The notes beneath the pieces are model-generated. The model made no database searches. It was not told where the DNA came from and saw only the letters and a program-made list of their open reading frames with translations. Made by a program: the position numbers and the translations under genes. Shown here piece after piece: positions 1 to 55,586 of a stretch of 55,586 bases of DNA; within the stretch, counting starts at the first letter, position 1; every line of letters starts with the position of its first letter. Origin of the DNA: Candidatus Poribacteria bacterium (GTDB lineage: Bacteria; Poribacteria; WGA-4E; WGA-3G); the NCBI GenBank assembly GCA_026706025.1, contig JAPOZO010000028.1, positions 1 to 55,586 on the forward strand, given 5' to 3'.

Positions 1-1238
1 CCACGTTCCCTGAAGAACGCAATACGCGTGAACTCCTCTTTCTGCGGTGAACGGAGCACATTCAGTTCAACCATCGGTGCCGATTTCGGGTCAATTTCGA
101 GTTCAAGCTCCATCGCATTGCCATTGATGCCTTCCAGCACGATCTCTTCGTTCGCGGGGAGTGTCATCGCATTGACATGCTGATGTTCATACCGCAACGA
201 TTCAATATCACCCGCAGGCTCGATGCCGACTTCATCTCTGGAGAGGAGTGTCAAGCGACGCGGCAGCGTCATGATCTGATTCCAACCCTTGGTAGGCTTC
301 GCCGGGTTCATGTTATAGATAACGATCAGTCCACCGTTCCCGTCAGGTGTCGCCGAGGGTGCGTGGACACCCGCTGGAGATGCCGCCCCGAAATTGTTCT
401 TCGCACCTGCTGTCACGACGAACTTGTCGCGTTCGGTGTCATAATCACCGAGCAGATATTGTCCGCCGCTCATGTGGCTAAAGAAAAGGAGCATGTGGCG
501 ATCTCCGATGGGCCAGAAATACGGACACGCCCCATCATCACCCACCAATGTGAACATATCGTCTTCAACAAATGGGTGTAGATAGACCCAGTTCGCTAAA
601 TCGGCTGAACGGAGCAGGAAGTTGGCACGAATTGGTTTACCACCGGGTCCGTGCGGGAGTGTGCCACCGGAAAGCGAATAATACATGTCGTCTTTCTTCC
701 AGATACACGGGTCAAAGACGCGGTAAACCGGAGTCGTGCCGTCCGCGTGTTTCGCCGGGATGACCGCTTTGCCGGATACCTTCTCCCAATTCAGAAGCAA
801 CGGATCGCTCGACACGGCAACCATATTGCCGACAACTGTGCCATGATACATCGCGATCACACGGTCTTCTTCTACAAGCGTCGCACCCGAAAAACAGCAC
901 CTTTCGGGGTTCGGGTAAATTGCATACGGCAAATCGCGCCAATGGATGAGGTCGTCGCTTATCGCGTGTCCCCAATGCTGTCGTGTGTCTTCAGGTGGAT
1001 ACGCCTGATAGAAGAGATGCCAGCGTCCTTGCCAGAAACAGAGCCCGTTCGGATCATTGAGCATCGCTTCGGGGTTGATGTAGTGATAAATCGGACGGTG
1101 CGGATCGCCTTCATAGGTTTTCCGATAAGCGTTAAGCCGTTGCATCAGCGGATTCGTTTCCAATTCTGCTTCTTGCGCTTCCAGCGTCTCCGCAAACGTG
1201 TAGTACGGTACACGCGAGGTGTAATCTTCGTTTGCCAT
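1..1238 (-). CDS. GH32-like beta-fructosidase/levanase family protein (partial, 3' end off window)
   Basis: The reverse-strand frame opens at ATG 1236-1238, preceded by AGAGGAG at good spacing, and runs off the left edge, so the C-terminus is missing (412 codons seen). The N-terminal half reads as the five-bladed GH32 beta-propeller. MLNDPNG near residue 60 carries the nucleophile Asp62. Further motifs are HWGHAISDD around residue 88, FSGAT around 114, and VFDP around 175 in place of the usual RDP. The usual Glu-Cys acid/base motif reads G-A-C-P-Y-F, with Ala237 where GH32 has Glu. The family hydrolyses fructans or sucrose; here catalysis may be altered or the substrate different. No signal peptide, so probably cytoplasmic. 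It is divergent from the dehydratase gene to its right. Confidence 0.8.
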   Translation of the reverse strand, partial: MANEDYTSRVPYYTFAETLEAQEAELETNPLMQRLNAYRKTYEGDPHRPIYHYINPEAMLNDPNGLCFWQGRWHLFYQAYPPEDTRQHWGHAISDDLIHWRDLPYAIYPNPERCCFSGATLVEEDRVIAMYHGTVVGNMVAVSSDPLLLNWEKVSGKAVIPAKHADGTTPVYRVFDPCIWKKDDMYYSLSGGTLPHGPGGKPIRANFLLRSADLANWVYLHPFVEDDMFTLVGDDGACPYFWPIGDRHMLLFFSHMSGGQYLLGDYDTERDKFVVTAGAKNNFGAASPAGVHAPSATPDGNGGLIVIYNMNPAKPTKGWNQIMTLPRRLTLLSRDEVGIEPAGDIESLRYEHQHVNAMTLPANEEIVLEGINGNAMELELEIDPKSAPMVELNVLRSPQKEEFTRIAFFRER

Positions 1239-1335
1239 CGTTTCTCCTCTGTGTAATTTCTATGAAATTCTATAGTTTTTAGCATACCATAGAATTGATC
1301 GTATGTCCAAAAAATTTTCCATTGACATTTTTGAA

Positions 1336-1364
1336 TTGACACGATTTTTAGGGCATGCTATACT
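1336..1364 (+). promoter_or_regulatory. sigma70-type promoter
   Basis: TTGACA at 1336-1341 and TATACT at 1359-1364 are separated by 17 nt. It lies about 70 nt upstream of the UxuA-family start codon at 1436, so it probably drives that gene. Confidence 0.65.
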
Positions 1365-1435
1365 GCACAAATCCGTTCTGAGTAAAAAGTCAATATAGGA
1401 CATTTAATCGTTGAATCGTTGAAGGAGGGGGAAGG

Positions 1436-2434
1436 ATGGATAAAATTGAGAAACAACCCGGCAAAAAAGCGGAGATGCACGTCGGTGTTCAAGGTATCGG
1501 GACATCTCCCAAAGAGTTGACATTCCTCATGCGGCACGGTGTAACGCATATGGATACTACTCCCGAAGACACTGAAACCGAAACGCTGATTCGACATAAG
1601 GAAGAAGCAGCGGAAGCGGGTGTCAGTCTTGAGATGATTCATATCGGGATGCCGAGGAGCATTACGCTTGCGCAAGATCCGCAGCGCGACAAAGATATTG
1701 AGGAAGTTTGTAAGACGATTGAGAATGCTGCGGCGGCAGGTTTACGAGGTTTGAACTATAACTTTTGCATCCTGCAAAATCAACGAACTGAGAGCACGTT
1801 CGGACGTGGCGGTTCAAGCTACAGCACTTTCGATTTCTCCAAGTACGATAATGAAACACTTTCAGAAGCTGGTGAGGTAAGTCGCGAAGAAGCGTTTGAT
1901 CGGATCGCTTATTTCCTTGAGCGTATAATTCCAGTCGCTGAAGAAAACAAAATCCAGATGGCATGTCATCCGAACGATCCACCCGCCCCTATCTTGAGAG
2001 GTGTCGAACGCTGGAACTACCCCGTTTTTGATGGCATGAAACGTTACGCTGAAATTGCGGAGAGCCCCTACCATGGATTTAACTTCTGCTGTGGCACTGT
2101 GTCGGAGGGTTTAGACGATCCGGGTACTGAATTCTATGAAATTATCCAGTATTTCGGCGAGCAGAAGAAACTTTTCAATATTCATTTTCGTAACATTCGC
2201 GGCGGACTGCACAACTTCCAAGAGGTCTGGCCCGACGAGGGACACCTTGACATGCACAGAGTTGCGCAGACCCTCCGAGATGTAGAATACCCCTACATGT
2301 TAATGCCTGACCACGCACCAGGGCATCCAGACGATCCATCGCCACCGGGTGTTTCTGGTAGAGTTAGACAGGCGTGGGCATTCCAGTTCGGATATATTAT
2401 CGCCCTGATTCAGGCGGTCAATTCGGTAGCGTAG
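1436..2434 (+). CDS. uxuA: Mannonate dehydratase, UxuA family
   Basis: A 332-residue TIM-barrel protein starting at an ATG with a strong GGAGGGGGAAGG site directly upstream. UxuA-type enzymes dehydrate D-mannonate to 2-keto-3-deoxygluconate in hexuronate catabolism. The metal-ligand pattern of this family is visible: Cys in NFCCGT (about residue 217), His in NIHFRN (about 244), and Asp-His in LMPDHAPG (about 284). HPNDPP near residue 180 is also typical. It is somewhat shorter than the E. coli enzyme, so a related sugar-acid substrate is possible. It fits a locus for breakdown of uronic-acid-containing glycans. Cytoplasmic. Confidence 0.8.
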   Translation: MDKIEKQPGKKAEMHVGVQGIGTSPKELTFLMRHGVTHMDTTPEDTETETLIRHKEEAAEAGVSLEMIHIGMPRSITLAQDPQRDKDIEEVCKTIENAAAAGLRGLNYNFCILQNQRTESTFGRGGSSYSTFDFSKYDNETLSEAGEVSREEAFDRIAYFLERIIPVAEENKIQMACHPNDPPAPILRGVERWNYPVFDGMKRYAEIAESPYHGFNFCCGTVSEGLDDPGTEFYEIIQYFGEQKKLFNIHFRNIRGGLHNFQEVWPDEGHLDMHRVAQTLRDVEYPYMLMPDHAPGHPDDPSPPGVSGRVRQAWAFQFGYIIALIQAVNSVA

Positions 2435-2512
2435 GTTAATTTGGTTTCAATGAGAGCAATACACTGAGTCAAAACGTATCTTAACGGTAAATTCAACCTT
2501 TGGGAGGTAAAA

Positions 2513-3298
2513 ATGAAATCCATTATAACGCAATTAGCGATCATCACCATCAGTCTGAGTCTGATCTTCACAGTACATACTTACGCGGAGATCGATTTTA
2601 GCACCGCAAGGGGCATTTGGCTACTTGACGAAGGTGACGGCAATGTTATCAACGATATGTCTGGAAACGAGAATCATGGTGAACTTCAGGGTGGAGAATG
2701 GGTCGAAGGTCCTGATGGCCCTGCCTTAAGTCTAAATGGACAAGATGATCGGGTTATCATCGCAGATTCCGATAGTCTGTATCTCGAAGAGGCATGGACG
2801 ATCACCGCATGGACTTTTGTGAATACAACCGAGAACGGTTTTGGACATATTCTTGGCAAAAGACCTGCATCTGGAACCGTGGCGAATTACGCGTTCAGGA
2901 CAAGCGGCAATGGTCAAGGCTGGGAAGCATACTATGCACGAGACGGTTGGAAAGGTGCCTGGAATCAAGGTTCAGTCAAGAAAGGGGAATGGTTGTATAT
3001 GACCGCAACCTATGACGGAACAGATACCATTAAAATCTATGAAAATGGCACTGAAATCGGTTCCGTTGGGGGGATGGGTGGACCGGCTCCCCGAAATGAC
3101 ACTGTGGTCAACATCGGCGGTTGGACCGACAACACTTCAGAGACACTTGACGGTATGCTCGCTCAGGTCGCGCTTTTCAGTGTCGCCTTGGCGGAAGAAG
3201 ATATAAACACCCTCATGGAGGACGGGCTATCATCCTTAGCAGCTGTTGAGCCTTCTAACAAACTCGCAACGACGTGGGCAGACATCAAATCTCAATAA
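2513..3298 (+). CDS. Secreted LamG/concanavalin A-like lectin-domain protein with C-terminal tag
   Basis: 261 residues with a Sec signal peptide (MKSIITQLAIITISLSL, cleavage near HTYA-EID). Most of the rest is one LamG/pentraxin-like jelly-roll: GIWLLDEG, NDMSGNENHGEL, GPDGPALSLNGQDDRV, WTITAWTFVN, a YMTATYDG strand, and a closing LDGMLAQVALFSVAL. Such domains bind carbohydrate or act as structural modules. No catalytic motif is seen. The last 17 residues, VEPSNKLATTWADIKSQ, match tails on five other secreted proteins in the window. GGAGG lies 6 nt before the ATG. It is followed by a hairpin and by a close paralogue, which indicates tandem duplication. Confidence 0.85.
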   Translation: MKSIITQLAIITISLSLIFTVHTYAEIDFSTARGIWLLDEGDGNVINDMSGNENHGELQGGEWVEGPDGPALSLNGQDDRVIIADSDSLYLEEAWTITAWTFVNTTENGFGHILGKRPASGTVANYAFRTSGNGQGWEAYYARDGWKGAWNQGSVKKGEWLYMTATYDGTDTIKIYENGTEIGSVGGMGGPAPRNDTVVNIGGWTDNTSETLDGMLAQVALFSVALAEEDINTLMEDGLSSLAAVEPSNKLATTWADIKSQ

Positions 3299-3306
3299 TA
3301 GATGCG

Positions 3307-3365
3307 GCAAATTGGGTGCGGTCAGTGTGTCCTTTGCAAACTATCTGCACCCGTTTCGCAATTGC
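3307..3365 (+). terminator. Imperfect hairpin after first LamG gene
   Basis: GCAAATTGGGTGC (3307-3319) faces GCACCCGTTTCGCAATTGC (3347-3365), giving an interrupted stem of roughly a dozen pairs just after the stop codon. There is no strong T run, so terminator or mRNA-stabilising hairpin are both possible. A related hairpin follows the second LamG gene. Confidence 0.45.
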
Positions 3366-3430
3366 TAATTTTACCCAGTCGAAACAAGTTGGCTTATAGC
3401 AAACTGAATCTTTAAGGAGATAAAATAAAA

Positions 3431-4213
3431 ATGAAATCCATTATAGTCAGTTTAGCGATTATCACCATCAGTCTGACCTTCGCAGTACATACTTATGCGG
3501 AGATCGACTTTGAAACCGCAAGGGGCATTTGGCTGCTCAACGAAGGCAAAGGCGATGATATCGAAGATATTTCTGGAAACGACAACCACGGTGAACTTCA
3601 AGGCGGAAAATGGATTAAAGGACCGGATGGCCCTGCCCTCAGTTTAAACGGCGTAAATGATCGGGTTATCATCGCAGACTCCGAGAGTATGTATCTGGAA
3701 AAGGCGTGGTCAATTACTTCATGGGTGTATGTCAACAAAACCGAGAACGGTTTTGGCCATATTCTCGGTAAAAGACCTGCGAATGGAACCGTAGCAAATT
3801 ACGCCTTTAGGACAAGCGGCAATGGCACCGGTTGGGAAGCTTACTTTGCGCGAGACGGTTGGAAAGGTGCCTGGGGGCAAGGAAATGTGAAGAAAGATGT
3901 CTGGTTGTATATGACCGCAACGTACGACGCAAAGGATACCATCAAGATCTACGAAAATGGCGTTGAAATCGGTTCTGTTGGAGGGATGGGTAAACCAGGG
4001 CCCCAGAATGACACCGAGGTCAACATCGGCGGTTGGACTAACAATACCTCAGAGACACTTGACGGTATGCTCTATGAGGTTGCAATCTTCGCTTCCGTAC
4101 TGGAAGAAGACGACATAAACGAGCTGATGGAGAAGGGGCTCCTAACACTCATGCCTGTTGAACCTTCTGGTAAACTTGCCACGACATGGGCAGGCATCAA
4201 ATCTCGGCAATAG
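3431..4213 (+). CDS. Secreted LamG-domain protein with C-terminal tag (tandem paralogue)
   Basis: 260 residues, closely similar along its whole length to the protein encoded at 2513-3298: same signal peptide start (MKSIIVSLAIITISL), same LamG blocks (ARGIWLLNEGKGDD, NGVNDRVIIADSESMYLEKAW, GHILGKRPANGTVANYAF), same end. The tail VEPSGKLATTWAGIKSRQ is the cleanest copy of the shared C-terminal motif. Probably exported. A role in glycan binding or cell-surface coating is inference. Differences are scattered substitutions, so the duplication is not brand new. AAGGAG precedes the ATG. Confidence 0.85.
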   Translation: MKSIIVSLAIITISLTFAVHTYAEIDFETARGIWLLNEGKGDDIEDISGNDNHGELQGGKWIKGPDGPALSLNGVNDRVIIADSESMYLEKAWSITSWVYVNKTENGFGHILGKRPANGTVANYAFRTSGNGTGWEAYFARDGWKGAWGQGNVKKDVWLYMTATYDAKDTIKIYENGVEIGSVGGMGKPGPQNDTEVNIGGWTNNTSETLDGMLYEVAIFASVLEEDDINELMEKGLLTLMPVEPSGKLATTWAGIKSRQ

Positions 4214-4218
4214 ATTCG

Positions 4219-4278
4219 GCAAATCAAGTGCAGCTGGTGTGCTCACTGAACGACTGGCTGCACGCATTTGATATTTGC
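4219..4278 (+). terminator. Imperfect hairpin after second LamG gene
   Basis: GCAAATCAAGTGCAGC (4219-4234) faces GCTGCACGCATTTGATATTTGC (4257-4278), with a 3-nt bulge. It resembles the hairpin after the first LamG gene in place and layout, suggesting the duplication included the 3' flank. It ends 14 nt before the TPR gene start. Confidence 0.45.
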
Positions 4279-4292
4279 TGTAAAGAGATAGC

Positions 4293-5441
4293 ATGACCGA
4301 ACATATTGAACGTGCAAGAACATTGAATCGTCAAGCATGTAATGACGTTGATCACGGACAGCTTGATGCGGCGAAAGTTGCCTTAAATGCAGCAATTCGT
4401 CTCGCACCGGATTTGGCAGCACCGTACACTAATTTGGGTGTCTTGCACTGTTGGGAAGGTGAGTTAGACAAAGCCATCGGTTTACATCTTAAAGCACGTC
4501 GCCTCGATCCGAATCTCTCAGCACCCCACACGAATCTTGGTGTCGTTTATGCGTGGCAAGGGAAACTTGACGCAGCATTTCAATCGCTTCAGACAGCACT
4601 CCAGTGCAACCCAAACTCCGCTGAGGCATATACGAACTTAGGGTTCGTCTACATCTCCCAAGGAAAACTTGATAAGGCTATAAGCGCATCAGAAAAAGCA
4701 ATTCAACTTGGCGATGGTGGAGAAGCACAGTTGAACCTCGGGCTGATTTATAGTTGGCAAGGACGGTTTGATGAAGCCATTGAACTTTATCAAAACGCGC
4801 TTGAAACCGATCCAACGCTGGCAGAACCTCATAATAATCTCGGACTCGCTTACCTGTTGCAAGGCGAACTTGCGCGTGCTATTGATGCATTCAAGACTTC
4901 AATTGAACTCGACGGTGGTGAAGAACCGCATACAAATCTTGGACTCGTGTACAGTTGGCAAGGAAAACACGAGGAGGCAATCGCGTTGCACAAGGCAGCA
5001 CTGGATATGGCACCTGATTCAGCAGAAGCGCAGATCAACCTCGGTTTCGTTTACATCTGCCAAAATCGGCTTGATGAAGCAAAGGTTATGTTAGAAGGCG
5101 CACGTCGCAGTGACCCAGATTCTGGAGAGGCAAATACCAACCTCGGAATTATCCTCTTTCACGAAGGCAGTATTGAAGCGGCTGTTGCTGCATACAAAAA
5201 AGCCGGAGCAACGGCTGAAGCGCGCAACAACCTTGGCATCGTCTACCATCAACAAGGCAAACGCGATGCTGCAATCGCGGAGTTCAAAGCGGCGATCGCA
5301 GCCGAAGATTTACAAGAAGCACATACCAATCTGTCAATCGTGACAGGTAGTGTAGGAAATATAGACACGTCAGAACTCCAGATTTCGCCAATTGGCGTGC
5401 CAGTCGGTGTCCCGGCTGTATGGTGTGAATTCGTGAATTGA
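4293..5441 (+). CDS. Tetratricopeptide repeat protein
   Basis: 382 residues made almost wholly of about ten TPR units of 34 residues, each with the TNLGxVYxxQGKLDxAI pattern (for example APYTNLGVLHCWEGELDKAI, SAEAYTNLGFVYISQGKLDKAI). Units near residues 150, 220 and 310 are shortened by 1-4 residues. No signal peptide, membrane segment or enzyme domain, so a cytoplasmic protein-protein scaffold is the likely role; partner unknown. The last 30 residues (QISPIGVPVGVPAVWCEF) are not TPR. AGAGATAGC precedes the ATG. Together with the ankyrin and LRR genes nearby it adds to an unusual density of eukaryote-like repeat proteins. Confidence 0.85.
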   Translation: MTEHIERARTLNRQACNDVDHGQLDAAKVALNAAIRLAPDLAAPYTNLGVLHCWEGELDKAIGLHLKARRLDPNLSAPHTNLGVVYAWQGKLDAAFQSLQTALQCNPNSAEAYTNLGFVYISQGKLDKAISASEKAIQLGDGGEAQLNLGLIYSWQGRFDEAIELYQNALETDPTLAEPHNNLGLAYLLQGELARAIDAFKTSIELDGGEEPHTNLGLVYSWQGKHEEAIALHKAALDMAPDSAEAQINLGFVYICQNRLDEAKVMLEGARRSDPDSGEANTNLGIILFHEGSIEAAVAAYKKAGATAEARNNLGIVYHQQGKRDAAIAEFKAAIAAEDLQEAHTNLSIVTGSVGNIDTSELQISPIGVPVGVPAVWCEFVN

Positions 5442-5497
5442 AAAACTAACACTATATTACCACACACCTCGCGCGACAATATATTTATGGAAAAACT

Positions 5498-6781
5498 ATG
5501 ACACAATTGCCTAACGTCCTCCTTATTCTCGCTGACGACCACGGTTATGGCGATATTTCGGCACACAACGGCCCCTCAATCCAGACCCCGAATATTGACC
5601 GGATTGCTGAACACGGAACACGGTTTACCAGATTTTACGCGAACTCCTCCGTCTGTTCGCCAAGCCGGGCATCCCTCATGACCGGACGCTATCCCGATAG
5701 GGCCGGCGTGCCAGGTGTGATTCGCACGCATCCAGAAAATAGTTGGGGGTATTTTCGACAGGATGCGGTCACGCTCCCTTCAGCCTTGAAACAGAAAGAT
5801 TACCGTACCGCACTCATCGGTAAGTGGCACCTTGGACTCGAACCAGAGAATCACCCTTGCAAACGCGGATTCGATCATTTTCACGGTTTCCTCGGCGATA
5901 TGATGGACGACTACTACACACACCGCAGACACGATATAAACTACATGCGTCACGGTTTTGATACCATTGATCCGAGAGGACACGCTACAGATCTCTTTAC
6001 AGAATGGAGTATGGACTTCATTCGCGCACAAGCACAATCGTTTGAACCTTTTTTTCTTTATCTTGCCTACAACGCGCCGCATACCCCGATCCAACCGCCT
6101 GATGAATGGATTGCGCGGGTACAGGAACGCGAACCCGACATTTCACCGCAACGCGCAAAATATATCGCGCTCGTTGAGCACATGGACGCTGGTATTGGAC
6201 GCGTACTCGACACGCTTGAGGACACCGATCAATTGTCGAATACGCTTGTTATCTACACATCGGACAACGGCGGCGCAATGAACGTTGGTGCTCACAACGG
6301 TCCGTTACGCGGGCAAAAAGGTGAAATGTACGAAGGCGGCATCCGAGTCCCTACGTGTGCAATGTGGCCCGGATACATCCAAGACGGATATGTTACGGAT
6401 CAGGTTGCGCTGCTCATGGATCTGTTCCCGACGATATGTGAAGTGGCAGGCGCGTCAATTCCCGAAGGCATCGAAGGACGCTCAATTTGGCAGACGCTTC
6501 AAGGCGAACAGCAGGACTTCTCGGAGCGTATACTCTATTGGCTACGAAGAGAAGGGGGACAACGCTTCCTCGGACAGTGCCAACATGCCATCCGGCGTGG
6601 AGACACGAAATTGTTGCACAACAGCCCCTTTGAACCGTTGGAGCTCTACAATCTGTCAAACGACCCATTGGAAACAACGGATAACGCACAAACGGAGACA
6701 GCACTTTTCAGAGAAATGAGCCAACTATTTCAAGCAGAAACACAGAAGGCAGGGAGTGTGCCTTGGCAACGAGGAAATTAG
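5498..6781 (+). CDS. Sulfatase (formylglycine-dependent, arylsulfatase type)
   Basis: 427 residues of the alkaline phosphatase/sulfatase fold. The N-terminal metal site LLILADDHGYGD is followed by the signature SVCSPSRASLMTGRYP, with Cys53 the residue converted to formylglycine (C-x-P-S-R). GKWHLG (about residue 109), HTPIQPP, and VIYTSDNGG supply further metal and substrate residues. It removes sulfate esters, probably from sulfated polysaccharides. No clear signal peptide is seen, so either cytoplasmic action on imported oligosaccharides or a different export route. It runs in the same direction as the ankyrin protein (12 nt gap) and the GH95 fucosidase, which fits breakdown of sulfated fucose-rich glycans. 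No formylglycine-generating enzyme is in the window. Confidence 0.92.
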   Translation: MTQLPNVLLILADDHGYGDISAHNGPSIQTPNIDRIAEHGTRFTRFYANSSVCSPSRASLMTGRYPDRAGVPGVIRTHPENSWGYFRQDAVTLPSALKQKDYRTALIGKWHLGLEPENHPCKRGFDHFHGFLGDMMDDYYTHRRHDINYMRHGFDTIDPRGHATDLFTEWSMDFIRAQAQSFEPFFLYLAYNAPHTPIQPPDEWIARVQEREPDISPQRAKYIALVEHMDAGIGRVLDTLEDTDQLSNTLVIYTSDNGGAMNVGAHNGPLRGQKGEMYEGGIRVPTCAMWPGYIQDGYVTDQVALLMDLFPTICEVAGASIPEGIEGRSIWQTLQGEQQDFSERILYWLRREGGQRFLGQCQHAIRRGDTKLLHNSPFEPLELYNLSNDPLETTDNAQTETALFREMSQLFQAETQKAGSVPWQRGN

Positions 6782-6793
6782 GAGGATATTGTT

Positions 6794-7693
6794 TTGAAAC
6801 AACAAAATGGACATGAGGCATCAGAACCTGACGACACTTTTGGCATGCACATCAACTCACAGAGCGCAGATAACAACAATACAATTAAACGCGTACAAAA
6901 ACATGGCTATGCTACCCTTCACGATGCCGCGCGAGACAATGCCTATGAAGCCGTGGCAGCGTTGATAGAAAATGGGGCTGATGTCAACGCAAAAGACAAA
7001 TATGGCTATCCACCGCTGCACTGGGCAGCGTGGCACAATGCTTATGAAGCGGCATCAGTGTTAATAGAAAATAGGGCTGATGTCAACGCAACGAACGATA
7101 AGAATTTTGCCCCGTTACACTGGGCAGCGTGGAATAATGGACACGAAACAGTAGCGGTGTTGATGAAAAATGGAGCAGATGTTAACACGAGGAACGAAGA
7201 TGGGGACACGCCACTGCACTGGGCAGCATGGCGCAATGTCTATGAAGCCGAAGGCGTATCGCTCGAAAGCAACATAAATATTAATCCAAGGGACAAATCT
7301 GGTTATACCCTTCTGCACTGGGCAGCATGGCGAAACGCCTATAAAACAGCGGAAGCCCTAATCCAAAATGGTGCTGATACGAACGCAGCGAACAATAAAG
7401 GTCTCACACCGCTGCACATCGCAGCCGAGGACGATACCTCCGAAGTCGCAACGGTACTGCTTAAAAATAGCGCGAACGTCAACACAAAGGACAAAAATGG
7501 CGACACACCGCTGCACATCGCAGCATCACACAATGCACATGAGACCGCAGTAGTTCTGCTTGAAAACGGAGCAAATACCAGCGCAGCGAACGACAATGGG
7601 CATACGCCTTTGCATATTGCTGCAGAAAAGAGAGCACACGAAACCGTCAAGGTCCTCTGCGACCACCGCGAGCGAAAGGGATGGTCTTGGTAA
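6794..7693 (+). CDS. Ankyrin-repeat protein
   Basis: 299 residues starting at TTG, with TAGGAGG overlapping the sulfatase stop region as the ribosome site. About eight 33-residue ankyrin units run from residue 36 to the end, each near GxTPLHxAAxxNAxExxxxLIENGADVNAxD. The fifth unit (YEAEGVSLESNININPRD) has decayed. Many units carry LHWAAWxN, an internal homogeneity suggesting recent unit amplification. No signal peptide. Function unknown; ankyrin proteins of symbionts are often proposed as host-interaction factors, which is only a hypothesis here. It lies between a sulfatase and a fucosidase and is probably co-transcribed. Confidence 0.85.
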   Translation: MKQQNGHEASEPDDTFGMHINSQSADNNNTIKRVQKHGYATLHDAARDNAYEAVAALIENGADVNAKDKYGYPPLHWAAWHNAYEAASVLIENRADVNATNDKNFAPLHWAAWNNGHETVAVLMKNGADVNTRNEDGDTPLHWAAWRNVYEAEGVSLESNININPRDKSGYTLLHWAAWRNAYKTAEALIQNGADTNAANNKGLTPLHIAAEDDTSEVATVLLKNSANVNTKDKNGDTPLHIAASHNAHETAVVLLENGANTSAANDNGHTPLHIAAEKRAHETVKVLCDHRERKGWSW

Positions 7694-7708
7694 TCACTTC
7701 TCTATTCT

Positions 7709-10006
7709 ATGATAAACACAAATAATCTCACCTTATGGTATCAGAAACCAGCCGCAGCATGGACAGACGCACTACCTCTCGGAAATGGGAGACTCGGTGC
7801 AATGGTGTTCGGCGGCGTGAAACGCGAACGCATCCAGCTCAACGAAGAAACCCTTTGGGATGGTGGTCCTCGCGATACCAATAATCCAAAGGCTTTGGAA
7901 GCACTCCCGAAGGTGCAAAAACTCCTATTCGAGGATAAAAACGAAGAAGCAACCAAACTTGCCGGTGAAACGATGCTCGGCGTGCCAGAACGCATTAAAT
8001 CTTACCAGTCGCTTGGAGATGTGTTTCTGGAATTTTCACACAATGGTGCGACGCATTACCACCGAGAACTCGATTTAAACACAGGCATTGCCAAGACAAC
8101 CTATCGCTGTGGTGATGTCAATTTCACAAGAGAAGTTTTTGCGACAGCCGTAGATGACCTCATCGTTATCAGAATCGAATCTGATACGACACGACAAATC
8201 GCTTTTGATATGACGATGACACGTGAGCAAGATGCCACTGTTGAGGCAATTGCCGCCAATATTCTCCGGCTTGACGGACAGTGTGGCGACGACGGCGTAC
8301 GGTTTTCAGCCTACCTACAGGTGGACGCTGAAAACGGAACGATCGAGTCAACGGGAGAAAGTCTGTCTGTCAATGGCGCGGATGCTGCCACACTTTTTCT
8401 TTCCGCTGCGACGAGTTATGTAAGCCAGACGAATACGAGTGAAATGCCGAACGCGCTTTGTGAGGATTATCTGGCAGGTATTGATACAAAATCTTATGCA
8501 GCTATTCGCGCCGATCACGTTGCTGAACACCAATCCCTCTTCCAACGCGTCGATTTAGACCTCGGTGCTACGGATGCGGAAAATCTCCCTACCGACGAGC
8601 GATTAAATGCGGTAAAGGCGGGCGCGTCAGACCCAGGCCTCGTTGCACTCTATTTCCAGTATGGACGCTATCTGCTAATGGGAAGTTCCCGACCCGGATG
8701 TCTACCTGCGAATCTGCAAGGAGTCTGGAATGAACACATGAACGCCCCTTGGAACAGCGATTTCCATACCAATATCAACCTTCAGATGAACTATTGGGTC
8801 CCCGAAATCTGTAACCTACCAGAATGCCACACACCGCTATTTGATTACATGGACACACTCGTTGAACCCGGAAATCGGACAGCCAAAATCCATTACGGTG
8901 CTGATGGCTGGGTTGTTCATCATCTCTCCGATATTTGGGGGTTCACAACGCCCGCTGATGGTATCTGGGGGATTTCGCCTGTCGGTGCTGCATGGTTATG
9001 TGAACACGTCTGGGAACACTACCTTTTCGGTGGCGATAAGGACTTTCTCATAAAGCAGGGCTACCCACTGATGAAAGGTGCTGCCCGTTTTATGCTTGAT
9101 TTTCTCGTGGAGGCACCCGAAGGCACACCCGTTGCGGGTAAACTGGTCACCAATCCGTCGCATTCACCCGAAAATAGTTTCCTGAAACCAGACGGCACAC
9201 GCTCCCTCTTCACCTATGCCGCAACAATCGATCTGGAAATTATACATGAACTCTTCACCAACTGCATCGCTTGCATTGATGTCCTCAATGAAGATGCAGA
9301 ATTCCGCGCTGAGTTAGTCTCCGCTTTAGAACGGCTTGCACCGCTCCAGATTAGCGAAAAAACGGGACGACTGCAGGAATGGGTGTTCGACTACGACGAA
9401 CCTGAACCTGGCCATCGACACATGTCGCACATGTATGGACTCCATCCGAGTTGTCAGATTACGCTGCGTGGCACACCAGAGTGGGCGGCGGCGGCAAAGA
9501 AATCGCTGGAATATCGGCTGGCACACGGCGGTGGACATACGGGGTGGAGCCGCGCATGGCTCATCAACTTCTGGGCGCGACTTGAAGATGCTGAAGAGGC
9601 ATACACCCATCTCCAAGCACTTCTGGCGAAATGCACCTTGACGAACCTCTTTGATACACATCCACCCTTCCAGATTGACGGCAATTTCGGAGGTGTCTCC
9701 GGTATAGCAGAGATGTTGATCCAAAGTCATGCAGGGGAGATTCACCTACTGCCTGCACTCCCGCAGGCATGGCGCACCGGACATGTCAAAGGTTTACGCG
9801 CTCGCGGTGGGTTTGAGGTAGATATGGCATGGGAGAATGGACAACTCACTGAAGCGCGACTTTATTCCACATTGGGGAATGACTGTACCGTCCGAACAAC
9901 AGCCACTGTTAGCGTGACATGCAACGGACAATCGGTTGATACAGAACAATCGGATTCAGTTCTGACCTTCGGAACGGAGACTGGAAAAACATATATTTTC
10001 GCATAA
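7709..10006 (+). CDS. Glycoside hydrolase family 95 (alpha-L-fucosidase type)
   Basis: 765 residues, full length for GH95. The N-terminal beta-sandwich starts [20 protein letters not shown] and continues with [12 protein letters not shown]. The (alpha/alpha)6 catalytic barrel shows the expected active-site residues: paired Asn in [11 protein letters not shown] (about residue 355), the catalytic Glu in [10 protein letters not shown] (about 490), and Asp in FQIDGNFGG (about 655). The family inverts alpha-1,2-L-fucosides, and some members act on L-galactosides. No signal peptide is seen, suggesting action on imported oligosaccharides. The sulfatase just upstream supports a sulfated fucose-containing substrate. 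The stop codon lies 6 nt from the end of the convergent methyltransferase gene. Confidence 0.93.
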
Positions 10007-10012
10007 GTCTGT

Positions 10013-10942
10013 TTATATTGATAAACGCGGTTGATCGCTGTACTGTTTAATCCGTTCGTTCGCCAGTCGAATATACTTCTCCTCAATATCGTAACCGATA
10101 TAGTGCCGACCTGATTTCAACGCACTCAAACATGTCGTGCCGCTGCCACAAAACGGATCCAAGACAACATCGCCGACGAAGGTATAGAGCTGGATTAACC
10201 GATGCGGCAGCGCCTCAGGAAACGGTGCCGGATGTCCGATGCGTTTCGCTGAGACAGACGGAAAACGCCAGACGCTTTTTGTCCATTCTAAGAAATCCTC
10301 TTTACAGATTGAATTCTCTTTGCCGTTACGTTTTCGAGAGAAGGAGCCTTTAGAGAAAACGAGGATGTATTCATGAACGTCCCTCAGTACCGGATTCGCT
10401 GCTGACAACCAACTGCCCCACGCTGTTGAACTCCCGGCACTTGAGGCTTTATCCCAAATGATTTCACCCCGCATGTGGTAGCCGATCGCCAGCATATCTT
10501 CTATGATGTAACTATGCAACGGGATATACGGCTTCCGTCCTAAATTGGCGATATTGATACATGCCCTACCACCGGTGACCAATCTTCTATAGGTCTCGGC
10601 GAAAACAGTATAGAGGAGTTCCCTATATTCCGCGAGCGACAGATCTTCGTCATATTCCTTTTTGGCATTGTAAGGCGGGGATGTAACCATCAGGTGGATA
10701 CTATCATCCGGGATTTCGGACATCTGTGCGCTGGAGGCACAATAGAGTCGATTGAGGTTTTCGGCGGGAATAGGATTCTCTATCCACGTATCAGGTTCCG
10801 AGAGTTCCTGATCAGCATAGAGTTTACTCCCATAAAACGCACTGGCATCGTGATTGATTCTTCCAGGGGTACCGAACGCACTGGTCTGAGTCCCACCCTT
10901 TCGAGATTCCGAATTTTTGTTATAATTATGTCCCATACCCAT
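10013..10942 (-). CDS. Orphan DNA methyltransferase (N4-cytosine/N6-adenine type)
   Basis: About 309 residues from ATG 10940-10942 (AGGTG upstream; a GTG nine bases earlier is an alternative). Motif IV is TSPPYN near residue 90, and the AdoMet-binding motif I comes later as VLDPFCGSGTT, i.e. the permuted beta-class order. SPPY is more usual in N4-cytosine enzymes, but N6-adenine cannot be excluded. The N-terminus (SESRKGGTQTSAFGTPGRI) resembles a family often found without a restriction partner. No restriction endonuclease is next to it, so an epigenetic or mobile-element origin is more likely than a complete restriction-modification system. It is probably co-transcribed with the acetyltransferase upstream (20 nt). 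Confidence 0.88.
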   Translation of the reverse strand: MGMGHNYNKNSESRKGGTQTSAFGTPGRINHDASAFYGSKLYADQELSEPDTWIENPIPAENLNRLYCASSAQMSEIPDDSIHLMVTSPPYNAKKEYDEDLSLAEYRELLYTVFAETYRRLVTGGRACINIANLGRKPYIPLHSYIIEDMLAIGYHMRGEIIWDKASSAGSSTAWGSWLSAANPVLRDVHEYILVFSKGSFSRKRNGKENSICKEDFLEWTKSVWRFPSVSAKRIGHPAPFPEALPHRLIQLYTFVGDVVLDPFCGSGTTCLSALKSGRHYIGYDIEEKYIRLANERIKQYSDQPRLSI

Positions 10943-10962
10943 TTTCTGCACCTATCTATGTC

Positions 10963-12201
10963 TCAATACCGGTCCGGACGCCAATAAATAACATCCCGTT
11001 TTGGAAACAAAACCGCCAAAAATGCCGAGATTTCTGCGGGGACTGTAGTATCAGAACTTATCTGTTCCCACCCTATTTCGCCAAATAGGAGTTTCCAAAA
11101 ATCCGCTTCAGATAAGTTCATGTCGAAATCAACTGCATCGGCATCCTCAGGGACGATTTGCAGGGTGCCATCAGCATTATGCCGCAGCACTGCTTGCTGG
11201 TCGTTGAGAGCAGGCAATTTGACAGCAAGCAGTGGAAATGTCGCTTTGACATCCGCAATTCGCGATTCCCATCCGACAACAAGACGACGCAAGAACACCG
11301 GTAGGTTCACAGCATAGAACATCATCGGTGTTCCCTCTACCCGTGTTAAGGTGCCATTACACTTCTCTACAACGCGTTGCACAAAAGGATGTTGAGACGA
11401 GATCATCGACGAAAACGTACAGCTGACTTTCTCAACGCTGTGTGTTTGAAAAAGATGAGACAGAAGCACATCCAAAATCTCCTCCGAATTGTCGGGCATG
11501 TATCCAACCTCAAGTACCTCAGCTACTTTTCCACCTAACTGATAATTGAAATATCCACCTAATTCGGAAGCAGAAGTCTCTCCTACTCGGCGCGCGACAA
11601 CAGTCGGAAGAATACCCCGTAGACGAGAGGGTGCCATATCCCAGTAAGCACGCGTTCGGGCAATAACCCCGCTCTGCTGTTCATTAGCGATGTCGTATAA
11701 CTTCGCCACAGCATCTAAATCCGTTTCTGGGGTAAAATCGGTTATTTGCCATCCAGGTGGAGTCTCTGCCTCTATTGACGCATTACACATCACAATAGAA
11801 CTTCGCAAGGGCAAAGAAACCCAACCCAGTTTGCCGTAAAACTCGTCTGGAATGATAGTAAACAAAGCACCTATGTCGTACCCTGTTGCCTTCAAGTACC
11901 CAATAGTATCCCGCATGAGAGCGGACGCGTATCCAACACCACGATAGTGGGGATGTGTACAGACACCACCGATGCCCCCCATGGTCACGAGAGATTCCCC
12001 GACCCGTATCCGTCGCTCCCAAACGCGCAAAGTCGAGACAACCTTTTCATTCACTACAACAACACGGGTTTGTGACGGACGATAACTGCTATCACCTTGG
12101 ACATACTGCCAATAGCGTTCATGATCATCTGAATCAAAAGCCAAGCAACTAAGTTCGATAACTTGCTCTAATTCTGATTTGTGAGCTGCTCTAATTTCCA
12201 T
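10963..12201 (-). CDS. GNAT-family N-acetyltransferase (Eis-like)
   Basis: 412 residues. The N-terminal GNAT domain has the acetyl-CoA loop VCTHPHYRGVGYASALM near residue 80 and the preceding beta strands (TMGGIGGV). Length and layout (a second GNAT-like region and a C-terminal sterol-carrier-like lobe ending in a DFDMNLSEADFWKLLFG stretch) match Eis/EF_1021-type acetyltransferases, which acetylate amines such as aminoglycosides or peptides. Actual substrate unknown. Cytoplasmic. First gene of a probable two-gene unit with the methyltransferase. Confidence 0.8.
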   Translation of the reverse strand: MEIRAAHKSELEQVIELSCLAFDSDDHERYWQYVQGDSSYRPSQTRVVVVNEKVVSTLRVWERRIRVGESLVTMGGIGGVCTHPHYRGVGYASALMRDTIGYLKATGYDIGALFTIIPDEFYGKLGWVSLPLRSSIVMCNASIEAETPPGWQITDFTPETDLDAVAKLYDIANEQQSGVIARTRAYWDMAPSRLRGILPTVVARRVGETSASELGGYFNYQLGGKVAEVLEVGYMPDNSEEILDVLLSHLFQTHSVEKVSCTFSSMISSQHPFVQRVVEKCNGTLTRVEGTPMMFYAVNLPVFLRRLVVGWESRIADVKATFPLLAVKLPALNDQQAVLRHNADGTLQIVPEDADAVDFDMNLSEADFWKLLFGEIGWEQISSDTTVPAEISAFLAVLFPKRDVIYWRPDRY

Positions 12202-12511
12202 ATTTTTAACGATTAAGTTTCTGCTCCGATTTTGCCGTTTTGATCAACAACTCGTACCTTACTCTACTATATTTGGAGCCGAGTTGTTGGTCAAAAAATC
12301 GGTTTCCGATAAGCTTTAACAATGCCTGTTACGATCACATTCCTGGCAGGATGAAATTCCACCAGCAAAAGTAATAAAACCACCTTACACAGACTACTGG
12401 TTGTGGCGTGTTATTGGCTTCTGTGAAATCTTTACGTTGAATCCACATTATTTTCCTCACCACAACCTTTCAAGTGTTTTTCGTGAATGTATGCCCATTC
12501 TTTCGTAAGCA
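12202..12511. other. 310-bp gene-free interval with an inverted repeat
   Basis: No open frame with coding character is seen. The interval separates two minus-strand genes and is AT-rich near both ends. Its one clear structure is the inverted repeat at 12238-12296, listed separately. It probably holds the promoter of the acetyltransferase gene and the end of the LRR transcription unit's 3' flank, but no clear boxes stand out. Confidence 0.5.
12238..12296. repeat. 17-bp inverted repeat
   Basis: TTTTGATCAACAACTCG (12238-12254) and CGAGTTGTTGGTCAAAA (12280-12296) are complementary at 16 of 17 positions around a 25-nt loop. The A-rich/T-rich outer edges could make it a bidirectional terminator. 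It lies upstream of a minus-strand gene rather than between converging genes, so a MITE remnant or operator is also possible. Confidence 0.55.
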
Positions 12512-14500
12512 CTAATTAACATCCAGTTTCAAATTTGGATTCTTCTCAAGTAAGATATCCAACTGTTCTTTATCTATATTCGGATTCCCAGAAATGTATA
12601 AAGACTTAAGATTGACCAATTTTATGAGTGGACTGATGTCGTTAATTCTATTATTCCGGAGAGCTAACTCTGTGAGATTTGTCAAACCTGCAAGTGGATT
12701 GATGTCACTGACTTCATTATCTATGAGATCTAACCACGTGAGTCTTATCATATCTGTGAGCGGACTAATGTCGCTGATTTCATTACTCCAAAGATATAAT
12801 TCTCTGAGCCTTGTCAAACCTGCGAGTGGACTGATGTCACTGATTGCATTGATGCCGAGATCTAACCACGTGAGATTTGTCAAACCTACGAGTGGACTGA
12901 TGTCACTGATTTTATTATTTGTAAGACTCAACCATGTGAGATTTGTCATATCTCTGAGTGGACTAATGTCGCTGATTACATTACGATGAAGAAATAACTC
13001 CGTGAGATTTGTTATATCTCTGAGTGGACTAATGTCGCTGATTGTATTATGATAAAGAGTTAACTCCGTGAGATTTGTCATATCTCTGAGTGGACTAATA
13101 TCACTGAGTGCATTGGAACCGAGTTCTAATTTCCTAAGATATGTCAATCCCCTGAGTGGACTGACATCCCTGATTGCATTAGAGTCAAGCTCTAAATGCA
13201 CGAGATTTTTCATATCTGCGAGTGGACTGATGTCACTAATTTTATTGAAGTCAAGTTCCAACAACGTGAGATTTGTCGTCAATCCCGAGAGTGGACTGAT
13301 ATCGCTGATTTCATTACCTGTGAGACCTAACACCTTGAGTTTTGTTAATCCTACAAGTGGACTGATGTTACTAATTTCATTGGAGGCAAGTCCTAATATC
13401 TTGAGATTTGTCAATCCTGTGAGGGGTTTGATATTGCTTATTTTGTTGCCTGATAAACCTAATTCCGACAGCCGGGTTGCATGTTCTAAGCCGGTGATAT
13501 CACGTATCATTTCTTCCGGTGCCGCATCGTTCTGTGTTGAAGCATCCAAAACCGTTAATGTTGTCAGTTGCACCTTCGGAATCGCAGCCTCTGCGGGTAA
13601 ATAGAGTGCCTCACGCACCCTTTTCGCCAAATTCACATCAGGGAATTCCACTTTTGTGTCCTGTAAAAGATAGTTGCTGATCATTTCCGCAGCAACTGCC
13701 CCTTTAGGGGTATCTCCTAATGTTTGGTGAACAATCGCCAGTCTGCCACGATTTCCGTCTCGGACAATGACGGGATCCGCGAAGATCCCCTGAGCGTCCC
13801 CAGTACTACTCGCAAAAACCTTTTCAGCAAACCATTCTCCTTGAAGTTGATTCAAAGGAAACGGTCTCATAGATACAAAATTGACTGAACTCGGAGCCAG
13901 TTCTTCTCCATCGGCTGTGACAGACATGAAGGGGTAAGGTGGAACATCAGGTGAGTTAGGAAAAAGAGATATAAAAGGATGGTCCATGAGGTTTCTCAAA
14001 GCCCCGTGTTCGTTTGTGCCTACGGCTTCCTTAGATTCCGGGGTCCATTCACCAATGACATCAATATCGCTGCTATAACCTAAATAACCAGCGTGATTCA
14101 GAATAGTGTCCCCATCCGGTGTTTCAATCCAGTTCTCTGCGACAGACCCATCGGGTTGGATATTTCCCACAGCATAGATCGTGGTAGGGATAACACCATA
14201 AAGAATTAAGACATTCACAGCATCGTCTGCGGTTGTCTGAAGCATCCAATCCCTGACGGATTCCTCATTTTTCGTAATTTCTACTTGAATTCCTTTAGAG
14301 GCCAAGAGTCTTTTCGTAGTTCCTGCTTCAATTGTTGCGTCCGCTTGTGTTATCCAAATAGTGCGACCTATATAAATCAAAACGTTTGCCGGTTTGTCGG
14401 TCAAAACCGGTTTGACCATTTTATTCATCTTGTCACAACCGATAAAGGAGAGCATCCAGCCGATTAAAACAACAATCAATATCCATAGATATTTTCGCAC
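12512..14500 (-). CDS. Leucine-rich-repeat lipoprotein
   Basis: About 662 residues if translation begins at GTG 14498-14500. This start gives a textbook lipoprotein signal (RKYLWILIVVLIGWML, lipobox FIGC). An ATG at 14585-14587 would add 29 residues before it and is less likely; no strong ribosome site marks either. After the lipid Cys comes a roughly 300-residue domain (VLIYIGRTIWITQADA, NVLILYGVIP, GRLAIVHQT) not firmly recognised, perhaps ThuA/GATase-like. Then come 13 regular 22-residue internalin-type LRRs (LTWLDLGINAISDISPL) and a partial last one. Probably an envelope-anchored binding protein. The near-identical repeat DNA makes the opposite strand open over long stretches. Confidence 0.8.
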   Translation of the reverse strand: MRKYLWILIVVLIGWMLSFIGCDKMNKMVKPVLTDKPANVLIYIGRTIWITQADATIEAGTTKRLLASKGIQVEITKNEESVRDWMLQTTADDAVNVLILYGVIPTTIYAVGNIQPDGSVAENWIETPDGDTILNHAGYLGYSSDIDVIGEWTPESKEAVGTNEHGALRNLMDHPFISLFPNSPDVPPYPFMSVTADGEELAPSSVNFVSMRPFPLNQLQGEWFAEKVFASSTGDAQGIFADPVIVRDGNRGRLAIVHQTLGDTPKGAVAAEMISNYLLQDTKVEFPDVNLAKRVREALYLPAEAAIPKVQLTTLTVLDASTQNDAAPEEMIRDITGLEHATRLSELGLSGNKISNIKPLTGLTNLKILGLASNEISNISPLVGLTKLKVLGLTGNEISDISPLSGLTTNLTLLELDFNKISDISPLADMKNLVHLELDSNAIRDVSPLRGLTYLRKLELGSNALSDISPLRDMTNLTELTLYHNTISDISPLRDITNLTELFLHRNVISDISPLRDMTNLTWLSLTNNKISDISPLVGLTNLTWLDLGINAISDISPLAGLTRLRELYLWSNEISDISPLTDMIRLTWLDLIDNEVSDINPLAGLTNLTELALRNNRINDISPLIKLVNLKSLYISGNPNIDKEQLDILLEKNPNLKLDVN

Positions 14501-14804
14501 CGTTATATTCCGTAAGTATAAGATACGCTTGAACAAGGCATACCATAGCATCCTGCACAAGCATTCGTTTGGAGTTGTATAGCACATCAGCGGCTACAGT
14601 TGACGTTTCGTGTGACGCATATTATACCATAACTTAAGTTGCCATCTAAGCAAAAAGGCAAACCGATCACATAAATTGATATCAGGACATATTTTTATTA
14701 TTTTTTTAAATAAATTTGCTCTAATAGAGTTGATCATACTTCAATTTGATGTCAAATCGAATCCATCTATGGATTTCAGAATAAAATTTTAGAAATAGAA
14801 CAAC

Positions 14805-15854
14805 TCATTGCATTGAAAAGATAACGCCTAATGCCTCATTCGGCGTTTGAATCAACTTTTCACACCCTTCAGATGCCTGATCAATCGGGATAATATCCGT
14901 AATCAAAGGATTCACCTGAATTTTGCCTTCGGACATCAGTCGTAGCGATAACTCCAAGTTGCGTTGTGTGGGCCACGGAACAAATACCGGTGGGTAATCC
15001 GCGCCGTGTTCATAATCCTCGTCGTGGTAGCCGGGTCCGGTACGTGCCGCGCTAATAACGTCTACATTGCCGAGTCCTGCTGCAAAACCGTGCGTAATGC
15101 TCGCACCACCAACGATGACAATCCGTCCCACCTTGTGTGTATCGGGGGCAGTCTTTAGCATCGCACGAATCTGCTGAAACGCGCTCGTCGCATCGCCACC
15201 GAAGGCGATAATCCCACAATCCATGCCATAACCGTTAGTGAATCCCTCTGCGATGGGAATCGGATCCGTTTCGGATACGTTTACAGCGCAGTGGACCCCA
15301 GCGTTTTCGGCGATACCTATTCGTAAGGGTAGTTGGTCTAAACCGATGACATAAGCCCCCGCTGTTTTGGCGATTTGACACGCAAATTGCCCAACGATAC
15401 CTAACCCAGCAACAACAACGTTTTCGCCGATGCGGATACGTCCGCGTTGCACGGCGTGCAATGCCGTTGCCGCAAGATGAATAGAAGCAGCGTCCTCGTC
15501 AGCGACATCATCAGGAATCTTCGCGCATAGATTGTGCGGTACACAAGCATAAGTTGCGTGGAGCGCGTAACCACCGCCCATACCAGCCACCCGATCGCCG
15601 ATCTCAAATTCGTCGCAATCGCCTTCCATACCGACAACAACACCGGAATTCGTATATCCAAAGGGACGCTGCCTCGCTTCAGCACCTGGATTCTCGCGTC
15701 GCCGTTTAACACCACCGAGTTCCGTACCCGGACTTACCATTGAGGCGCGAACTTCAACCAACAATTGACCGGGCTTCGGCGCAGGCGTTTCCTGCTCCTC
15801 CGTCCAGATACGTCCCGCTTCATTCATCACCACAACTTTTCTCGTTTTACTCAT
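14805..15854 (-). CDS. Medium-chain dehydrogenase (MDR superfamily, zinc-type alcohol dehydrogenase-like)
   Basis: 349 residues from ATG 15852-15854, with AGAGGA 7 nt upstream; a TTG six bases earlier would add two residues. GroES-like N-terminal part (LLVEVRASMVSPGTELGG) and Rossmann part with VVVAGLGIVGQFACQIAK near residue 165. The Cys/His residues of the usual catalytic and structural zinc sites are not evident, so it may be a non-zinc member such as those acting on sugars or bacteriochlorophyllide-like substrates. Last gene of a four-gene minus-strand operon, 18 nt after the PhyH gene. Substrate unknown. Confidence 0.8.
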   Translation of the reverse strand: MSKTRKVVVMNEAGRIWTEEQETPAPKPGQLLVEVRASMVSPGTELGGVKRRRENPGAEARQRPFGYTNSGVVVGMEGDCDEFEIGDRVAGMGGGYALHATYACVPHNLCAKIPDDVADEDAASIHLAATALHAVQRGRIRIGENVVVAGLGIVGQFACQIAKTAGAYVIGLDQLPLRIGIAENAGVHCAVNVSETDPIPIAEGFTNGYGMDCGIIAFGGDATSAFQQIRAMLKTAPDTHKVGRIVIVGGASITHGFAAGLGNVDVISAARTGPGYHDEDYEHGADYPPVFVPWPTQRNLELSLRLMSEGKIQVNPLITDIIPIDQASEGCEKLIQTPNEALGVIFSMQ

Positions 15855-15872
15855 AAACAATCCTCTCTGATT

Positions 15873-16841
15873 TTAATTCCGGTATGGTTCCAAATCAATC
15901 CCCGGATATGCTTGCGCAAGACGTGCAAGGGCTTCCGGCGTATAATACGCATCCCCAGGTGCGGGCCACCCTAAAACGCGCCGCACAGCTGGGGTCGTTT
16001 GCGTGACAAATTTCATATAGTTTGGGCTGCCCCAACCGGGCACTGGGCGCGTCGTTTTGCACCAATCGTCATTGTCTGCCCGATGGAAGTGATACCCCAT
16101 CCACCCACGCTGTCTGTTCTTGTTCTCAAACGGTTGTGCCGCATGAACCAAGTAACTGGAACGGAACGACACACTCCCCGCTTTCGCCGTAAGCGGAACC
16201 GGATCCGCGAGTTCTCCTTTAAACTCACGCAGATCAGGAATACCCATTCCGCCTGCTCTACCGGGGTACTTCGCCCATATTTTATCCAACTGGCTCTGTG
16301 AACCTGGGCAGACAAGCATCGGTGCACCGTCTAATTCAATGTCGTGTGGGAAGATAGCGGTCAAAATATATCCGTACCGTTGCCAATCCGGGTGCGGTGG
16401 CAAAGGTGAGTTCGTCGCATTGTCGATGTGATAACCCTGCCACGGATGCTCGCTATGACGGCTATCGGTAAGTCCCTCTCGAAAGAATATCTGCCCATAA
16501 CCGAGCCGAATTTCTTCGGTGTCTAACAGCTGCTTTGCAATCGCCAAATATGCTTCATTTTCAATCAGTTTATCTACCGCTTCCAACCCTGTCGGGAAAT
16601 GTACCGCTTTTCCAAACGGACCCGCAAGTCGTTGCATATCACTGCGTTCTTGATATGCACTTTTCAGTGCGTCTGGCTGCGGCCCCCATTTCGCTTGATA
16701 TTCGGCGTAAGTTAATCCATCGTATGCATTCCGTTCAATCTCTTCTAACGCGGGCGCAATTATTTCGGGTGGAAATACGTTGGGCACCACGATGATTCCG
16801 TCCCGTTTCCATGTTGCCAATTGTTGTGTCGTCAGTTGCAT
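15873..16841 (-). CDS. Phytanoyl-CoA dioxygenase (PhyH) family oxygenase
   Basis: 322 residues. Fe(II)/2-oxoglutarate oxygenase of the PhyH family: N-terminal WKRDGIIVVPNVFPPEII, the metal-binding H-x-D in GYHIDNATN near residue 140, and the distal His in SYLVHAAQPF followed by the 2-oxoglutarate-binding Arg in NRQRGW. Members hydroxylate lipids or small molecules; this one's substrate is unknown. The start ATG follows a GGAGGT-like site inside the 4-nt gap from the SDR gene, so translation is probably coupled. A second, distant PhyH member lies at 44596-45444. Confidence 0.88.
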   Translation of the reverse strand: MQLTTQQLATWKRDGIIVVPNVFPPEIIAPALEEIERNAYDGLTYAEYQAKWGPQPDALKSAYQERSDMQRLAGPFGKAVHFPTGLEAVDKLIENEAYLAIAKQLLDTEEIRLGYGQIFFREGLTDSRHSEHPWQGYHIDNATNSPLPPHPDWQRYGYILTAIFPHDIELDGAPMLVCPGSQSQLDKIWAKYPGRAGGMGIPDLREFKGELADPVPLTAKAGSVSFRSSYLVHAAQPFENKNRQRGWMGYHFHRADNDDWCKTTRPVPGWGSPNYMKFVTQTTPAVRRVLGWPAPGDAYYTPEALARLAQAYPGIDLEPYRN

Positions 16842-16845
16842 GAGG

Positions 16846-17880
16846 TTACCTCCGTGTGAATTTTTCCCATTTATCCTCTTGAACTACTTCACTATCTGCT
16901 TTCTGTTGAATCGTCTGCCACCATTCCTGATTTTCGACGTACCATTGAATCGTCTCACGCATGCCATCTTCAAAGTCAATCGTCGGTTCCCATCCAATAT
17001 CACGGTTTATCTTTCCTGAATCCAACAGGTACCGACAATCGTGTCCGGGGCGGTCAGGGACATAAGTTTTCAAATGCTGCGGTTTGTCAAGAACATCTAA
17101 GATAAAATCGCTAATATCCTCAATGCTCTTCTCCACACCACTTCCGACGTTGTAGGTTTCACCGATTTTGCCGTGCTTGATCACCGCTGCAACGGCTCGA
17201 CAGTGGTCTTCAACGTGCAACCATTCTCGGCGGTTATGGCTGCTTCGGTAGAGCGTTAAGGGTAAATTTTGGATCGCATTTGTTGTGAAGAGTGGAATGA
17301 GTTTTTCTGGATGCTGGTAGGGACCGTAGTTGTTCGCACAATTAGAAATTGTTATCGGCATGTTGAAACTATGGAAGTAAGCATTCACGAGATGATCGGC
17401 TGCTGCTTTAGAAGCATTATAAGGGGTTTGTGGACGATACGGCGTGCATTCATCAAATGCGTCAGGTGAGTCCAGCGAGAGTTCACCGTAAACTTCGCAC
17501 GTAGAGATATGATGGAATCGCTGGACCTCATACTTCCGAGCTGCGTCCAATAAAACCTGCGTACCCATCACATTCGTCTCAAAGAAACGTCGTGGATGTA
17601 GAATTGCACGGCTATTGTGCGACTCCGCAGCGAAATTGACTATTACATCCGATGCCTCTTTTTCCAAGACACTTTCCACCAACACCGAATCCAAAATGTC
17701 GCCATGGGTAAACGTGTAACGTTCAGGGTAACGTTCCGCTACATCCATCAAATTGGTGCTATTGCCAGCGTACGTCAGCAAATCAAGGTTAACAATGGCA
17801 TCGTCCGGGTGGTGCCGTAACCAGTATCGGATGAAGTTGGCACCGATAAATCCAGCACCACCAGTGACAAGTAACTTCAT
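16846..17880 (-). CDS. RmlB-like NDP-sugar 4,6-dehydratase (extended SDR) with altered active site
   Basis: 344 residues of the extended SDR family. The NAD loop TGGAGFIGANF is at residue 6, LDLLTYAGN around 33, and the catalytic YNASKAAAD around 157. Overall closest to dTDP-glucose 4,6-dehydratase (RfbB/RmlB), which makes dTDP-4-keto-6-deoxyglucose for surface glycans. Two conserved RmlB sites differ: STDEVYG reads STCEVYG (Cys128 for the catalytic Asp) and ESHVDRS reads ESHNSRA. So the substrate or chemistry may differ. It sits 3 nt after an unknown protein and 4 nt before PhyH, clearly one operon. No rmlA, rmlC or rmlD is adjacent. Confidence 0.82.
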   Translation of the reverse strand: MKLLVTGGAGFIGANFIRYWLRHHPDDAIVNLDLLTYAGNSTNLMDVAERYPERYTFTHGDILDSVLVESVLEKEASDVIVNFAAESHNSRAILHPRRFFETNVMGTQVLLDAARKYEVQRFHHISTCEVYGELSLDSPDAFDECTPYRPQTPYNASKAAADHLVNAYFHSFNMPITISNCANNYGPYQHPEKLIPLFTTNAIQNLPLTLYRSSHNRREWLHVEDHCRAVAAVIKHGKIGETYNVGSGVEKSIEDISDFILDVLDKPQHLKTYVPDRPGHDCRYLLDSGKINRDIGWEPTIDFEDGMRETIQWYVENQEWWQTIQQKADSEVVQEDKWEKFTRR

Positions 17881-17883
17881 TAC

Positions 17884-18606
17884 TTAAGAGTTCCCTTCTA
17901 CAAGGTCAAATATCGTCCGTTGATCCGGATGCATCGCTTCAGTGGAGGTATCGACATCACCGGGTGTTTCCGTCTTTCTGCGTCGCGTCGGTGCCAGAAT
18001 GTCCAGATCCATTTTCGCATGTGATGCTACAACCCGTTTTTGTATCTGATTGAGTTCGTGCCGAAGAAAGATAAAATAGGCATCATCACCGTTTGACATG
18101 TCCTCAAGCGACTCAAGGAGCGTTAGGAATGTCTTAAGTTCGTTTTCTTCCAACCACTGCATCGACGCCGCAAAAGCGACACGTGTCTTATATTGATACA
18201 TGTTATGATTACGTTTTAACAAAACCGACCAGAGTCTCTGCACTCGGTCAACATGTTGTTCGCTCAACGTGCCTTCACCGTTGAGTGCGAGTTTGCGTCT
18301 TCGCCGCTCTGCGCTCACTTCACCGCGTTTCGTCCCTGGTTGAGTTTGTTCTGCTGCGTCTAACGTTGCTTGCCCGCGCGCCTTTCTACGGGTTTTAAAC
18401 CGATCGTAAAGTGCTGCGACCATCACCTCCGACATAAGCGTCTTAAATCTTTCAGGATCACGGGTTTCAAGGAACAGTAGAGACGCGTAGGCAAGTGGAT
18501 CCGCATGCGGCGAATCTAACTTTACCAACCGCAAAACCCGCTCTGCGTGCTGTTCCATTTTCGTTCCGATTCCGTTCAAACAAAACTTGCCACGTTTTTT
18601 AGCCAT
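17884..18606 (-). CDS. Hypothetical protein with an internally duplicated LNGxGT-EQHxxRV motif
   Basis: 240 residues, strongly basic, no signal peptide or membrane segment, no recognised family. Two halves share a motif: KFCLNGIGTKMEQHAERVLRL near residue 7 and KLALNGEGTLSEQHVDRVQRL near residue 108, each followed by an alpha-helical stretch. This suggests an ancient domain duplication. An RRK-rich linker separates the halves, and basic clusters (KTRRKARG, TRRRKTETPG) hint at nucleic-acid contact, which is only inference. ATG has GGGAG 7 nt upstream. First gene of the four-gene operon, with its own promoter upstream. Confidence 0.75.
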   Translation of the reverse strand: MAKKRGKFCLNGIGTKMEQHAERVLRLVKLDSPHADPLAYASLLFLETRDPERFKTLMSEVMVAALYDRFKTRRKARGQATLDAAEQTQPGTKRGEVSAERRRRKLALNGEGTLSEQHVDRVQRLWSVLLKRNHNMYQYKTRVAFAASMQWLEENELKTFLTLLESLEDMSNGDDAYFIFLRHELNQIQKRVVASHAKMDLDILAPTRRRKTETPGDVDTSTEAMHPDQRTIFDLVEGNS

Positions 18607-18634
18607 CAGTCCACTCCCTTGGATGAATAACTAT

Positions 18635-18664
18635 ATCTTATCAGAAACAGACATAGCCTGTCAA
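18635..18664 (-). promoter_or_regulatory. sigma70-type promoter for the minus-strand operon
   Basis: On the minus strand TTGACA (18664-18659) and TAAGAT (18640-18635) are spaced by 18 nt, about 29 nt upstream of the first start codon of the hypothetical/SDR/PhyH/MDR operon. Confidence 0.6.
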
Positions 18665-18785
18665 TCCAAATTCACTTTCAAATCAGTGCCATTCAGTTTC
18701 CTATTTTGTCTGGTTTCCGATCCTCGTCGATCGGGTTTGAAACTTTACCTACTAACAACTGATAACCGAAAAAACAAAAATACGC

Positions 18786-18814
18786 TTGACAAATAATTGC
18801 AAATATTGTAAGAT
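18786..18814 (+). promoter_or_regulatory. sigma70-type promoter for the aldo/keto reductase unit
   Basis: TTGACA (18786-18791), 17 nt, TAAGAT (18809-18814), about 69 nt upstream of the reductase ATG. It is divergent from the minus-strand promoter at 18635-18664. AACTGATAACCGA (18757-18769) just upstream is the reverse complement of part of the repeat at 28531-28705. Confidence 0.6.
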
Positions 18815-18882
18815 AATCAATCCAAATCGTAGTACTTTCTAAGTAGAGGGACCGTGTCTCATGGTCTTGCGAAGGAACAATA

Positions 18883-19821
18883 ATGCGCCAACGTAAATTA
18901 GGAAACACAGGACTAACCGTCTCTGAAATTGGCATGGGAACATGGGAACTCGGAGGACGTGAATGGGGAGACATCAGTGAAACAGACGCTGTTGATCTCC
19001 TCCGATATGCCTTTGAAAGCGGTGTCACCTACTACGATACGGCAGACCAATACGGTGGTGGACGCGCTGAACAGTTACTCGGTGAGGCTTTCTCAGCACT
19101 CGGCAATAGAGTCGTTATCGCCACGAAACTCGGCTATGAATTGGACTCTGATGGCTGGATTAGCCAAGGATGGGAACACCCAGCGTTTAATGTTTCACCT
19201 GATTATATCCGGTCAGCCGTTGAAGGAAGTCTCACGCGGTTGAAGAGAGATGTCATAGACATCTATCAATTCCATGGACCACCGCCGGCATCCGAGTGGG
19301 ATGATGCGTTCGGCACAATGGAAGACCTCAAAACTGAAGGCAAAATCCGATTCTATGGGATGGGGCTCGGTAGTGAGGCAGACGCACTGAAAGCAATAGC
19401 AGGGACCGGTATCTCCTCGTTGATGCTCACCTACAACATCCTCACTCAAGGGATGGCGACACCAGTGATGGAAACCGCCGCTGAAAAAGGAGTCGCCATT
19501 GTCGTCCGGCAACCGCTGTCGTCCGGACTGCTCTCTGGACAACTCGGACCGGACACTGTGTTTGCAGAAAACGATTATCGGAAAACCTGGTCTCGCGAGA
19601 AATTCCTCGCTGACCTGGAACGGGTGAAACAGGTGAAGTCGATCATCGGCGATAAGGCGCGAAGCCTCCCACAAGCCGCCCTCAAATTCATCTTAGCACA
19701 TCCGGCAGTCTCCTGCGTCGTGCCAGGGATGATGACACCGGCACAAGTTGACGATGGTGTAGCCACTTCAGGGGCAGCCCCTCTGCCGGCCACAGTCTTA
19801 GACCAATTACAAAACAATTAA
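18883..19821 (+). CDS. Aldo/keto reductase
   Basis: 312 residues of the AKR (alpha/beta)8 fold. The catalytic set is visible: Asp and Tyr in YYDTADQYGGGRAE (about residue 49), Lys in IATKLGYE (about 83), and His in YQFHGPP (about 129). LGNTGLTVSEIGMGTWELGG at the N-terminus is typical of the YajO/AKR11-13-like group. NAD(P)H-dependent reduction or oxidation of a sugar or carbonyl compound; substrate unknown. Cytoplasmic. AAGGAACA precedes the ATG. The following thiamine-binding-like gene is 9 nt away and probably co-transcribed. Confidence 0.88.
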   Translation: MRQRKLGNTGLTVSEIGMGTWELGGREWGDISETDAVDLLRYAFESGVTYYDTADQYGGGRAEQLLGEAFSALGNRVVIATKLGYELDSDGWISQGWEHPAFNVSPDYIRSAVEGSLTRLKRDVIDIYQFHGPPPASEWDDAFGTMEDLKTEGKIRFYGMGLGSEADALKAIAGTGISSLMLTYNILTQGMATPVMETAAEKGVAIVVRQPLSSGLLSGQLGPDTVFAENDYRKTWSREKFLADLERVKQVKSIIGDKARSLPQAALKFILAHPAVSCVVPGMMTPAQVDDGVATSGAAPLPATVLDQLQNN

Positions 19822-19830
19822 GGGAAATAT

Positions 19831-20139
19831 ATGAAGGTTATTGCGGATCTTTGCGTCGTCCCGATGGGTGTCGGCGTTTCGGTCTCAAAATATGTCACTG
19901 CGTGTGAGAAGGTGCTAAAAGCAGCAGGTTTGGAAACGAAATTGCACGCCTACGGCACGAATATCGAGGGCGATTGGGATGTTGTATTCGCAGCAATCCG
20001 GCGGTGCCATGAGGTCGTCCATGAGATGGGCGCACCCCGAATCACAACAACACTCAAGTTCGGCACCCGAATTGATAAAAAACAAACGATGGAAGACAAG
20101 GTTACCAGCGTCCGAAAACACTTAGAATCACATAGGTAG
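19831..20139 (+). CDS. MTH1187-family (YkoF-like) thiamine-binding protein
   Basis: 102 residues, the usual length for the MTH1187/UPF0045 family. Matches include MKVIADLCVVPMGVGVSVSKYV, LHAYGTNIEGDWDVVF and the C-terminal RITTTLKFGTRIDKK. Known members are ferredoxin-fold proteins that form tetramers and bind thiamine or a related ligand; the cellular role is unclear. It directly follows the aldo/keto reductase. Confidence 0.85.
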   Translation: MKVIADLCVVPMGVGVSVSKYVTACEKVLKAAGLETKLHAYGTNIEGDWDVVFAAIRRCHEVVHEMGAPRITTTLKFGTRIDKKQTMEDKVTSVRKHLESHR

Positions 20140-20153
20140 GTTATACGCTTCAA

Positions 20154-21455
20154 ATGGACAAAAAATTTTTCCTGATAGGGTTAGCATGTCTGATAAGCTT
20201 TCTCATGACAACAAACATCAGCCAAGCACAAGAACGTATCACCGGTCCGTGGCTCTGGATGATCGCGCTAACCGAACTTAATCAAGGCGGACAGGCTTCT
20301 ACCGATATTGACTCACTCAATGAAGCCAGCAAAGGCAGAACCTCCGAAGAACAAATTGCAGAAAACGGAGCGAAAGAGGGCGATCCCGTCAGCGGTTATA
20401 AATGGACTCCCGGTGAACTTCCTGCCGATGGAAATATCAATGCGATGCTCGTTGATATAGGAATGACAGAAATCGCTGATTTCAACGATGTCACGTCTTA
20501 CGCCATTATCATAATCGAATCCGACAGAGAGCAACGTAATGTAATGATGGGAGTCAGCAGCGATGATGCTATCAAAGTCTGGCTCAACGGCAGTGTCGTT
20601 CATAAGAACGCAGTCAACCGCGGACGTGGAGGCCCCAATGAATTCCAAGATGAATTTCAGGTTAACCTCAAAGAAGGGGCAAATCTGTTGATGGTCAAGG
20701 TCAGTGAACGCGGTGGCGGTTGGGGTATGAACGTCGGCATTGATGCGAATTTCGAGCACAGCCTAAACTTTGATGATTATGAACACGTTGAATTTGACGC
20801 TCAGGGAGACCCCATACCCGTACAAGAAAATGAATGGGGCGCAAATAGACGCATTACCGGCCCGTGGCTCTGGATGATCGCACCCACCAAAGCCAATCAA
20901 GGCGGACAGGCTTCTACCAATGTTGATTCGCTTGATGAGGAAAGTAACGGAAAAGTCACAGAAGAGGAAGTCGCAAAAAACGGTGCGAGAAAAGGTGATG
21001 TTGTCGGTGATTATAAATGGACGTTCGGCACCCTCCCAGCAGACGGTAACATCAATGCAACTGTCGTATCAATTGGTATGACAAACGTCGCTGACTTTAA
21101 CGATGTTACATCCTACGCTTTGATTACCCTTAAAACCACGAAAGCACAGCGCGACGTTACGATGGGTGTCAATAGTGATGATTCTATCAAGGTTTGGCTC
21201 AACGGTGAAGTCATTCATACCAACGCCGTGAATCGCGGACGTGGGAACGCAAACACCTTCCAAGATACGTTTGATGTTGACCTCAAACGCGGTAGTAATC
21301 TGTTGATGGTCAAGGTCAGTGAGCGCGGCGGTGGATGGGGCATGTACGTCGGCATTGATGCAGATTTCGCTCTCACAAGCACACCAGGTTCTCTGTCCGT
21401 TGAACCTACGGGTAAACTTATAACAAAGTGGGGAGAACTAAAGCACGCCCGTTAG
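20154..21455 (+). CDS. Secreted protein with two W-L-W-M-I domains and C-terminal tag
   Basis: 433 residues. Signal peptide MDKKFFLIGLACLISFLM ending near SQAQ. Two copies of a domain of about 185 residues (near 28-205 and 233-410), each opening with GPWLWMIAxT and NQGGQAST, passing through ADFNDVTSYA and SSDDAIKVWLNG, and ending with LLMVKVSERGGGWGM and VGIDA. The SDD-KVWLNG...G-NLLMVKV pattern resembles the galactose-binding/sugar-binding jelly-roll found in hydrolases, but the family is not one I recognise by name. The tail VEPTGKLITKWGELKHAR is the shared tag. First of three tandem paralogues; it follows the thiamine-binding gene by 14 nt. Confidence 0.85.
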   Translation: MDKKFFLIGLACLISFLMTTNISQAQERITGPWLWMIALTELNQGGQASTDIDSLNEASKGRTSEEQIAENGAKEGDPVSGYKWTPGELPADGNINAMLVDIGMTEIADFNDVTSYAIIIIESDREQRNVMMGVSSDDAIKVWLNGSVVHKNAVNRGRGGPNEFQDEFQVNLKEGANLLMVKVSERGGGWGMNVGIDANFEHSLNFDDYEHVEFDAQGDPIPVQENEWGANRRITGPWLWMIAPTKANQGGQASTNVDSLDEESNGKVTEEEVAKNGARKGDVVGDYKWTFGTLPADGNINATVVSIGMTNVADFNDVTSYALITLKTTKAQRDVTMGVNSDDSIKVWLNGEVIHTNAVNRGRGNANTFQDTFDVDLKRGSNLLMVKVSERGGGWGMYVGIDADFALTSTPGSLSVEPTGKLITKWGELKHAR

Positions 21456-21623
21456 GCCAGTCGCTTTCAACCAAATAGTTCAAAATTCAATCGAGAAAAT
21501 ATATTTGGCATTTTTGGTAACCTGTGCTAACCTGTTTCGTTAGTTGAATAGACCGGACAGCTGTTGTTGTACAATTCTCTAAAACTTTTTGACAATCAAT
21601 GAAAGGATGTTCTAAGTAAATAA

Positions 21624-22322
21624 ATGCAGAAGAAATTATGGATAATAGGGCTGGTATATCTAATGAGTCTTTCGGTTATGATGCACATCGCCAATGCCGA
21701 AAAGCCAATCGCGGGACCGTGGCTCTGGATGATCGTACCTACCGATGCCGGTGTAGGCGGTCAGGCTTCTACCGATGAAGATTCTCTGGATGAAGCCAGC
21801 AAGGGCAAAGTCACCGAGGAAAAGGTCGCAAAAAATGGTGCTAAAGAAGGCGATGAAGTCGGTGATTATGAGTGGACTCCGGGCGAACTCCCAGCGAACG
21901 GCGACATCAACGTGTGTGTCGTGAATATTAAGATGACAAAAGTCGCTGATTTCAACGATGTTACGTCTTATGCACTTCTCATACTTGAATCCAGCAAAAA
22001 GCAGTCCGGTGTGACAATGGGTACCAGCAGCGATGATTCTCTCAAAGTCTGGCTTAATGGTGAAGAGGTCCATCGAATGGCTGTGAACCGTGGGCGCGGG
22101 GGTTTGCCCGCCAATATCAATGGCTACCAAGATAGGTTTGAAGTGGACCTGAAAAAAGGTGCGAATCTGTTGATGGTGAAGGTCAGTGAGCGCGGCGGCT
22201 GGGGACAGTATGTCGGTGTCGATGCTGATGTCGAACACCACATAGATTTTGATAAGTTTCAACCCGTCGAACCCGCCGGAAAACTGGCGACGCAATGGGC
22301 TGAAGTTAAAAATTCTTACTAA
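21624..22322 (+). CDS. Secreted protein with one W-L-W-M-I domain and C-terminal tag
   Basis: 232 residues. Signal peptide MQKKLWIIGLVYLMSLSV, cleavage near ANA-EKP. A single copy of the domain found twice in each neighbour: GPWLWMIVPTDAGVGGQAST, DDSLKVWLNGEEVH, NLLMVKVSERGGWGQYVG. The tail VEPAGKLATQWAEVKNSY carries the shared C-terminal motif. Between the Arg-Gly-rich NRGRGG and QD this copy has a 5-residue insert (LPANINGY), like the first domain of the next gene. Probably exported; function unknown. GAAAGGA lies upstream of the ATG. Confidence 0.83.
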   Translation: MQKKLWIIGLVYLMSLSVMMHIANAEKPIAGPWLWMIVPTDAGVGGQASTDEDSLDEASKGKVTEEKVAKNGAKEGDEVGDYEWTPGELPANGDINVCVVNIKMTKVADFNDVTSYALLILESSKKQSGVTMGTSSDDSLKVWLNGEEVHRMAVNRGRGGLPANINGYQDRFEVDLKKGANLLMVKVSERGGWGQYVGVDADVEHHIDFDKFQPVEPAGKLATQWAEVKNSY

Positions 22323-22373
22323 ACTCGTTCTTTGTAAGCCTCAATCTGAAATTTGGGGCACAATTTTTTTCGC

Positions 22374-22403
22374 TTGATTTAATTATGGTATATCTGTTAT
22401 ACT
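22374..22403 (+). promoter_or_regulatory. sigma70-type promoter
   Basis: TTGATT (22374-22379), 18 nt, TATACT (22398-22403), about 120 nt before the third W-L-W-M-I gene. This suggests the paralogue can be transcribed on its own. Confidence 0.55.
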
Positions 22404-22522
22404 ACACCAAAGTGGTTGTCCTATCTGTGTCTGTGTAACCACTGACGTAATATTATTACCGGACACACAAAAACAGACAACTCTGATTCACTTAAAAAAT
22501 GAAAATTAATTTGGAGGTTTTC

Positions 22523-23779
22523 ATGTACAGGAAACTATTTACAATAGGTTTAGCATGTCTCATGGCTCTTTTTGTTATGACGGTAACACAGGTTGCCGAT
22601 GCACAAGAACCCATTAAAGGACCATGGCTCTGGATGATCGCACCCACAGAAGCCAACCAAGGTGGACAGGCTTCTACCGATATCGACTCTCTCTCAGTCG
22701 CCAGTGGTGGTGATGTTACCGAAGAAATGGTCGCAGCAAACGGCGCAAACGAAGGTGACGTTGTCGGGGACTACGCATGGACGCTCGGCACGCTGCCCGA
22801 TAACGGCGATACGAACGTTATGGCCGTCGACATAGGTTTGACAGAAGTTGCCGATTTCAACGACGTGAGTTCTTATTCACTTATCTACCTTGCCTCCGCT
22901 ACAGCACAGTCCGGCGTAACGCTGGGGGTCAGCAGCGATGACTCTATCAAAGTCTGGCTCAACGGTGAAGTCGTCCATACAAACGCTGTCAACCGCGGAC
23001 GCGGCGGGACACCCGCTAATATAGACGCCTACCAAGATAAAATTGAAGTGAACCTATTAGAAGGGGCTAATCTGTTGCTCGTGAAGGTGAGTGAACGCGG
23101 GGGTGGATGGGGACAGTACGTCGGTATCGATGCCGATGTCACTACCTCACCTACGCCACCTATCTTCCACATTCAAGGTGAATGGCTCTGGATGATCGCA
23201 CCCACAGAAGCCAACCAAGGCGGACAAGCTTCCACCGATATCGATTCGCTCGCAGTTGCCAGTAACGACGATGTCACCGAAGAAGATGTCGCAATGAACG
23301 GCGCAACTGAAGGCGATGAAGTCGGGGATTACGCATGGACACTCGGCGAACTGCCAGCAGACGGAAACATCAACGCAATGCTCGTCGAACTCGGTGTGAC
23401 AGAAAATGCTGATTTCAATGACGTTACCTCTTACGCACTTATCACGCTCGTAGCCGATGACGATATGGAAGGCGTGATGATAGGTGTCAGCAGTGACGAC
23501 TCCGTCAAAGTCTGGCTCAACGGTGAAGTCGTTCATACAAACGCTGTCAACCGCGGGCGCGGCAACGCAGCCTCCTTCCAAGATACGTTCTCAGCCAACC
23601 TTGTAAAAGGTGACAACATTCTGATGATAAAAGTCAGTGAACGTGGCGGCGGATGGGGTATGTACGCTGGTATCAACGCCCCTGTCGAGGCTATCTATAA
23701 GTCAAGTGCACAGTTAGGCACATCTGTTGAAGCCGCTGGCAAACTGCCAACAACTTGGGGCAGCTTGAAAATTAAGTAA
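22523..23779 (+). CDS. Secreted protein with two W-L-W-M-I domains and C-terminal tag
   Basis: 418 residues from ATG 22523, chosen because GGAGG lies 6 nt upstream; an in-frame ATG at 22499 lacks a site. Signal peptide MYRKLFTIGLACLMALFVM ending near ADAQ. Two domains start at GPWLWMIAPTEANQGGQAST (about residue 32) and GEWLWMIAPTEANQGGQAST (about 220). They are more alike at the opening than elsewhere. Linker DVTTSPTPPIFHIQ. The tail VEAAGKLPTTWGSLKIK is the most divergent tag copy (Ala replaces Pro). Last of the array, closed by a perfect terminator. Confidence 0.85.
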   Translation: MYRKLFTIGLACLMALFVMTVTQVADAQEPIKGPWLWMIAPTEANQGGQASTDIDSLSVASGGDVTEEMVAANGANEGDVVGDYAWTLGTLPDNGDTNVMAVDIGLTEVADFNDVSSYSLIYLASATAQSGVTLGVSSDDSIKVWLNGEVVHTNAVNRGRGGTPANIDAYQDKIEVNLLEGANLLLVKVSERGGGWGQYVGIDADVTTSPTPPIFHIQGEWLWMIAPTEANQGGQASTDIDSLAVASNDDVTEEDVAMNGATEGDEVGDYAWTLGELPADGNINAMLVELGVTENADFNDVTSYALITLVADDDMEGVMIGVSSDDSVKVWLNGEVVHTNAVNRGRGNAASFQDTFSANLVKGDNILMIKVSERGGGWGMYAGINAPVEAIYKSSAQLGTSVEAAGKLPTTWGSLKIK

Positions 23780-23812
23780 TTGCCAAGTGCCTACACGAGG
23801 ATTTGTACCTCG

Positions 23813-23860
23813 AAAAGAAAAGGACGCAGCTGCAGTATGTCGGCTGCGTCCTTTTCTTTT
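23813..23860. terminator. Perfect 18-bp bidirectional terminator hairpin
   Basis: AAAAGAAAAGGACGCAGC (23813-23830) and GCTGCGTCCTTTTCTTTT (23843-23860) are exact complements around a 12-nt loop. The A-rich start and T-rich end give a rho-independent terminator readable on both strands. It sits between the last W-L-W-M-I gene (+) and the sugar isomerase gene (-), which converge here. Confidence 0.9.
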
Positions 23861-23869
23861 CTTGTATAT

Positions 23870-24721
23870 TTATCGTCCCATAAGTTCCATAAAAACCGGC
23901 AGCGATTCTCTGAATCCATCTTCGCGCGTCCCACCCACCGGCGTATAGACACTCTCTAAAGAGATTGTGCCTTCGTAGCCGTCCCGTTTCAAAGCGTCCA
24001 CAATGTCGTTATAGTAAGGATCCATCTGCCCTTGGCGCATCGCGCAGAAATCAAATGTCGCCGCTGGTAGATTGACAACGCCGTCTTTGAGATGAATATG
24101 CACAATATGCTCACGAATGACTTCATAGCCATCTGGATACGGGACCTCTGTACAATAGAGCGAACTGCATGGATCCCATAGTACTTTCAGATGCGGCACG
24201 TCCAATTCGTCAATTAACTTTCTCGCAAGGAATGCCGACGTCACGTTCCCAGAGATTGCCGTCTCCATCACAAGCGTGATACCCGCCGCGTCAGCGATTT
24301 GCAACGGTTCTTCCAATCGGTTCATGAGCGTCGCCCATGCGCCTTCGGAGATAACCGGTTCCGCACCGAAAAGCACCATCTCTTTCCGGAAACTGAAAAT
24401 CCGCACGAGGTTTGTACCGAGTGCTTGCGCAACATCAATACACCGTTGTAACGTCGTAATATGTTCACGATAGGCAGGTGCAACTATCGCCGTATCAACA
24501 GGGAGTGCCGACAAATTATGGTGTGAGATACACGATACTTTTAAATTCCGAGCGTCGATTAACCCTTTAACGCGTTCCACATCCGCATCCGTTAAATCTC
24601 CAACCTGTTTCTCCCAAAGATACTGTAACTCAACGTATTCCAAGCCGGTCTCTACCATAGTGTCCAACGCATATTCAAAATCCCGACTGATTCCATCCGT
24701 GATAACTCCCAATTTGAACAT
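23870..24721 (-). CDS. Sugar phosphate isomerase/epimerase (xylose isomerase-like TIM barrel)
   Basis: 283 residues of the AP_endonuc_2/xylose isomerase-like TIM-barrel family: GVITDGISRDFEYALDTM, KVSCISHHNLSALP, GTNLVRIFSFRKE, the metal-site segments TLVMETAISGN and LKVLWDPCSS, VHIHLKDG, and EGTISLESVYTP. The Glu, Asp, His and Glu residues of a divalent metal site are therefore present. Substrate unknown; such enzymes act on sugars or inositol derivatives, often beside Gfo/Idh genes. It is 77 nt downstream of the NAD-dependent dehydrogenase, probably the same unit, and ends at the shared terminator. Confidence 0.83.
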   Translation of the reverse strand: MFKLGVITDGISRDFEYALDTMVETGLEYVELQYLWEKQVGDLTDADVERVKGLIDARNLKVSCISHHNLSALPVDTAIVAPAYREHITTLQRCIDVAQALGTNLVRIFSFRKEMVLFGAEPVISEGAWATLMNRLEEPLQIADAAGITLVMETAISGNVTSAFLARKLIDELDVPHLKVLWDPCSSLYCTEVPYPDGYEVIREHIVHIHLKDGVVNLPAATFDFCAMRQGQMDPYYNDIVDALKRDGYEGTISLESVYTPVGGTREDGFRESLPVFMELMGR

Positions 24722-24798
24722 TCAACACCCTCTCACTTTTCATCTTTGTAGAGTTTCCAAAGCACCAAACAACACACCAACAAAACCCTATCCCGTGA

Positions 24799-25692
24799 TT
24801 ATTCTGTTCTCTTAATCTCAACACCGGCGATATTTTCCAATACTTTGATAATCGTCCAGTTATCCTCATCGGGGTTTACTGCTTTCCCTGCTTGAAACAG
24901 TTCAAAAGCGGCACTCGCTGCAAAGAGTGGCACACCACAATCGTTTGCCATATTTTTTGCCAAACTCAGGTCTTTATACATTGTACCGATATTGCTCTGT
25001 CCCTTGAAGTTACGTGATAAAATGTTCTCCGTTGTATCCGTGAAGAGGAAATTCCCAACAACACTTGTGCTGACAACATCGCGGAGCGTTTCCGGTGCCA
25101 CACCTGCCTTTACCGCAAGCGTCAAAGCCTCAAAGATACCCGCATAAGTCGTGCCTATCAGCACTGCAAGAGCAGACTTGACAGTTTGACCCATACCGAT
25201 CTCCTCGCCAACGTGATAGATGTCCTTGCCGACTGCTGCGAGCACCGGTTTCGATGCCTCAAATGTCTCGGTTTGTACCGCTACCATCATTGTAAGCGTT
25301 CCTGCAGCTGCCCCCGGAGCACCACCACTTACAGGGGCATCAACGATGTTAACCCCTTTTGCTGTCACGAGTTCGGCGACCTCTATCACCTGTGAACGCC
25401 CGATAGTCGCTGTACAGATGACTGTAGAGCCGGGGGCAAGCCCGGTCAGCAGTCCGTCTTCACCCAAGAGCGATGCTTTAACCTGTTCAACATTCAGCAC
25501 CATAATAAAAACCGTATCTGCAGCGGCACCGAGTTCTCGCGGCGATGCAGCAGCATGCGCGCCCTCTGCTACCAACGTTTCCATCGCTTCAGGACGGACA
25601 TCATACACCGTCAATTCGTGTCCGGCTTTCAAGATGTTTCTTGACATGCCCGCCCCCATGTTCCCAACACCGATGAGTCCAACTTTTGCCAT
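24799..25692 (-). CDS. NAD(P)-dependent beta-hydroxyacid dehydrogenase (3-hydroxyisobutyrate dehydrogenase-like)
   Basis: 297 residues, usual family length. Rossmann loop VGLIGVGNMGAGMSRNIL at the N-terminus; the substrate signature DAPVSGGAPGAAAGTLT (about residue 120); and the catalytic Lys in GQTVKSALAV (about 170). Oxidises a 3-hydroxyacid such as 3-hydroxyisobutyrate, tartronate semialdehyde or a related sugar acid; substrate not resolvable. GAGGT is 7 nt before the ATG. Divergent from the TnpB element. Confidence 0.88.
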   Translation of the reverse strand: MAKVGLIGVGNMGAGMSRNILKAGHELTVYDVRPEAMETLVAEGAHAAASPRELGAAADTVFIMVLNVEQVKASLLGEDGLLTGLAPGSTVICTATIGRSQVIEVAELVTAKGVNIVDAPVSGGAPGAAAGTLTMMVAVQTETFEASKPVLAAVGKDIYHVGEEIGMGQTVKSALAVLIGTTYAGIFEALTLAVKAGVAPETLRDVVSTSVVGNFLFTDTTENILSRNFKGQSNIGTMYKDLSLAKNMANDCGVPLFAASAAFELFQAGKAVNPDEDNWTIIKVLENIAGVEIKRTE

Positions 25693-25713
25693 AAATTACC
25701 TCAAGGGAATAGT

Positions 25714-25755
25714 CGGTTTTTCCTCCCAATCCTTTAGATTTGGGAGGAAAAACCG
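25714..25755. repeat. Left-end palindrome of the TnpB element
   Basis: CGGTTTTTCCTCCCAA (25714-25729) and TTGGGAGGAAAAACCG (25740-25755) are perfect 16-bp complements around a 10-nt loop containing CCTTTAG. It lies between two divergent genes, so it is not a terminator for either. Its apical part resembles the right-end hairpin at 27195-27214, supporting a transposon end. Confidence 0.75.
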
Positions 25756-25790
25756 CCCTCGTTAATGAGACCAAACCTTTGAAAAAAGAT

Positions 25791-25819
25791 TTGATGTTCG
25801 GTTAAAAATGTAGTATAAT
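25791..25819 (+). promoter_or_regulatory. Strong sigma70-type promoter for tnpB
   Basis: TTGATG (25791-25796), 17 nt, TATAAT (25814-25819). Transcription starting about 25826 would give a leader of about 90 nt before the tnpB ATG, almost all of it in the structured region 25825-25911. Confidence 0.7.
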
Positions 25820-25824
25820 GATAG

Positions 25825-25911
25825 TATCAGGTTGGCAGACATGTCAAGCATTACCTCACGGTAATGTGTCTGCCTCTCACTTGACAGGAGATAAACCCCT
25901 GATACCTGATA
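25825..25911 (+). promoter_or_regulatory. Structured 5' leader with possible pseudoknot before tnpB
   Basis: Four complementary pairs fit in 87 nt. Outer: TATCAGG (25825-25831) with CCTGATA (25898-25904, or its direct repeat at 25905-25911). Middle: GGCAGACA (25834-25841) with TGTCTGCC (25867-25874). Inner: CATTACC (25849-25855) with GGTAATG (25860-25866), a TCAC tetraloop. Crossing: TGTCAAG (25842-25848), left unpaired between the middle and inner arms, with CTTGACA (25880-25886). The last pair would make a pseudoknot. It could act as mRNA leader, regulatory RNA or folded single-stranded DNA at the transposon left end. No known riboswitch is recognised. Confidence 0.6.
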
Positions 25912-25915
25912 TACC

Positions 25916-27207
25916 ATGAGATTGACATTTAAATATTCTGTATATCCAACACAAGAACAGGAAACAACAATAGAAAAATGGCTTGACCACCTTTGTAACC
26001 TTCAGAACTCAGCACGCCATGATAGGCTTGTTGCGTATGAGACTGAAGGTGCTTTTGTTTCTCTTGATGCCCAACAGCAACTTCTAAAAGCCGCTCGTGA
26101 AAAGTATAACGATTTTCAAGAAGTGCCTCAAGATTTTCAGAACCACGCGCTACGGAGAAATGATAAAGCGTTTGCGAATTTCCGCAGACGTTGTAAAGAA
26201 GGTGCTGCGAGAAAAGGGTATCCTCGCTACAAAACACGGGTGCGTTCTCTGACGTGGAGTCTCCGTAAATATCCGAAAGTGGTTCGTCGAAAGACCAAAG
26301 ACGTTGAGAAACAGACGATACGTGTTCGCGAGAATCCTATCCGAGAGACAGCATGGAAACACAACCGTTTGAAAGTGCCGAAGCTTGGCGAACTCAAGAT
26401 ACACATGCACCGCCCCTTCAAGGCGACCCAAAAGAAGTTACGCTCGTCAAGAAAGCCTCGGGTTGGTATGCACATATCAGTTGCGATATTGGTGATACAC
26501 CGAAAGTTGAACCGACTGACGCAATAGCCGTTGACGTAGGCAGTACACATTATTTGACAACCTCTGAAGGCGAAAAAGAGGACAACCCGCGCTGGCATCG
26601 TCAAGCAGAGGGGTTACTCCGAAAACACTCTAAAGACCTCTGTCGTAAAAAGTTAGGTAGCCACCGAAGAAAGAAACAACAACACAAACTCGCATTACAC
26701 CATGAACGAACAACAAATAGACGCAAAGACTTTATCGGGAAACTCGTCTATAAACTCTACCACCATCTGAAAAACAACGTCTTGGTCACAGAGAAATTAG
26801 GCATATCTAACATGGTAAAGAACAAACACCTCAGTAAGAGTATCAGCGATGCGTCTTGGGGGACCTTCTTTAAGTGGTGTGGAGACATAGCCGAAAGAGA
26901 CGGTTTCCATTTCCACCAAGTCGATCCCAAGAATACCTCGCAAACATGCTCCTGTTGCGGTCAGAGAGCACCGAAAAAGTTATCCTTATCGGTGAGAACC
27001 TTTAACTGTCAGTCTTGTGGCGCGTCTTTAGACCGAGACTACAATGCTGCGATAAACATACTTTTCAAGGCTGCTGCAGCCTTTCGTGGAGAGCGGTGGG
27101 TTACCTCCCTCTATGAAACGAGAAACAAGAACGAAGCACGAGATACGGGTTTGCAAGGAGCAATACAACTCACGTTGTTTGACGCGACTACAAGCCCAAG
27201 TCTTTAG
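25916..27207 (+). pseudogene. tnpB: tnpB, RNA-guided transposon endonuclease, broken by one frameshift
   Basis: TnpB/OrfB of about 430 residues in two frames. The N-terminal part (from MRLTFKYSVYPTQEQETTI) is in frame to about 26416, then continues in another frame at about 26417 (GDPKEVTLVKKASGWYAHIS) to the stop at 27205-27207. One C missing in the run CCCC at 26413-26416 explains the break (HRP-F would become HRP-LQGDP). The RuvC residues all survive downstream: Asp in IAVDVGSTH, Glu in VTEKLGI, Asp in LDRDYNAA. The zinc finger (CSCCG, CQSCG) is also intact. The protein cuts DNA guided by a right-end RNA. Recent damage, a sequence error or programmed frameshifting are all possible. The TAG stop lies in the right-end hairpin loop. 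Confidence 0.88.
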
Positions 27208-27214
27208 GCTTGGG
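27195..27214 (+). repeat. Right-end hairpin of the TnpB element (3' end of possible omega RNA)
   Basis: CCCAAG (27195-27200) pairs with CTTGGG (27209-27214) around T-CTTTAG-G, with a T-G wobble. The tnpB stop TAG sits in the loop. In studied TnpB systems the guide (omega) RNA is transcribed over the 3' end of tnpB and ends at the right element boundary; here it would cover roughly the last 150 nt of the gene, with the guide read from flanking DNA just beyond. Confidence 0.6.
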
Positions 27215-27461
27215 TAGTTGACAGAATATTGTCCAGAATTGATGCGTCCTATGCTTCTACGAAAGCACCTAAGGTTCACACTTCTTTGCCATTGTGCCTT
27301 GCAAATGCCCAGAAACAAACCGTGCTAACTGAAAATCGGTAGAGTTTACCACAAATCCTGAGAAACGTCAATCTATTTTCCGTACACGGAATTTTTACAC
27401 ATTTTTCCTCCTTTGTGCTATAATGACGCATTCATACACGAAAAAGAAGGAGCCAGAATAC

Positions 27462-28490
27462 ATGGCAGATACCATCAAAGGTGCCGTACTTGGATATGGC
27501 GCAGCATTTAATATGGGCAAAGCCCACGCAAATATGATGCAGAACACCGACGGCATTGAATGCGTCGCTGTCTGCGACATAGATCCAGAACGAACAGATG
27601 CCGCAAAAAAGGATTTCCCCGGCATTCGCACCTATAATTCAGTTGAAGCACTCAACGCCGACGACGGTGTCGATCTTATCGCCAACGTTTTACCGCATAG
27701 CTTGCACTGCGAGCCAACGGTGGCAAGCCTCAAAGCAGGCAAGCATGTTGTCGTTGAAAAACCGATGTGCGTCACAATCGCAGAAGCCACAGAAATGATT
27801 ACAACCGCCAAAGAGAATGACGTTATGTTGTCTGTTCATCACAACCGACGGTGGGATGCTGATTTCTGGACGCTTCGTGAACTCGTTCAATCCGGTATCA
27901 TCGGTAAGGTCTTTAGCGTTGAGATGTGGGGCGGGGGTTACGGAAGACCCAATCCGGATTGGTGGCGCAGCGTCAAAGCCATCTCCGGCGGGCAATTTTA
28001 TGATTGGGGCGCTCACTACCTCGACTGGCTACTCAATGTCCTTGAAGCACCGATGATTAACGTCACTGGCTTCTATCAACCGAACCTCGTCTGGGACGAT
28101 ATTACCAATGAGGACCACGTCCAAGCAATTATTCGCTTCGCTGGCGGAAAAGTAGTCGCGGATGGAGCATCGGCAAACATTCAAATGTCCAATATCGCCA
28201 AAATCGGTGGAGAGCGGTGGAAACTGCTCGGTTCACACGGCGCAATTACCTCTGCAGGCGGCGAATTTAAGGTCCTATCCGAAGTCAAAGGACACCCCAA
28301 AGAGCAAGAAGTCAGCCATCACGGTAGACCTGGACCGAGTTACTATCAGAATATCGTCGCTCATTTAAACGACGGCACGCCGTTACTCGTGACACCAGAA
28401 TCCGCTCGCCGCGTCATTGCCATCATGGATTTAGCAGAAAAGTCCGCTAAGACACATCAGGCAGAGACAGTGCCTTACGAGTTTGAATAA
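27462..28490 (+). CDS. Gfo/Idh/MocA family oxidoreductase
   Basis: 342 residues from ATG 27462, chosen because AAGGAG is 9 nt upstream; an ATG at 27423 overlaps a TATAAT box and is unlikely. N-terminal Rossmann domain (LGYGAAFNMGKAHANMMQ, VCDIDPERTDAAK), the EKPMCVT motif near residue 97 with its catalytic Lys, and a C-terminal dimerisation/substrate domain with DWGAHYLDWLL supplying the Asp/His pair. NAD(P)-dependent oxidation or reduction of a sugar or cyclitol; substrate unknown. One of three members in the window. Confidence 0.9.
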   Translation: MADTIKGAVLGYGAAFNMGKAHANMMQNTDGIECVAVCDIDPERTDAAKKDFPGIRTYNSVEALNADDGVDLIANVLPHSLHCEPTVASLKAGKHVVVEKPMCVTIAEATEMITTAKENDVMLSVHHNRRWDADFWTLRELVQSGIIGKVFSVEMWGGGYGRPNPDWWRSVKAISGGQFYDWGAHYLDWLLNVLEAPMINVTGFYQPNLVWDDITNEDHVQAIIRFAGGKVVADGASANIQMSNIAKIGGERWKLLGSHGAITSAGGEFKVLSEVKGHPKEQEVSHHGRPGPSYYQNIVAHLNDGTPLLVTPESARRVIAIMDLAEKSAKTHQAETVPYEFE

Positions 28491-28530
28491 CCGCGGCGGA
28501 ATAATCGTCAGAGGAAATAGTCATCAGTTA

Positions 28531-28705
28531 TCGGTTATCAGTTTTCAGTTAAGAGGGTTCTTGTGACAGTTGAGGTTACGGTTCAAGCAACAGCAACCCT
28601 CTTTAACTCTCACTATGAGGCAGACTGATAACTCTTAAAACTGACTGCTATGCCTTCTGACAACTGAAGATTTTTTTCAAAAAAAATCGTACTGAAAACT
28701 GATAA
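28531..28705. repeat. MITE-like nested inverted repeat
   Basis: TTATCAGTTTTCAGT (28535-28549) and ACTGAAAACTGATAA (28691-28705) are perfect 15-bp complements. Inside, GTTAAGAGGGTT (28548-28559) faces AACCCTCTTTAAC (28595-28607), and further half-copies (ACTGATAACT) occur. The 226-bp gap between the Gfo/Idh and Zn-dehydrogenase genes is essentially filled by it. A related half-motif is at 18757-18769, indicating a dispersed genomic repeat. Confidence 0.6.
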
Positions 28706-28716
28706 CTTATAAATAC

Positions 28717-29733
28717 ATGAAAGCTATTGTTTTTGAGAAAATTCAGCAATTAAGCGTCCAAGAAAAACCTATCCCGGCACTCACTGACGGAGACGTCCTC
28801 ATTCAGACGGAACTCTGCGGTATCTGCGCTTCTGACCTCGCCGCGCTGCGTGGCGATGTATCAGATTACGCACCACCCGTTGTAATGGGACACGAACTCG
28901 CAGGTGTGATTGTAGACAGCCGACACCCAGATGTCAAAGTTGGTGAACGGGTAACGGTTAACCCCATGCTCTCTTGCGGCACATGTGCCGAATGCCAGAA
29001 CGACCTTGATAAATACTGCAATACCATTGAAGGTATCGGGCACGATATTGATGGCGGCTACGCCGAATATATGCGGATGCCAAAGCACGGTGTCAATACA
29101 GGCAAACTCATTCGGGTCCCAGATAGTATACCGCACGAAGAATTGTTATTTCTCGAACCGTTGGGCTGCTGCTTGAATGCGATGCAAGAAACGCTTTTTA
29201 AGGATTCTGTCGCTATCCTCGGTGCTGGTCCCATCGGGTTACTGCTCACGCAATTGACGAAACGAGCAGGTTTAGCTACCTACGTAATGGAACCGCTGCC
29301 CCACCGTAGAACTGTCGCAGAAACACTCGGTGCCGACCTCACACTCGATACATCGCCTGAGTCGGTAGCATATCTCCAAGACATCACCAAAGGCGGCGTT
29401 GATACCGTCATCTCCGCAACAACAAACAACGCCTCGGCAATCGCATTCGCTTTTGAGATCGTCCGCAGAGGCGGATGCCTCAACTTCTTTGGGCTCGCTC
29501 CAGAAGGTGAAGAACTTCGCATCAATCTTGAAGAATTTCACTATGCGGGGCACAAACTGATGGCTTCATGGGCATTCTCCCGCGCCAGTCTTAAAGCATC
29601 CAAACAACTACTCATAGAGAAGGCACTCAATTTTGAACCCTTGTTAACCGATCGGTTCCCGATTGCCCAAGGTCTAATAGCGTTTGATAATGCCGCTGCC
29701 CAGCGCGGGGTCAAAACAGCGGTCCATCCATAA
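28717..29733 (+). CDS. Zinc-dependent alcohol/polyol dehydrogenase (MDR)
   Basis: 338 residues. Catalytic zinc residues in CGICASD (about residue 35) and GHE (about 58). The structural zinc Cys set runs from CGTCAECQND to KYC (about residues 88-102). Rossmann loop VAILGAGPIGLLLTQLTKRAG near residue 167. Closest to sorbitol/threonine dehydrogenase-type enzymes that oxidise polyols or sugars with NAD(P). GGYAEY near residue 110 is typical. Follows a Gfo/Idh gene and a repeat; no ribosome site stands out. Substrate unknown; the neighbourhood suggests sugar or cyclitol catabolism. Confidence 0.9.
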   Translation: MKAIVFEKIQQLSVQEKPIPALTDGDVLIQTELCGICASDLAALRGDVSDYAPPVVMGHELAGVIVDSRHPDVKVGERVTVNPMLSCGTCAECQNDLDKYCNTIEGIGHDIDGGYAEYMRMPKHGVNTGKLIRVPDSIPHEELLFLEPLGCCLNAMQETLFKDSVAILGAGPIGLLLTQLTKRAGLATYVMEPLPHRRTVAETLGADLTLDTSPESVAYLQDITKGGVDTVISATTNNASAIAFAFEIVRRGGCLNFFGLAPEGEELRINLEEFHYAGHKLMASWAFSRASLKASKQLLIEKALNFEPLLTDRFPIAQGLIAFDNAAAQRGVKTAVHP

Positions 29734-29931
29734 TCATCACGAATTTAAAATCGGTAAAACAGTTTACGCATCCTATTTCATTATTAAATAGTAAAAATTT
29801 TGCATAAAAATCCCTCAATAACGTACATTAAACGTTTTTTATTTGATTTAGACACGATTTTGTGGTATTTTTATATTAATGGCAAATATTAAAAACCCTT
29901 AACTATCAATCTCATTATGTAAGGAGATGTC

Positions 29932-29998
29932 AATTTCGGTGCGGTCCCAAGTTCCCAAAACTTACCACATAGGAGCGGTGAATTCGCAAGCCGAAATT
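29932..29998. repeat. Interrupted inverted repeat just upstream of nfo
   Basis: AATTTCGG-TGCG (29932-29943) faces CGCA-AG-CCGAAATT (29985-29998), 12 pairs with a 2-nt bulge, ending 13 nt before the endonuclease IV start. The rest of 29734-29931 is AT-rich with no gene. It may be a dispersed palindromic repeat or a leader hairpin limiting translation, since nfo lacks an obvious ribosome site. Confidence 0.5.
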
Positions 29999-30011
29999 TG
30001 TTATAAAAAAT

Positions 30012-30851
30012 ATGGTCCTTGGTGCACATGTATCCACTTCCGGTGGAATACACAATGCCATCAAAAATGGCACCGACCTCCAGTGCGATACAATACAAAT
30101 TTTCTTGCGAAATCCCAACCAGTGGCAAGGAAAACCTCCCACCCCAGAGATAACCGAAAAATTTAGCACAGCATGGTCAGAAGCTGACCTCGGCGATGTA
30201 ATTGTTCACGACATCCACTTGAGCAATCTCGCTTCTCCGAAAATAGATGTCCTGGAAAAATCACGCCAAGCGTTTCGTGAGCAGATGGAACTCGCGCAGC
30301 TGCTCGGTATCCGCTACATTGTCACGCACCTCGGGGCACACCTCGGCGAAGGCGAAAAATTCGGTTTAAAGCAGTTAACTGACAGTTTCGATTTTCTGTT
30401 TGAAAATACTGAGGCACCCGATGTCATGCTCCTTCTCGAAACGACTGCCGGGCAAGGTACAAATCTCGGCTACTGTTTTGAACACCTGCGAGACGTGATC
30501 GGCATGTCAAAATACCCAGACCGGTTCGGTGTCTGTTTGGATACATGCCACGTCTTTGCTGCTGGCTACGACATGCGAACTGAATCGGATTGCGAAGCGA
30601 CCTTTAACCAGTTTGATGATATCATCGGGCTTAACCGACTCAAAGCCTTTCATCTCAATGACGCGAAATCAGAATATCAGAGTCGCGTTGACAGACATGA
30701 ACACATCGGAGAGGGGAACATCGGGGCAATAGCATTCGCGTATATCCTCAACGATGCCCGATTTGCCGAAACCCCACTCATTATTGAAACACCACAGATG
30801 AAAACGATGCATGAGGTAAACCTCTCTACCTTACGGGATTTGAAGGTGTAA
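30012..30851 (+). CDS. nfo: Endonuclease IV (AP endonuclease)
   Basis: 279 residues, standard Nfo length. The zinc-site segments are all visible: GAHVSTSGGIHNAI, THLGAHLGEG, LLLETTAGQG, GVCLDTCHVFAAGYD, AFHLNDAKSE, SRVDRHEHIGEGNIG, and LIIETPQ near the end. Cleaves DNA 5' to abasic sites in base excision repair. Cytoplasmic. The ATG has no clear Shine-Dalgarno and follows a hairpin repeat. Downstream genes run in the same direction, but the 49-nt gap and change in function make a shared role doubtful. Confidence 0.95.
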   Translation: MVLGAHVSTSGGIHNAIKNGTDLQCDTIQIFLRNPNQWQGKPPTPEITEKFSTAWSEADLGDVIVHDIHLSNLASPKIDVLEKSRQAFREQMELAQLLGIRYIVTHLGAHLGEGEKFGLKQLTDSFDFLFENTEAPDVMLLLETTAGQGTNLGYCFEHLRDVIGMSKYPDRFGVCLDTCHVFAAGYDMRTESDCEATFNQFDDIIGLNRLKAFHLNDAKSEYQSRVDRHEHIGEGNIGAIAFAYILNDARFAETPLIIETPQMKTMHEVNLSTLRDLKV

Positions 30852-30900
30852 CTTGCAGACTTTCTATATCGGCGTGTAGAAAGCACCGGAGGTTGAAAGC

Positions 30901-31095
30901 GTGTCTATCGGTTTTTGGGAAGTTGCCTTTCTCATCACCCTTTTTTTCGGAATTATCATCGTGGCTCGCCTCGTCGAACGCTTTCGGACGAAACGCATCT
31001 GTCCAGAGTGCGGCTTGGCAATTTCGACACATACATCGACCTGTCCATCGTGTAAACGCAGTTTTCTGACAAAGAGTAAAGGCGGAAAGGAATAA
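30901..31095 (+). CDS. Small membrane protein with zinc ribbon
   Basis: 64 residues from GTG 30901, with GGAGG 8 nt upstream. One membrane helix (VAFLITLFFGIIIVARLV) is followed by a basic stop (ERFRTKR) and a cytoplasmic zinc ribbon CPECG...CPSCK. Function unknown. It ends 4 nt before the first HMA-fusion gene, so the three are probably one operon. A metal-related regulatory or assembly role is suggested only by that company. Confidence 0.72.
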   Translation: MSIGFWEVAFLITLFFGIIIVARLVERFRTKRICPECGLAISTHTSTCPSCKRSFLTKSKGGKE

Positions 31096-31099
31096 TACC

Positions 31100-32026
31100 A
31101 TGCAAAAAACGAAACTAAAAATCAGTGGTATGTCCTGTCAACACTGTGTCAAAACGGTCACAGACGTGTTGACAGAACTTGAAGGCGTTCAGCGCGCAAA
31201 AGTCAACCTTCGCAAAGGTGAAGCGATTGTCCATTTTGATGCCTCTCGCACCACCATCAGCAACCTCACAGAAGCAATAACAGATGCCGGTTTTGAAGCG
31301 GTAGCGAAAACCACACCTTTATCATTAAAATCAATCGGCACAATTCTAATCGTGCTTTTCAGCCTAATCGGCTGCACCGATGTCCCCTACACCGGTCCAA
31401 TGCTAACAGTTGACCACGTAGACCGCTATCTGAACTCCCTTGGTGAAGATACAATCTGTTTACAAGATGGGTTTGATTCCATCTGCATAAAAGTCGTACC
31501 GGGAAAAAGCGGCGATGCAAATGACATCATTCCTATCGTCCACGTTCACCCAACAAGCCTCATTTACATGTTCTACTACGAAAGCAAACCCATTTTGCGA
31601 GCAGAAAGGGTAATGGACACCACCCAGATTACACAGGAATTGACCGGCGAACCCATAGCAAACGACAACGCCCAAGGTATTGATAGCACTATCTTTAAAG
31701 ACTGGACCATCCAGATATATTACCCAGATTCGTTGCCAGAAGCAAATCGCGGTGCAACACCCGAAACCAGTGGACTCGACCTCAGAGTTGTCGAAGGAAT
31801 GAAAATAGGAACTGAGAAAAAAAAAGACCTTCAGATAATGAACTTTACACAAATCAACGGACTTGACAGCAGCCGTATCGCTCAATTCACCATTGAAACG
31901 GAGGCACAGGAGATAACGATCCAAGTGGATGGGTTAGTCACCGAGCATACCGCAACATTCTACATCAACGCAGATAGTGTGGCATCAAATGAAAGCACCA
32001 GTTCCCTTCAACTGCAACCGCTATAA
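31100..32026 (+). CDS. HMA (heavy-metal-associated) domain fused to an internal lipoprotein-like signal and envelope domain
   Basis: 308 residues. Residues 1-68 form a CopZ/MerP-type HMA domain with ISGMSCQHCVKTV (Cys13 and Cys16 bind soft metals). Residues 74-92, LSLKSIGTILIVLFSLIGC, look exactly like a lipoprotein signal with lipobox LIGC. The rest is a soluble domain (YTGPMLTVDHVDRY, PTSLIYMFYYESKPILRAER, a beta-rich end) with no known family. No ATG, GTG or TTG suits a separate lipoprotein, so the fusion is real as read. Predicted topology: metal domain in the cytoplasm, remainder outside. The next gene has the same design. AAGGAA precedes the ATG. Confidence 0.82.
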   Translation: MQKTKLKISGMSCQHCVKTVTDVLTELEGVQRAKVNLRKGEAIVHFDASRTTISNLTEAITDAGFEAVAKTTPLSLKSIGTILIVLFSLIGCTDVPYTGPMLTVDHVDRYLNSLGEDTICLQDGFDSICIKVVPGKSGDANDIIPIVHVHPTSLIYMFYYESKPILRAERVMDTTQITQELTGEPIANDNAQGIDSTIFKDWTIQIYYPDSLPEANRGATPETSGLDLRVVEGMKIGTEKKKDLQIMNFTQINGLDSSRIAQFTIETEAQEITIQVDGLVTEHTATFYINADSVASNESTSSLQLQPL

Positions 32027-32050
32027 TAGCCGCCGCGAAGGAGTAACGTC

Positions 32051-33649
32051 ATGGCAAAAACAAAATTAGAAATTCGTGGTATGTCTTGCCAGCACTGCGT
32101 TAAAACCGTGACAGATGCCTTGACAACGCTTGAAGGGGTGCAGCGCGTAAAGGTAAACCTACGTAAAGGTGAGGCGATTGTACGCTATGACGCATCCTAC
32201 ATTACCGATGCCAATCTCGTGGCGGCAATAACAAAAGTCGGTTTTGAAGCGGGAACGAAAACCAAACTCTTATCGTTAAGATTAATAGGTGGCATCCTAA
32301 TCGCACTTCTCAGCATACCCGGTTGTTCCAATATGCCTTATACAGGTTCAATGTTGACAGCTGAAGATGTTGACCGATATATTACTATAGGTGAAGATTC
32401 TGCCTGCCTCCTGAGTGGACACGAGTCAATTTGTATAACACTTATACCGGAAACGGAAGACGACAGTAGACCTGTCATCCACATCTATCCAAGGAAACTC
32501 ATTTATGTGTTCTATTATGAAGGCGTGCAAATTATGCGGGCAGAACGGGTAATGGACACCACCGAGATTATGGAGCAAGTGAGGGGTCCGGGAGAAGATG
32601 ATCAGCCACCAAGCGGGAACGGTGGTGTTCGCGATGACGACGGAGATGGCACTATCAATGGCGGCGGTGACACACAGCAACCCGGTGATGGCAGCACCCA
32701 GAAACCCGATGGTGGCACGCAACAAGTCGGTGATGGCAGCACCCAGAAACCCGATGGTGGTAACGGCGGCACCCAGCAGCCACCACCACTTCCTCCTTCA
32801 GAGGGTGGCAATCAAAATGGTGGCCAAAACGGTGATGGAAATGGGAATAGGGACGGAAATGGAAACGGAAATGGAAACGGAAAGGGGAATGGTGATGGAA
32901 ACGGAAAGGGAAACGGAAATGGAAACGGAAAGGGGAACGGTGATGGAAACGGGAATGGAGACGGAAATGGGAATGGGAATGGTGATGGAAACGGGGATGG
33001 CAATGGTGATGGAAACGGAAATGGGAATGGAAACGGCAATGGAGACGGAAACGGAAATGGGAATGGGAATGGTGATGGAAACGGAAATGGAAATGGAAAT
33101 GGAAATGGGAACGGAAATGGAAACGGAAATGGAAATGGAAATGGGAACGGAAACGGGAATGGCAATGGAAACGGAAACGGCAATGGAAACGGCAATGGAA
33201 ACGGAGACGGAAACAGCAGGAACAACGTTGTTGGCGACTCCGACCTATCAACACACTACTATTACACTAACAAGGATCCCATAGAAGGAAACGGATGGTT
33301 AGTGCATATATACTACCCGGAAAACTACAACGGCCCGCGTGGGTTAGGAGAAGACCCTCAAGGGTACGGGTTTACAGTCACCTTAAGCGGCACTGAGGCC
33401 GAGATAACACAATTCGTACAAACTGCTGGACCCTGTCGTGACGACGATAAACCCTGCAACAGAGCTATTGAGCCAAGCAACCCATCGACGTACAGTGTTC
33501 AGATATACATTGAAACGAAGGAAACGACACTATCAATTACTGTGAATTGGAAATCACCGTACTCTCATCTTACCAAAACGTACACCCTTAATGCAGCCGT
33601 TAATATCGCAGAAGACAGCCTCTATCATACCAGCCAAGAGAATAATTAG
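32051..33649 (+). CDS. HMA-lipobox fusion protein with long Gly-Asn repeat
   Basis: 532 residues, a paralogue of the previous gene. The HMA domain (RGMSCQHCVKTVTDAL) at 1-68 is followed by SLRLIGGILIALLSIPGC, with the lipid-type Cys again at residue 92, then YTGSMLTAEDVDRY and RKLIYVFYYEGVQIMRAERV. Residues about 180-255 are Gly/Gln/Pro-rich repeats (GDGSTQKPDGG). Residues about 261-388 are GN/GD dipeptides encoded by a hexanucleotide repeat. The C-terminal 145 residues (WLVHIYYPENY, GFTVTLSGTEAEI, a CRDDDKPC pair) are beta-rich. AAGGAG sits 6 nt before ATG. Likely a surface-exposed anchored protein; ligand unknown. Confidence 0.82.
   Translation: MAKTKLEIRGMSCQHCVKTVTDALTTLEGVQRVKVNLRKGEAIVRYDASYITDANLVAAITKVGFEAGTKTKLLSLRLIGGILIALLSIPGCSNMPYTGSMLTAEDVDRYITIGEDSACLLSGHESICITLIPETEDDSRPVIHIYPRKLIYVFYYEGVQIMRAERVMDTTEIMEQVRGPGEDDQPPSGNGGVRDDDGDGTINGGGDTQQPGDGSTQKPDGGTQQVGDGSTQKPDGGNGGTQQPPPLPPSEGGNQNGGQNGDGNGNRDGNGNGNGNGKGNGDGNGKGNGNGNGKGNGDGNGNGDGNGNGNGDGNGDGNGDGNGNGNGNGNGDGNGNGNGNGDGNGNGNGNGNGNGNGNGNGNGNGNGNGNGNGNGNGNGNGNGNGDGNSRNNVVGDSDLSTHYYYTNKDPIEGNGWLVHIYYPENYNGPRGLGEDPQGYGFTVTLSGTEAEITQFVQTAGPCRDDDKPCNRAIEPSNPSTYSVQIYIETKETTLSITVNWKSPYSHLTKTYTLNAAVNIAEDSLYHTSQENN
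32831..33214 (+). repeat. In-frame hexanucleotide minisatellite (GGAAAY/GGNGAY units)
   Basis: About 64 tandem 6-bp units of the type GGAAAC, GGAAAT, GGGAAT, GGTGAT and GGAGAC run almost without break and encode alternating Gly-Asn with occasional Gly-Asp or Gly-Lys. Because units are 6 bp, slippage changes protein length without frameshift. The opposite strand is also open through it but is only a shadow. Confidence 0.9.
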
Positions 33650-33707
33650 TATCCAGTGTAAAACCGAAAAGAAAATTCGGAGTTACACTTTCTGAAATGT
33701 GGTACCT

Positions 33708-34997
33708 ATGGATACAGCAAGAATTCAGGTCAAAGCAGGCAACGGTGGGAACGGATGCATCAGTTTTCGCAGAGAGAAATTCGTCCCTCGTGGTGGTCCC
33801 GATGGCGGAGACGGGGGGAACGGTGGGAACGTCATCCTTACCGCTACCCTTGGGATGAGTACGCTGATTGACCTGCATCATAACCCACGCCAAGTTGCAG
33901 AAAACGGTGGACACGGCACTGGTAAACAACGCGACGGTGCTGATGGCGCAGACCGTATCATTAAAGTACCCGCCGGAACTATCGTTAGAGACCATGATAC
34001 ACTGGAAATGCTCGCAGATCTGACGGAACCCGATCAGACCGTTGTTGTCGCACGGGGCGGCATCGGTGGCAAGGGGAATATCCGCTTTAAAAGCAGTACC
34101 TTTCAAGCACCGCGCGTCGCAGAAAAGGGTGAACCCGGCGAAGCACGCGAAATCAGCCTCGAAATCAAACTCATCGCTGATGTCGGATTGGTCGGCTATC
34201 CCAACGCCGGTAAATCAACACTGTTGGCGCGGACCTCTGCCGCAACTCCGAAAATCGCAGCGTATCCGTTCACCACGCTGCGTCCAAACCTCGGTGTCGT
34301 TCGCATCAACCGAGAACAGAATTTCGTTCTCGCAGACATCCCCGGGTTAATAGAAGGCGCGCATCAGGGCACAGGCTTAGGACACCAATTTTTGCGGCAT
34401 ATTGAGCGCACCAAAATGCTCATTCATGTCATCGACCTAAGTGCCACAGATGGGCGGGACCCGATTAAAGACTACGAACAACTCAACCGCGAATTGGGTC
34501 ATTATAACGAACTGCTAACGAAACTGCCACAAATTATCGCACTCAACAAGACTGACATGCCCGAAGCTGAGGCGAATTTGGAGCGTGTGCAGACATATTT
34601 CGGCGAACGGAAAGTTTTCCCTATCTCCGCAATTACTGGCACGGGTGTAAATCAACTCATGCAGCAAGCCTATCGTTCCTTACAATACTTGGAAACACGC
34701 GCCCGAAAGGAAGCAGAAACGACGATTACCTTAGAACAAGAACTACCACCGGAACCCTCAGCACGGTTTGAACTCCTCGAAACCGAGGAAGGGTTCATTG
34801 TCACAGGTGCTGAACCACGCCGTGCTGTCCTCATGACCGATATGGAAAATGAACAGGCAGTGATTTTGTTGTATCGGAAACTGAAAAACATAGGAGTGAT
34901 CAATGCCCTCGCCCGCGCAGGTGCGGTGGAAGGAGACACAGTCCAGATTGATGAATTCGAGTTCACCTATAGCCCAAAATCGATGCAATCCAGTTGA
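33708..34997 (+). CDS. obg: GTPase Obg/CgtA
   Basis: 429 residues from ATG 33708 (a GTG nine bases earlier is an alternative). Glycine-rich Obg fold (GNGGNGCISFRREKFVPRGG). GTPase domain with G1 GYPNAGKST (about residue 165), G3 DIPGLIEGA, G4 NKTD and G5 SAITG. C-terminal OCT domain of about 70 residues (EGFIVTGAEPRRAVLMTD). Binds the 50S subunit and links ribosome assembly with stress and growth. Adjacent to proB and proA, an arrangement seen in many bacteria. Its end is 13 nt before the most likely proB start. Confidence 0.95.
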   Translation: MDTARIQVKAGNGGNGCISFRREKFVPRGGPDGGDGGNGGNVILTATLGMSTLIDLHHNPRQVAENGGHGTGKQRDGADGADRIIKVPAGTIVRDHDTLEMLADLTEPDQTVVVARGGIGGKGNIRFKSSTFQAPRVAEKGEPGEAREISLEIKLIADVGLVGYPNAGKSTLLARTSAATPKIAAYPFTTLRPNLGVVRINREQNFVLADIPGLIEGAHQGTGLGHQFLRHIERTKMLIHVIDLSATDGRDPIKDYEQLNRELGHYNELLTKLPQIIALNKTDMPEAEANLERVQTYFGERKVFPISAITGTGVNQLMQQAYRSLQYLETRARKEAETTITLEQELPPEPSARFELLETEEGFIVTGAEPRRAVLMTDMENEQAVILLYRKLKNIGVINALARAGAVEGDTVQIDEFEFTYSPKSMQSS

Positions 34998-35010
34998 ACA
35001 GCGCACCTGT

Positions 35011-36114
35011 TTGAGGGACGTGCAACGTATCGTTGTGAAGGTTGGCAGTAGTACGATCTCAGACGGGGCACACCTCAACGAAGCTGCCCTTGATGGGTTA
35101 GTCCACGATTTAGCACTTGTCAAGCAGGACGGTGTGGAGGTCATCCTTGTCACATCTGGCGCAATCGCTGCTGGGTGGCCCCAACTCGGTCTGAAGCAGC
35201 GTCCGAACACGCTACCACATTTACAAGCTGCCGCCGCTGTAGGGCAGATACGATTGATGGCAGCTTATAAGGATCGCTTTTCAAACTATGAGCAACGCGC
35301 CGCGAGCATGCTACTCACACGCGACGATTTCTCGAATCGGGAACGCTATACCCGCATGAACGACACGATGCGTGCCCTCCTTCATTTTGGCGTGATACCT
35401 ATCATCAACGAAAACGACACCGTCGCAGTTGACGAAATCAAAGTTGGTGATAATGATACCCTCTCTGCTTACGTGACAAACCTCGCCCAAGCACAACTTC
35501 TCATTATCCTCTCCGATCAAATAGGGTTCTACACCGCCGACCCGAGGCGCAACCCTAACCCAGAACTGATTCACACTGTTACCACTATTTCAGATGAAAT
35601 CTGGCAAGCCGCTGGCGCAGCTGGCACAACAAGCGGCACCGGTGGGATGGTGACAAAGTTACGAGCAGCAGAAATCGTTACCAACTCAGGAGAGATGATG
35701 GTGATGGCACACGGACAAGAACCGCTTGTCGTTACAAGGCTCTTGAAGGGCGAATTGCTCGGAACTCTCTTCCTCCCGCAATCTCGTATCTCTGGACGAA
35801 AGCGGTGGATCGCTTATTCCCGGCCACCGAAAGGCAGGCTCATTGTAGATAACGGTGCCCGCGACGCACTCGTGCAAGGCGGTAAAAGCCTACTCCCTGC
35901 CGGCATCCGACGCGTGGAAGGCAATTTCGACTACAGCGACACCGTCTCATGCTTCACCGAAAACGGTGTAGAATTCGCACGCGGTTTGGTGAACTACAAC
36001 GCTGTAAATACCGCTAAACTCGCTGGAAAACATACCAAAGACATTGAAAACATCCTCGGTTACCGCGATTACGACGAAATTATACATCGCGATAACCTGG
36101 TACTGCTCGATTGA
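35011..36114 (+). CDS. proB: Glutamate 5-kinase
   Basis: 367 residues from TTG 35011. This start is chosen because RDVQRIVVKVGSSTIS then matches the normal ProB N-terminus. An ATG at 34903 has a better ribosome site (GGAG at 6 nt) but would overlap obg by 95 nt and add a 36-residue non-homologous extension. The amino-acid kinase domain shows VTSGAIAAG, the NENDTVAVDEIKVGDND active-site loop and GTGGMVTKL. A C-terminal PUA domain starts near RPPKGRLIVDNGA. Phosphorylates glutamate, first step of proline synthesis, usually feedback-inhibited by proline. proA follows 140 nt later with its own promoter. Confidence 0.93.
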   Translation: MRDVQRIVVKVGSSTISDGAHLNEAALDGLVHDLALVKQDGVEVILVTSGAIAAGWPQLGLKQRPNTLPHLQAAAAVGQIRLMAAYKDRFSNYEQRAASMLLTRDDFSNRERYTRMNDTMRALLHFGVIPIINENDTVAVDEIKVGDNDTLSAYVTNLAQAQLLIILSDQIGFYTADPRRNPNPELIHTVTTISDEIWQAAGAAGTTSGTGGMVTKLRAAEIVTNSGEMMVMAHGQEPLVVTRLLKGELLGTLFLPQSRISGRKRWIAYSRPPKGRLIVDNGARDALVQGGKSLLPAGIRRVEGNFDYSDTVSCFTENGVEFARGLVNYNAVNTAKLAGKHTKDIENILGYRDYDEIIHRDNLVLLD

Positions 36115-36169
36115 TGCCGTCCTATCCACTGCCTAACACTTTGTCTATCTTGAAATGAAAGATAATCCC

Positions 36170-36199
36170 TTGAAAATTTTCCAACCGACATGCTATAAT
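36170..36199 (+). promoter_or_regulatory. sigma70-type promoter for proA
   Basis: TTGAAA (36170-36175), 18 nt, TATAAT (36194-36199), 54 nt before the proA ATG. Its location inside the upstream open frame argues against the earlier proA start at 36155. Confidence 0.65.
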
Positions 36200-36253
36200 A
36201 CTCATGCTTATTTTGACCTACAATTCATCTATCGCAAACTTCAAAGGAATATT

Positions 36254-37516
36254 ATGAGCGAAAATATCCAAGAACTGATCCAATCACAAGCGAAAAAAGC
36301 AAAATCGGCGATGCGTGTTTTATCGCGGAGCTCCGCTGACGTACGAAACCACGCGCTTTTAGCAATGGCAGAGCGTCTACAGAATTCAAAAGATAAAATC
36401 CAGACCGCAAACCGCACTGATCTTGATAACGGCGAAAAAACCGGAGTCCCCGCCCCTCTCATGGAACGCCTTTTGATAGACGAGAAAAAAATCGAACGGA
36501 TGGTGGACAACCTCCGTCAAGTCGCCGCACTCCCTGACCCAATCGGTGCGGTTATCAGTATGGGAGAACGTCCGAACGGCCTCAAGATTGGCACAGTCCG
36601 TGTACCTATCGGTGTCGTCGGTGTGGTATATGAGTCTCGACCCGATGTGACCGTTGAAGTCTCAGCTCTCTGTATCAAATCCGGGAACGGAGTTATCCTC
36701 CGAGGCGGTTCCGAGGCAATCCACTCCAACGCAACGCTTGCCCGTATACTCAGCGATACCGCCGCCGCAGAAGGTGTACCTGATGCTATCCAATTCGTTG
36801 ACACCACTGACCGACAGGCAGTCTACGAACTCATCCGCCTGCCAGACTACGTTGACCTCGTCATTCCGCGCGGCAGCAACGAATTCGTCCAGTTTTTGAT
36901 GAAAGAATCCGATGTCCCAGTTCTCGGACATGCCGACGGTATCTGCCATATCTATATTGATGAAGCCGCCGACCTTGAAATGGCAAATAATATCTGTATG
37001 AATGCGAAGGTTGGATACAAAGTCGCTGTCTGCAACGCATTAGAAACCCTCCTTGTCCATGCCGATACTGCCGAGAAATTCCTCCCCGCTTTCTGTGAGA
37101 CTTTACAGGATTCGGATGTTGAAATCCGCGGATGCGAACGGACACAGCAGCTTTATCCCACCGCCAAACCTGCGACTGAAGAAGATTGGCGCACAGAATA
37201 CCTCGATTACATCTTATCCATTCGCGTGGTGGACGACATAGACACTGCAATTGATCACATAGAAACCTACGGATCGCACCATTCCGATGCGATCATCACC
37301 GAAAGCTACAGCACAGCCCAACGCTTCCTCAAAGAGGTGGATTCCGCTGCAGTCTACGTTAACGCCAGTACCGTTTTTACCGACGGCTATGAATTCGGCT
37401 TAGGTGCCGAAGTCGGGATTAGCACGCAGAAACTCCATTCCCGTGGTCCCATGGGACTTGAAGGGTTAACAACTTATAAATATATCGTCTACGGAAACGG
37501 GCAGGTACGTGAATAG
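36254..37516 (+). CDS. proA: Glutamate-5-semialdehyde dehydrogenase (gamma-glutamyl phosphate reductase)
   Basis: 420 residues from ATG 36254, with AAAGGA upstream. Aldehyde dehydrogenase superfamily, ProA type: IGVVGVVYESRPDVT near residue 110, ILRGGSEA, VIPRGSNEFVQFL, and the catalytic Cys in KVAVCNALETLL (about residue 260). C-terminal STVFTDGYEFGLGAEVGIST is the ProA signature. Reduces glutamyl-5-phosphate made by ProB. Obg-ProB-ProA lie in order on the same strand, with a separate promoter before proA. Confidence 0.95.
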   Translation: MSENIQELIQSQAKKAKSAMRVLSRSSADVRNHALLAMAERLQNSKDKIQTANRTDLDNGEKTGVPAPLMERLLIDEKKIERMVDNLRQVAALPDPIGAVISMGERPNGLKIGTVRVPIGVVGVVYESRPDVTVEVSALCIKSGNGVILRGGSEAIHSNATLARILSDTAAAEGVPDAIQFVDTTDRQAVYELIRLPDYVDLVIPRGSNEFVQFLMKESDVPVLGHADGICHIYIDEAADLEMANNICMNAKVGYKVAVCNALETLLVHADTAEKFLPAFCETLQDSDVEIRGCERTQQLYPTAKPATEEDWRTEYLDYILSIRVVDDIDTAIDHIETYGSHHSDAIITESYSTAQRFLKEVDSAAVYVNASTVFTDGYEFGLGAEVGISTQKLHSRGPMGLEGLTTYKYIVYGNGQVRE

Positions 37517-37562
37517 GAGCACACTACGCTCTCCTAACTCAGTCCATTACCGGAGGAAAATC

Positions 37563-37634
37563 ATGGCAACCCGTGCAGCACAAACACGCCTGACACCCGA
37601 AGAATACATCGCTTTTAGAGAGTTACCGAACTGA
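37563..37634 (+). pseudogene. Truncated Uma2-type (DUF820) endonuclease N-terminus
   Basis: A 23-codon open frame with a strong GGAGG six nt before ATG reads ATRAAQTRLTPEEYIAFREL, then stops. That sequence is the standard opening of Uma2-family putative restriction endonucleases, whose next residues and nuclease core are absent. It is best read as a remnant of a deleted gene between proA and the flippase. It could also be expressed as a micropeptide, but nothing supports that. Confidence 0.55.
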
Positions 37635-37702
37635 CAGAGTTGGAGCACGGGTACCCAGTATCTACAACGCTGGCAACTTTAAACACGCGCCTCAATCACT
37701 GC

Positions 37703-39064
37703 ATGTCAAATAATGCTGCCCAGACAAATCCTCCTATTCTCAAAAATGTCCTCCTTACTGCACCGCTCAGCCTGATCGGACGTGCTGGCACATTTCTTAT
37801 CTACATCGCCCTCGCTAATTGGTTCGGTGACCCGGCGGAGATGGATTTTATTTACTACTATTGGGGCATCGCTGCATTCCTTATTGAGCTGCTCAGTGCC
37901 GCCTCCGCCTATTCCGTCCTCGTCCCTCTGTTAGCCGAAGCCCGTGCGAAAGGTGAAACTGAGGCACAACGCTGTGTACAATCCATCTTTTCCCGTTATA
38001 TCACGACAATGCCATGGCTCTGTTGTCTCCTCGTTGTCATTTCCTGGGCAATTTCCCAACTTTTTTTTCCAAATGCCGGGCTCACACCCACTACCACAAT
38101 CAGTATCGTGTGTGGGTTCCTCTGTTTCACGACGATTGCATCAGTCCGTTGGATGCTCAAGGCGATATTAGACACTTATCAAGTGTTTCAACTCCCAGTT
38201 ATTGTACAAGGATTCCGTGCTGCACTTGTTATTGGGATTATCTACCTATGTAAACCGTCTCTAACTTGGTTCAGTATACCGCTCGCGCTCATCCTTGGTG
38301 AACTTTTTCAAGTGATCGTCTTGTTCCCGCGATGCTGTACCATCCTGAACCTGCAAGCGCGGCATCTGAAACTAAATTTACAAGAAACACCATACACCAA
38401 ACAGTTCCTACACCAATGCCTACTCATGATGGGTGCTGCGATTGCCGATGGAATCAACCCAGTCGTCGATAGGGGCATGGCAAGCACATTAGGGACAAGT
38501 TCCGTCTCGAAACTTGATTACGCACTCCGCTTGTGCGCAATCCCTGAAACGCTCACAGGTGTAACGCTTCCGGTCCTATTATCGCATTGGGCGAAGATCT
38601 CTTCGTCAGAATCACAATCAGAAAACGGCTTAACCACCAACGGGACGCAATTACAGCGAAGTGTCTGGCAAGGAGTCGTTGCGCTACTGGCACTGATGGT
38701 GCCCTTCTTGGCAGGCTTTTATCTTTTTCGGGAAAATATCGTTTCGGTTTCGTATGGACACGGTGAATTGTCTGAGGTGGGGCAGTTTCATATCGCTTCG
38801 TTGCTTGGTATCTATCTATTAGGGATGCTCCCACGTTTAATCAGCCGATTGCTAATCCGAGCACACCTCGCGCGTCAAGCGCATGGGACCGTTGTCACGG
38901 CAACTCTCATCAGACTTATCCTAAATCCGGTTCTTAATTGGTTGTTTATGCAGTATTGGGGATTAGACGGGGTCGCTTGGTCAACAGCATTGTTGTCTTA
39001 TCCGATTCTCGCGTATATCGCAACCACGTTTTGGTGGGGCCAAGGGAGGCAAACTAAACGATAG
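37703..39064 (+). CDS. MurJ/MviN-like lipid-linked oligosaccharide flippase
   Basis: 453 residues from ATG 37703; an upstream in-frame TTG at 37640 would add 21 unlikely residues. About 12-14 hydrophobic segments, beginning VLLTAPLSLIGRAGTFLIYIAL. Features of the MOP/MurJ group: GDPAEMDFIYYYWG, an internal loop LLAEARAKGETEA, and KLDYALRLCAIPETLTGVTL (about residue 275), equivalent to the MurJ family's membrane-crossing middle. It could flip lipid II or an exopolysaccharide precursor; low-level sequence clues do not decide. No glycosyltransferase cluster is adjacent. Its end overlaps the convergent GDPD gene by 11 nt. Confidence 0.8.
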   Translation: MSNNAAQTNPPILKNVLLTAPLSLIGRAGTFLIYIALANWFGDPAEMDFIYYYWGIAAFLIELLSAASAYSVLVPLLAEARAKGETEAQRCVQSIFSRYITTMPWLCCLLVVISWAISQLFFPNAGLTPTTTISIVCGFLCFTTIASVRWMLKAILDTYQVFQLPVIVQGFRAALVIGIIYLCKPSLTWFSIPLALILGELFQVIVLFPRCCTILNLQARHLKLNLQETPYTKQFLHQCLLMMGAAIADGINPVVDRGMASTLGTSSVSKLDYALRLCAIPETLTGVTLPVLLSHWAKISSSESQSENGLTTNGTQLQRSVWQGVVALLALMVPFLAGFYLFRENIVSVSYGHGELSEVGQFHIASLLGIYLLGMLPRLISRLLIRAHLARQAHGTVVTATLIRLILNPVLNWLFMQYWGLDGVAWSTALLSYPILAYIATTFWWGQGRQTKR

Positions 39065-39770
39065 CAAAGCGTTCCGGGTAATTTGACGTGATACCTTGCA
39101 CACCGAACCTCTGCATCTCGCGCATGCGAGCGATGTCATCTACGGTCCAACACCACAGCGCAACACCGCGCCGCAGGACTTCATAAGCAAATTCCGCCGT
39201 GATTAACTCGTGATTGACATTCAGCAGACTGCTACCAAGCTCACCTAATTGCTGGCACAACTGGATAGGAGACACGTGTTTATCGCTGTTCCCGATGAGC
39301 CAACCCGTTGCGATACGAGGTTCTAATGCTCGGATAGTCTGTAAAACCGCGGTGTAAAAGGAGATAACAACGACGACATCCAGCGTATGCGTCTCATGAA
39401 TCTTTGCGACAACTGCCTCAGCTATCAGCGGATCTTTGATTTCGAGAACAGCAATTGTCTCTTTTCCGATGCATGCTAACGCCTCTGTAAGCGTCGGTAT
39501 TGGTTCACCCGCAAATTCGGTATCAAACCATCCGCCAGCATCGGCATTTTGAATCGTTTCTAAAGTAGTTTCGTTGATACGCCCATGGAGGTCCGTCGTC
39601 CGATCCAAGGTAGAGTCGTGTATCACGACAATCTCACCATCAGCAGTGCCGTGCAGATCAAGTTCAACGGCATCCACACCGATTTCGAGTGCCTTCTTGA
39701 ATGCCGCAAGCGTATTTTCCGGCGCACTTCCGGATGCACCACGGTGCGCAATCCGAATCCACGAGCACAT
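39054..39770 (-). CDS. Glycerophosphodiester phosphodiesterase
   Basis: 238 residues, GDPD family TIM barrel, cytoplasmic type (UgpQ-like length, no signal peptide). IAHRGASGSAPENT at the N-terminus has the catalytic His. Metal and catalytic residues follow in VELDLHGTADGEIVVIHDSTLDRTT, with later AVLEIKD and a C-terminal LWCWTVDD. Hydrolyses glycerophosphodiesters to glycerol-3-phosphate and an alcohol. GGAG lies 10 nt upstream of ATG. Convergent with the flippase. Confidence 0.92.
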   Translation of the reverse strand: MCSWIRIAHRGASGSAPENTLAAFKKALEIGVDAVELDLHGTADGEIVVIHDSTLDRTTDLHGRINETTLETIQNADAGGWFDTEFAGEPIPTLTEALACIGKETIAVLEIKDPLIAEAVVAKIHETHTLDVVVVISFYTAVLQTIRALEPRIATGWLIGNSDKHVSPIQLCQQLGELGSSLLNVNHELITAEFAYEVLRRGVALWCWTVDDIARMREMQRFGVQGITSNYPERFAIV

Positions 39771-39831
39771 GATATCTTATCTCCTATTGTGTCTATTGAC
39801 ACTCCCGCAGCCAAAGCAGTGGGATTGTTAA

Positions 39832-41274
39832 TTAAGTCCCTTCAATATCAGCACCACCACTCTGTTTAATCTTCTTTAAAAGTGTGGTCCGACTCATACC
39901 GAGCAATTCGGCTGTTTTACTGTGATTCCCTGAAAACTCATCTAACACCAACTCAATTAACGCCTTATCCAACTGAGCAATGATTTCCTCGTAAAGCCCT
40001 TGTTTTCCTTCAGCAACAGCCGTTTTTGTAGCGTCCTGTAAAACGGACTTGAGAGAAGTAAGTAGTTGCGATGTGTTTGTAGGATCCGCAATGGATCCTG
40101 TACGAATTTCTGGAGGTAGGTCGTCTGGAAGGATCACATCCGACCGACAGAGCGCCGCCGCGCTTCTGAGGCAATTCTCCAATTCTCGGACGTTGCCGGG
40201 CCATGTGTAATCTTGTAGCAGTTTCATGCCGTCTTCGGAGATACCACGAATCGGCTTGCCAAGCTCCTCTTGAATAAGTTGCAGAAAATGTGTAACGAGC
40301 AACGGAATATCTTCTTGGCGATCCCGCAAGGGTGGAAGATGGAGCGCGATACGTCTGAAACGATAGTAAAGATCCTCGCGAAATTGCCCGCGCTTCACCA
40401 TGTCCCCGAGATCTTGGTTTGTCGCAGCAACGACGCGGACATCTACTTTAAGCGTACGGGTTCCACCCAATCGCTCTATTTCTTGCGTCTGTAGTGCGCG
40501 AAGCAGCTTCACCTGTAACGCCGGGGTCATGTTACCAACTTCATCAAGAAAAAGAGTACCACCATCTGCCAGCTCAAATCGCCCGGGTTTCCCTTCCGTT
40601 TTCGCGCCTGTGAACGCCCCCGCTTCATAGCCGAAGAGTTCGCTCTCCAAAAGTTCATCAGGGAGGGCACCACAATCAACAGGAATAAACGGTTTCTCTT
40701 TGCGTTCACTACCCGCGTGGATCGCGCGGGCAACAAGGTCTTTGCCTGTTCCCGTTTCACCGTCAATCAGGACTGTTACCGTATTGCTTGCCATAAGCCC
40801 GATGAGTTTGTAAATCTCGCGCATCTGGCTGCTTTTTCCAACCAGTCGGTGTCCACCAATCTGCGCCGTTGGTGATTCATCTGCTATTCCGACAGGTAAG
40901 GTGCTGCGAACGGATTGTGTTCGGAAGGCGCGCTCCAGTACACTTTTGACGATATCCAGATCAATCGGTTTCGGAACAAAGTCGAACGCCTGTAAGCGCA
41001 TCGCCTCTATTGTCGTTTCTACATCGTCATAAGCCGTGATAATAATCACAATCACCCATGGGTGATTCGCTTTTATCTCACCTAATGCCTCCAAACCACT
41101 CATACCGGGTAGGTTCACATCGAGTAAAACGATATCTGGCTTGTCAGCTGCGATGCGGCGTAAACCCTCCTCAGCACTGTTCGCAATACCGACGGCGTAG
41201 CCTTCGCCTTCTAAGAACTGCTCGAATGCCCAACAGATTTTCTCATCGTCGTCAACGACCAATACATTTCTCAT
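39832..41274 (-). CDS. Sigma-54-dependent response regulator, NtrC family
   Basis: 480 residues in three domains. Receiver 1-120 with acidic VVDDDEK, phosphoacceptor Asp52 in LLDVNLPG, and Lys in VPKPID. AAA+ domain about 145-385 with Walker A GETGTGKD, the sigma54-contact loop GAFTGAK, Walker [11 protein letters not shown], and the arginine-finger region [10 protein letters not shown]. Fis-type helix-turn-helix at the C-terminus ([20 protein letters not shown]). Activates sigma54 promoters upon phosphorylation. No histidine kinase is adjacent, so an orphan regulator here. Targets unknown; no clear -24/-12 promoter was spotted nearby. Confidence 0.95.
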
Positions 41275-41302
41275 TTTGAACCCCGCACAAGCGCGTCAGT
41301 GT

Positions 41303-42592
41303 CTACGTGTCCTTCTCAGCCCGCTTTCCACCTTCTATAGACAACAGAAATTTTTCGCCATCATCGCTCATTTCAGTAGCACCAACTTCTTCTGTTTTTT
41401 CTTCTAACTTCCGTTTGAGGACCGGATAGGCATCCACAACCGGTACCTCGCTGAGAGGCGTCAATGCCGGTTTTTGTTTTTCAGCACTCTCAATTGCCTT
41501 GGCAAGCCGTTTATTTTTTTTCTCAACGTGTGCTGCGTCCCGCGCCTTGAAATCTGGGAGCACGCGTTCCGCAAACAGTTCCAGCGATTCCATTATGTCT
41601 TCATGGCGGTTCGCACCAGCCTGCTGAATGAAAACGACTTGGTCCACGCCAGCATCCTCCATCACCTCAAGATGTTCACGCACTTGATCTGGCGTTCCGA
41701 TGCCTGCTCTACCCTCTGCAGGCTCCTGCGTTGTCTGTCTGTATAACTGCCAAATATCTGTTTGCCCTGGTATCTGTGAGCCGTTGTGATAGTAGTGTGC
41801 AAGCGCGAATCGGAAGAAACGCAACCCATCCAACCCACGCGCAACAGCCGTCTCCTCATTATTATGGCATGAAAATCCCGACACCATGGCGATGTTAGGG
41901 TTTACTCGCTGTGTCAGCGGTTCGCATTCCTTCTCAAAAATCTCGTAATACTCTTCCACCCAAAATTTGGCTTCGCTCGCATCGACAAAAGCAAAGGTTA
42001 ACGCGCCAAGTCCATATCTGGCGGCGTAACGAAGGCTATCGCGACTGGAACAAGCCACCCATGGCGGTGGGTGCGGTGTCTGCAACGGTTTTGGAACCAC
42101 ATTGCGTGTCGGCATCGAAAAATACTGTCCATCATAACCAGCATAAGGCGATTGCGTCATCATTTTCGCCGTCTCGCGTGTGCATTCTGCCCACATCTCG
42201 CGTTTATGTTTCGGGTCAACATTGAAGCCACCGAGCTCTATATGCGAAGCAGACTCCCCTGTTCCCCATTCTACACGTCCATTTGATACTAAATCAAGCG
42301 TCGAAATCCGTTCAGCGACACGTGCGGGATGGTTATACGCTGGGGGCATCAACACAATCCCGTGTCCTAACCGAATCTGTGTCGTCCGCTGGCTACAAGC
42401 CGCAAGGAATACCTCCGGTGCAGAAGAGTGCGAATATTCCTCAAGGAAATGGTGTTCAACCTCCCAAATATAGTCGAAACCAAGTGCGTCAGCGAGTTCT
42501 ACCTGCGCCAACGCATCTTGAAAAAGTTGATGTTCCGCGCCCTCATGCCACGGACGCGGAATCTGATGTTCATAAAACAGTCCAAATTTCAT
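41303..42592 (-). CDS. LLM-class (luciferase-like) flavin-dependent oxidoreductase
   Basis: 429 residues. Luciferase-like TIM barrel: MKFGLFYEHQIPRPWHEGAE, ALGFDYIWEVEHHFLEEYSH, RIRLGHGIVL-type segment QIRLGHGIVLMPPAYNHPAR, and VEWGTGES. F420- or FMN-dependent monooxygenase or dehydrogenase; substrate unknown. A charged C-terminal extension of about 75 residues (KKNKRLAKAIESAEKQKP onward) is beyond the usual domain and may be coiled or disordered. It lies between the response regulator and an aldo/keto reductase on the same strand, with gaps of about 30-40 nt. Confidence 0.88.
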   Translation of the reverse strand: MKFGLFYEHQIPRPWHEGAEHQLFQDALAQVELADALGFDYIWEVEHHFLEEYSHSSAPEVFLAACSQRTTQIRLGHGIVLMPPAYNHPARVAERISTLDLVSNGRVEWGTGESASHIELGGFNVDPKHKREMWAECTRETAKMMTQSPYAGYDGQYFSMPTRNVVPKPLQTPHPPPWVACSSRDSLRYAARYGLGALTFAFVDASEAKFWVEEYYEIFEKECEPLTQRVNPNIAMVSGFSCHNNEETAVARGLDGLRFFRFALAHYYHNGSQIPGQTDIWQLYRQTTQEPAEGRAGIGTPDQVREHLEVMEDAGVDQVVFIQQAGANRHEDIMESLELFAERVLPDFKARDAAHVEKKNKRLAKAIESAEKQKPALTPLSEVPVVDAYPVLKRKLEEKTEEVGATEMSDDGEKFLLSIEGGKRAEKDT

Positions 42593-42630
42593 GCGCTTCT
42601 ACCGTTCCTTATCAATTTAATAGTAATGCC

Positions 42631-43404
42631 CTACGTTGCAGTATCAAGCGTTTGCATCTCTGCGTCAGTCAACGCCCACGCGAAGACATCTAAATTCTCT
42701 TGCAAATGTGGCACCGAACCCGACTTCGGAATCGTGATAATGTCCTGCTGTATCAACCATCGGAGTGCCACCTGTGCTGCGGTTTTTCCGTGATTCTCAC
42801 CAATCTCACGCAATACGGTGTCACTGGCGAGGTTACCAACAGCCAAAGGACGATGCGCTGTCATCACAATGTCGCGGGTATGGCAATAGTCTCGCAATTC
42901 TGCACGATTTCTCCGAACATGATACTCCACCTGATTCGTGCAAATCGGAAGTTCCGAGACCTCACACGCCTCTTCAACCTGGGCAATGCTAAAGTTACTG
43001 ATACCGATGCTTTTCACCTGACCCGCGTCGTACAGTTTTTGGAACGCATCAAAAGTTTCAGCAACCGGAACAGAGCCGCTCGGATGGTGAATTAATAACA
43101 GATCAACATAATCCATTTGCAGATCGCTGAGGCACTCCTCAAATTGAGCGAGGACCTCGGCATGCTTGAGATGGGTGTGCCAAATTTTAGTGGTCAGAAA
43201 AATATCTTCGCGGTCGATGTGAACGTCGCGAAGCGCTTTTCCAATCTCGCGCTGGTTCTGGTACATCCACGCTGTGTCGATATGGGTATACCCCAAATCA
43301 ATGGCTTCTTTGACGATGCGCCGGCACTGCCTGCCTTTGAGCTGCCAAGTTCCTAAACCCAGTATCGGTATTTCGTGGCCTGATGAAAGTTTGATGTTTT
43401 TCAT
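42631..43404 (-). CDS. Aldo/keto reductase (2,5-diketogluconate reductase-like)
   Basis: 257 residues, the short AKR5-type form. Catalytic Asp and Tyr in HIDTAWMYQNQREIG (about residue 42), Lys in TTKIWHTHLKH (about 72), His in LLIHHPSG (about 105). NADPH-site residues GISNFS and IPKSGSVPHLQENL follow. Reduces an aldehyde or keto sugar; substrate not resolved. Only distantly similar to the other aldo/keto reductase in the window, so not a tandem paralogue. Confidence 0.9.
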   Translation of the reverse strand: MKNIKLSSGHEIPILGLGTWQLKGRQCRRIVKEAIDLGYTHIDTAWMYQNQREIGKALRDVHIDREDIFLTTKIWHTHLKHAEVLAQFEECLSDLQMDYVDLLLIHHPSGSVPVAETFDAFQKLYDAGQVKSIGISNFSIAQVEEACEVSELPICTNQVEYHVRRNRAELRDYCHTRDIVMTAHRPLAVGNLASDTVLREIGENHGKTAAQVALRWLIQQDIITIPKSGSVPHLQENLDVFAWALTDAEMQTLDTAT

Positions 43405-43493
43405 AATACCCTATGATATGCGATTCCGAAAAAAAAGTCAAGTGCTAAGAAAACCCTCTCACAGTACTTTTAGAAAAATAAAATCAAAAAAAG

Positions 43494-43522
43494 TTGACAA
43501 ACATCTACCGATGGTGTATACT
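43494..43522 (+). promoter_or_regulatory. Strong sigma70-type promoter for the tRNA pair
   Basis: TTGACA (43494-43499), 17 nt, TATACT (43517-43522), ending 15 nt before tRNA-Leu. The two tRNA genes lie 23 nt apart and are probably one transcript. Confidence 0.8.
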
Positions 43523-43537
43523 ATTAACACTATTTGC

Positions 43538-43623
43538 GGTCGAGTGGTGGAATCGGTAGACACAACGGACTTAAAATCCGTCGCCCGTAAAAAGGTGTGA
43601 GGGTTCAAGTCCCTCCTCGACCA
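43538..43623 (+). tRNA. tRNA-Leu (anticodon TAA)
   Basis: 86 nt with GGTCGAG/CTCGACC acceptor stem, the Leu-type D arm GTGGAATCGGTAGACAC, anticodon loop CTTAAAA with TAA at 43572-43574, a long variable arm (CGCCCGTAAAAAGGTGTG region), and T arm GAGGGTTCAAGTCCCTC. Class II tRNA. CCA is not encoded. Confidence 0.95.
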
Positions 43624-43646
43624 TGATTTAGGAAAATAAAACTTGC

Positions 43647-43720
43647 CGCAGGGTAGAGCAGCCAGGTAGCTCGTCGGGCTCATAACCCGGAGGACGGGGG
43701 TTCAAATCCCCCCCCTGCAA
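43647..43720 (+). tRNA. Initiator tRNA-fMet (anticodon CAT)
   Basis: 74 nt. CGCAGGG faces CCCTGCA, leaving the C1-A72 mismatch typical of bacterial initiators. The anticodon stem has three G-C pairs (GGG/CCC) next to the loop CTCATAA, with CAT at 43681-43683. T arm GGGGGTTCAAATCCCCC. CCA is not encoded. Confidence 0.95.
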
Positions 43721-43907
43721 TCCTTTTCAACCTTCCCTTTACAATCTTCTTGAACTTTTTCCGCTCCTTTGGTAAGATAACAACCGATACCTGTCTTTCA
43801 ACGAACACTTCCAAACACGCTCTAAGCAAGTGATACCGTTACAGGAAAATAATAATTCGGGGAGTCATCAATGGCTCGTCTCAACGAGTCAAAGATTGGA
43901 GGAACCT

Positions 43908-44579
43908 ATGCGTTATTTCAATGTAGTAACTGTTATATTCATGGTCGCCATATTAACTCCGACCGTATCAGCAGGGATATGGCAAGAAAACTTTGACAAA
44001 GGGCTGCCTGACGGATGGAACGAAGTCAGTGGTGAGTGGAAAATCGAGAAAGATGCCTACGCCGAGACTTCTGCTGGACCGTACGCCAAGACGATGTTTG
44101 GGGATGAAAATTGGACGGATTACACCCTTGAAGTGGATGTAACCTTGGTGAAAAATGTGAGCGACGTGAATGCAGCGGGGGTGTTAATCCGTGCCGATAC
44201 GGACGGAGACAACGGCATGCGATTCTGGATTCGCACAGACCAGCATAAATGCCAATTCTCCCGATGGAGAGAGAATAAATGGGACCACATCGTAACGCCT
44301 TTACCTATTGACCCAGAAGTTGGCGAAACCTATCGTTTTAAAGTTGTTGCAGAGGGTCAAAATTATCAGTGTTTCATCGATGATGAACTCCTGTTCGAGG
44401 GTGACGATGATGCAAAATTCCGTGACAGTGGACGTATCGGCTTTATTACGCACTCGGCAAACGCCCACTTCGATAATCTGGTCATTGACGGAGCAGACAT
44501 CCCTTCCTTCGCAGTTGAGCCGAATGGTAAACTCACAACGCGTTGGGGACAATTGAAAACAGATGTTCGAGTTCAGTAA
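43908..44579 (+). CDS. Secreted concanavalin A-like (DUF1080-type) protein with C-terminal tag
   Basis: 223 residues from ATG 43908, chosen because GGAGG is 5 nt upstream; a frame opening at 43830 would add residues before the signal peptide. Signal peptide MRYFNVVTVIFMVAILTPTVSA. The body is a single jelly-roll of the 3-keto-disaccharide hydrolase/laminin-like type: WQENFDKGLPDGWNEVSGEW, DYTLEVDVTL, GVLIRADTDGDNGMRFWI, YRFKVVAEG, GRIGFITHSANAHFDNLVI. It ends with VEPNGKLTTRWGQLKTD plus four residues, the shared tag, although its domain is unlike those of the other five tagged proteins. The 187-nt gap before it holds no gene. Confidence 0.85.
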   Translation: MRYFNVVTVIFMVAILTPTVSAGIWQENFDKGLPDGWNEVSGEWKIEKDAYAETSAGPYAKTMFGDENWTDYTLEVDVTLVKNVSDVNAAGVLIRADTDGDNGMRFWIRTDQHKCQFSRWRENKWDHIVTPLPIDPEVGETYRFKVVAEGQNYQCFIDDELLFEGDDDAKFRDSGRIGFITHSANAHFDNLVIDGADIPSFAVEPNGKLTTRWGQLKTDVRVQ

Positions 44580-44595
44580 TGGACAGGAGACAACA

Positions 44596-45444
44596 ATGGT
44601 AAGTGTTGAACGCCCATCTGAAATAGGCACACCGCAATGGAACGGTCCACAGCAACGACCACTGCATTTCGCACTTGATACCGCTGAAGTTGAGGCGTAT
44701 CGCGAGAAAGGATTCCTCATTCTCCGTGATGTGTTCCAACCTACAGAGATTGAGACCTACCGCCAAGAAGCAGAACAGATTGTTGAGCGTGCGTTTGCGT
44801 TGAGCCATGAATTTCAGCTCGAACCGAAATACAACCTCCGCTTTGAGATATTGGCAAATGGACAACCATGGAAAATCGATCCGTTTGTGAGCATCTCACC
44901 ACTATTTTCTGCACTCGCTCGGGACAGACGGATTATGGATCGGTTGGCATCGCTGTATAATGGCTACGAAGCCGTACTGTTCAAAGATAAACTCATCTTC
45001 AAACCACCGGACAGCCACGGTAATGGACTGCACCAGGATTACAATTGGTGGCAAGGCTTCCCGCAGAGTCTCCTTACGGTTTCAGTCGCGCTTGATGCCA
45101 GCACGAAAGAGAACGGATGCACAGAACTCTGGACGGGGCATCATCAAGGGTTTTTACATGAACCCGGTTCGCTTGATAAAGGCTCAATTGATCCCGAACA
45201 TCTCGCAAACGAGGAACACGTCTACGTGGACTTAGCACCCGGAGACATGGCGATCTTTACCTGTTTGACGCCACACGCGGCGGCATCCAATAAATCGAAG
45301 CGTGCGCGGCGAATGTTGTTCCTCAGCTACAATGACAGTCGAGATGGCGAACACTATACCGCTCACTATGAACACTTCCGCTGGTATCGAACCCGCCCAG
45401 ATCGTACGCCAGAAACTGAACGGTCAAAGTATTATTTTCTTTAA
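44596..45444 (+). CDS. Phytanoyl-CoA dioxygenase (PhyH) family oxygenase
   Basis: 282 residues from ATG 44596, with CAGGAGA 5 nt upstream; the ATG at 44563 would overlap the previous gene. PhyH features: YREKGFLILRDVFQPTEIETYR at the N-terminus, a YEAVLFKDKLIFKPP strand, the iron-site H-x-D in GLHQDYNWW (about residue 145), and the distal His plus Arg in TPHAAASNKSKRARRM. 2-oxoglutarate-dependent hydroxylase of unknown substrate. It starts 16 nt after the tagged secreted protein and is likely co-transcribed. Confidence 0.88.
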   Translation: MVSVERPSEIGTPQWNGPQQRPLHFALDTAEVEAYREKGFLILRDVFQPTEIETYRQEAEQIVERAFALSHEFQLEPKYNLRFEILANGQPWKIDPFVSISPLFSALARDRRIMDRLASLYNGYEAVLFKDKLIFKPPDSHGNGLHQDYNWWQGFPQSLLTVSVALDASTKENGCTELWTGHHQGFLHEPGSLDKGSIDPEHLANEEHVYVDLAPGDMAIFTCLTPHAAASNKSKRARRMLFLSYNDSRDGEHYTAHYEHFRWYRTRPDRTPETERSKYYFL

Positions 45445-45542
45445 CTTCAATTTGACCTAACCCTCAAATGTTTTGAATACCTGAAAGCACGACTATCCGC
45501 CATCAAAGCAACGGTTTTAGCGGGTAAACCTGACAAAAACAT

Positions 45543-45571
45543 TTGACTTTTTTTATAATGTGTGTTATACT
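45543..45571 (+). promoter_or_regulatory. Strong sigma70-type promoter for the CAT-anticodon tRNA
   Basis: TTGACT (45543-45548), 17 nt, TATACT (45566-45571), 47 nt before the tRNA. It may also read through into tilS, 61 nt after the tRNA. Confidence 0.75.
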
Positions 45572-45618
45572 TAAAATAAAATGTTGGGGTAGAATTTACT
45601 AACTCGCCCCAGACACGT

Positions 45619-45692
45619 GCCGGTGTAGCTCAGTGGTTTAGAGCACACGACTCATAATCGTGCTGTCCGGAGTTCGACTCTCCGCACCGGCA
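45619..45692 (+). tRNA. tRNA with CAT anticodon (elongator Met or lysidine-type Ile2)
   Basis: 74 nt. GCCGGTG/CACCGGC acceptor, D arm GCTCAGTGGTTTAGAGC, anticodon stem CACGA/TCGTG around CTCATAA (CAT at 45653-45655), T arm CGGAGTTCGACTCTCCG, discriminator A, no encoded CCA. Acceptor GCCGGTG resembles elongator Met. The gene sits directly before tilS, the enzyme that converts a CAT tRNA to Ile2, so Ile2 identity should be checked. Confidence 0.93.
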
Positions 45693-45753
45693 TTGCTCTT
45701 ATTGGCGCAGCTGGCAGGTTCCCCGAACTTGCTGTTAAAAATTGGCACACCTC

Positions 45754-47196
45754 ATGACAATCGACTTTGTGCGACAGATGCACCGTCTCATTGCACAACA
45801 CAAGATGATTGAAGATGGTGAGACTGTGCTTGTTGCGGTCTCAGGCGGCGCGGATTCGCTTGCCCTTCTGTACGGGCTGCATGCTTTACGCGCACAACTT
45901 AACTGCAAACTTCACATTGTGCATTTGAATCACTGTCTCCGCCCGGATGCAGATGCAGACGCGGAGTTTGTTCGACAGCACGCAGCACGCTTGGAATTGC
46001 CTTGCACTATTCAAAGTGCGGAAGTGCCTCGTTTGGTAAAACAGTGGAAACTGTCTGTAGAGGCGGCAGGTCGGAAGGCGCGCTATCAATTTTACGAATC
46101 CGTCTGTACGGAAGTTAGTGCCACTAAAGTAGCCTTAGGACACCATCAGGATGATATCGCTGAGACGGTTTTGATGAACCTCATCCGCGGGAGCGGTGCG
46201 ACTGGTTTGAAAGGCATCTCACCTGTCAGGGATATGAAATTTATTAGACCGCTCGCGGGGTTTACACGTCAAAAAATTGAAACGTTTCTTACATCCATTG
46301 GTATTGTCCCACGACATGACGCAACTAACACGGATACAGATTATCTTCGTAACCGTATCCGTGGCGAATTGATACCGCAACTTGAGCGTGATTATAATCC
46401 GAATATCAAGACCGGATTAAGTCGTACTGCCGACGTGTTGCGTGCTGAATCGGGATACCTCGACACAGCAGCGCGGGAGGCATTTGAGACGTGTCAGATA
46501 CAAGGTCCAGACAAGAGTGTTGTACTAAATAGGGTGAAATTTCGCCAATATCACATCGCATTGCAGAGGCGGATGCTTCGACAGAGCGTCTCTGAAATGT
46601 TGGGCGATATGAACGATCTCTATTTCGCACATTGTGAAGCGATGCTAAACCTTGTCGAAGGGGATACCCCGAACACCGTGTTAGCACTTCCAAACGATTT
46701 GCGGTTTCGACGCGCATATCAGCAGCTCATCTTTGAAAGAAAACCAGTAGAAATAGAAAGTTTCACTTATCCGGTCACTATTGGTGGTAAAACATCTATA
46801 GCAATTTTAAATACTGAAATTACTGCTGAATTGGGGGATGTTGAGTCCCGCAGGACGCTCGCATTGCCTGATGGCAAGTTTGAAGCGATATTTGACCACG
46901 AAAAATTAAGGAAGGTGTTTGCAAAACCCACTTCAGAAACAGTTCCGCTCATAGTGCGTAATCGGCGGCAAGGCGACCGGTTTCAGCCATACGGTATGCG
47001 AGGAACGAAAAAGATTAAGGACTTTTTGATAGATGCTAAGGTGCCTCGCTACGAACGCGATAGCATTCCATTGCTTGTTTGTGGCGACGCGATTTTGTGG
47101 GTTATCGGCTACACTACCAGCGAATCTTTCAAGATCAAACCTGACACACGGCAATATCTCTATCTACATTATGTCAGCGACCAAACTTCTTCCTGA
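45754..47196 (+). CDS. tilS: tRNA(Ile)-lysidine synthase
   Basis: 480 residues from ATG 45754 (a TTG at 45742 is an alternative). PP-loop VAVSGGADSLALL near residue 28, LNHCLRPDADADAEF, SVEAAGRKARYQFYE, LGHHQDDIAETVLMNLIRGSGATGLKG, and RNRIRGELIPQLE. The C-terminal TilS domain has RRQGDRFQPYGMRGTKKIKDFLIDAKVPR, followed by the PLLVCGD/ILWVIGY end. Converts C34 of tRNA-Ile2(CAT) to lysidine so that AUA is read as Ile; essential. It follows a CAT tRNA and overlaps hpt by 26 nt, the common tilS-hpt pairing. Confidence 0.95.
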   Translation: MTIDFVRQMHRLIAQHKMIEDGETVLVAVSGGADSLALLYGLHALRAQLNCKLHIVHLNHCLRPDADADAEFVRQHAARLELPCTIQSAEVPRLVKQWKLSVEAAGRKARYQFYESVCTEVSATKVALGHHQDDIAETVLMNLIRGSGATGLKGISPVRDMKFIRPLAGFTRQKIETFLTSIGIVPRHDATNTDTDYLRNRIRGELIPQLERDYNPNIKTGLSRTADVLRAESGYLDTAAREAFETCQIQGPDKSVVLNRVKFRQYHIALQRRMLRQSVSEMLGDMNDLYFAHCEAMLNLVEGDTPNTVLALPNDLRFRRAYQQLIFERKPVEIESFTYPVTIGGKTSIAILNTEITAELGDVESRRTLALPDGKFEAIFDHEKLRKVFAKPTSETVPLIVRNRRQGDRFQPYGMRGTKKIKDFLIDAKVPRYERDSIPLLVCGDAILWVIGYTTSESFKIKPDTRQYLYLHYVSDQTSS

Positions 47197-47734
47197 ATCC
47201 GTTCTCATCTCTGAATCCTGTCTTCGAAACCGCATTGGTGAACTTGGAGCGCAGATTTCCACCGATTACGAAAATCAAGAGTTAGTCCTCCTCGGCGTAC
47301 TCAGGGGAAGTGTGTTATTTTTCGCGGATCTCGCGCGTGCCATTTTTAGCGCACAACTTACTGATTCAGATAGAGAAGTCCAGGTCCGCTTTGAATTCGT
47401 GCAACTCACGAGTTACCATAACGGCACAAAACCATCAAGGGTCCAACTCATTCGCGGTGGCAGTGATTATCTTCAACAACAACACGTCCTCATTGTTGAG
47501 GATATTGTTGATACCGGGCACACTGTGAAGTCTCTTCGTGAACACCTCCGAACGCTGAATCCGAAAACCGTTAAGGTATGCACATTACTTGACAAACCTT
47601 CTCAACGCCAAGTACCCGTCGCTATCGACTATATCGGTTTTGAGATCCCAGACGCGTTCGTGGTTGGCTATGGACTTGATTACGCACAGCAATATCGGAA
47701 TTTGCCCTATATTGCACGGTTGGAATCGACTTAA
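47171..47734 (+). CDS. hpt: Hypoxanthine phosphoribosyltransferase
   Basis: 187 residues from ATG 47171, inside the end of tilS. Type I PRTase: LVLLGVLRGSVLFFADLARA early, VQLTSYHNGT flexible loop, PRPP-binding VEDIVDTGHT (about residue 105), and C-terminal VVGYGLDYAQQYRNLPYIA. Salvages hypoxanthine or guanine with PRPP. Translational coupling to tilS is likely. No ftsH follows, unlike the Bacillus arrangement. Confidence 0.95.
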   Translation: MSATKLLPESVLISESCLRNRIGELGAQISTDYENQELVLLGVLRGSVLFFADLARAIFSAQLTDSDREVQVRFEFVQLTSYHNGTKPSRVQLIRGGSDYLQQQHVLIVEDIVDTGHTVKSLREHLRTLNPKTVKVCTLLDKPSQRQVPVAIDYIGFEIPDAFVVGYGLDYAQQYRNLPYIARLEST

Positions 47735-47778
47735 GTGCCTCAATATCTAATGAAAACGCTTTATCCTAAACAATTTAA

Positions 47779-47807
47779 TTGACAATAAATTGCATATTTG
47801 GTATAAT
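47779..47807 (+). promoter_or_regulatory. Consensus sigma70-type promoter for cytochrome c gene
   Basis: TTGACA (47779-47784), 17 nt, TATAAT (47802-47807), both perfect consensus, 34 nt before the start codon at 47841. Confidence 0.85.
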
Positions 47808-47840
47808 ACTCAGATAATACATCATTAAAAAGGGAGATTT

Positions 47841-48626
47841 ATGATGCGTAAATTCGTTTCGTTTGCCCTATGTGGCGTTTTGATCACGGCATTCATCCTT
47901 TTCACACATGCACAAATGTCGGACAAAGCGCAACTGGGGCGCGAACTTTTTCACGATCCGACTTTTAAAGGAACAATTAAACCAGGTAAGACAAAAGGGC
48001 ACGCGACTGGGCTTACCTGCGCAAACTGCCACGCAGATTTTGACGATACAGCCAATCCAGACGGTGTTATTCGCGCGGGGCATAGTGTCGTCGGTGTCCC
48101 ACACCGTGGACAGGCAAAAGGTGGAATGATTTCAGCTGAAAACTTTGCCCGCGCCGCTGGTGGCGGTGGCTTCTGTTATCAACATTTCTTACAGCGAATC
48201 CCAGGTACCGAAGTCAATCCGACTGCGATTCCAGAGGAACATGCCGAAGCACTCATGGCTTATTTTGAAGCGATCTCTGGTGATAACAAGGGTCCCCAGT
48301 TTGAAATGGCTATGTTAGATGACGACGCCAAAAAGGCTGCAGGTGAAAAACTTGCTGCGATGAGCGGCGATGCAGAGAATGGGTGGCAACTTTTCGGACG
48401 CGCTTGTGTCGTCTGCCATCCGACACCTTACAAAGCCGGGATTGGCCCCCAACTCATCCGCACGAGACCACCTCGCAACATAGATGCGACGTTGGTACGT
48501 TGGGCTACTAAAATTCGCGGAGGCGGTGTCTTGATGCCGTTCTATGCACCGGACATCCTTAGCGATCAACAGGTCGCTGATCTTCTCGCATTTCTGCGTC
48601 AAGAGTTAGAAAATGCCGGAAATTAA
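47841..48626 (+). CDS. Exported diheme cytochrome c
   Basis: 261 residues with signal peptide RKFVSFALCGVLITAFILF ending near THA-QMS. Two heme c sites: CANCH (about residue 59) and CVVCH (about 190). The first half resembles the heme-binding lobe of di-heme cytochrome c proteins (LGRELFHDPTFKGT, GLTCANCHADFDDT); the second is a class I-like domain ending MPFYAPDILSDQQVADLLAFL, with the Met in GVLMPFYA as likely sixth ligand. Electron carrier in the periplasm; partner unknown. It has its own consensus promoter and GGGAG before the ATG. Confidence 0.87.
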   Translation: MMRKFVSFALCGVLITAFILFTHAQMSDKAQLGRELFHDPTFKGTIKPGKTKGHATGLTCANCHADFDDTANPDGVIRAGHSVVGVPHRGQAKGGMISAENFARAAGGGGFCYQHFLQRIPGTEVNPTAIPEEHAEALMAYFEAISGDNKGPQFEMAMLDDDAKKAAGEKLAAMSGDAENGWQLFGRACVVCHPTPYKAGIGPQLIRTRPPRNIDATLVRWATKIRGGGVLMPFYAPDILSDQQVADLLAFLRQELENAGN

Positions 48627-48919
48627 GCGCAGATAGGGATTTATCCTCCCAGCCAAACTTTTATTGCTAAACCCACTATTTTTGTAACTGACTCTCTTCA
48701 CGACTCGTTACTGCTAACAAACCAACAAGTTTCTTGACTTGAACGATTAGGGTATAATTTGCGTATTCGTTTGTTTTACGTCCGTTTAAGTACTGTGAAA
48801 AATACGAAATAACGATTCGCCTCAGTCCAAAAGTCCACAGGTTGGTAAAACAGTAAACCTATGCCTTTGTAACACATCAGTGTTTCACCCGATCCGAAGT
48901 ATGAAGAGAGGACGGTATC

Positions 48920-49465
48920 ATGAGAGTATCTCAACGCGACATGTTGTTCTACATGTCCTTAGCCGGTATTTACATTCTCGTAGCAGGTCTCGTATTAAGT
49001 TTCGTAGGCTGCGGTGGTAGCAATCTAAAAAATCCTGTCGCAGAAGAGAGTCCAACAGTAGAAGATAGCGAAGCTACAGACGATATTGTTGAACTTACAC
49101 AAATCCCGGACGTAGCGGAGCCGGAGCAGGTTACCGATCTTGACGTAAAAATCACCGTTACCAAGAAAACGGTGCAACCTGGTGAAGACGTTGAATTAAC
49201 TGCTTCGGTGAAAGGGGTTAGAGGGACCAGTGTTACGTTGAACTGGCTGAACATTACCCAGTTTGGCGAACTTTCCGCATCCACCGAAAACCCGGTCACC
49301 TGGACTGCTCCCCAAACACTTGACGGGGAGAACGTTCAAGTTGAAGTTATTCAACTTGTTGTGACTGTGATCAGTGAAGTCGTTTCAGTTGGATCTTCTG
49401 GCATTGAAACCGACACGCAAATTTTCACAGACACGAAAAATGTCTTGCTGACTGTTAGAGATTAG
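48920..49465 (+). CDS. Predicted lipoprotein with Ig-like domain
   Basis: 181 residues. Signal and lipobox: MLFYMSLAGIYILVAGLVLSFVGC, lipid Cys about residue 31. An acidic linker (about residues 40-72, EESPTVEDSEATDD) is followed by a beta-rich Ig-like region (ITVTKKTVQPGEDVELTASV, VTWTAPQT). No enzyme motif. Probably envelope-anchored; function unknown. The 293-bp region upstream has no gene; it contains a TATAAT box at about 48752 with only a poor -35 match. A terminator-like hairpin follows. Confidence 0.72.
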   Translation: MRVSQRDMLFYMSLAGIYILVAGLVLSFVGCGGSNLKNPVAEESPTVEDSEATDDIVELTQIPDVAEPEQVTDLDVKITVTKKTVQPGEDVELTASVKGVRGTSVTLNWLNITQFGELSASTENPVTWTAPQTLDGENVQVEVIQLVVTVISEVVSVGSSGIETDTQIFTDTKNVLLTVRD

Positions 49466-49478
49466 TTAGGAGTAGATT

Positions 49479-49545
49479 CTGTCAAAATGAGCAATATCTA
49501 CTCGGCTCAGGCTTTGACAGAGTTTGCCGCAGTTTTATTTTATTT
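49479..49545 (+). terminator. Terminator-like hairpin between lipoprotein and M23 genes
   Basis: CTGTCAAA (49479-49486) faces TTTGACAG (49513-49520), with GAGC/GCTC inside. It is followed after about 10 nt by a T-rich run (49531-49549). Confidence 0.5.
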
Positions 49546-49564
49546 TCTTTTGTCAGGGTAACAA

Positions 49565-50350
49565 ATGAAGAGAAGGTTAATTCACATTTTTATAGGTGTT
49601 TTGTTTGCAATAGCACCTTTCGGAACAGCACTCGCTGCTGGTGTTCAGCAACATCTGGTTCAGAAAGGTGAGACATTGTCGGAAATCGCGCAGAAGTACA
49701 AAGTACCCCTCAAATCGATTATCCAAGCGAATAGTATTAAGTCAGCACACCGCATACGGACTGGGAGGACGCTGCGTATTCCCAGAGAAACTCTCGCATT
49801 TGAAGACATCTGGTATAAGGTTCAGCCCGGGGATACCCTGTTTAGTATCGGTCGCCGTCATAACATTGAATGGCGCGATCTTCAAAGGATTAACGGTATC
49901 TCCTCGCCGCGCAGCCTCCAGATTGGCAGAATGATACGGATTAGTGAGGATAGTCCAGGTTTCGCAAAACCGCTCAAGGTACCTTTAGTCGTTACATCAA
50001 AATACGGCTACCGACCTCACCCCGTAACGGGGCGCTACCAGCACCACGCTGGGATTGACTTCCGTGCTGCCACAGGCACACGTGTTTACGCTTCTAAAGC
50101 AGGTAGAGTTATCTTTGCCGGTCGAAAAGGTGGGTACGGGAAACTTGTCGGTATAGAACACGCGGACGATTTTACCACTTGGTATGGACATTTGTCACGC
50201 ATCAGGGTAAAAGTCGGGCAAACTGTAAGCCAAGGAAAGGTAATTGGCTTGTCGGGAAACACCGGTATCTCCACCGGACCCCATTTACATTTTGAAATTA
50301 GGTACAAAGGCAGAAGTGAAAAACCAACTAAGTACATTACCATACCGTAA
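49565..50350 (+). CDS. LysM-M23 peptidoglycan endopeptidase (EnvC/NlpD-like)
   Basis: 261 residues. Signal peptide MKRRLIHIFIGVLFAIAPF ending near ALA-AGV. Two LysM repeats (VQKGETLSEIAQKYKV, about residue 32; VQPGDTLFSIGRRHNI, about 87). Then an M23 peptidase domain with the zinc ligands in HHAGIDF (His and Asp, about residue 160), GHLSRI, and HLHFEIR near the end. All metal ligands are present, so probably active rather than a degenerate activator. Cleaves peptide cross-links in the wall or activates amidases. The 3' end overlaps by 35 nt with a lytic transglycosylase fusion gene, making a two-enzyme wall-degrading unit. Confidence 0.92.
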   Translation: MKRRLIHIFIGVLFAIAPFGTALAAGVQQHLVQKGETLSEIAQKYKVPLKSIIQANSIKSAHRIRTGRTLRIPRETLAFEDIWYKVQPGDTLFSIGRRHNIEWRDLQRINGISSPRSLQIGRMIRISEDSPGFAKPLKVPLVVTSKYGYRPHPVTGRYQHHAGIDFRAATGTRVYASKAGRVIFAGRKGGYGKLVGIEHADDFTTWYGHLSRIRVKVGQTVSQGKVIGLSGNTGISTGPHLHFEIRYKGRSEKPTKYITIP

Positions 50351-51824
50351 ACGGGGTCTGCTACTTATAGCGACTATCTTTCTCTTATTCGCGTATTTTC
50401 TCGGTCAAAAAAGCACATTATCAGATCCACTCAACCTAAGACCCGAAGTTGGCACGCGTGGCATCGGATTAGGTGGTGCATTTATCAGTGCTGCAGATGA
50501 TGCAACAAGCCCCCTCTGGAATCCTGCGGGGCTTGCGACGCTGCAGCGTGGAAACCTTATCTACGACCTGTCTCAAGGTGCTGTCTCCTTCGCTTATCCT
50601 ATCAAATCTATCGGGACATTCGGCGTAAATTTCCTCGACTTAAATCGCGGCGATCGGTTTCTGATAGATCACGTTGCGAACCCGATCGGTAGTTTTGAAC
50701 TCGGCAATAACCAGGCATTGCTCTCTTATGCCAGGAAATTCGGTCCTCTGCAACTCGGTGCCAGCACAGGGTATAGCCGCGCACCTTATTATGGTAGCCT
50801 TTGGGCACAAAACTATGATGTCGGTGTGTTGACAGCCCCTAACGCTCACTTTGCTTTCGGAATTCGGCTACGCGATATTTCTGGAGTTACCATTCGGCAT
50901 AGAAACGGAGAGGTTCTGCAAACCTTTGACCAGCAACTTGCTCTCGGTGCCGTTCTTACACCCCACCCAATTATCCGATGGCACAACCGGTTAGATATTA
51001 CACATCCAAGCCTTGGTACAAGCTTAGAAATCGGGAGCAAAACAATTGCTGCCCGTGTCGGCTCAACATTTGCCTTCAGCGACGAGGCACCATCTCAATC
51101 ATGGAGTCTCGGATTTTCACTTAACCAATTGGGAAAGCAGCTCCATTACACCTACCTCAACCAAGAAAACCTCAACCACAGACATCTTGTTTCAATAGGC
51201 ATGTCTTTTGGTGGAACACAACCTACCTCACAGAAGCCAGGCCCGATTGCTTTAAGTGCATCACAGAAGCCAGGCCCGATCGCTTTAAGTGCACCGCAAG
51301 TACCAGTATCTGAATCAGCAACTGAAAGAGAAAAAATACAACAACCAAAGTCCGCGGACAAGGCGGTCCAAATAGCGAAGCAATACGATATTGATGTAGA
51401 ACTTATGCTTGCCATTATTCACGCCGAATCCAACTTTAATCCGATTGCTGTGTCTAAGAACGGCGCAGGCGGATTGATGCAGATGATGCCTGAAACTGCC
51501 CGTGAACTTGGACTTACAGTACCGAAGTATCAGGATAAAAGGAAACCAAAACTTGATTCACACATAGATGAACGATTTGATCCACATAAAAATTTGCACG
51601 CCGGTTTAACTTATTTTAAGATGCTTTTGGAAAAGTATAGAGGGGATATGACTTTAGCACTCGGTGCTTATAACGTCGGCCCCGGTAAGGTGAAAGTCGC
51701 TGGTCCCCTTATCAACAGCGGTAAAAGATATGCTAACAAGGTGCTTAGCCGTTCCCAACACTACCGTGACAACTCAGCGCAAATGGAAACTGATCTCAAG
51801 CGGTTAGACGCACTCCTGAAGTAA
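50316..51824 (+). CDS. Outer-membrane beta-barrel (PorV/UPF0164-like) fused to lytic transglycosylase domain
   Basis: 502 residues from GTG 50316 (AAGG 5 nt upstream), overlapping the M23 gene. Signal-like KRGLLLIATIFLLFAYFLG. Residues about 45-315 resemble PorV/OmpP1-type barrels: GTRGIGLGGAFISAADDATS, LWNPAGLATL, then alternating strands. A linker has two copies of SQKPGPIALSA. Residues about 355-485 are an SLT lysozyme-like domain with catalytic Glu in AIIHAESNFNP, then NGAGGLMQMMPETA and LALGAYNVGPGKV. It would hold a peptidoglycan-cutting domain at the outer membrane's inner face. I know of no standard family with this pairing. Confidence 0.85.
   Translation: MKNQLSTLPYRKRGLLLIATIFLLFAYFLGQKSTLSDPLNLRPEVGTRGIGLGGAFISAADDATSPLWNPAGLATLQRGNLIYDLSQGAVSFAYPIKSIGTFGVNFLDLNRGDRFLIDHVANPIGSFELGNNQALLSYARKFGPLQLGASTGYSRAPYYGSLWAQNYDVGVLTAPNAHFAFGIRLRDISGVTIRHRNGEVLQTFDQQLALGAVLTPHPIIRWHNRLDITHPSLGTSLEIGSKTIAARVGSTFAFSDEAPSQSWSLGFSLNQLGKQLHYTYLNQENLNHRHLVSIGMSFGGTQPTSQKPGPIALSASQKPGPIALSAPQVPVSESATEREKIQQPKSADKAVQIAKQYDIDVELMLAIIHAESNFNPIAVSKNGAGGLMQMMPETARELGLTVPKYQDKRKPKLDSHIDERFDPHKNLHAGLTYFKMLLEKYRGDMTLALGAYNVGPGKVKVAGPLINSGKRYANKVLSRSQHYRDNSAQMETDLKRLDALLK
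51228..51293 (+). repeat. 33-bp in-frame tandem repeat (two copies)
   Basis: Two adjacent 33-bp units differing at one base (T/C) encode SQKPGPIALSA twice in the linker between barrel and transglycosylase domains. A recent slippage-type duplication. Confidence 0.9.
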
Positions 51825-51872
51825 AAAGAGGACGCGCTTCCAAAACGCATCTATAGACTGCAAGGGGGTAAT

Positions 51873-53129
51873 ATGGATAAAATTAGATTGGCAATCGTTG
51901 GATGTGGCGGGATGGGACACCGGCACATGTATGGGTTAGCAGAACTCCATCGGGCAGGTTGGACACGGTTTAACCTTGTCGGTGCATGTGACCCAGTCCT
52001 TGCCAATGCCGAGTCACTCGCTGCGCAAGCAGAAGAACGTTTTGGTGAAAAACCTGCTGTCGTTGGAAGTCTCGAAGAACTCGCTGAAGTCGGTGTTGAT
52101 GCCGTGGATGTAACAACTACACCCCCATATCACCACACCGTCGCCATCGAAACCCTCGAACGCGGCTGGCACACAATGGTCGAAAAACCGATGGGGTTAA
52201 CTGTCCGGGCGTGTAATCTCATTCGGCGTGCCGCTGATGCATCTGAGGCAATCCTCAGCGTCGCAGAGAACTATCGGCGGGATCCGATCAACCGACTTGC
52301 CAAAGCACTGCTTGAGGCAGAAGTTATCGGGACACCTCGCCTCCTTATCCATCATGCCATCGGGGGCAACAACCGCATGCTTATCTCCGTCTGGCGACAT
52401 CAGAAAGATCAGAGCGGTGTACTGCTGGATGTCGGTGTCCACTATGCTGACATGATGGAGTATCTCCTCGGTGAAATTGACACCGTCTATGCGCAAACCC
52501 GTCTTCATGAACCTATCCGACATAATTCTGCCGCAGTGACCGGTGAATCTGGCTCTAATCCTGCTGGTGTCTATACGAAATGGCAGCGCGAAATGCCCGC
52601 TGAATTTGAGGCAACTGCTGAGGATGCCGCTTATGCAACCCTGACTTTCAAAAACGGTGCCGTCGGACAATATATTGAGGATCACGCGGCGTGGGGACAA
52701 GGCAGCTGGCTCCGCAAAATTCACGGTTCTCAAGGTTCTATGACGCTCCCCGGTGACCGAGGCGGTGGAACTATTACCCTGAATATTGACGGCCAGGAAA
52801 CGATTAACGACCAACGGATCTTGGACCTCGTTCCAGACTTCCGCTTAGACGCTGTCACAGCAGATCTGTTCGGCGGCGACCGATTGTGGAACTACTCGTT
52901 TAAGGAAGGGGACGCGAAAAATATCGCCATGGAATATGGTGAATTTGCTGAAGTTATTGCCGGAAAGCGCGAAGTTGAAGTCAACGCCTATCAAGGCACA
53001 CGTTCCGTCGCTGTCTCCTACGCAATCCTCGAGTCCGGTGCAACAGGACAAATCGTTCAGATGGATCAGATGCTTGATGAATCCATTAATACCTATCAAC
53101 GCGAGATTGACGAAGGATTGGGCCTCTGA
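51873..53129 (+). CDS. Gfo/Idh/MocA family oxidoreductase
   Basis: 418 residues. Rossmann loop IRLAIVGCGGMGHRHMYG, VGACDPVLANAESLA, catalytic EKPMGLTV near residue 104, AENYRRDPINRLAK, and the C-terminal DVGVHYADMMEYLLGE with the Asp/His pair. Longer than many members because of extra segments near residues 215-245. Substrate is probably a sugar, cyclitol or derivative. AAGGGGG precedes the ATG. The next Gfo/Idh gene is 81 nt downstream and only distantly similar. Confidence 0.9.
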   Translation: MDKIRLAIVGCGGMGHRHMYGLAELHRAGWTRFNLVGACDPVLANAESLAAQAEERFGEKPAVVGSLEELAEVGVDAVDVTTTPPYHHTVAIETLERGWHTMVEKPMGLTVRACNLIRRAADASEAILSVAENYRRDPINRLAKALLEAEVIGTPRLLIHHAIGGNNRMLISVWRHQKDQSGVLLDVGVHYADMMEYLLGEIDTVYAQTRLHEPIRHNSAAVTGESGSNPAGVYTKWQREMPAEFEATAEDAAYATLTFKNGAVGQYIEDHAAWGQGSWLRKIHGSQGSMTLPGDRGGGTITLNIDGQETINDQRILDLVPDFRLDAVTADLFGGDRLWNYSFKEGDAKNIAMEYGEFAEVIAGKREVEVNAYQGTRSVAVSYAILESGATGQIVQMDQMLDESINTYQREIDEGLGL

Positions 53130-53144
53130 TTTTCCGATCTCATG

Positions 53145-53177
53145 CCCCCCTGATAAGGGGGGTTAGGGGGGTTACCT
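53145..53177 (+). repeat. C6/G6 hairpin followed by a second G tract
   Basis: CCCCCC (53145-53150), TGATAA, GGGGGG (53157-53162), TTA, then another G tract (53166-53171) and TTACC. It can form a six-pair hairpin or, on the G strand, a quadruplex. No T run follows, so it is a poor terminator. It fills most of the gap between the two Gfo/Idh genes. Confidence 0.6.
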
Positions 53178-53210
53178 GCTTAAAAGCGTTTACTTATTTA
53201 GGGACCAGCG

Positions 53211-54275
53211 ATGACAGACATACAAGAATTCGGCATCGGGCTAATCGGATTAGGGATCGGGCAGCAGCACCTACTCGGCTACCAGCGCCGAGGCCTGCAC
53301 GTTGCTGCGATCTGCGACAAAGACGTTACACGCCTCAATGAAGTTGGTAACGCGTTTGGCATTGATAAACGATACACCCGTATCGCTGACCTGATTGCCG
53401 ATACAGATGTTGACGTAGTTGACATGGCGGTGCAACCGTGGATCCGTTCTCCGATTGTCAAAGCCGCCGCCGAAGCCGGTAAACACATACTCTGCCAAAA
53501 ACCGTTCTCAATGTCGATGCAACAGGCTATTGAAATGGTCAACATCTGTGAGCAACACAACGTGCAGCTGATGGTGAACCAAAACTCCTGCTTTGTTCCG
53601 GGTTTCCTCGCCATTGAACCCTACATCAACGCCGAATACCTCGGCGAAATCTACCACGTCTCCATAACCTGCAACGGATTTTACACCGAATTCCCTGAAC
53701 GCCACTTGATTCCAGCGATGCAGGTGCATCACGTTGGACTTGTCTATAAATGGTTTGGCGAATATGAAAGTGTTTACTGTCAAGCACACGGACATAACCG
53801 CCCAATTGAGGCAGGCGAAACTCTTTCTGTCGCGCTCTTCAAAAGTCGGAGCGGTGTACAGGGTTTGCTTTCGTGTAACTGGGCATTTCTTGCCAACCCC
53901 GGACGCAACTTACAACATCCGCACGAGGAAATCCGCATCCAAGGCACCAAAGGGGCTATCTACGGGAACAGTGATGATATGACGGTTCACCTCACAGAAC
54001 CAGAAACCCGAGAAATTAAACCGTCAATAGAGGGGACGTGGTTCCCAGATGCTTTTGGGAATGTGATGGCTCACTTTTTGGAGTGCTTACAAACAGGTGA
54101 AAAACCGATCACGGATGGGCGGGGTAACCTACACGTTGTCCAGACGCTTTTCGCCATGCATCAGTCTGCCACATCAGGAGCAGTCATTATGCTTGATGAT
54201 ATTCCGCTGGATGGCGCCCACAATCTGAATCCGCATCCCGTCCATAGCGCAGATGACACTACTATTTTGCAATGA
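53211..54275 (+). CDS. Gfo/Idh/MocA family oxidoreductase
   Basis: 354 residues. Rossmann loop FGIGLIGLGIGQQHLLGYQ, AAICDKDVTRLNEV, catalytic QKPFSMSM near residue 101 (Gln replaces the usual Glu before Lys-Pro), and NQNSCFVPGFLAIEP. The C-terminal substrate domain has MQVHHVGLVYKWFGEYE with the His pair region. The usual DxGxHxxD motif is replaced by QVHHVGLVYKW, so substrate handling may differ. Sugar or cyclitol dehydrogenase activity is the family expectation. Confidence 0.87.
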   Translation: MTDIQEFGIGLIGLGIGQQHLLGYQRRGLHVAAICDKDVTRLNEVGNAFGIDKRYTRIADLIADTDVDVVDMAVQPWIRSPIVKAAAEAGKHILCQKPFSMSMQQAIEMVNICEQHNVQLMVNQNSCFVPGFLAIEPYINAEYLGEIYHVSITCNGFYTEFPERHLIPAMQVHHVGLVYKWFGEYESVYCQAHGHNRPIEAGETLSVALFKSRSGVQGLLSCNWAFLANPGRNLQHPHEEIRIQGTKGAIYGNSDDMTVHLTEPETREIKPSIEGTWFPDAFGNVMAHFLECLQTGEKPITDGRGNLHVVQTLFAMHQSATSGAVIMLDDIPLDGAHNLNPHPVHSADDTTILQ

Positions 54276-54365
54276 CATCACTACAGCCACACCTTCTAAT
54301 TTCCTGCACAGCGGCAGCCTAATAATTAACCCCAAAAAGTTGCGCTCGCCTTCCGCTTAATGCCT

Positions 54366-55553
54366 CTACCAATCGCCTCTCCGATTATCCCAGAGATGCG
54401 CCTTGACAACCTCTTCGTTGAGTTCAGTTCCCCACCCCGGACGCGTCGGGGTTTTCATGTAGCCGTTCACAATATCTGGAACGTGCGTCGTTAAGTCGTC
54501 CTTCCACGGAACATCATCAATATCAATCTCCATGATTCGCACATTAGGTAAGACAGCACAAAGACTTGCACTCATATAAGTCGCGAGATGGCTATAATAG
54601 TTATGGGGAGCGACATTGAGCTGGAACACATTCGCCAAGTCACCAATTTTCTTTGACGGTGCGAACCCGTTCCACGGTACATCTATCATGAACACATCGG
54701 CAGCACGGCATTCAAAATAGGGTAAATACTCCCGCATGTAATAGAGATTTTCGCCGGTGCATATCTTCGTCGTCGTGGAATCCTTGATTTGACGGAGTGC
54801 CTCATGGTCGTACATATCGATTTCCAACCATAGCATGTCAAACGGTTCAAGCACTTTGGCAATACGCATGCACGCTTCTGGTTTGAAATTGAAGTTCAGA
54901 TCGAGGTTGATACCAACATCGGGCCCAACTGCCTCTCTAAAGGTACCGATTAAGGTCTCAATGTGCCGTAGGAGTTGAGGCGTTACATTTCCATCAGTGG
55001 TACCCGGTCCATTGCTGAAGCCTGGGAAATAGACAGAAGCAGGGTCACCGGGAATGACAATGTTGGTTTTAAGAGCGGTGAACCCCTTCTCAACAACTTC
55101 TCGCCCCAACGCGGCGATGTCATCCATCGTTCTTAAAGGTGGCACACCAATGAGTTCAAAGTTGCGTGCGCGAGAGGAACCGCAGTGGGACCAATAGACG
55201 CGCACATTATCGCGTGTCGGTCCACCGAACAGTTCCACAACGGAGATCCCCAACGCTTTCGCCTTAATATCCACCAACGCGCACTCAATACCAGCGATCC
55301 CTTTCGCAGCGATGCCGCCAGGGCTTTGTCGAGAACCACGAATCATATCCGAAAACCGCATCTCATAAGGGCGCGGATCGCGTCCGATAAGCAGCGGCGT
55401 GAGGTCTTTGATAGTCCCCGCAACGCCGTTAGGATTCCTACCATCACTACATTCGCCGTAGCCGGTGACACCTTCATCGGTTCCCACCTTCACAAAAATC
55501 CAAGGCCGCCACCCCGCATCCACAATAAACGTTTCAATGTTTGTAATTTTCAT
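54366..55553 (-). CDS. Mandelate racemase/muconate lactonizing enzyme-family dehydratase (enolase superfamily)
   Basis: 395 residues. N-terminal capping domain (IETFIVDAGWRPWIFVKVGT, GYGECSDGRNPNG, GIAGIECALVDIKAKALG) and a TIM barrel with the Mg2+ ligands Asp in INLDLNFN (about residue 218), Glu in LWLEIDMYD (about 244) and Glu in CTGENLYY (about 270). His in VAPHNYYSHLA (about 320) is a likely general base. The Lys in TALKTNIV marks the second-strand catalytic site. Members dehydrate sugar acids (galactonate, gluconate, fuconate and others). Together with UxuA and the Gfo/Idh enzymes this fits sugar-acid catabolism. Convergent with the last Gfo/Idh gene. Confidence 0.9.
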   Translation of the reverse strand: MKITNIETFIVDAGWRPWIFVKVGTDEGVTGYGECSDGRNPNGVAGTIKDLTPLLIGRDPRPYEMRFSDMIRGSRQSPGGIAAKGIAGIECALVDIKAKALGISVVELFGGPTRDNVRVYWSHCGSSRARNFELIGVPPLRTMDDIAALGREVVEKGFTALKTNIVIPGDPASVYFPGFSNGPGTTDGNVTPQLLRHIETLIGTFREAVGPDVGINLDLNFNFKPEACMRIAKVLEPFDMLWLEIDMYDHEALRQIKDSTTTKICTGENLYYMREYLPYFECRAADVFMIDVPWNGFAPSKKIGDLANVFQLNVAPHNYYSHLATYMSASLCAVLPNVRIMEIDIDDVPWKDDLTTHVPDIVNGYMKTPTRPGWGTELNEEVVKAHLWDNRRGDW

Positions 55554-55586
55554 ATTATTTCCCTATAGTTTAACAACCTCTTTTCG

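Follow-up and report, generated by a model that had tools for sequence, protein, structure and literature searches.

A shared C-terminal tail in the window

The window analyzed here is contig 28 (55,586 nucleotides) of a 6.27-Mb, 103-contig genome of Poribacteria, an uncultured, largely sponge-associated phylum and a dominant one in many marine sponges. It encodes six secreted proteins that end in the same short motif, as claimed in a first-pass annotation made from the sequence. All six tails were recovered in frame at the positions below, where E values refer to a hidden Markov model (HMM) of the six tails.

2513-3298, plus strand: secreted LamG (Laminin_G_3) protein of 261 aa with an N-terminal signal peptide; an AlphaFold2 model was made
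3245-3295, plus strand: tag VEPSNKLATTWADIKSQ of the LamG protein at 2513-3298 (E = 2.1e-10)
3431-4213, plus strand: secreted LamG protein of 260 aa, a paralog of the protein at 2513-3298
4157-4210, plus strand: tag VEPSGKLATTWAGIKSRQ of the LamG protein at 3431-4213 (E = 3.1e-11)
20154-21455, plus strand: secreted W-L-W-M-I jelly-roll protein of 433 aa with two repeats
21399-21452, plus strand: tag VEPTGKLITKWGELKHAR of the W-L-W-M-I protein at 20154-21455 (E = 1.7e-10)
21624-22322, plus strand: secreted W-L-W-M-I protein of 232 aa with one repeat; no Pfam family found
22266-22319, plus strand: tag VEPAGKLATQWAEVKNSY of the W-L-W-M-I protein at 21624-22322 (E = 6.6e-11)
22523-23779, plus strand: secreted W-L-W-M-I protein of 418 aa with two repeats (longest ORF from 22499)
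23726-23776, plus strand: tag VEAAGKLPTTWGSLKIK of the W-L-W-M-I protein at 22523-23779 (E = 3.1e-9)
43908-44579, plus strand: secreted DUF1080/3keto-disac_hyd jelly-roll protein of 223 aa (longest ORF from 43830)
44514-44576, plus strand: tag VEPNGKLTTRWGQLKTDVRVQ of the DUF1080 protein at 43908-44579 (E = 1.4e-10)

Residues V, E, K, L, T, W, and K are invariant across the six aligned tails. The three body types assigned by the first-pass annotation were confirmed as LamG (2513 and 3431), W-L-W-M-I jelly-roll (20154, 21624, and 22523), and DUF1080 (43908), with weak RhaB_D2/PA14 similarity in Pfam for the jelly-roll proteins at 20154 and 22523. The non-lipoprotein signal peptide that it had described was called by a simple heuristic rule in all six. 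No NCBIfam model covers the six tails, in agreement with its statement that they are not known to belong to a named family.

Other genes of the window include one in which a PorV/PorQ-like barrel domain is fused to a lytic transglycosylase domain (50244-51824). Two paralogs (31100-32026 and 32051-33649), as read from sequence only, apparently have an HMA-like (heavy-metal-binding) start followed by a lipobox-like stretch, and the one at 32051-33649 has a very long Gly-Asn/Gly-Asp repeat.

Position, consensus, and abundance of the tag

The six-tail HMM gave at least 150 scored matches among 295 candidates in the same genome, with E values between 3e-11 and 0.008; most of the frames measure 200 to 350 aa. 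We took 1.7 Mb of this genome around tag and LamG matches and iterated the HMM on its ORFs, which yielded 176 matches at an E value below 0.01, 175 of them no more than 12 residues from the C terminus. With weak but obvious cases included, at least 185 ORFs in the 1.7 Mb are tagged. Because this DNA was picked around matches, the counts are biased toward tagged regions, and a sample centered on sprA was therefore taken as a check; there, 31 of 35 tag matches lay within 12 residues of the C terminus and the other 4 within 27. The fixed, extreme C-terminal position originally proposed thus holds for nearly all copies, but a minority stand directly before a type IX C-terminal domain (CTD), and a few proteins have 13 to 27 residues beyond the tag.

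The HMM consensus is [LF]-[APS]-V-[ED]-P-x-G-K-L-[AT]-T-T-W-[GA]-x-[LI]-K, followed by 1 to 10 residues, and the tag itself is about 15 to 19 residues long. The Trp and the Lys four residues later are invariant in the 185 tails of this genome, in which the V (93%), the K at -5 (94%), the L at -4 (85%), and a G or A after the Trp (99%) are also strongly conserved. The tails were described at first as basic and free of any hydrophobic stretch, and both properties are borne out among the 185, with a mean net charge of +2.2 across the last 16 residues of tagged proteins.

Signal peptides, scored by the same heuristic rule rather than by a trained predictor, were called in 170 of 185 tagged ORFs (~92%) versus 320 of 998 untagged neighbor ORFs (32%). 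Most of the 15 tagged ORFs without a call are cut short, sit at the end of a contig, or have a hydrophobic start that the rule missed, and the only two lipobox calls among tagged ORFs both look spurious. The tag is absent from most of the other signal-peptide proteins encoded by neighbor ORFs in this genome. Chance or composition as its source was excluded, since reversed and shuffled ORFs gave no HMM match at an E value below 0.01 and none of 177,635 distinct PDB sequences matches the full tag model. For 56 carriers, 25 families were listed, none of them an NCBIfam model that covers the tag, and a text search of the literature for the tag sequence found no paper. The HMM search proposed in the first-pass annotation had been expected to give dozens of hits at the C termini of signal-peptide proteins; it returned dozens to hundreds per genome, nearly all of them C-terminal and nearly all in signal-peptide proteins, with no mid-protein or cytoplasmic background at similar frequency in this genome.

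Short tagged genes that look truncated or broken but retain an intact tag occur on contigs 68 (15564-15794), 89 (121624-121926), 18 (18866-19045), and 101 (41311-41469), one of them at a contig end. Across the genome, 42 same-strand pairs of adjacent tagged genes lie no more than 300 bp apart; tagged genes are often arrayed in tandem, which suggests expansion through duplication.

Portability across unrelated folds

With the tags removed, the bodies fall into 39 clusters at a BLAST E value below 1e-5, with no sequence similarity between clusters; the largest hold 88 LamG and 24 DUF1080 members. Domains found in 56 representatives include LamG, DUF1080, CBM9, CBM4_9, PD40/WD40, Kelch, LRR, and lamin-tail, among others; jelly-roll and propeller (Kelch and PD40) folds are both present, and at least six unrelated folds carry the tag. 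Tag identity is 0.573 within body clusters and 0.555 between unrelated ones, compared to 0.061 for other C termini. The tags are also roughly twice as well conserved as the bodies that they terminate, at 0.59 versus 0.26 in LamG proteins and 0.63 versus 0.32 in DUF1080 proteins. Most LamG matches examined (90 of 100) sit in tagged proteins, and two of the long untagged LamG proteins carry a type IX CTD at their C terminus.

AlphaFold2 models of a LamG carrier and a DUF1080 carrier have mean pLDDT values of 87 and 84, and the LamG body is an ordinary lectin-like fold. In both models, the tag is a detached, low-confidence tail (pLDDT of 44 to 60) with some helix; if it is drawn as a helix, the L at -4, the W at 0, and the L or I at +3 lie within 60 degrees of each other. 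LamG proteins make up about half of the carriers, as might be expected if a single domain family supplied the tag as its structural last strand or if the tag were a relic of whole-protein common descent. Equal tag identity across unrelated bodies, together with the detached tail in the models, leads us to reject a last strand, and common descent of the whole protein, already doubted in the first-pass annotation, is inadequate for 39 body clusters and at least six unrelated folds; both explanations are extremely unlikely.

The tag is therefore portable, exported, and essentially C-terminal. Its spread under the HMM, its position, the signal peptides of its carriers, and the variety of their folds support the original proposal of an unrecognized signal, and the tag very probably serves in sorting, anchoring, or processing.

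Distribution in the phylum and fusion to type IX CTDs

An HMM scan of 85 Poribacteria genomes, spanning 10 families and 22 genera, found the tag in every one, with 21 to at least 150 copies per genome (all lower bounds). A plasmid search gave one weak LamG match to query residues 38 to 239, a span that does not cover the tag.

A nonterminal tag usually stands 5 to 6 residues before a type A CTD of the type IX secretion system (T9SS; TIGR04183). The sole internal tag found in the genome of the window is of this kind:

Contig 99, 36989-38866 (L136): 627-aa FG-GAP-like protein (domain named from reading the sequence) with the fusion VEPTGKLGTTWGKVK-AAEVFQ-NYPNPFNPETWIPY, i.e., tag, spacer, and CTD

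Two proteins from one genus of another family share this arrangement, except that Leu replaces Trp. An HMM of the junction scored 89 to 90 bits on fusions versus at most 51 on CTD-only proteins, and matches of at least 75 bits spanning both halves were listed from most of the 85 genomes. At the DNA level, the pattern W-G-x-[ILVM]-K followed by a gap of 2 to 9 residues and N[YF]PNPFNP was located at 58 loci, which come from 53 genomes and five families; read backwards, the same pattern had no match. All 19 distinct translated fusion matches have a gap of 5 or 6 residues.

The PorU of Bacteroidota cuts the linker before the CTD, and the new C terminus receives a glycan (PMC11969387). As the tag stands in the linker that PorU would cut, tag-only and tag-CTD proteins would both end in the tag when mature. 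The fusions could also be read differently, with the tag as the outer-membrane export signal of a separate route, either new or type II, and the CTD as a later gain. Tag and CTD are otherwise mutually exclusive, which fits such a history, and none of the 185 terminally tagged ORFs overlaps any of the 67 places listed out of 76 TIGR04183 matches. The loss of Trp from the pre-CTD tag in one genus fits as well. However, 53 genomes retain W-G-x-[IV]-K ahead of the CTD at a fixed spacing of 5 to 6 residues, so the pre-CTD form is not simply decaying, and we consider a separate export route improbable.

A divergent type IX secretion system in Poribacteria

Poribacteria were described in 2014 as having type IX sorting domains (TIGR04183) without the structural genes (PMC3909097). 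We found about 76 type A CTDs in the genome of the window, along with the following candidate components:

Contig 63, 137048-143701 (locus piece L140, 1049-7702), minus strand: divergent SprA/Sov translocon
L167, 6712-13077 and 5579-6685; L168, 3278-9760; L101, 4966-10161; L172, 3851-11313: three PorU-like C25 proteins, one adjoining a PorV-family barrel

A single SprA-like ORF of about 2200 aa is present in each of 12 Poribacteria genomes tested. It matches the NCBIfam model in four to five collinear stretches with whole-protein E values of 1e-42 to 1e-47, and because its 143 to 162 bits fall below the curated cutoff of 200, we regard it as a homolog rather than an assigned equivalog. A contig scan with SprA gave matches at 58 loci, every record titled Poribacteria. 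PorU-like C25 proteins number about three per genome; in the genome of the window they reach NCBIfam E values of 1e-103 to 1e-120 at 346 to 402 bits (cutoff of 420), and these proteins themselves end in CTD-like domains. A PorV-family barrel gene adjoins one PorU gene in two families, at 107 to 109 bits against a cutoff of 90. The GldM/PorM motor had no match at an E value of 0.1 or below in the 12 genomes, which makes the system either divergent or differently powered. By homology, Poribacteria thus have a divergent T9SS with SprA, PorU, and PorV homologs, which revises the 2014 view that the structural genes are lacking.

A tagged LamG gene lies directly upstream of sprA in part of the records only, and the pair was rejected as a general rule. 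PorV-family genes were also considered as private shuttles beside tagged genes, and none lie near tagged genes in the DNA examined. Overall, tagged genes are not consistently adjacent to T9SS genes.

A proposed tag of the mature C terminus

We propose that a tagged protein would be exported by Sec and then fold in the periplasm with its tail of 15 to 19 residues exposed, probably forming a short amphipathic helix that bears L, W, and L/I along a single face and is flanked by lysines. Outer-membrane machinery would read the tail and move the protein to the cell surface, fix it there, or both. This machinery would most likely be the divergent T9SS, with its SprA translocon, PorV-family shuttle, and PorU-like C25 peptidases. 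CTD removal from fusions would leave the tag as the mature C terminus, the position that it already holds in the small proteins. There, the tag would mark the terminus either to be attached by a sortase-like enzyme, one of the three C25 proteins, or to dock to a surface partner. A new tag of the mature C terminus, used in surface sorting or anchoring and working with the T9SS, is our best explanation overall, with a probability of roughly 0.5. Surface location, recognition by T9SS parts, and cleavage or covalent attachment are what we infer from these patterns.

The functional tie to the T9SS is an evenly balanced question. A co-occurring processing enzyme had been suggested as support in the first-pass annotation; a candidate T9SS does co-occur and is joined to the tag in the fusions, but as each is universal in the genomes tested, their co-occurrence does not discriminate. 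Against the tie stand the missing CTD hallmarks of the tag (detailed below), the motor not found in 12 genomes, SprA and PorU scores under curated cutoffs, the inconsistent neighborhoods of tagged genes, and the replacement of Trp by Leu in the fusions of one genus. A C25 sortase as the reader of the tag is a tentative extension that we consider rather unlikely. In its fullest and similarly tentative form, one of the three PorU paralogs would be a dedicated transpeptidase that recognizes the tag and attaches proteins via it, a short-tag sortase pathway for about two hundred small proteins that is evolutionarily joined to the T9SS.

The same tail could instead dock noncovalently, with the amphipathic helix binding a surface receptor (an outer-membrane barrel, surface layer, or scaffold) after any export route, as in dockerin-cohesin pairs, and with the T9SS exporting the CTD fusions only. 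The tag is short, exposed, helix-prone, and too weakly hydrophobic for a membrane anchor; once the CTD is cut from a fusion, the tag would remain at the mature C terminus, and lectin-like, propeller, and repeat modules make up most of the carriers. Such docking leaves unexplained how the small tagged proteins cross the outer membrane, and no receptor candidate was found; we hold it possible but rather unlikely. Recognition by a periplasmic carboxy-terminal protease or quality-control factor, for processing or degradation, would suit a basic, exposed, extreme C-terminal tail, yet the tag is conserved on surface modules that number in the hundreds and are presumably stable, and most other signal-peptide proteins lack it, a pattern more in line with sorting than with turnover; it is also kept upstream of CTDs. 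A protease signal is very unlikely.

The tag defines a presumptive surface or secreted set of about 200 proteins per genome, which serves as a candidate list for contact with the sponge host and with polysaccharides. The C25 reading, if true, would place a new short-tag sortase pathway beside a phylum-wide T9SS. The tag adds a class of C-terminal signal for which we found no matching library model or published report, and the tag-CTD fusions give a testable link between this class and type IX systems.

Comparison with known C-terminal signals

Like LPXTG motifs, the tag is a short motif near the C terminus of signal-peptide proteins with varied domains, and like PEP-CTERM and other -CTERM signals of exosortase systems, it consists of genome-wide paralogous tails recognized bioinformatically. 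It matches both types in its place in the protein and in its dependence on a signal peptide. Unlike LPXTG signals, it is not followed by a hydrophobic span, with only 1 to 10 residues beyond the final Lys, and it lacks the C-terminal transmembrane or hydrophobic segment of PEP-CTERM. The sortase family PF04203 was absent from all 12 Poribacteria genomes searched, whereas control genomes carrying it gave matches, and the sortase reading was rejected on these grounds; a sortase or exosortase type of signal has next to no chance of being correct. Dockerins and docking peptides are similar as C-terminal modules on carbohydrate-binding and repeat proteins, but the tag is much shorter than a dockerin and has no calcium-binding loops.

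The closest comparison is with the T9SS type A CTD (TIGR04183), which is likewise C-terminal and portable among Sec-exported proteins of many folds; tag and CTD stand at the same position in Poribacteria proteins, some of which contain both in fused form. Known CTDs, including the short ones of Prevotella intermedia, span 40 to 82 residues (PMC11969387), whereas the tag has fewer than 20. It also lacks G-x-Y (motif D), is predicted to be helical rather than a beta-sandwich, and has an invariant Trp and Lys of its own; a basic residue near the end is the only feature that it shares with the terminal basic motif. As it fails these defining features, we do not class the tag as a T9SS CTD, and it may nevertheless act within the T9SS pathway.
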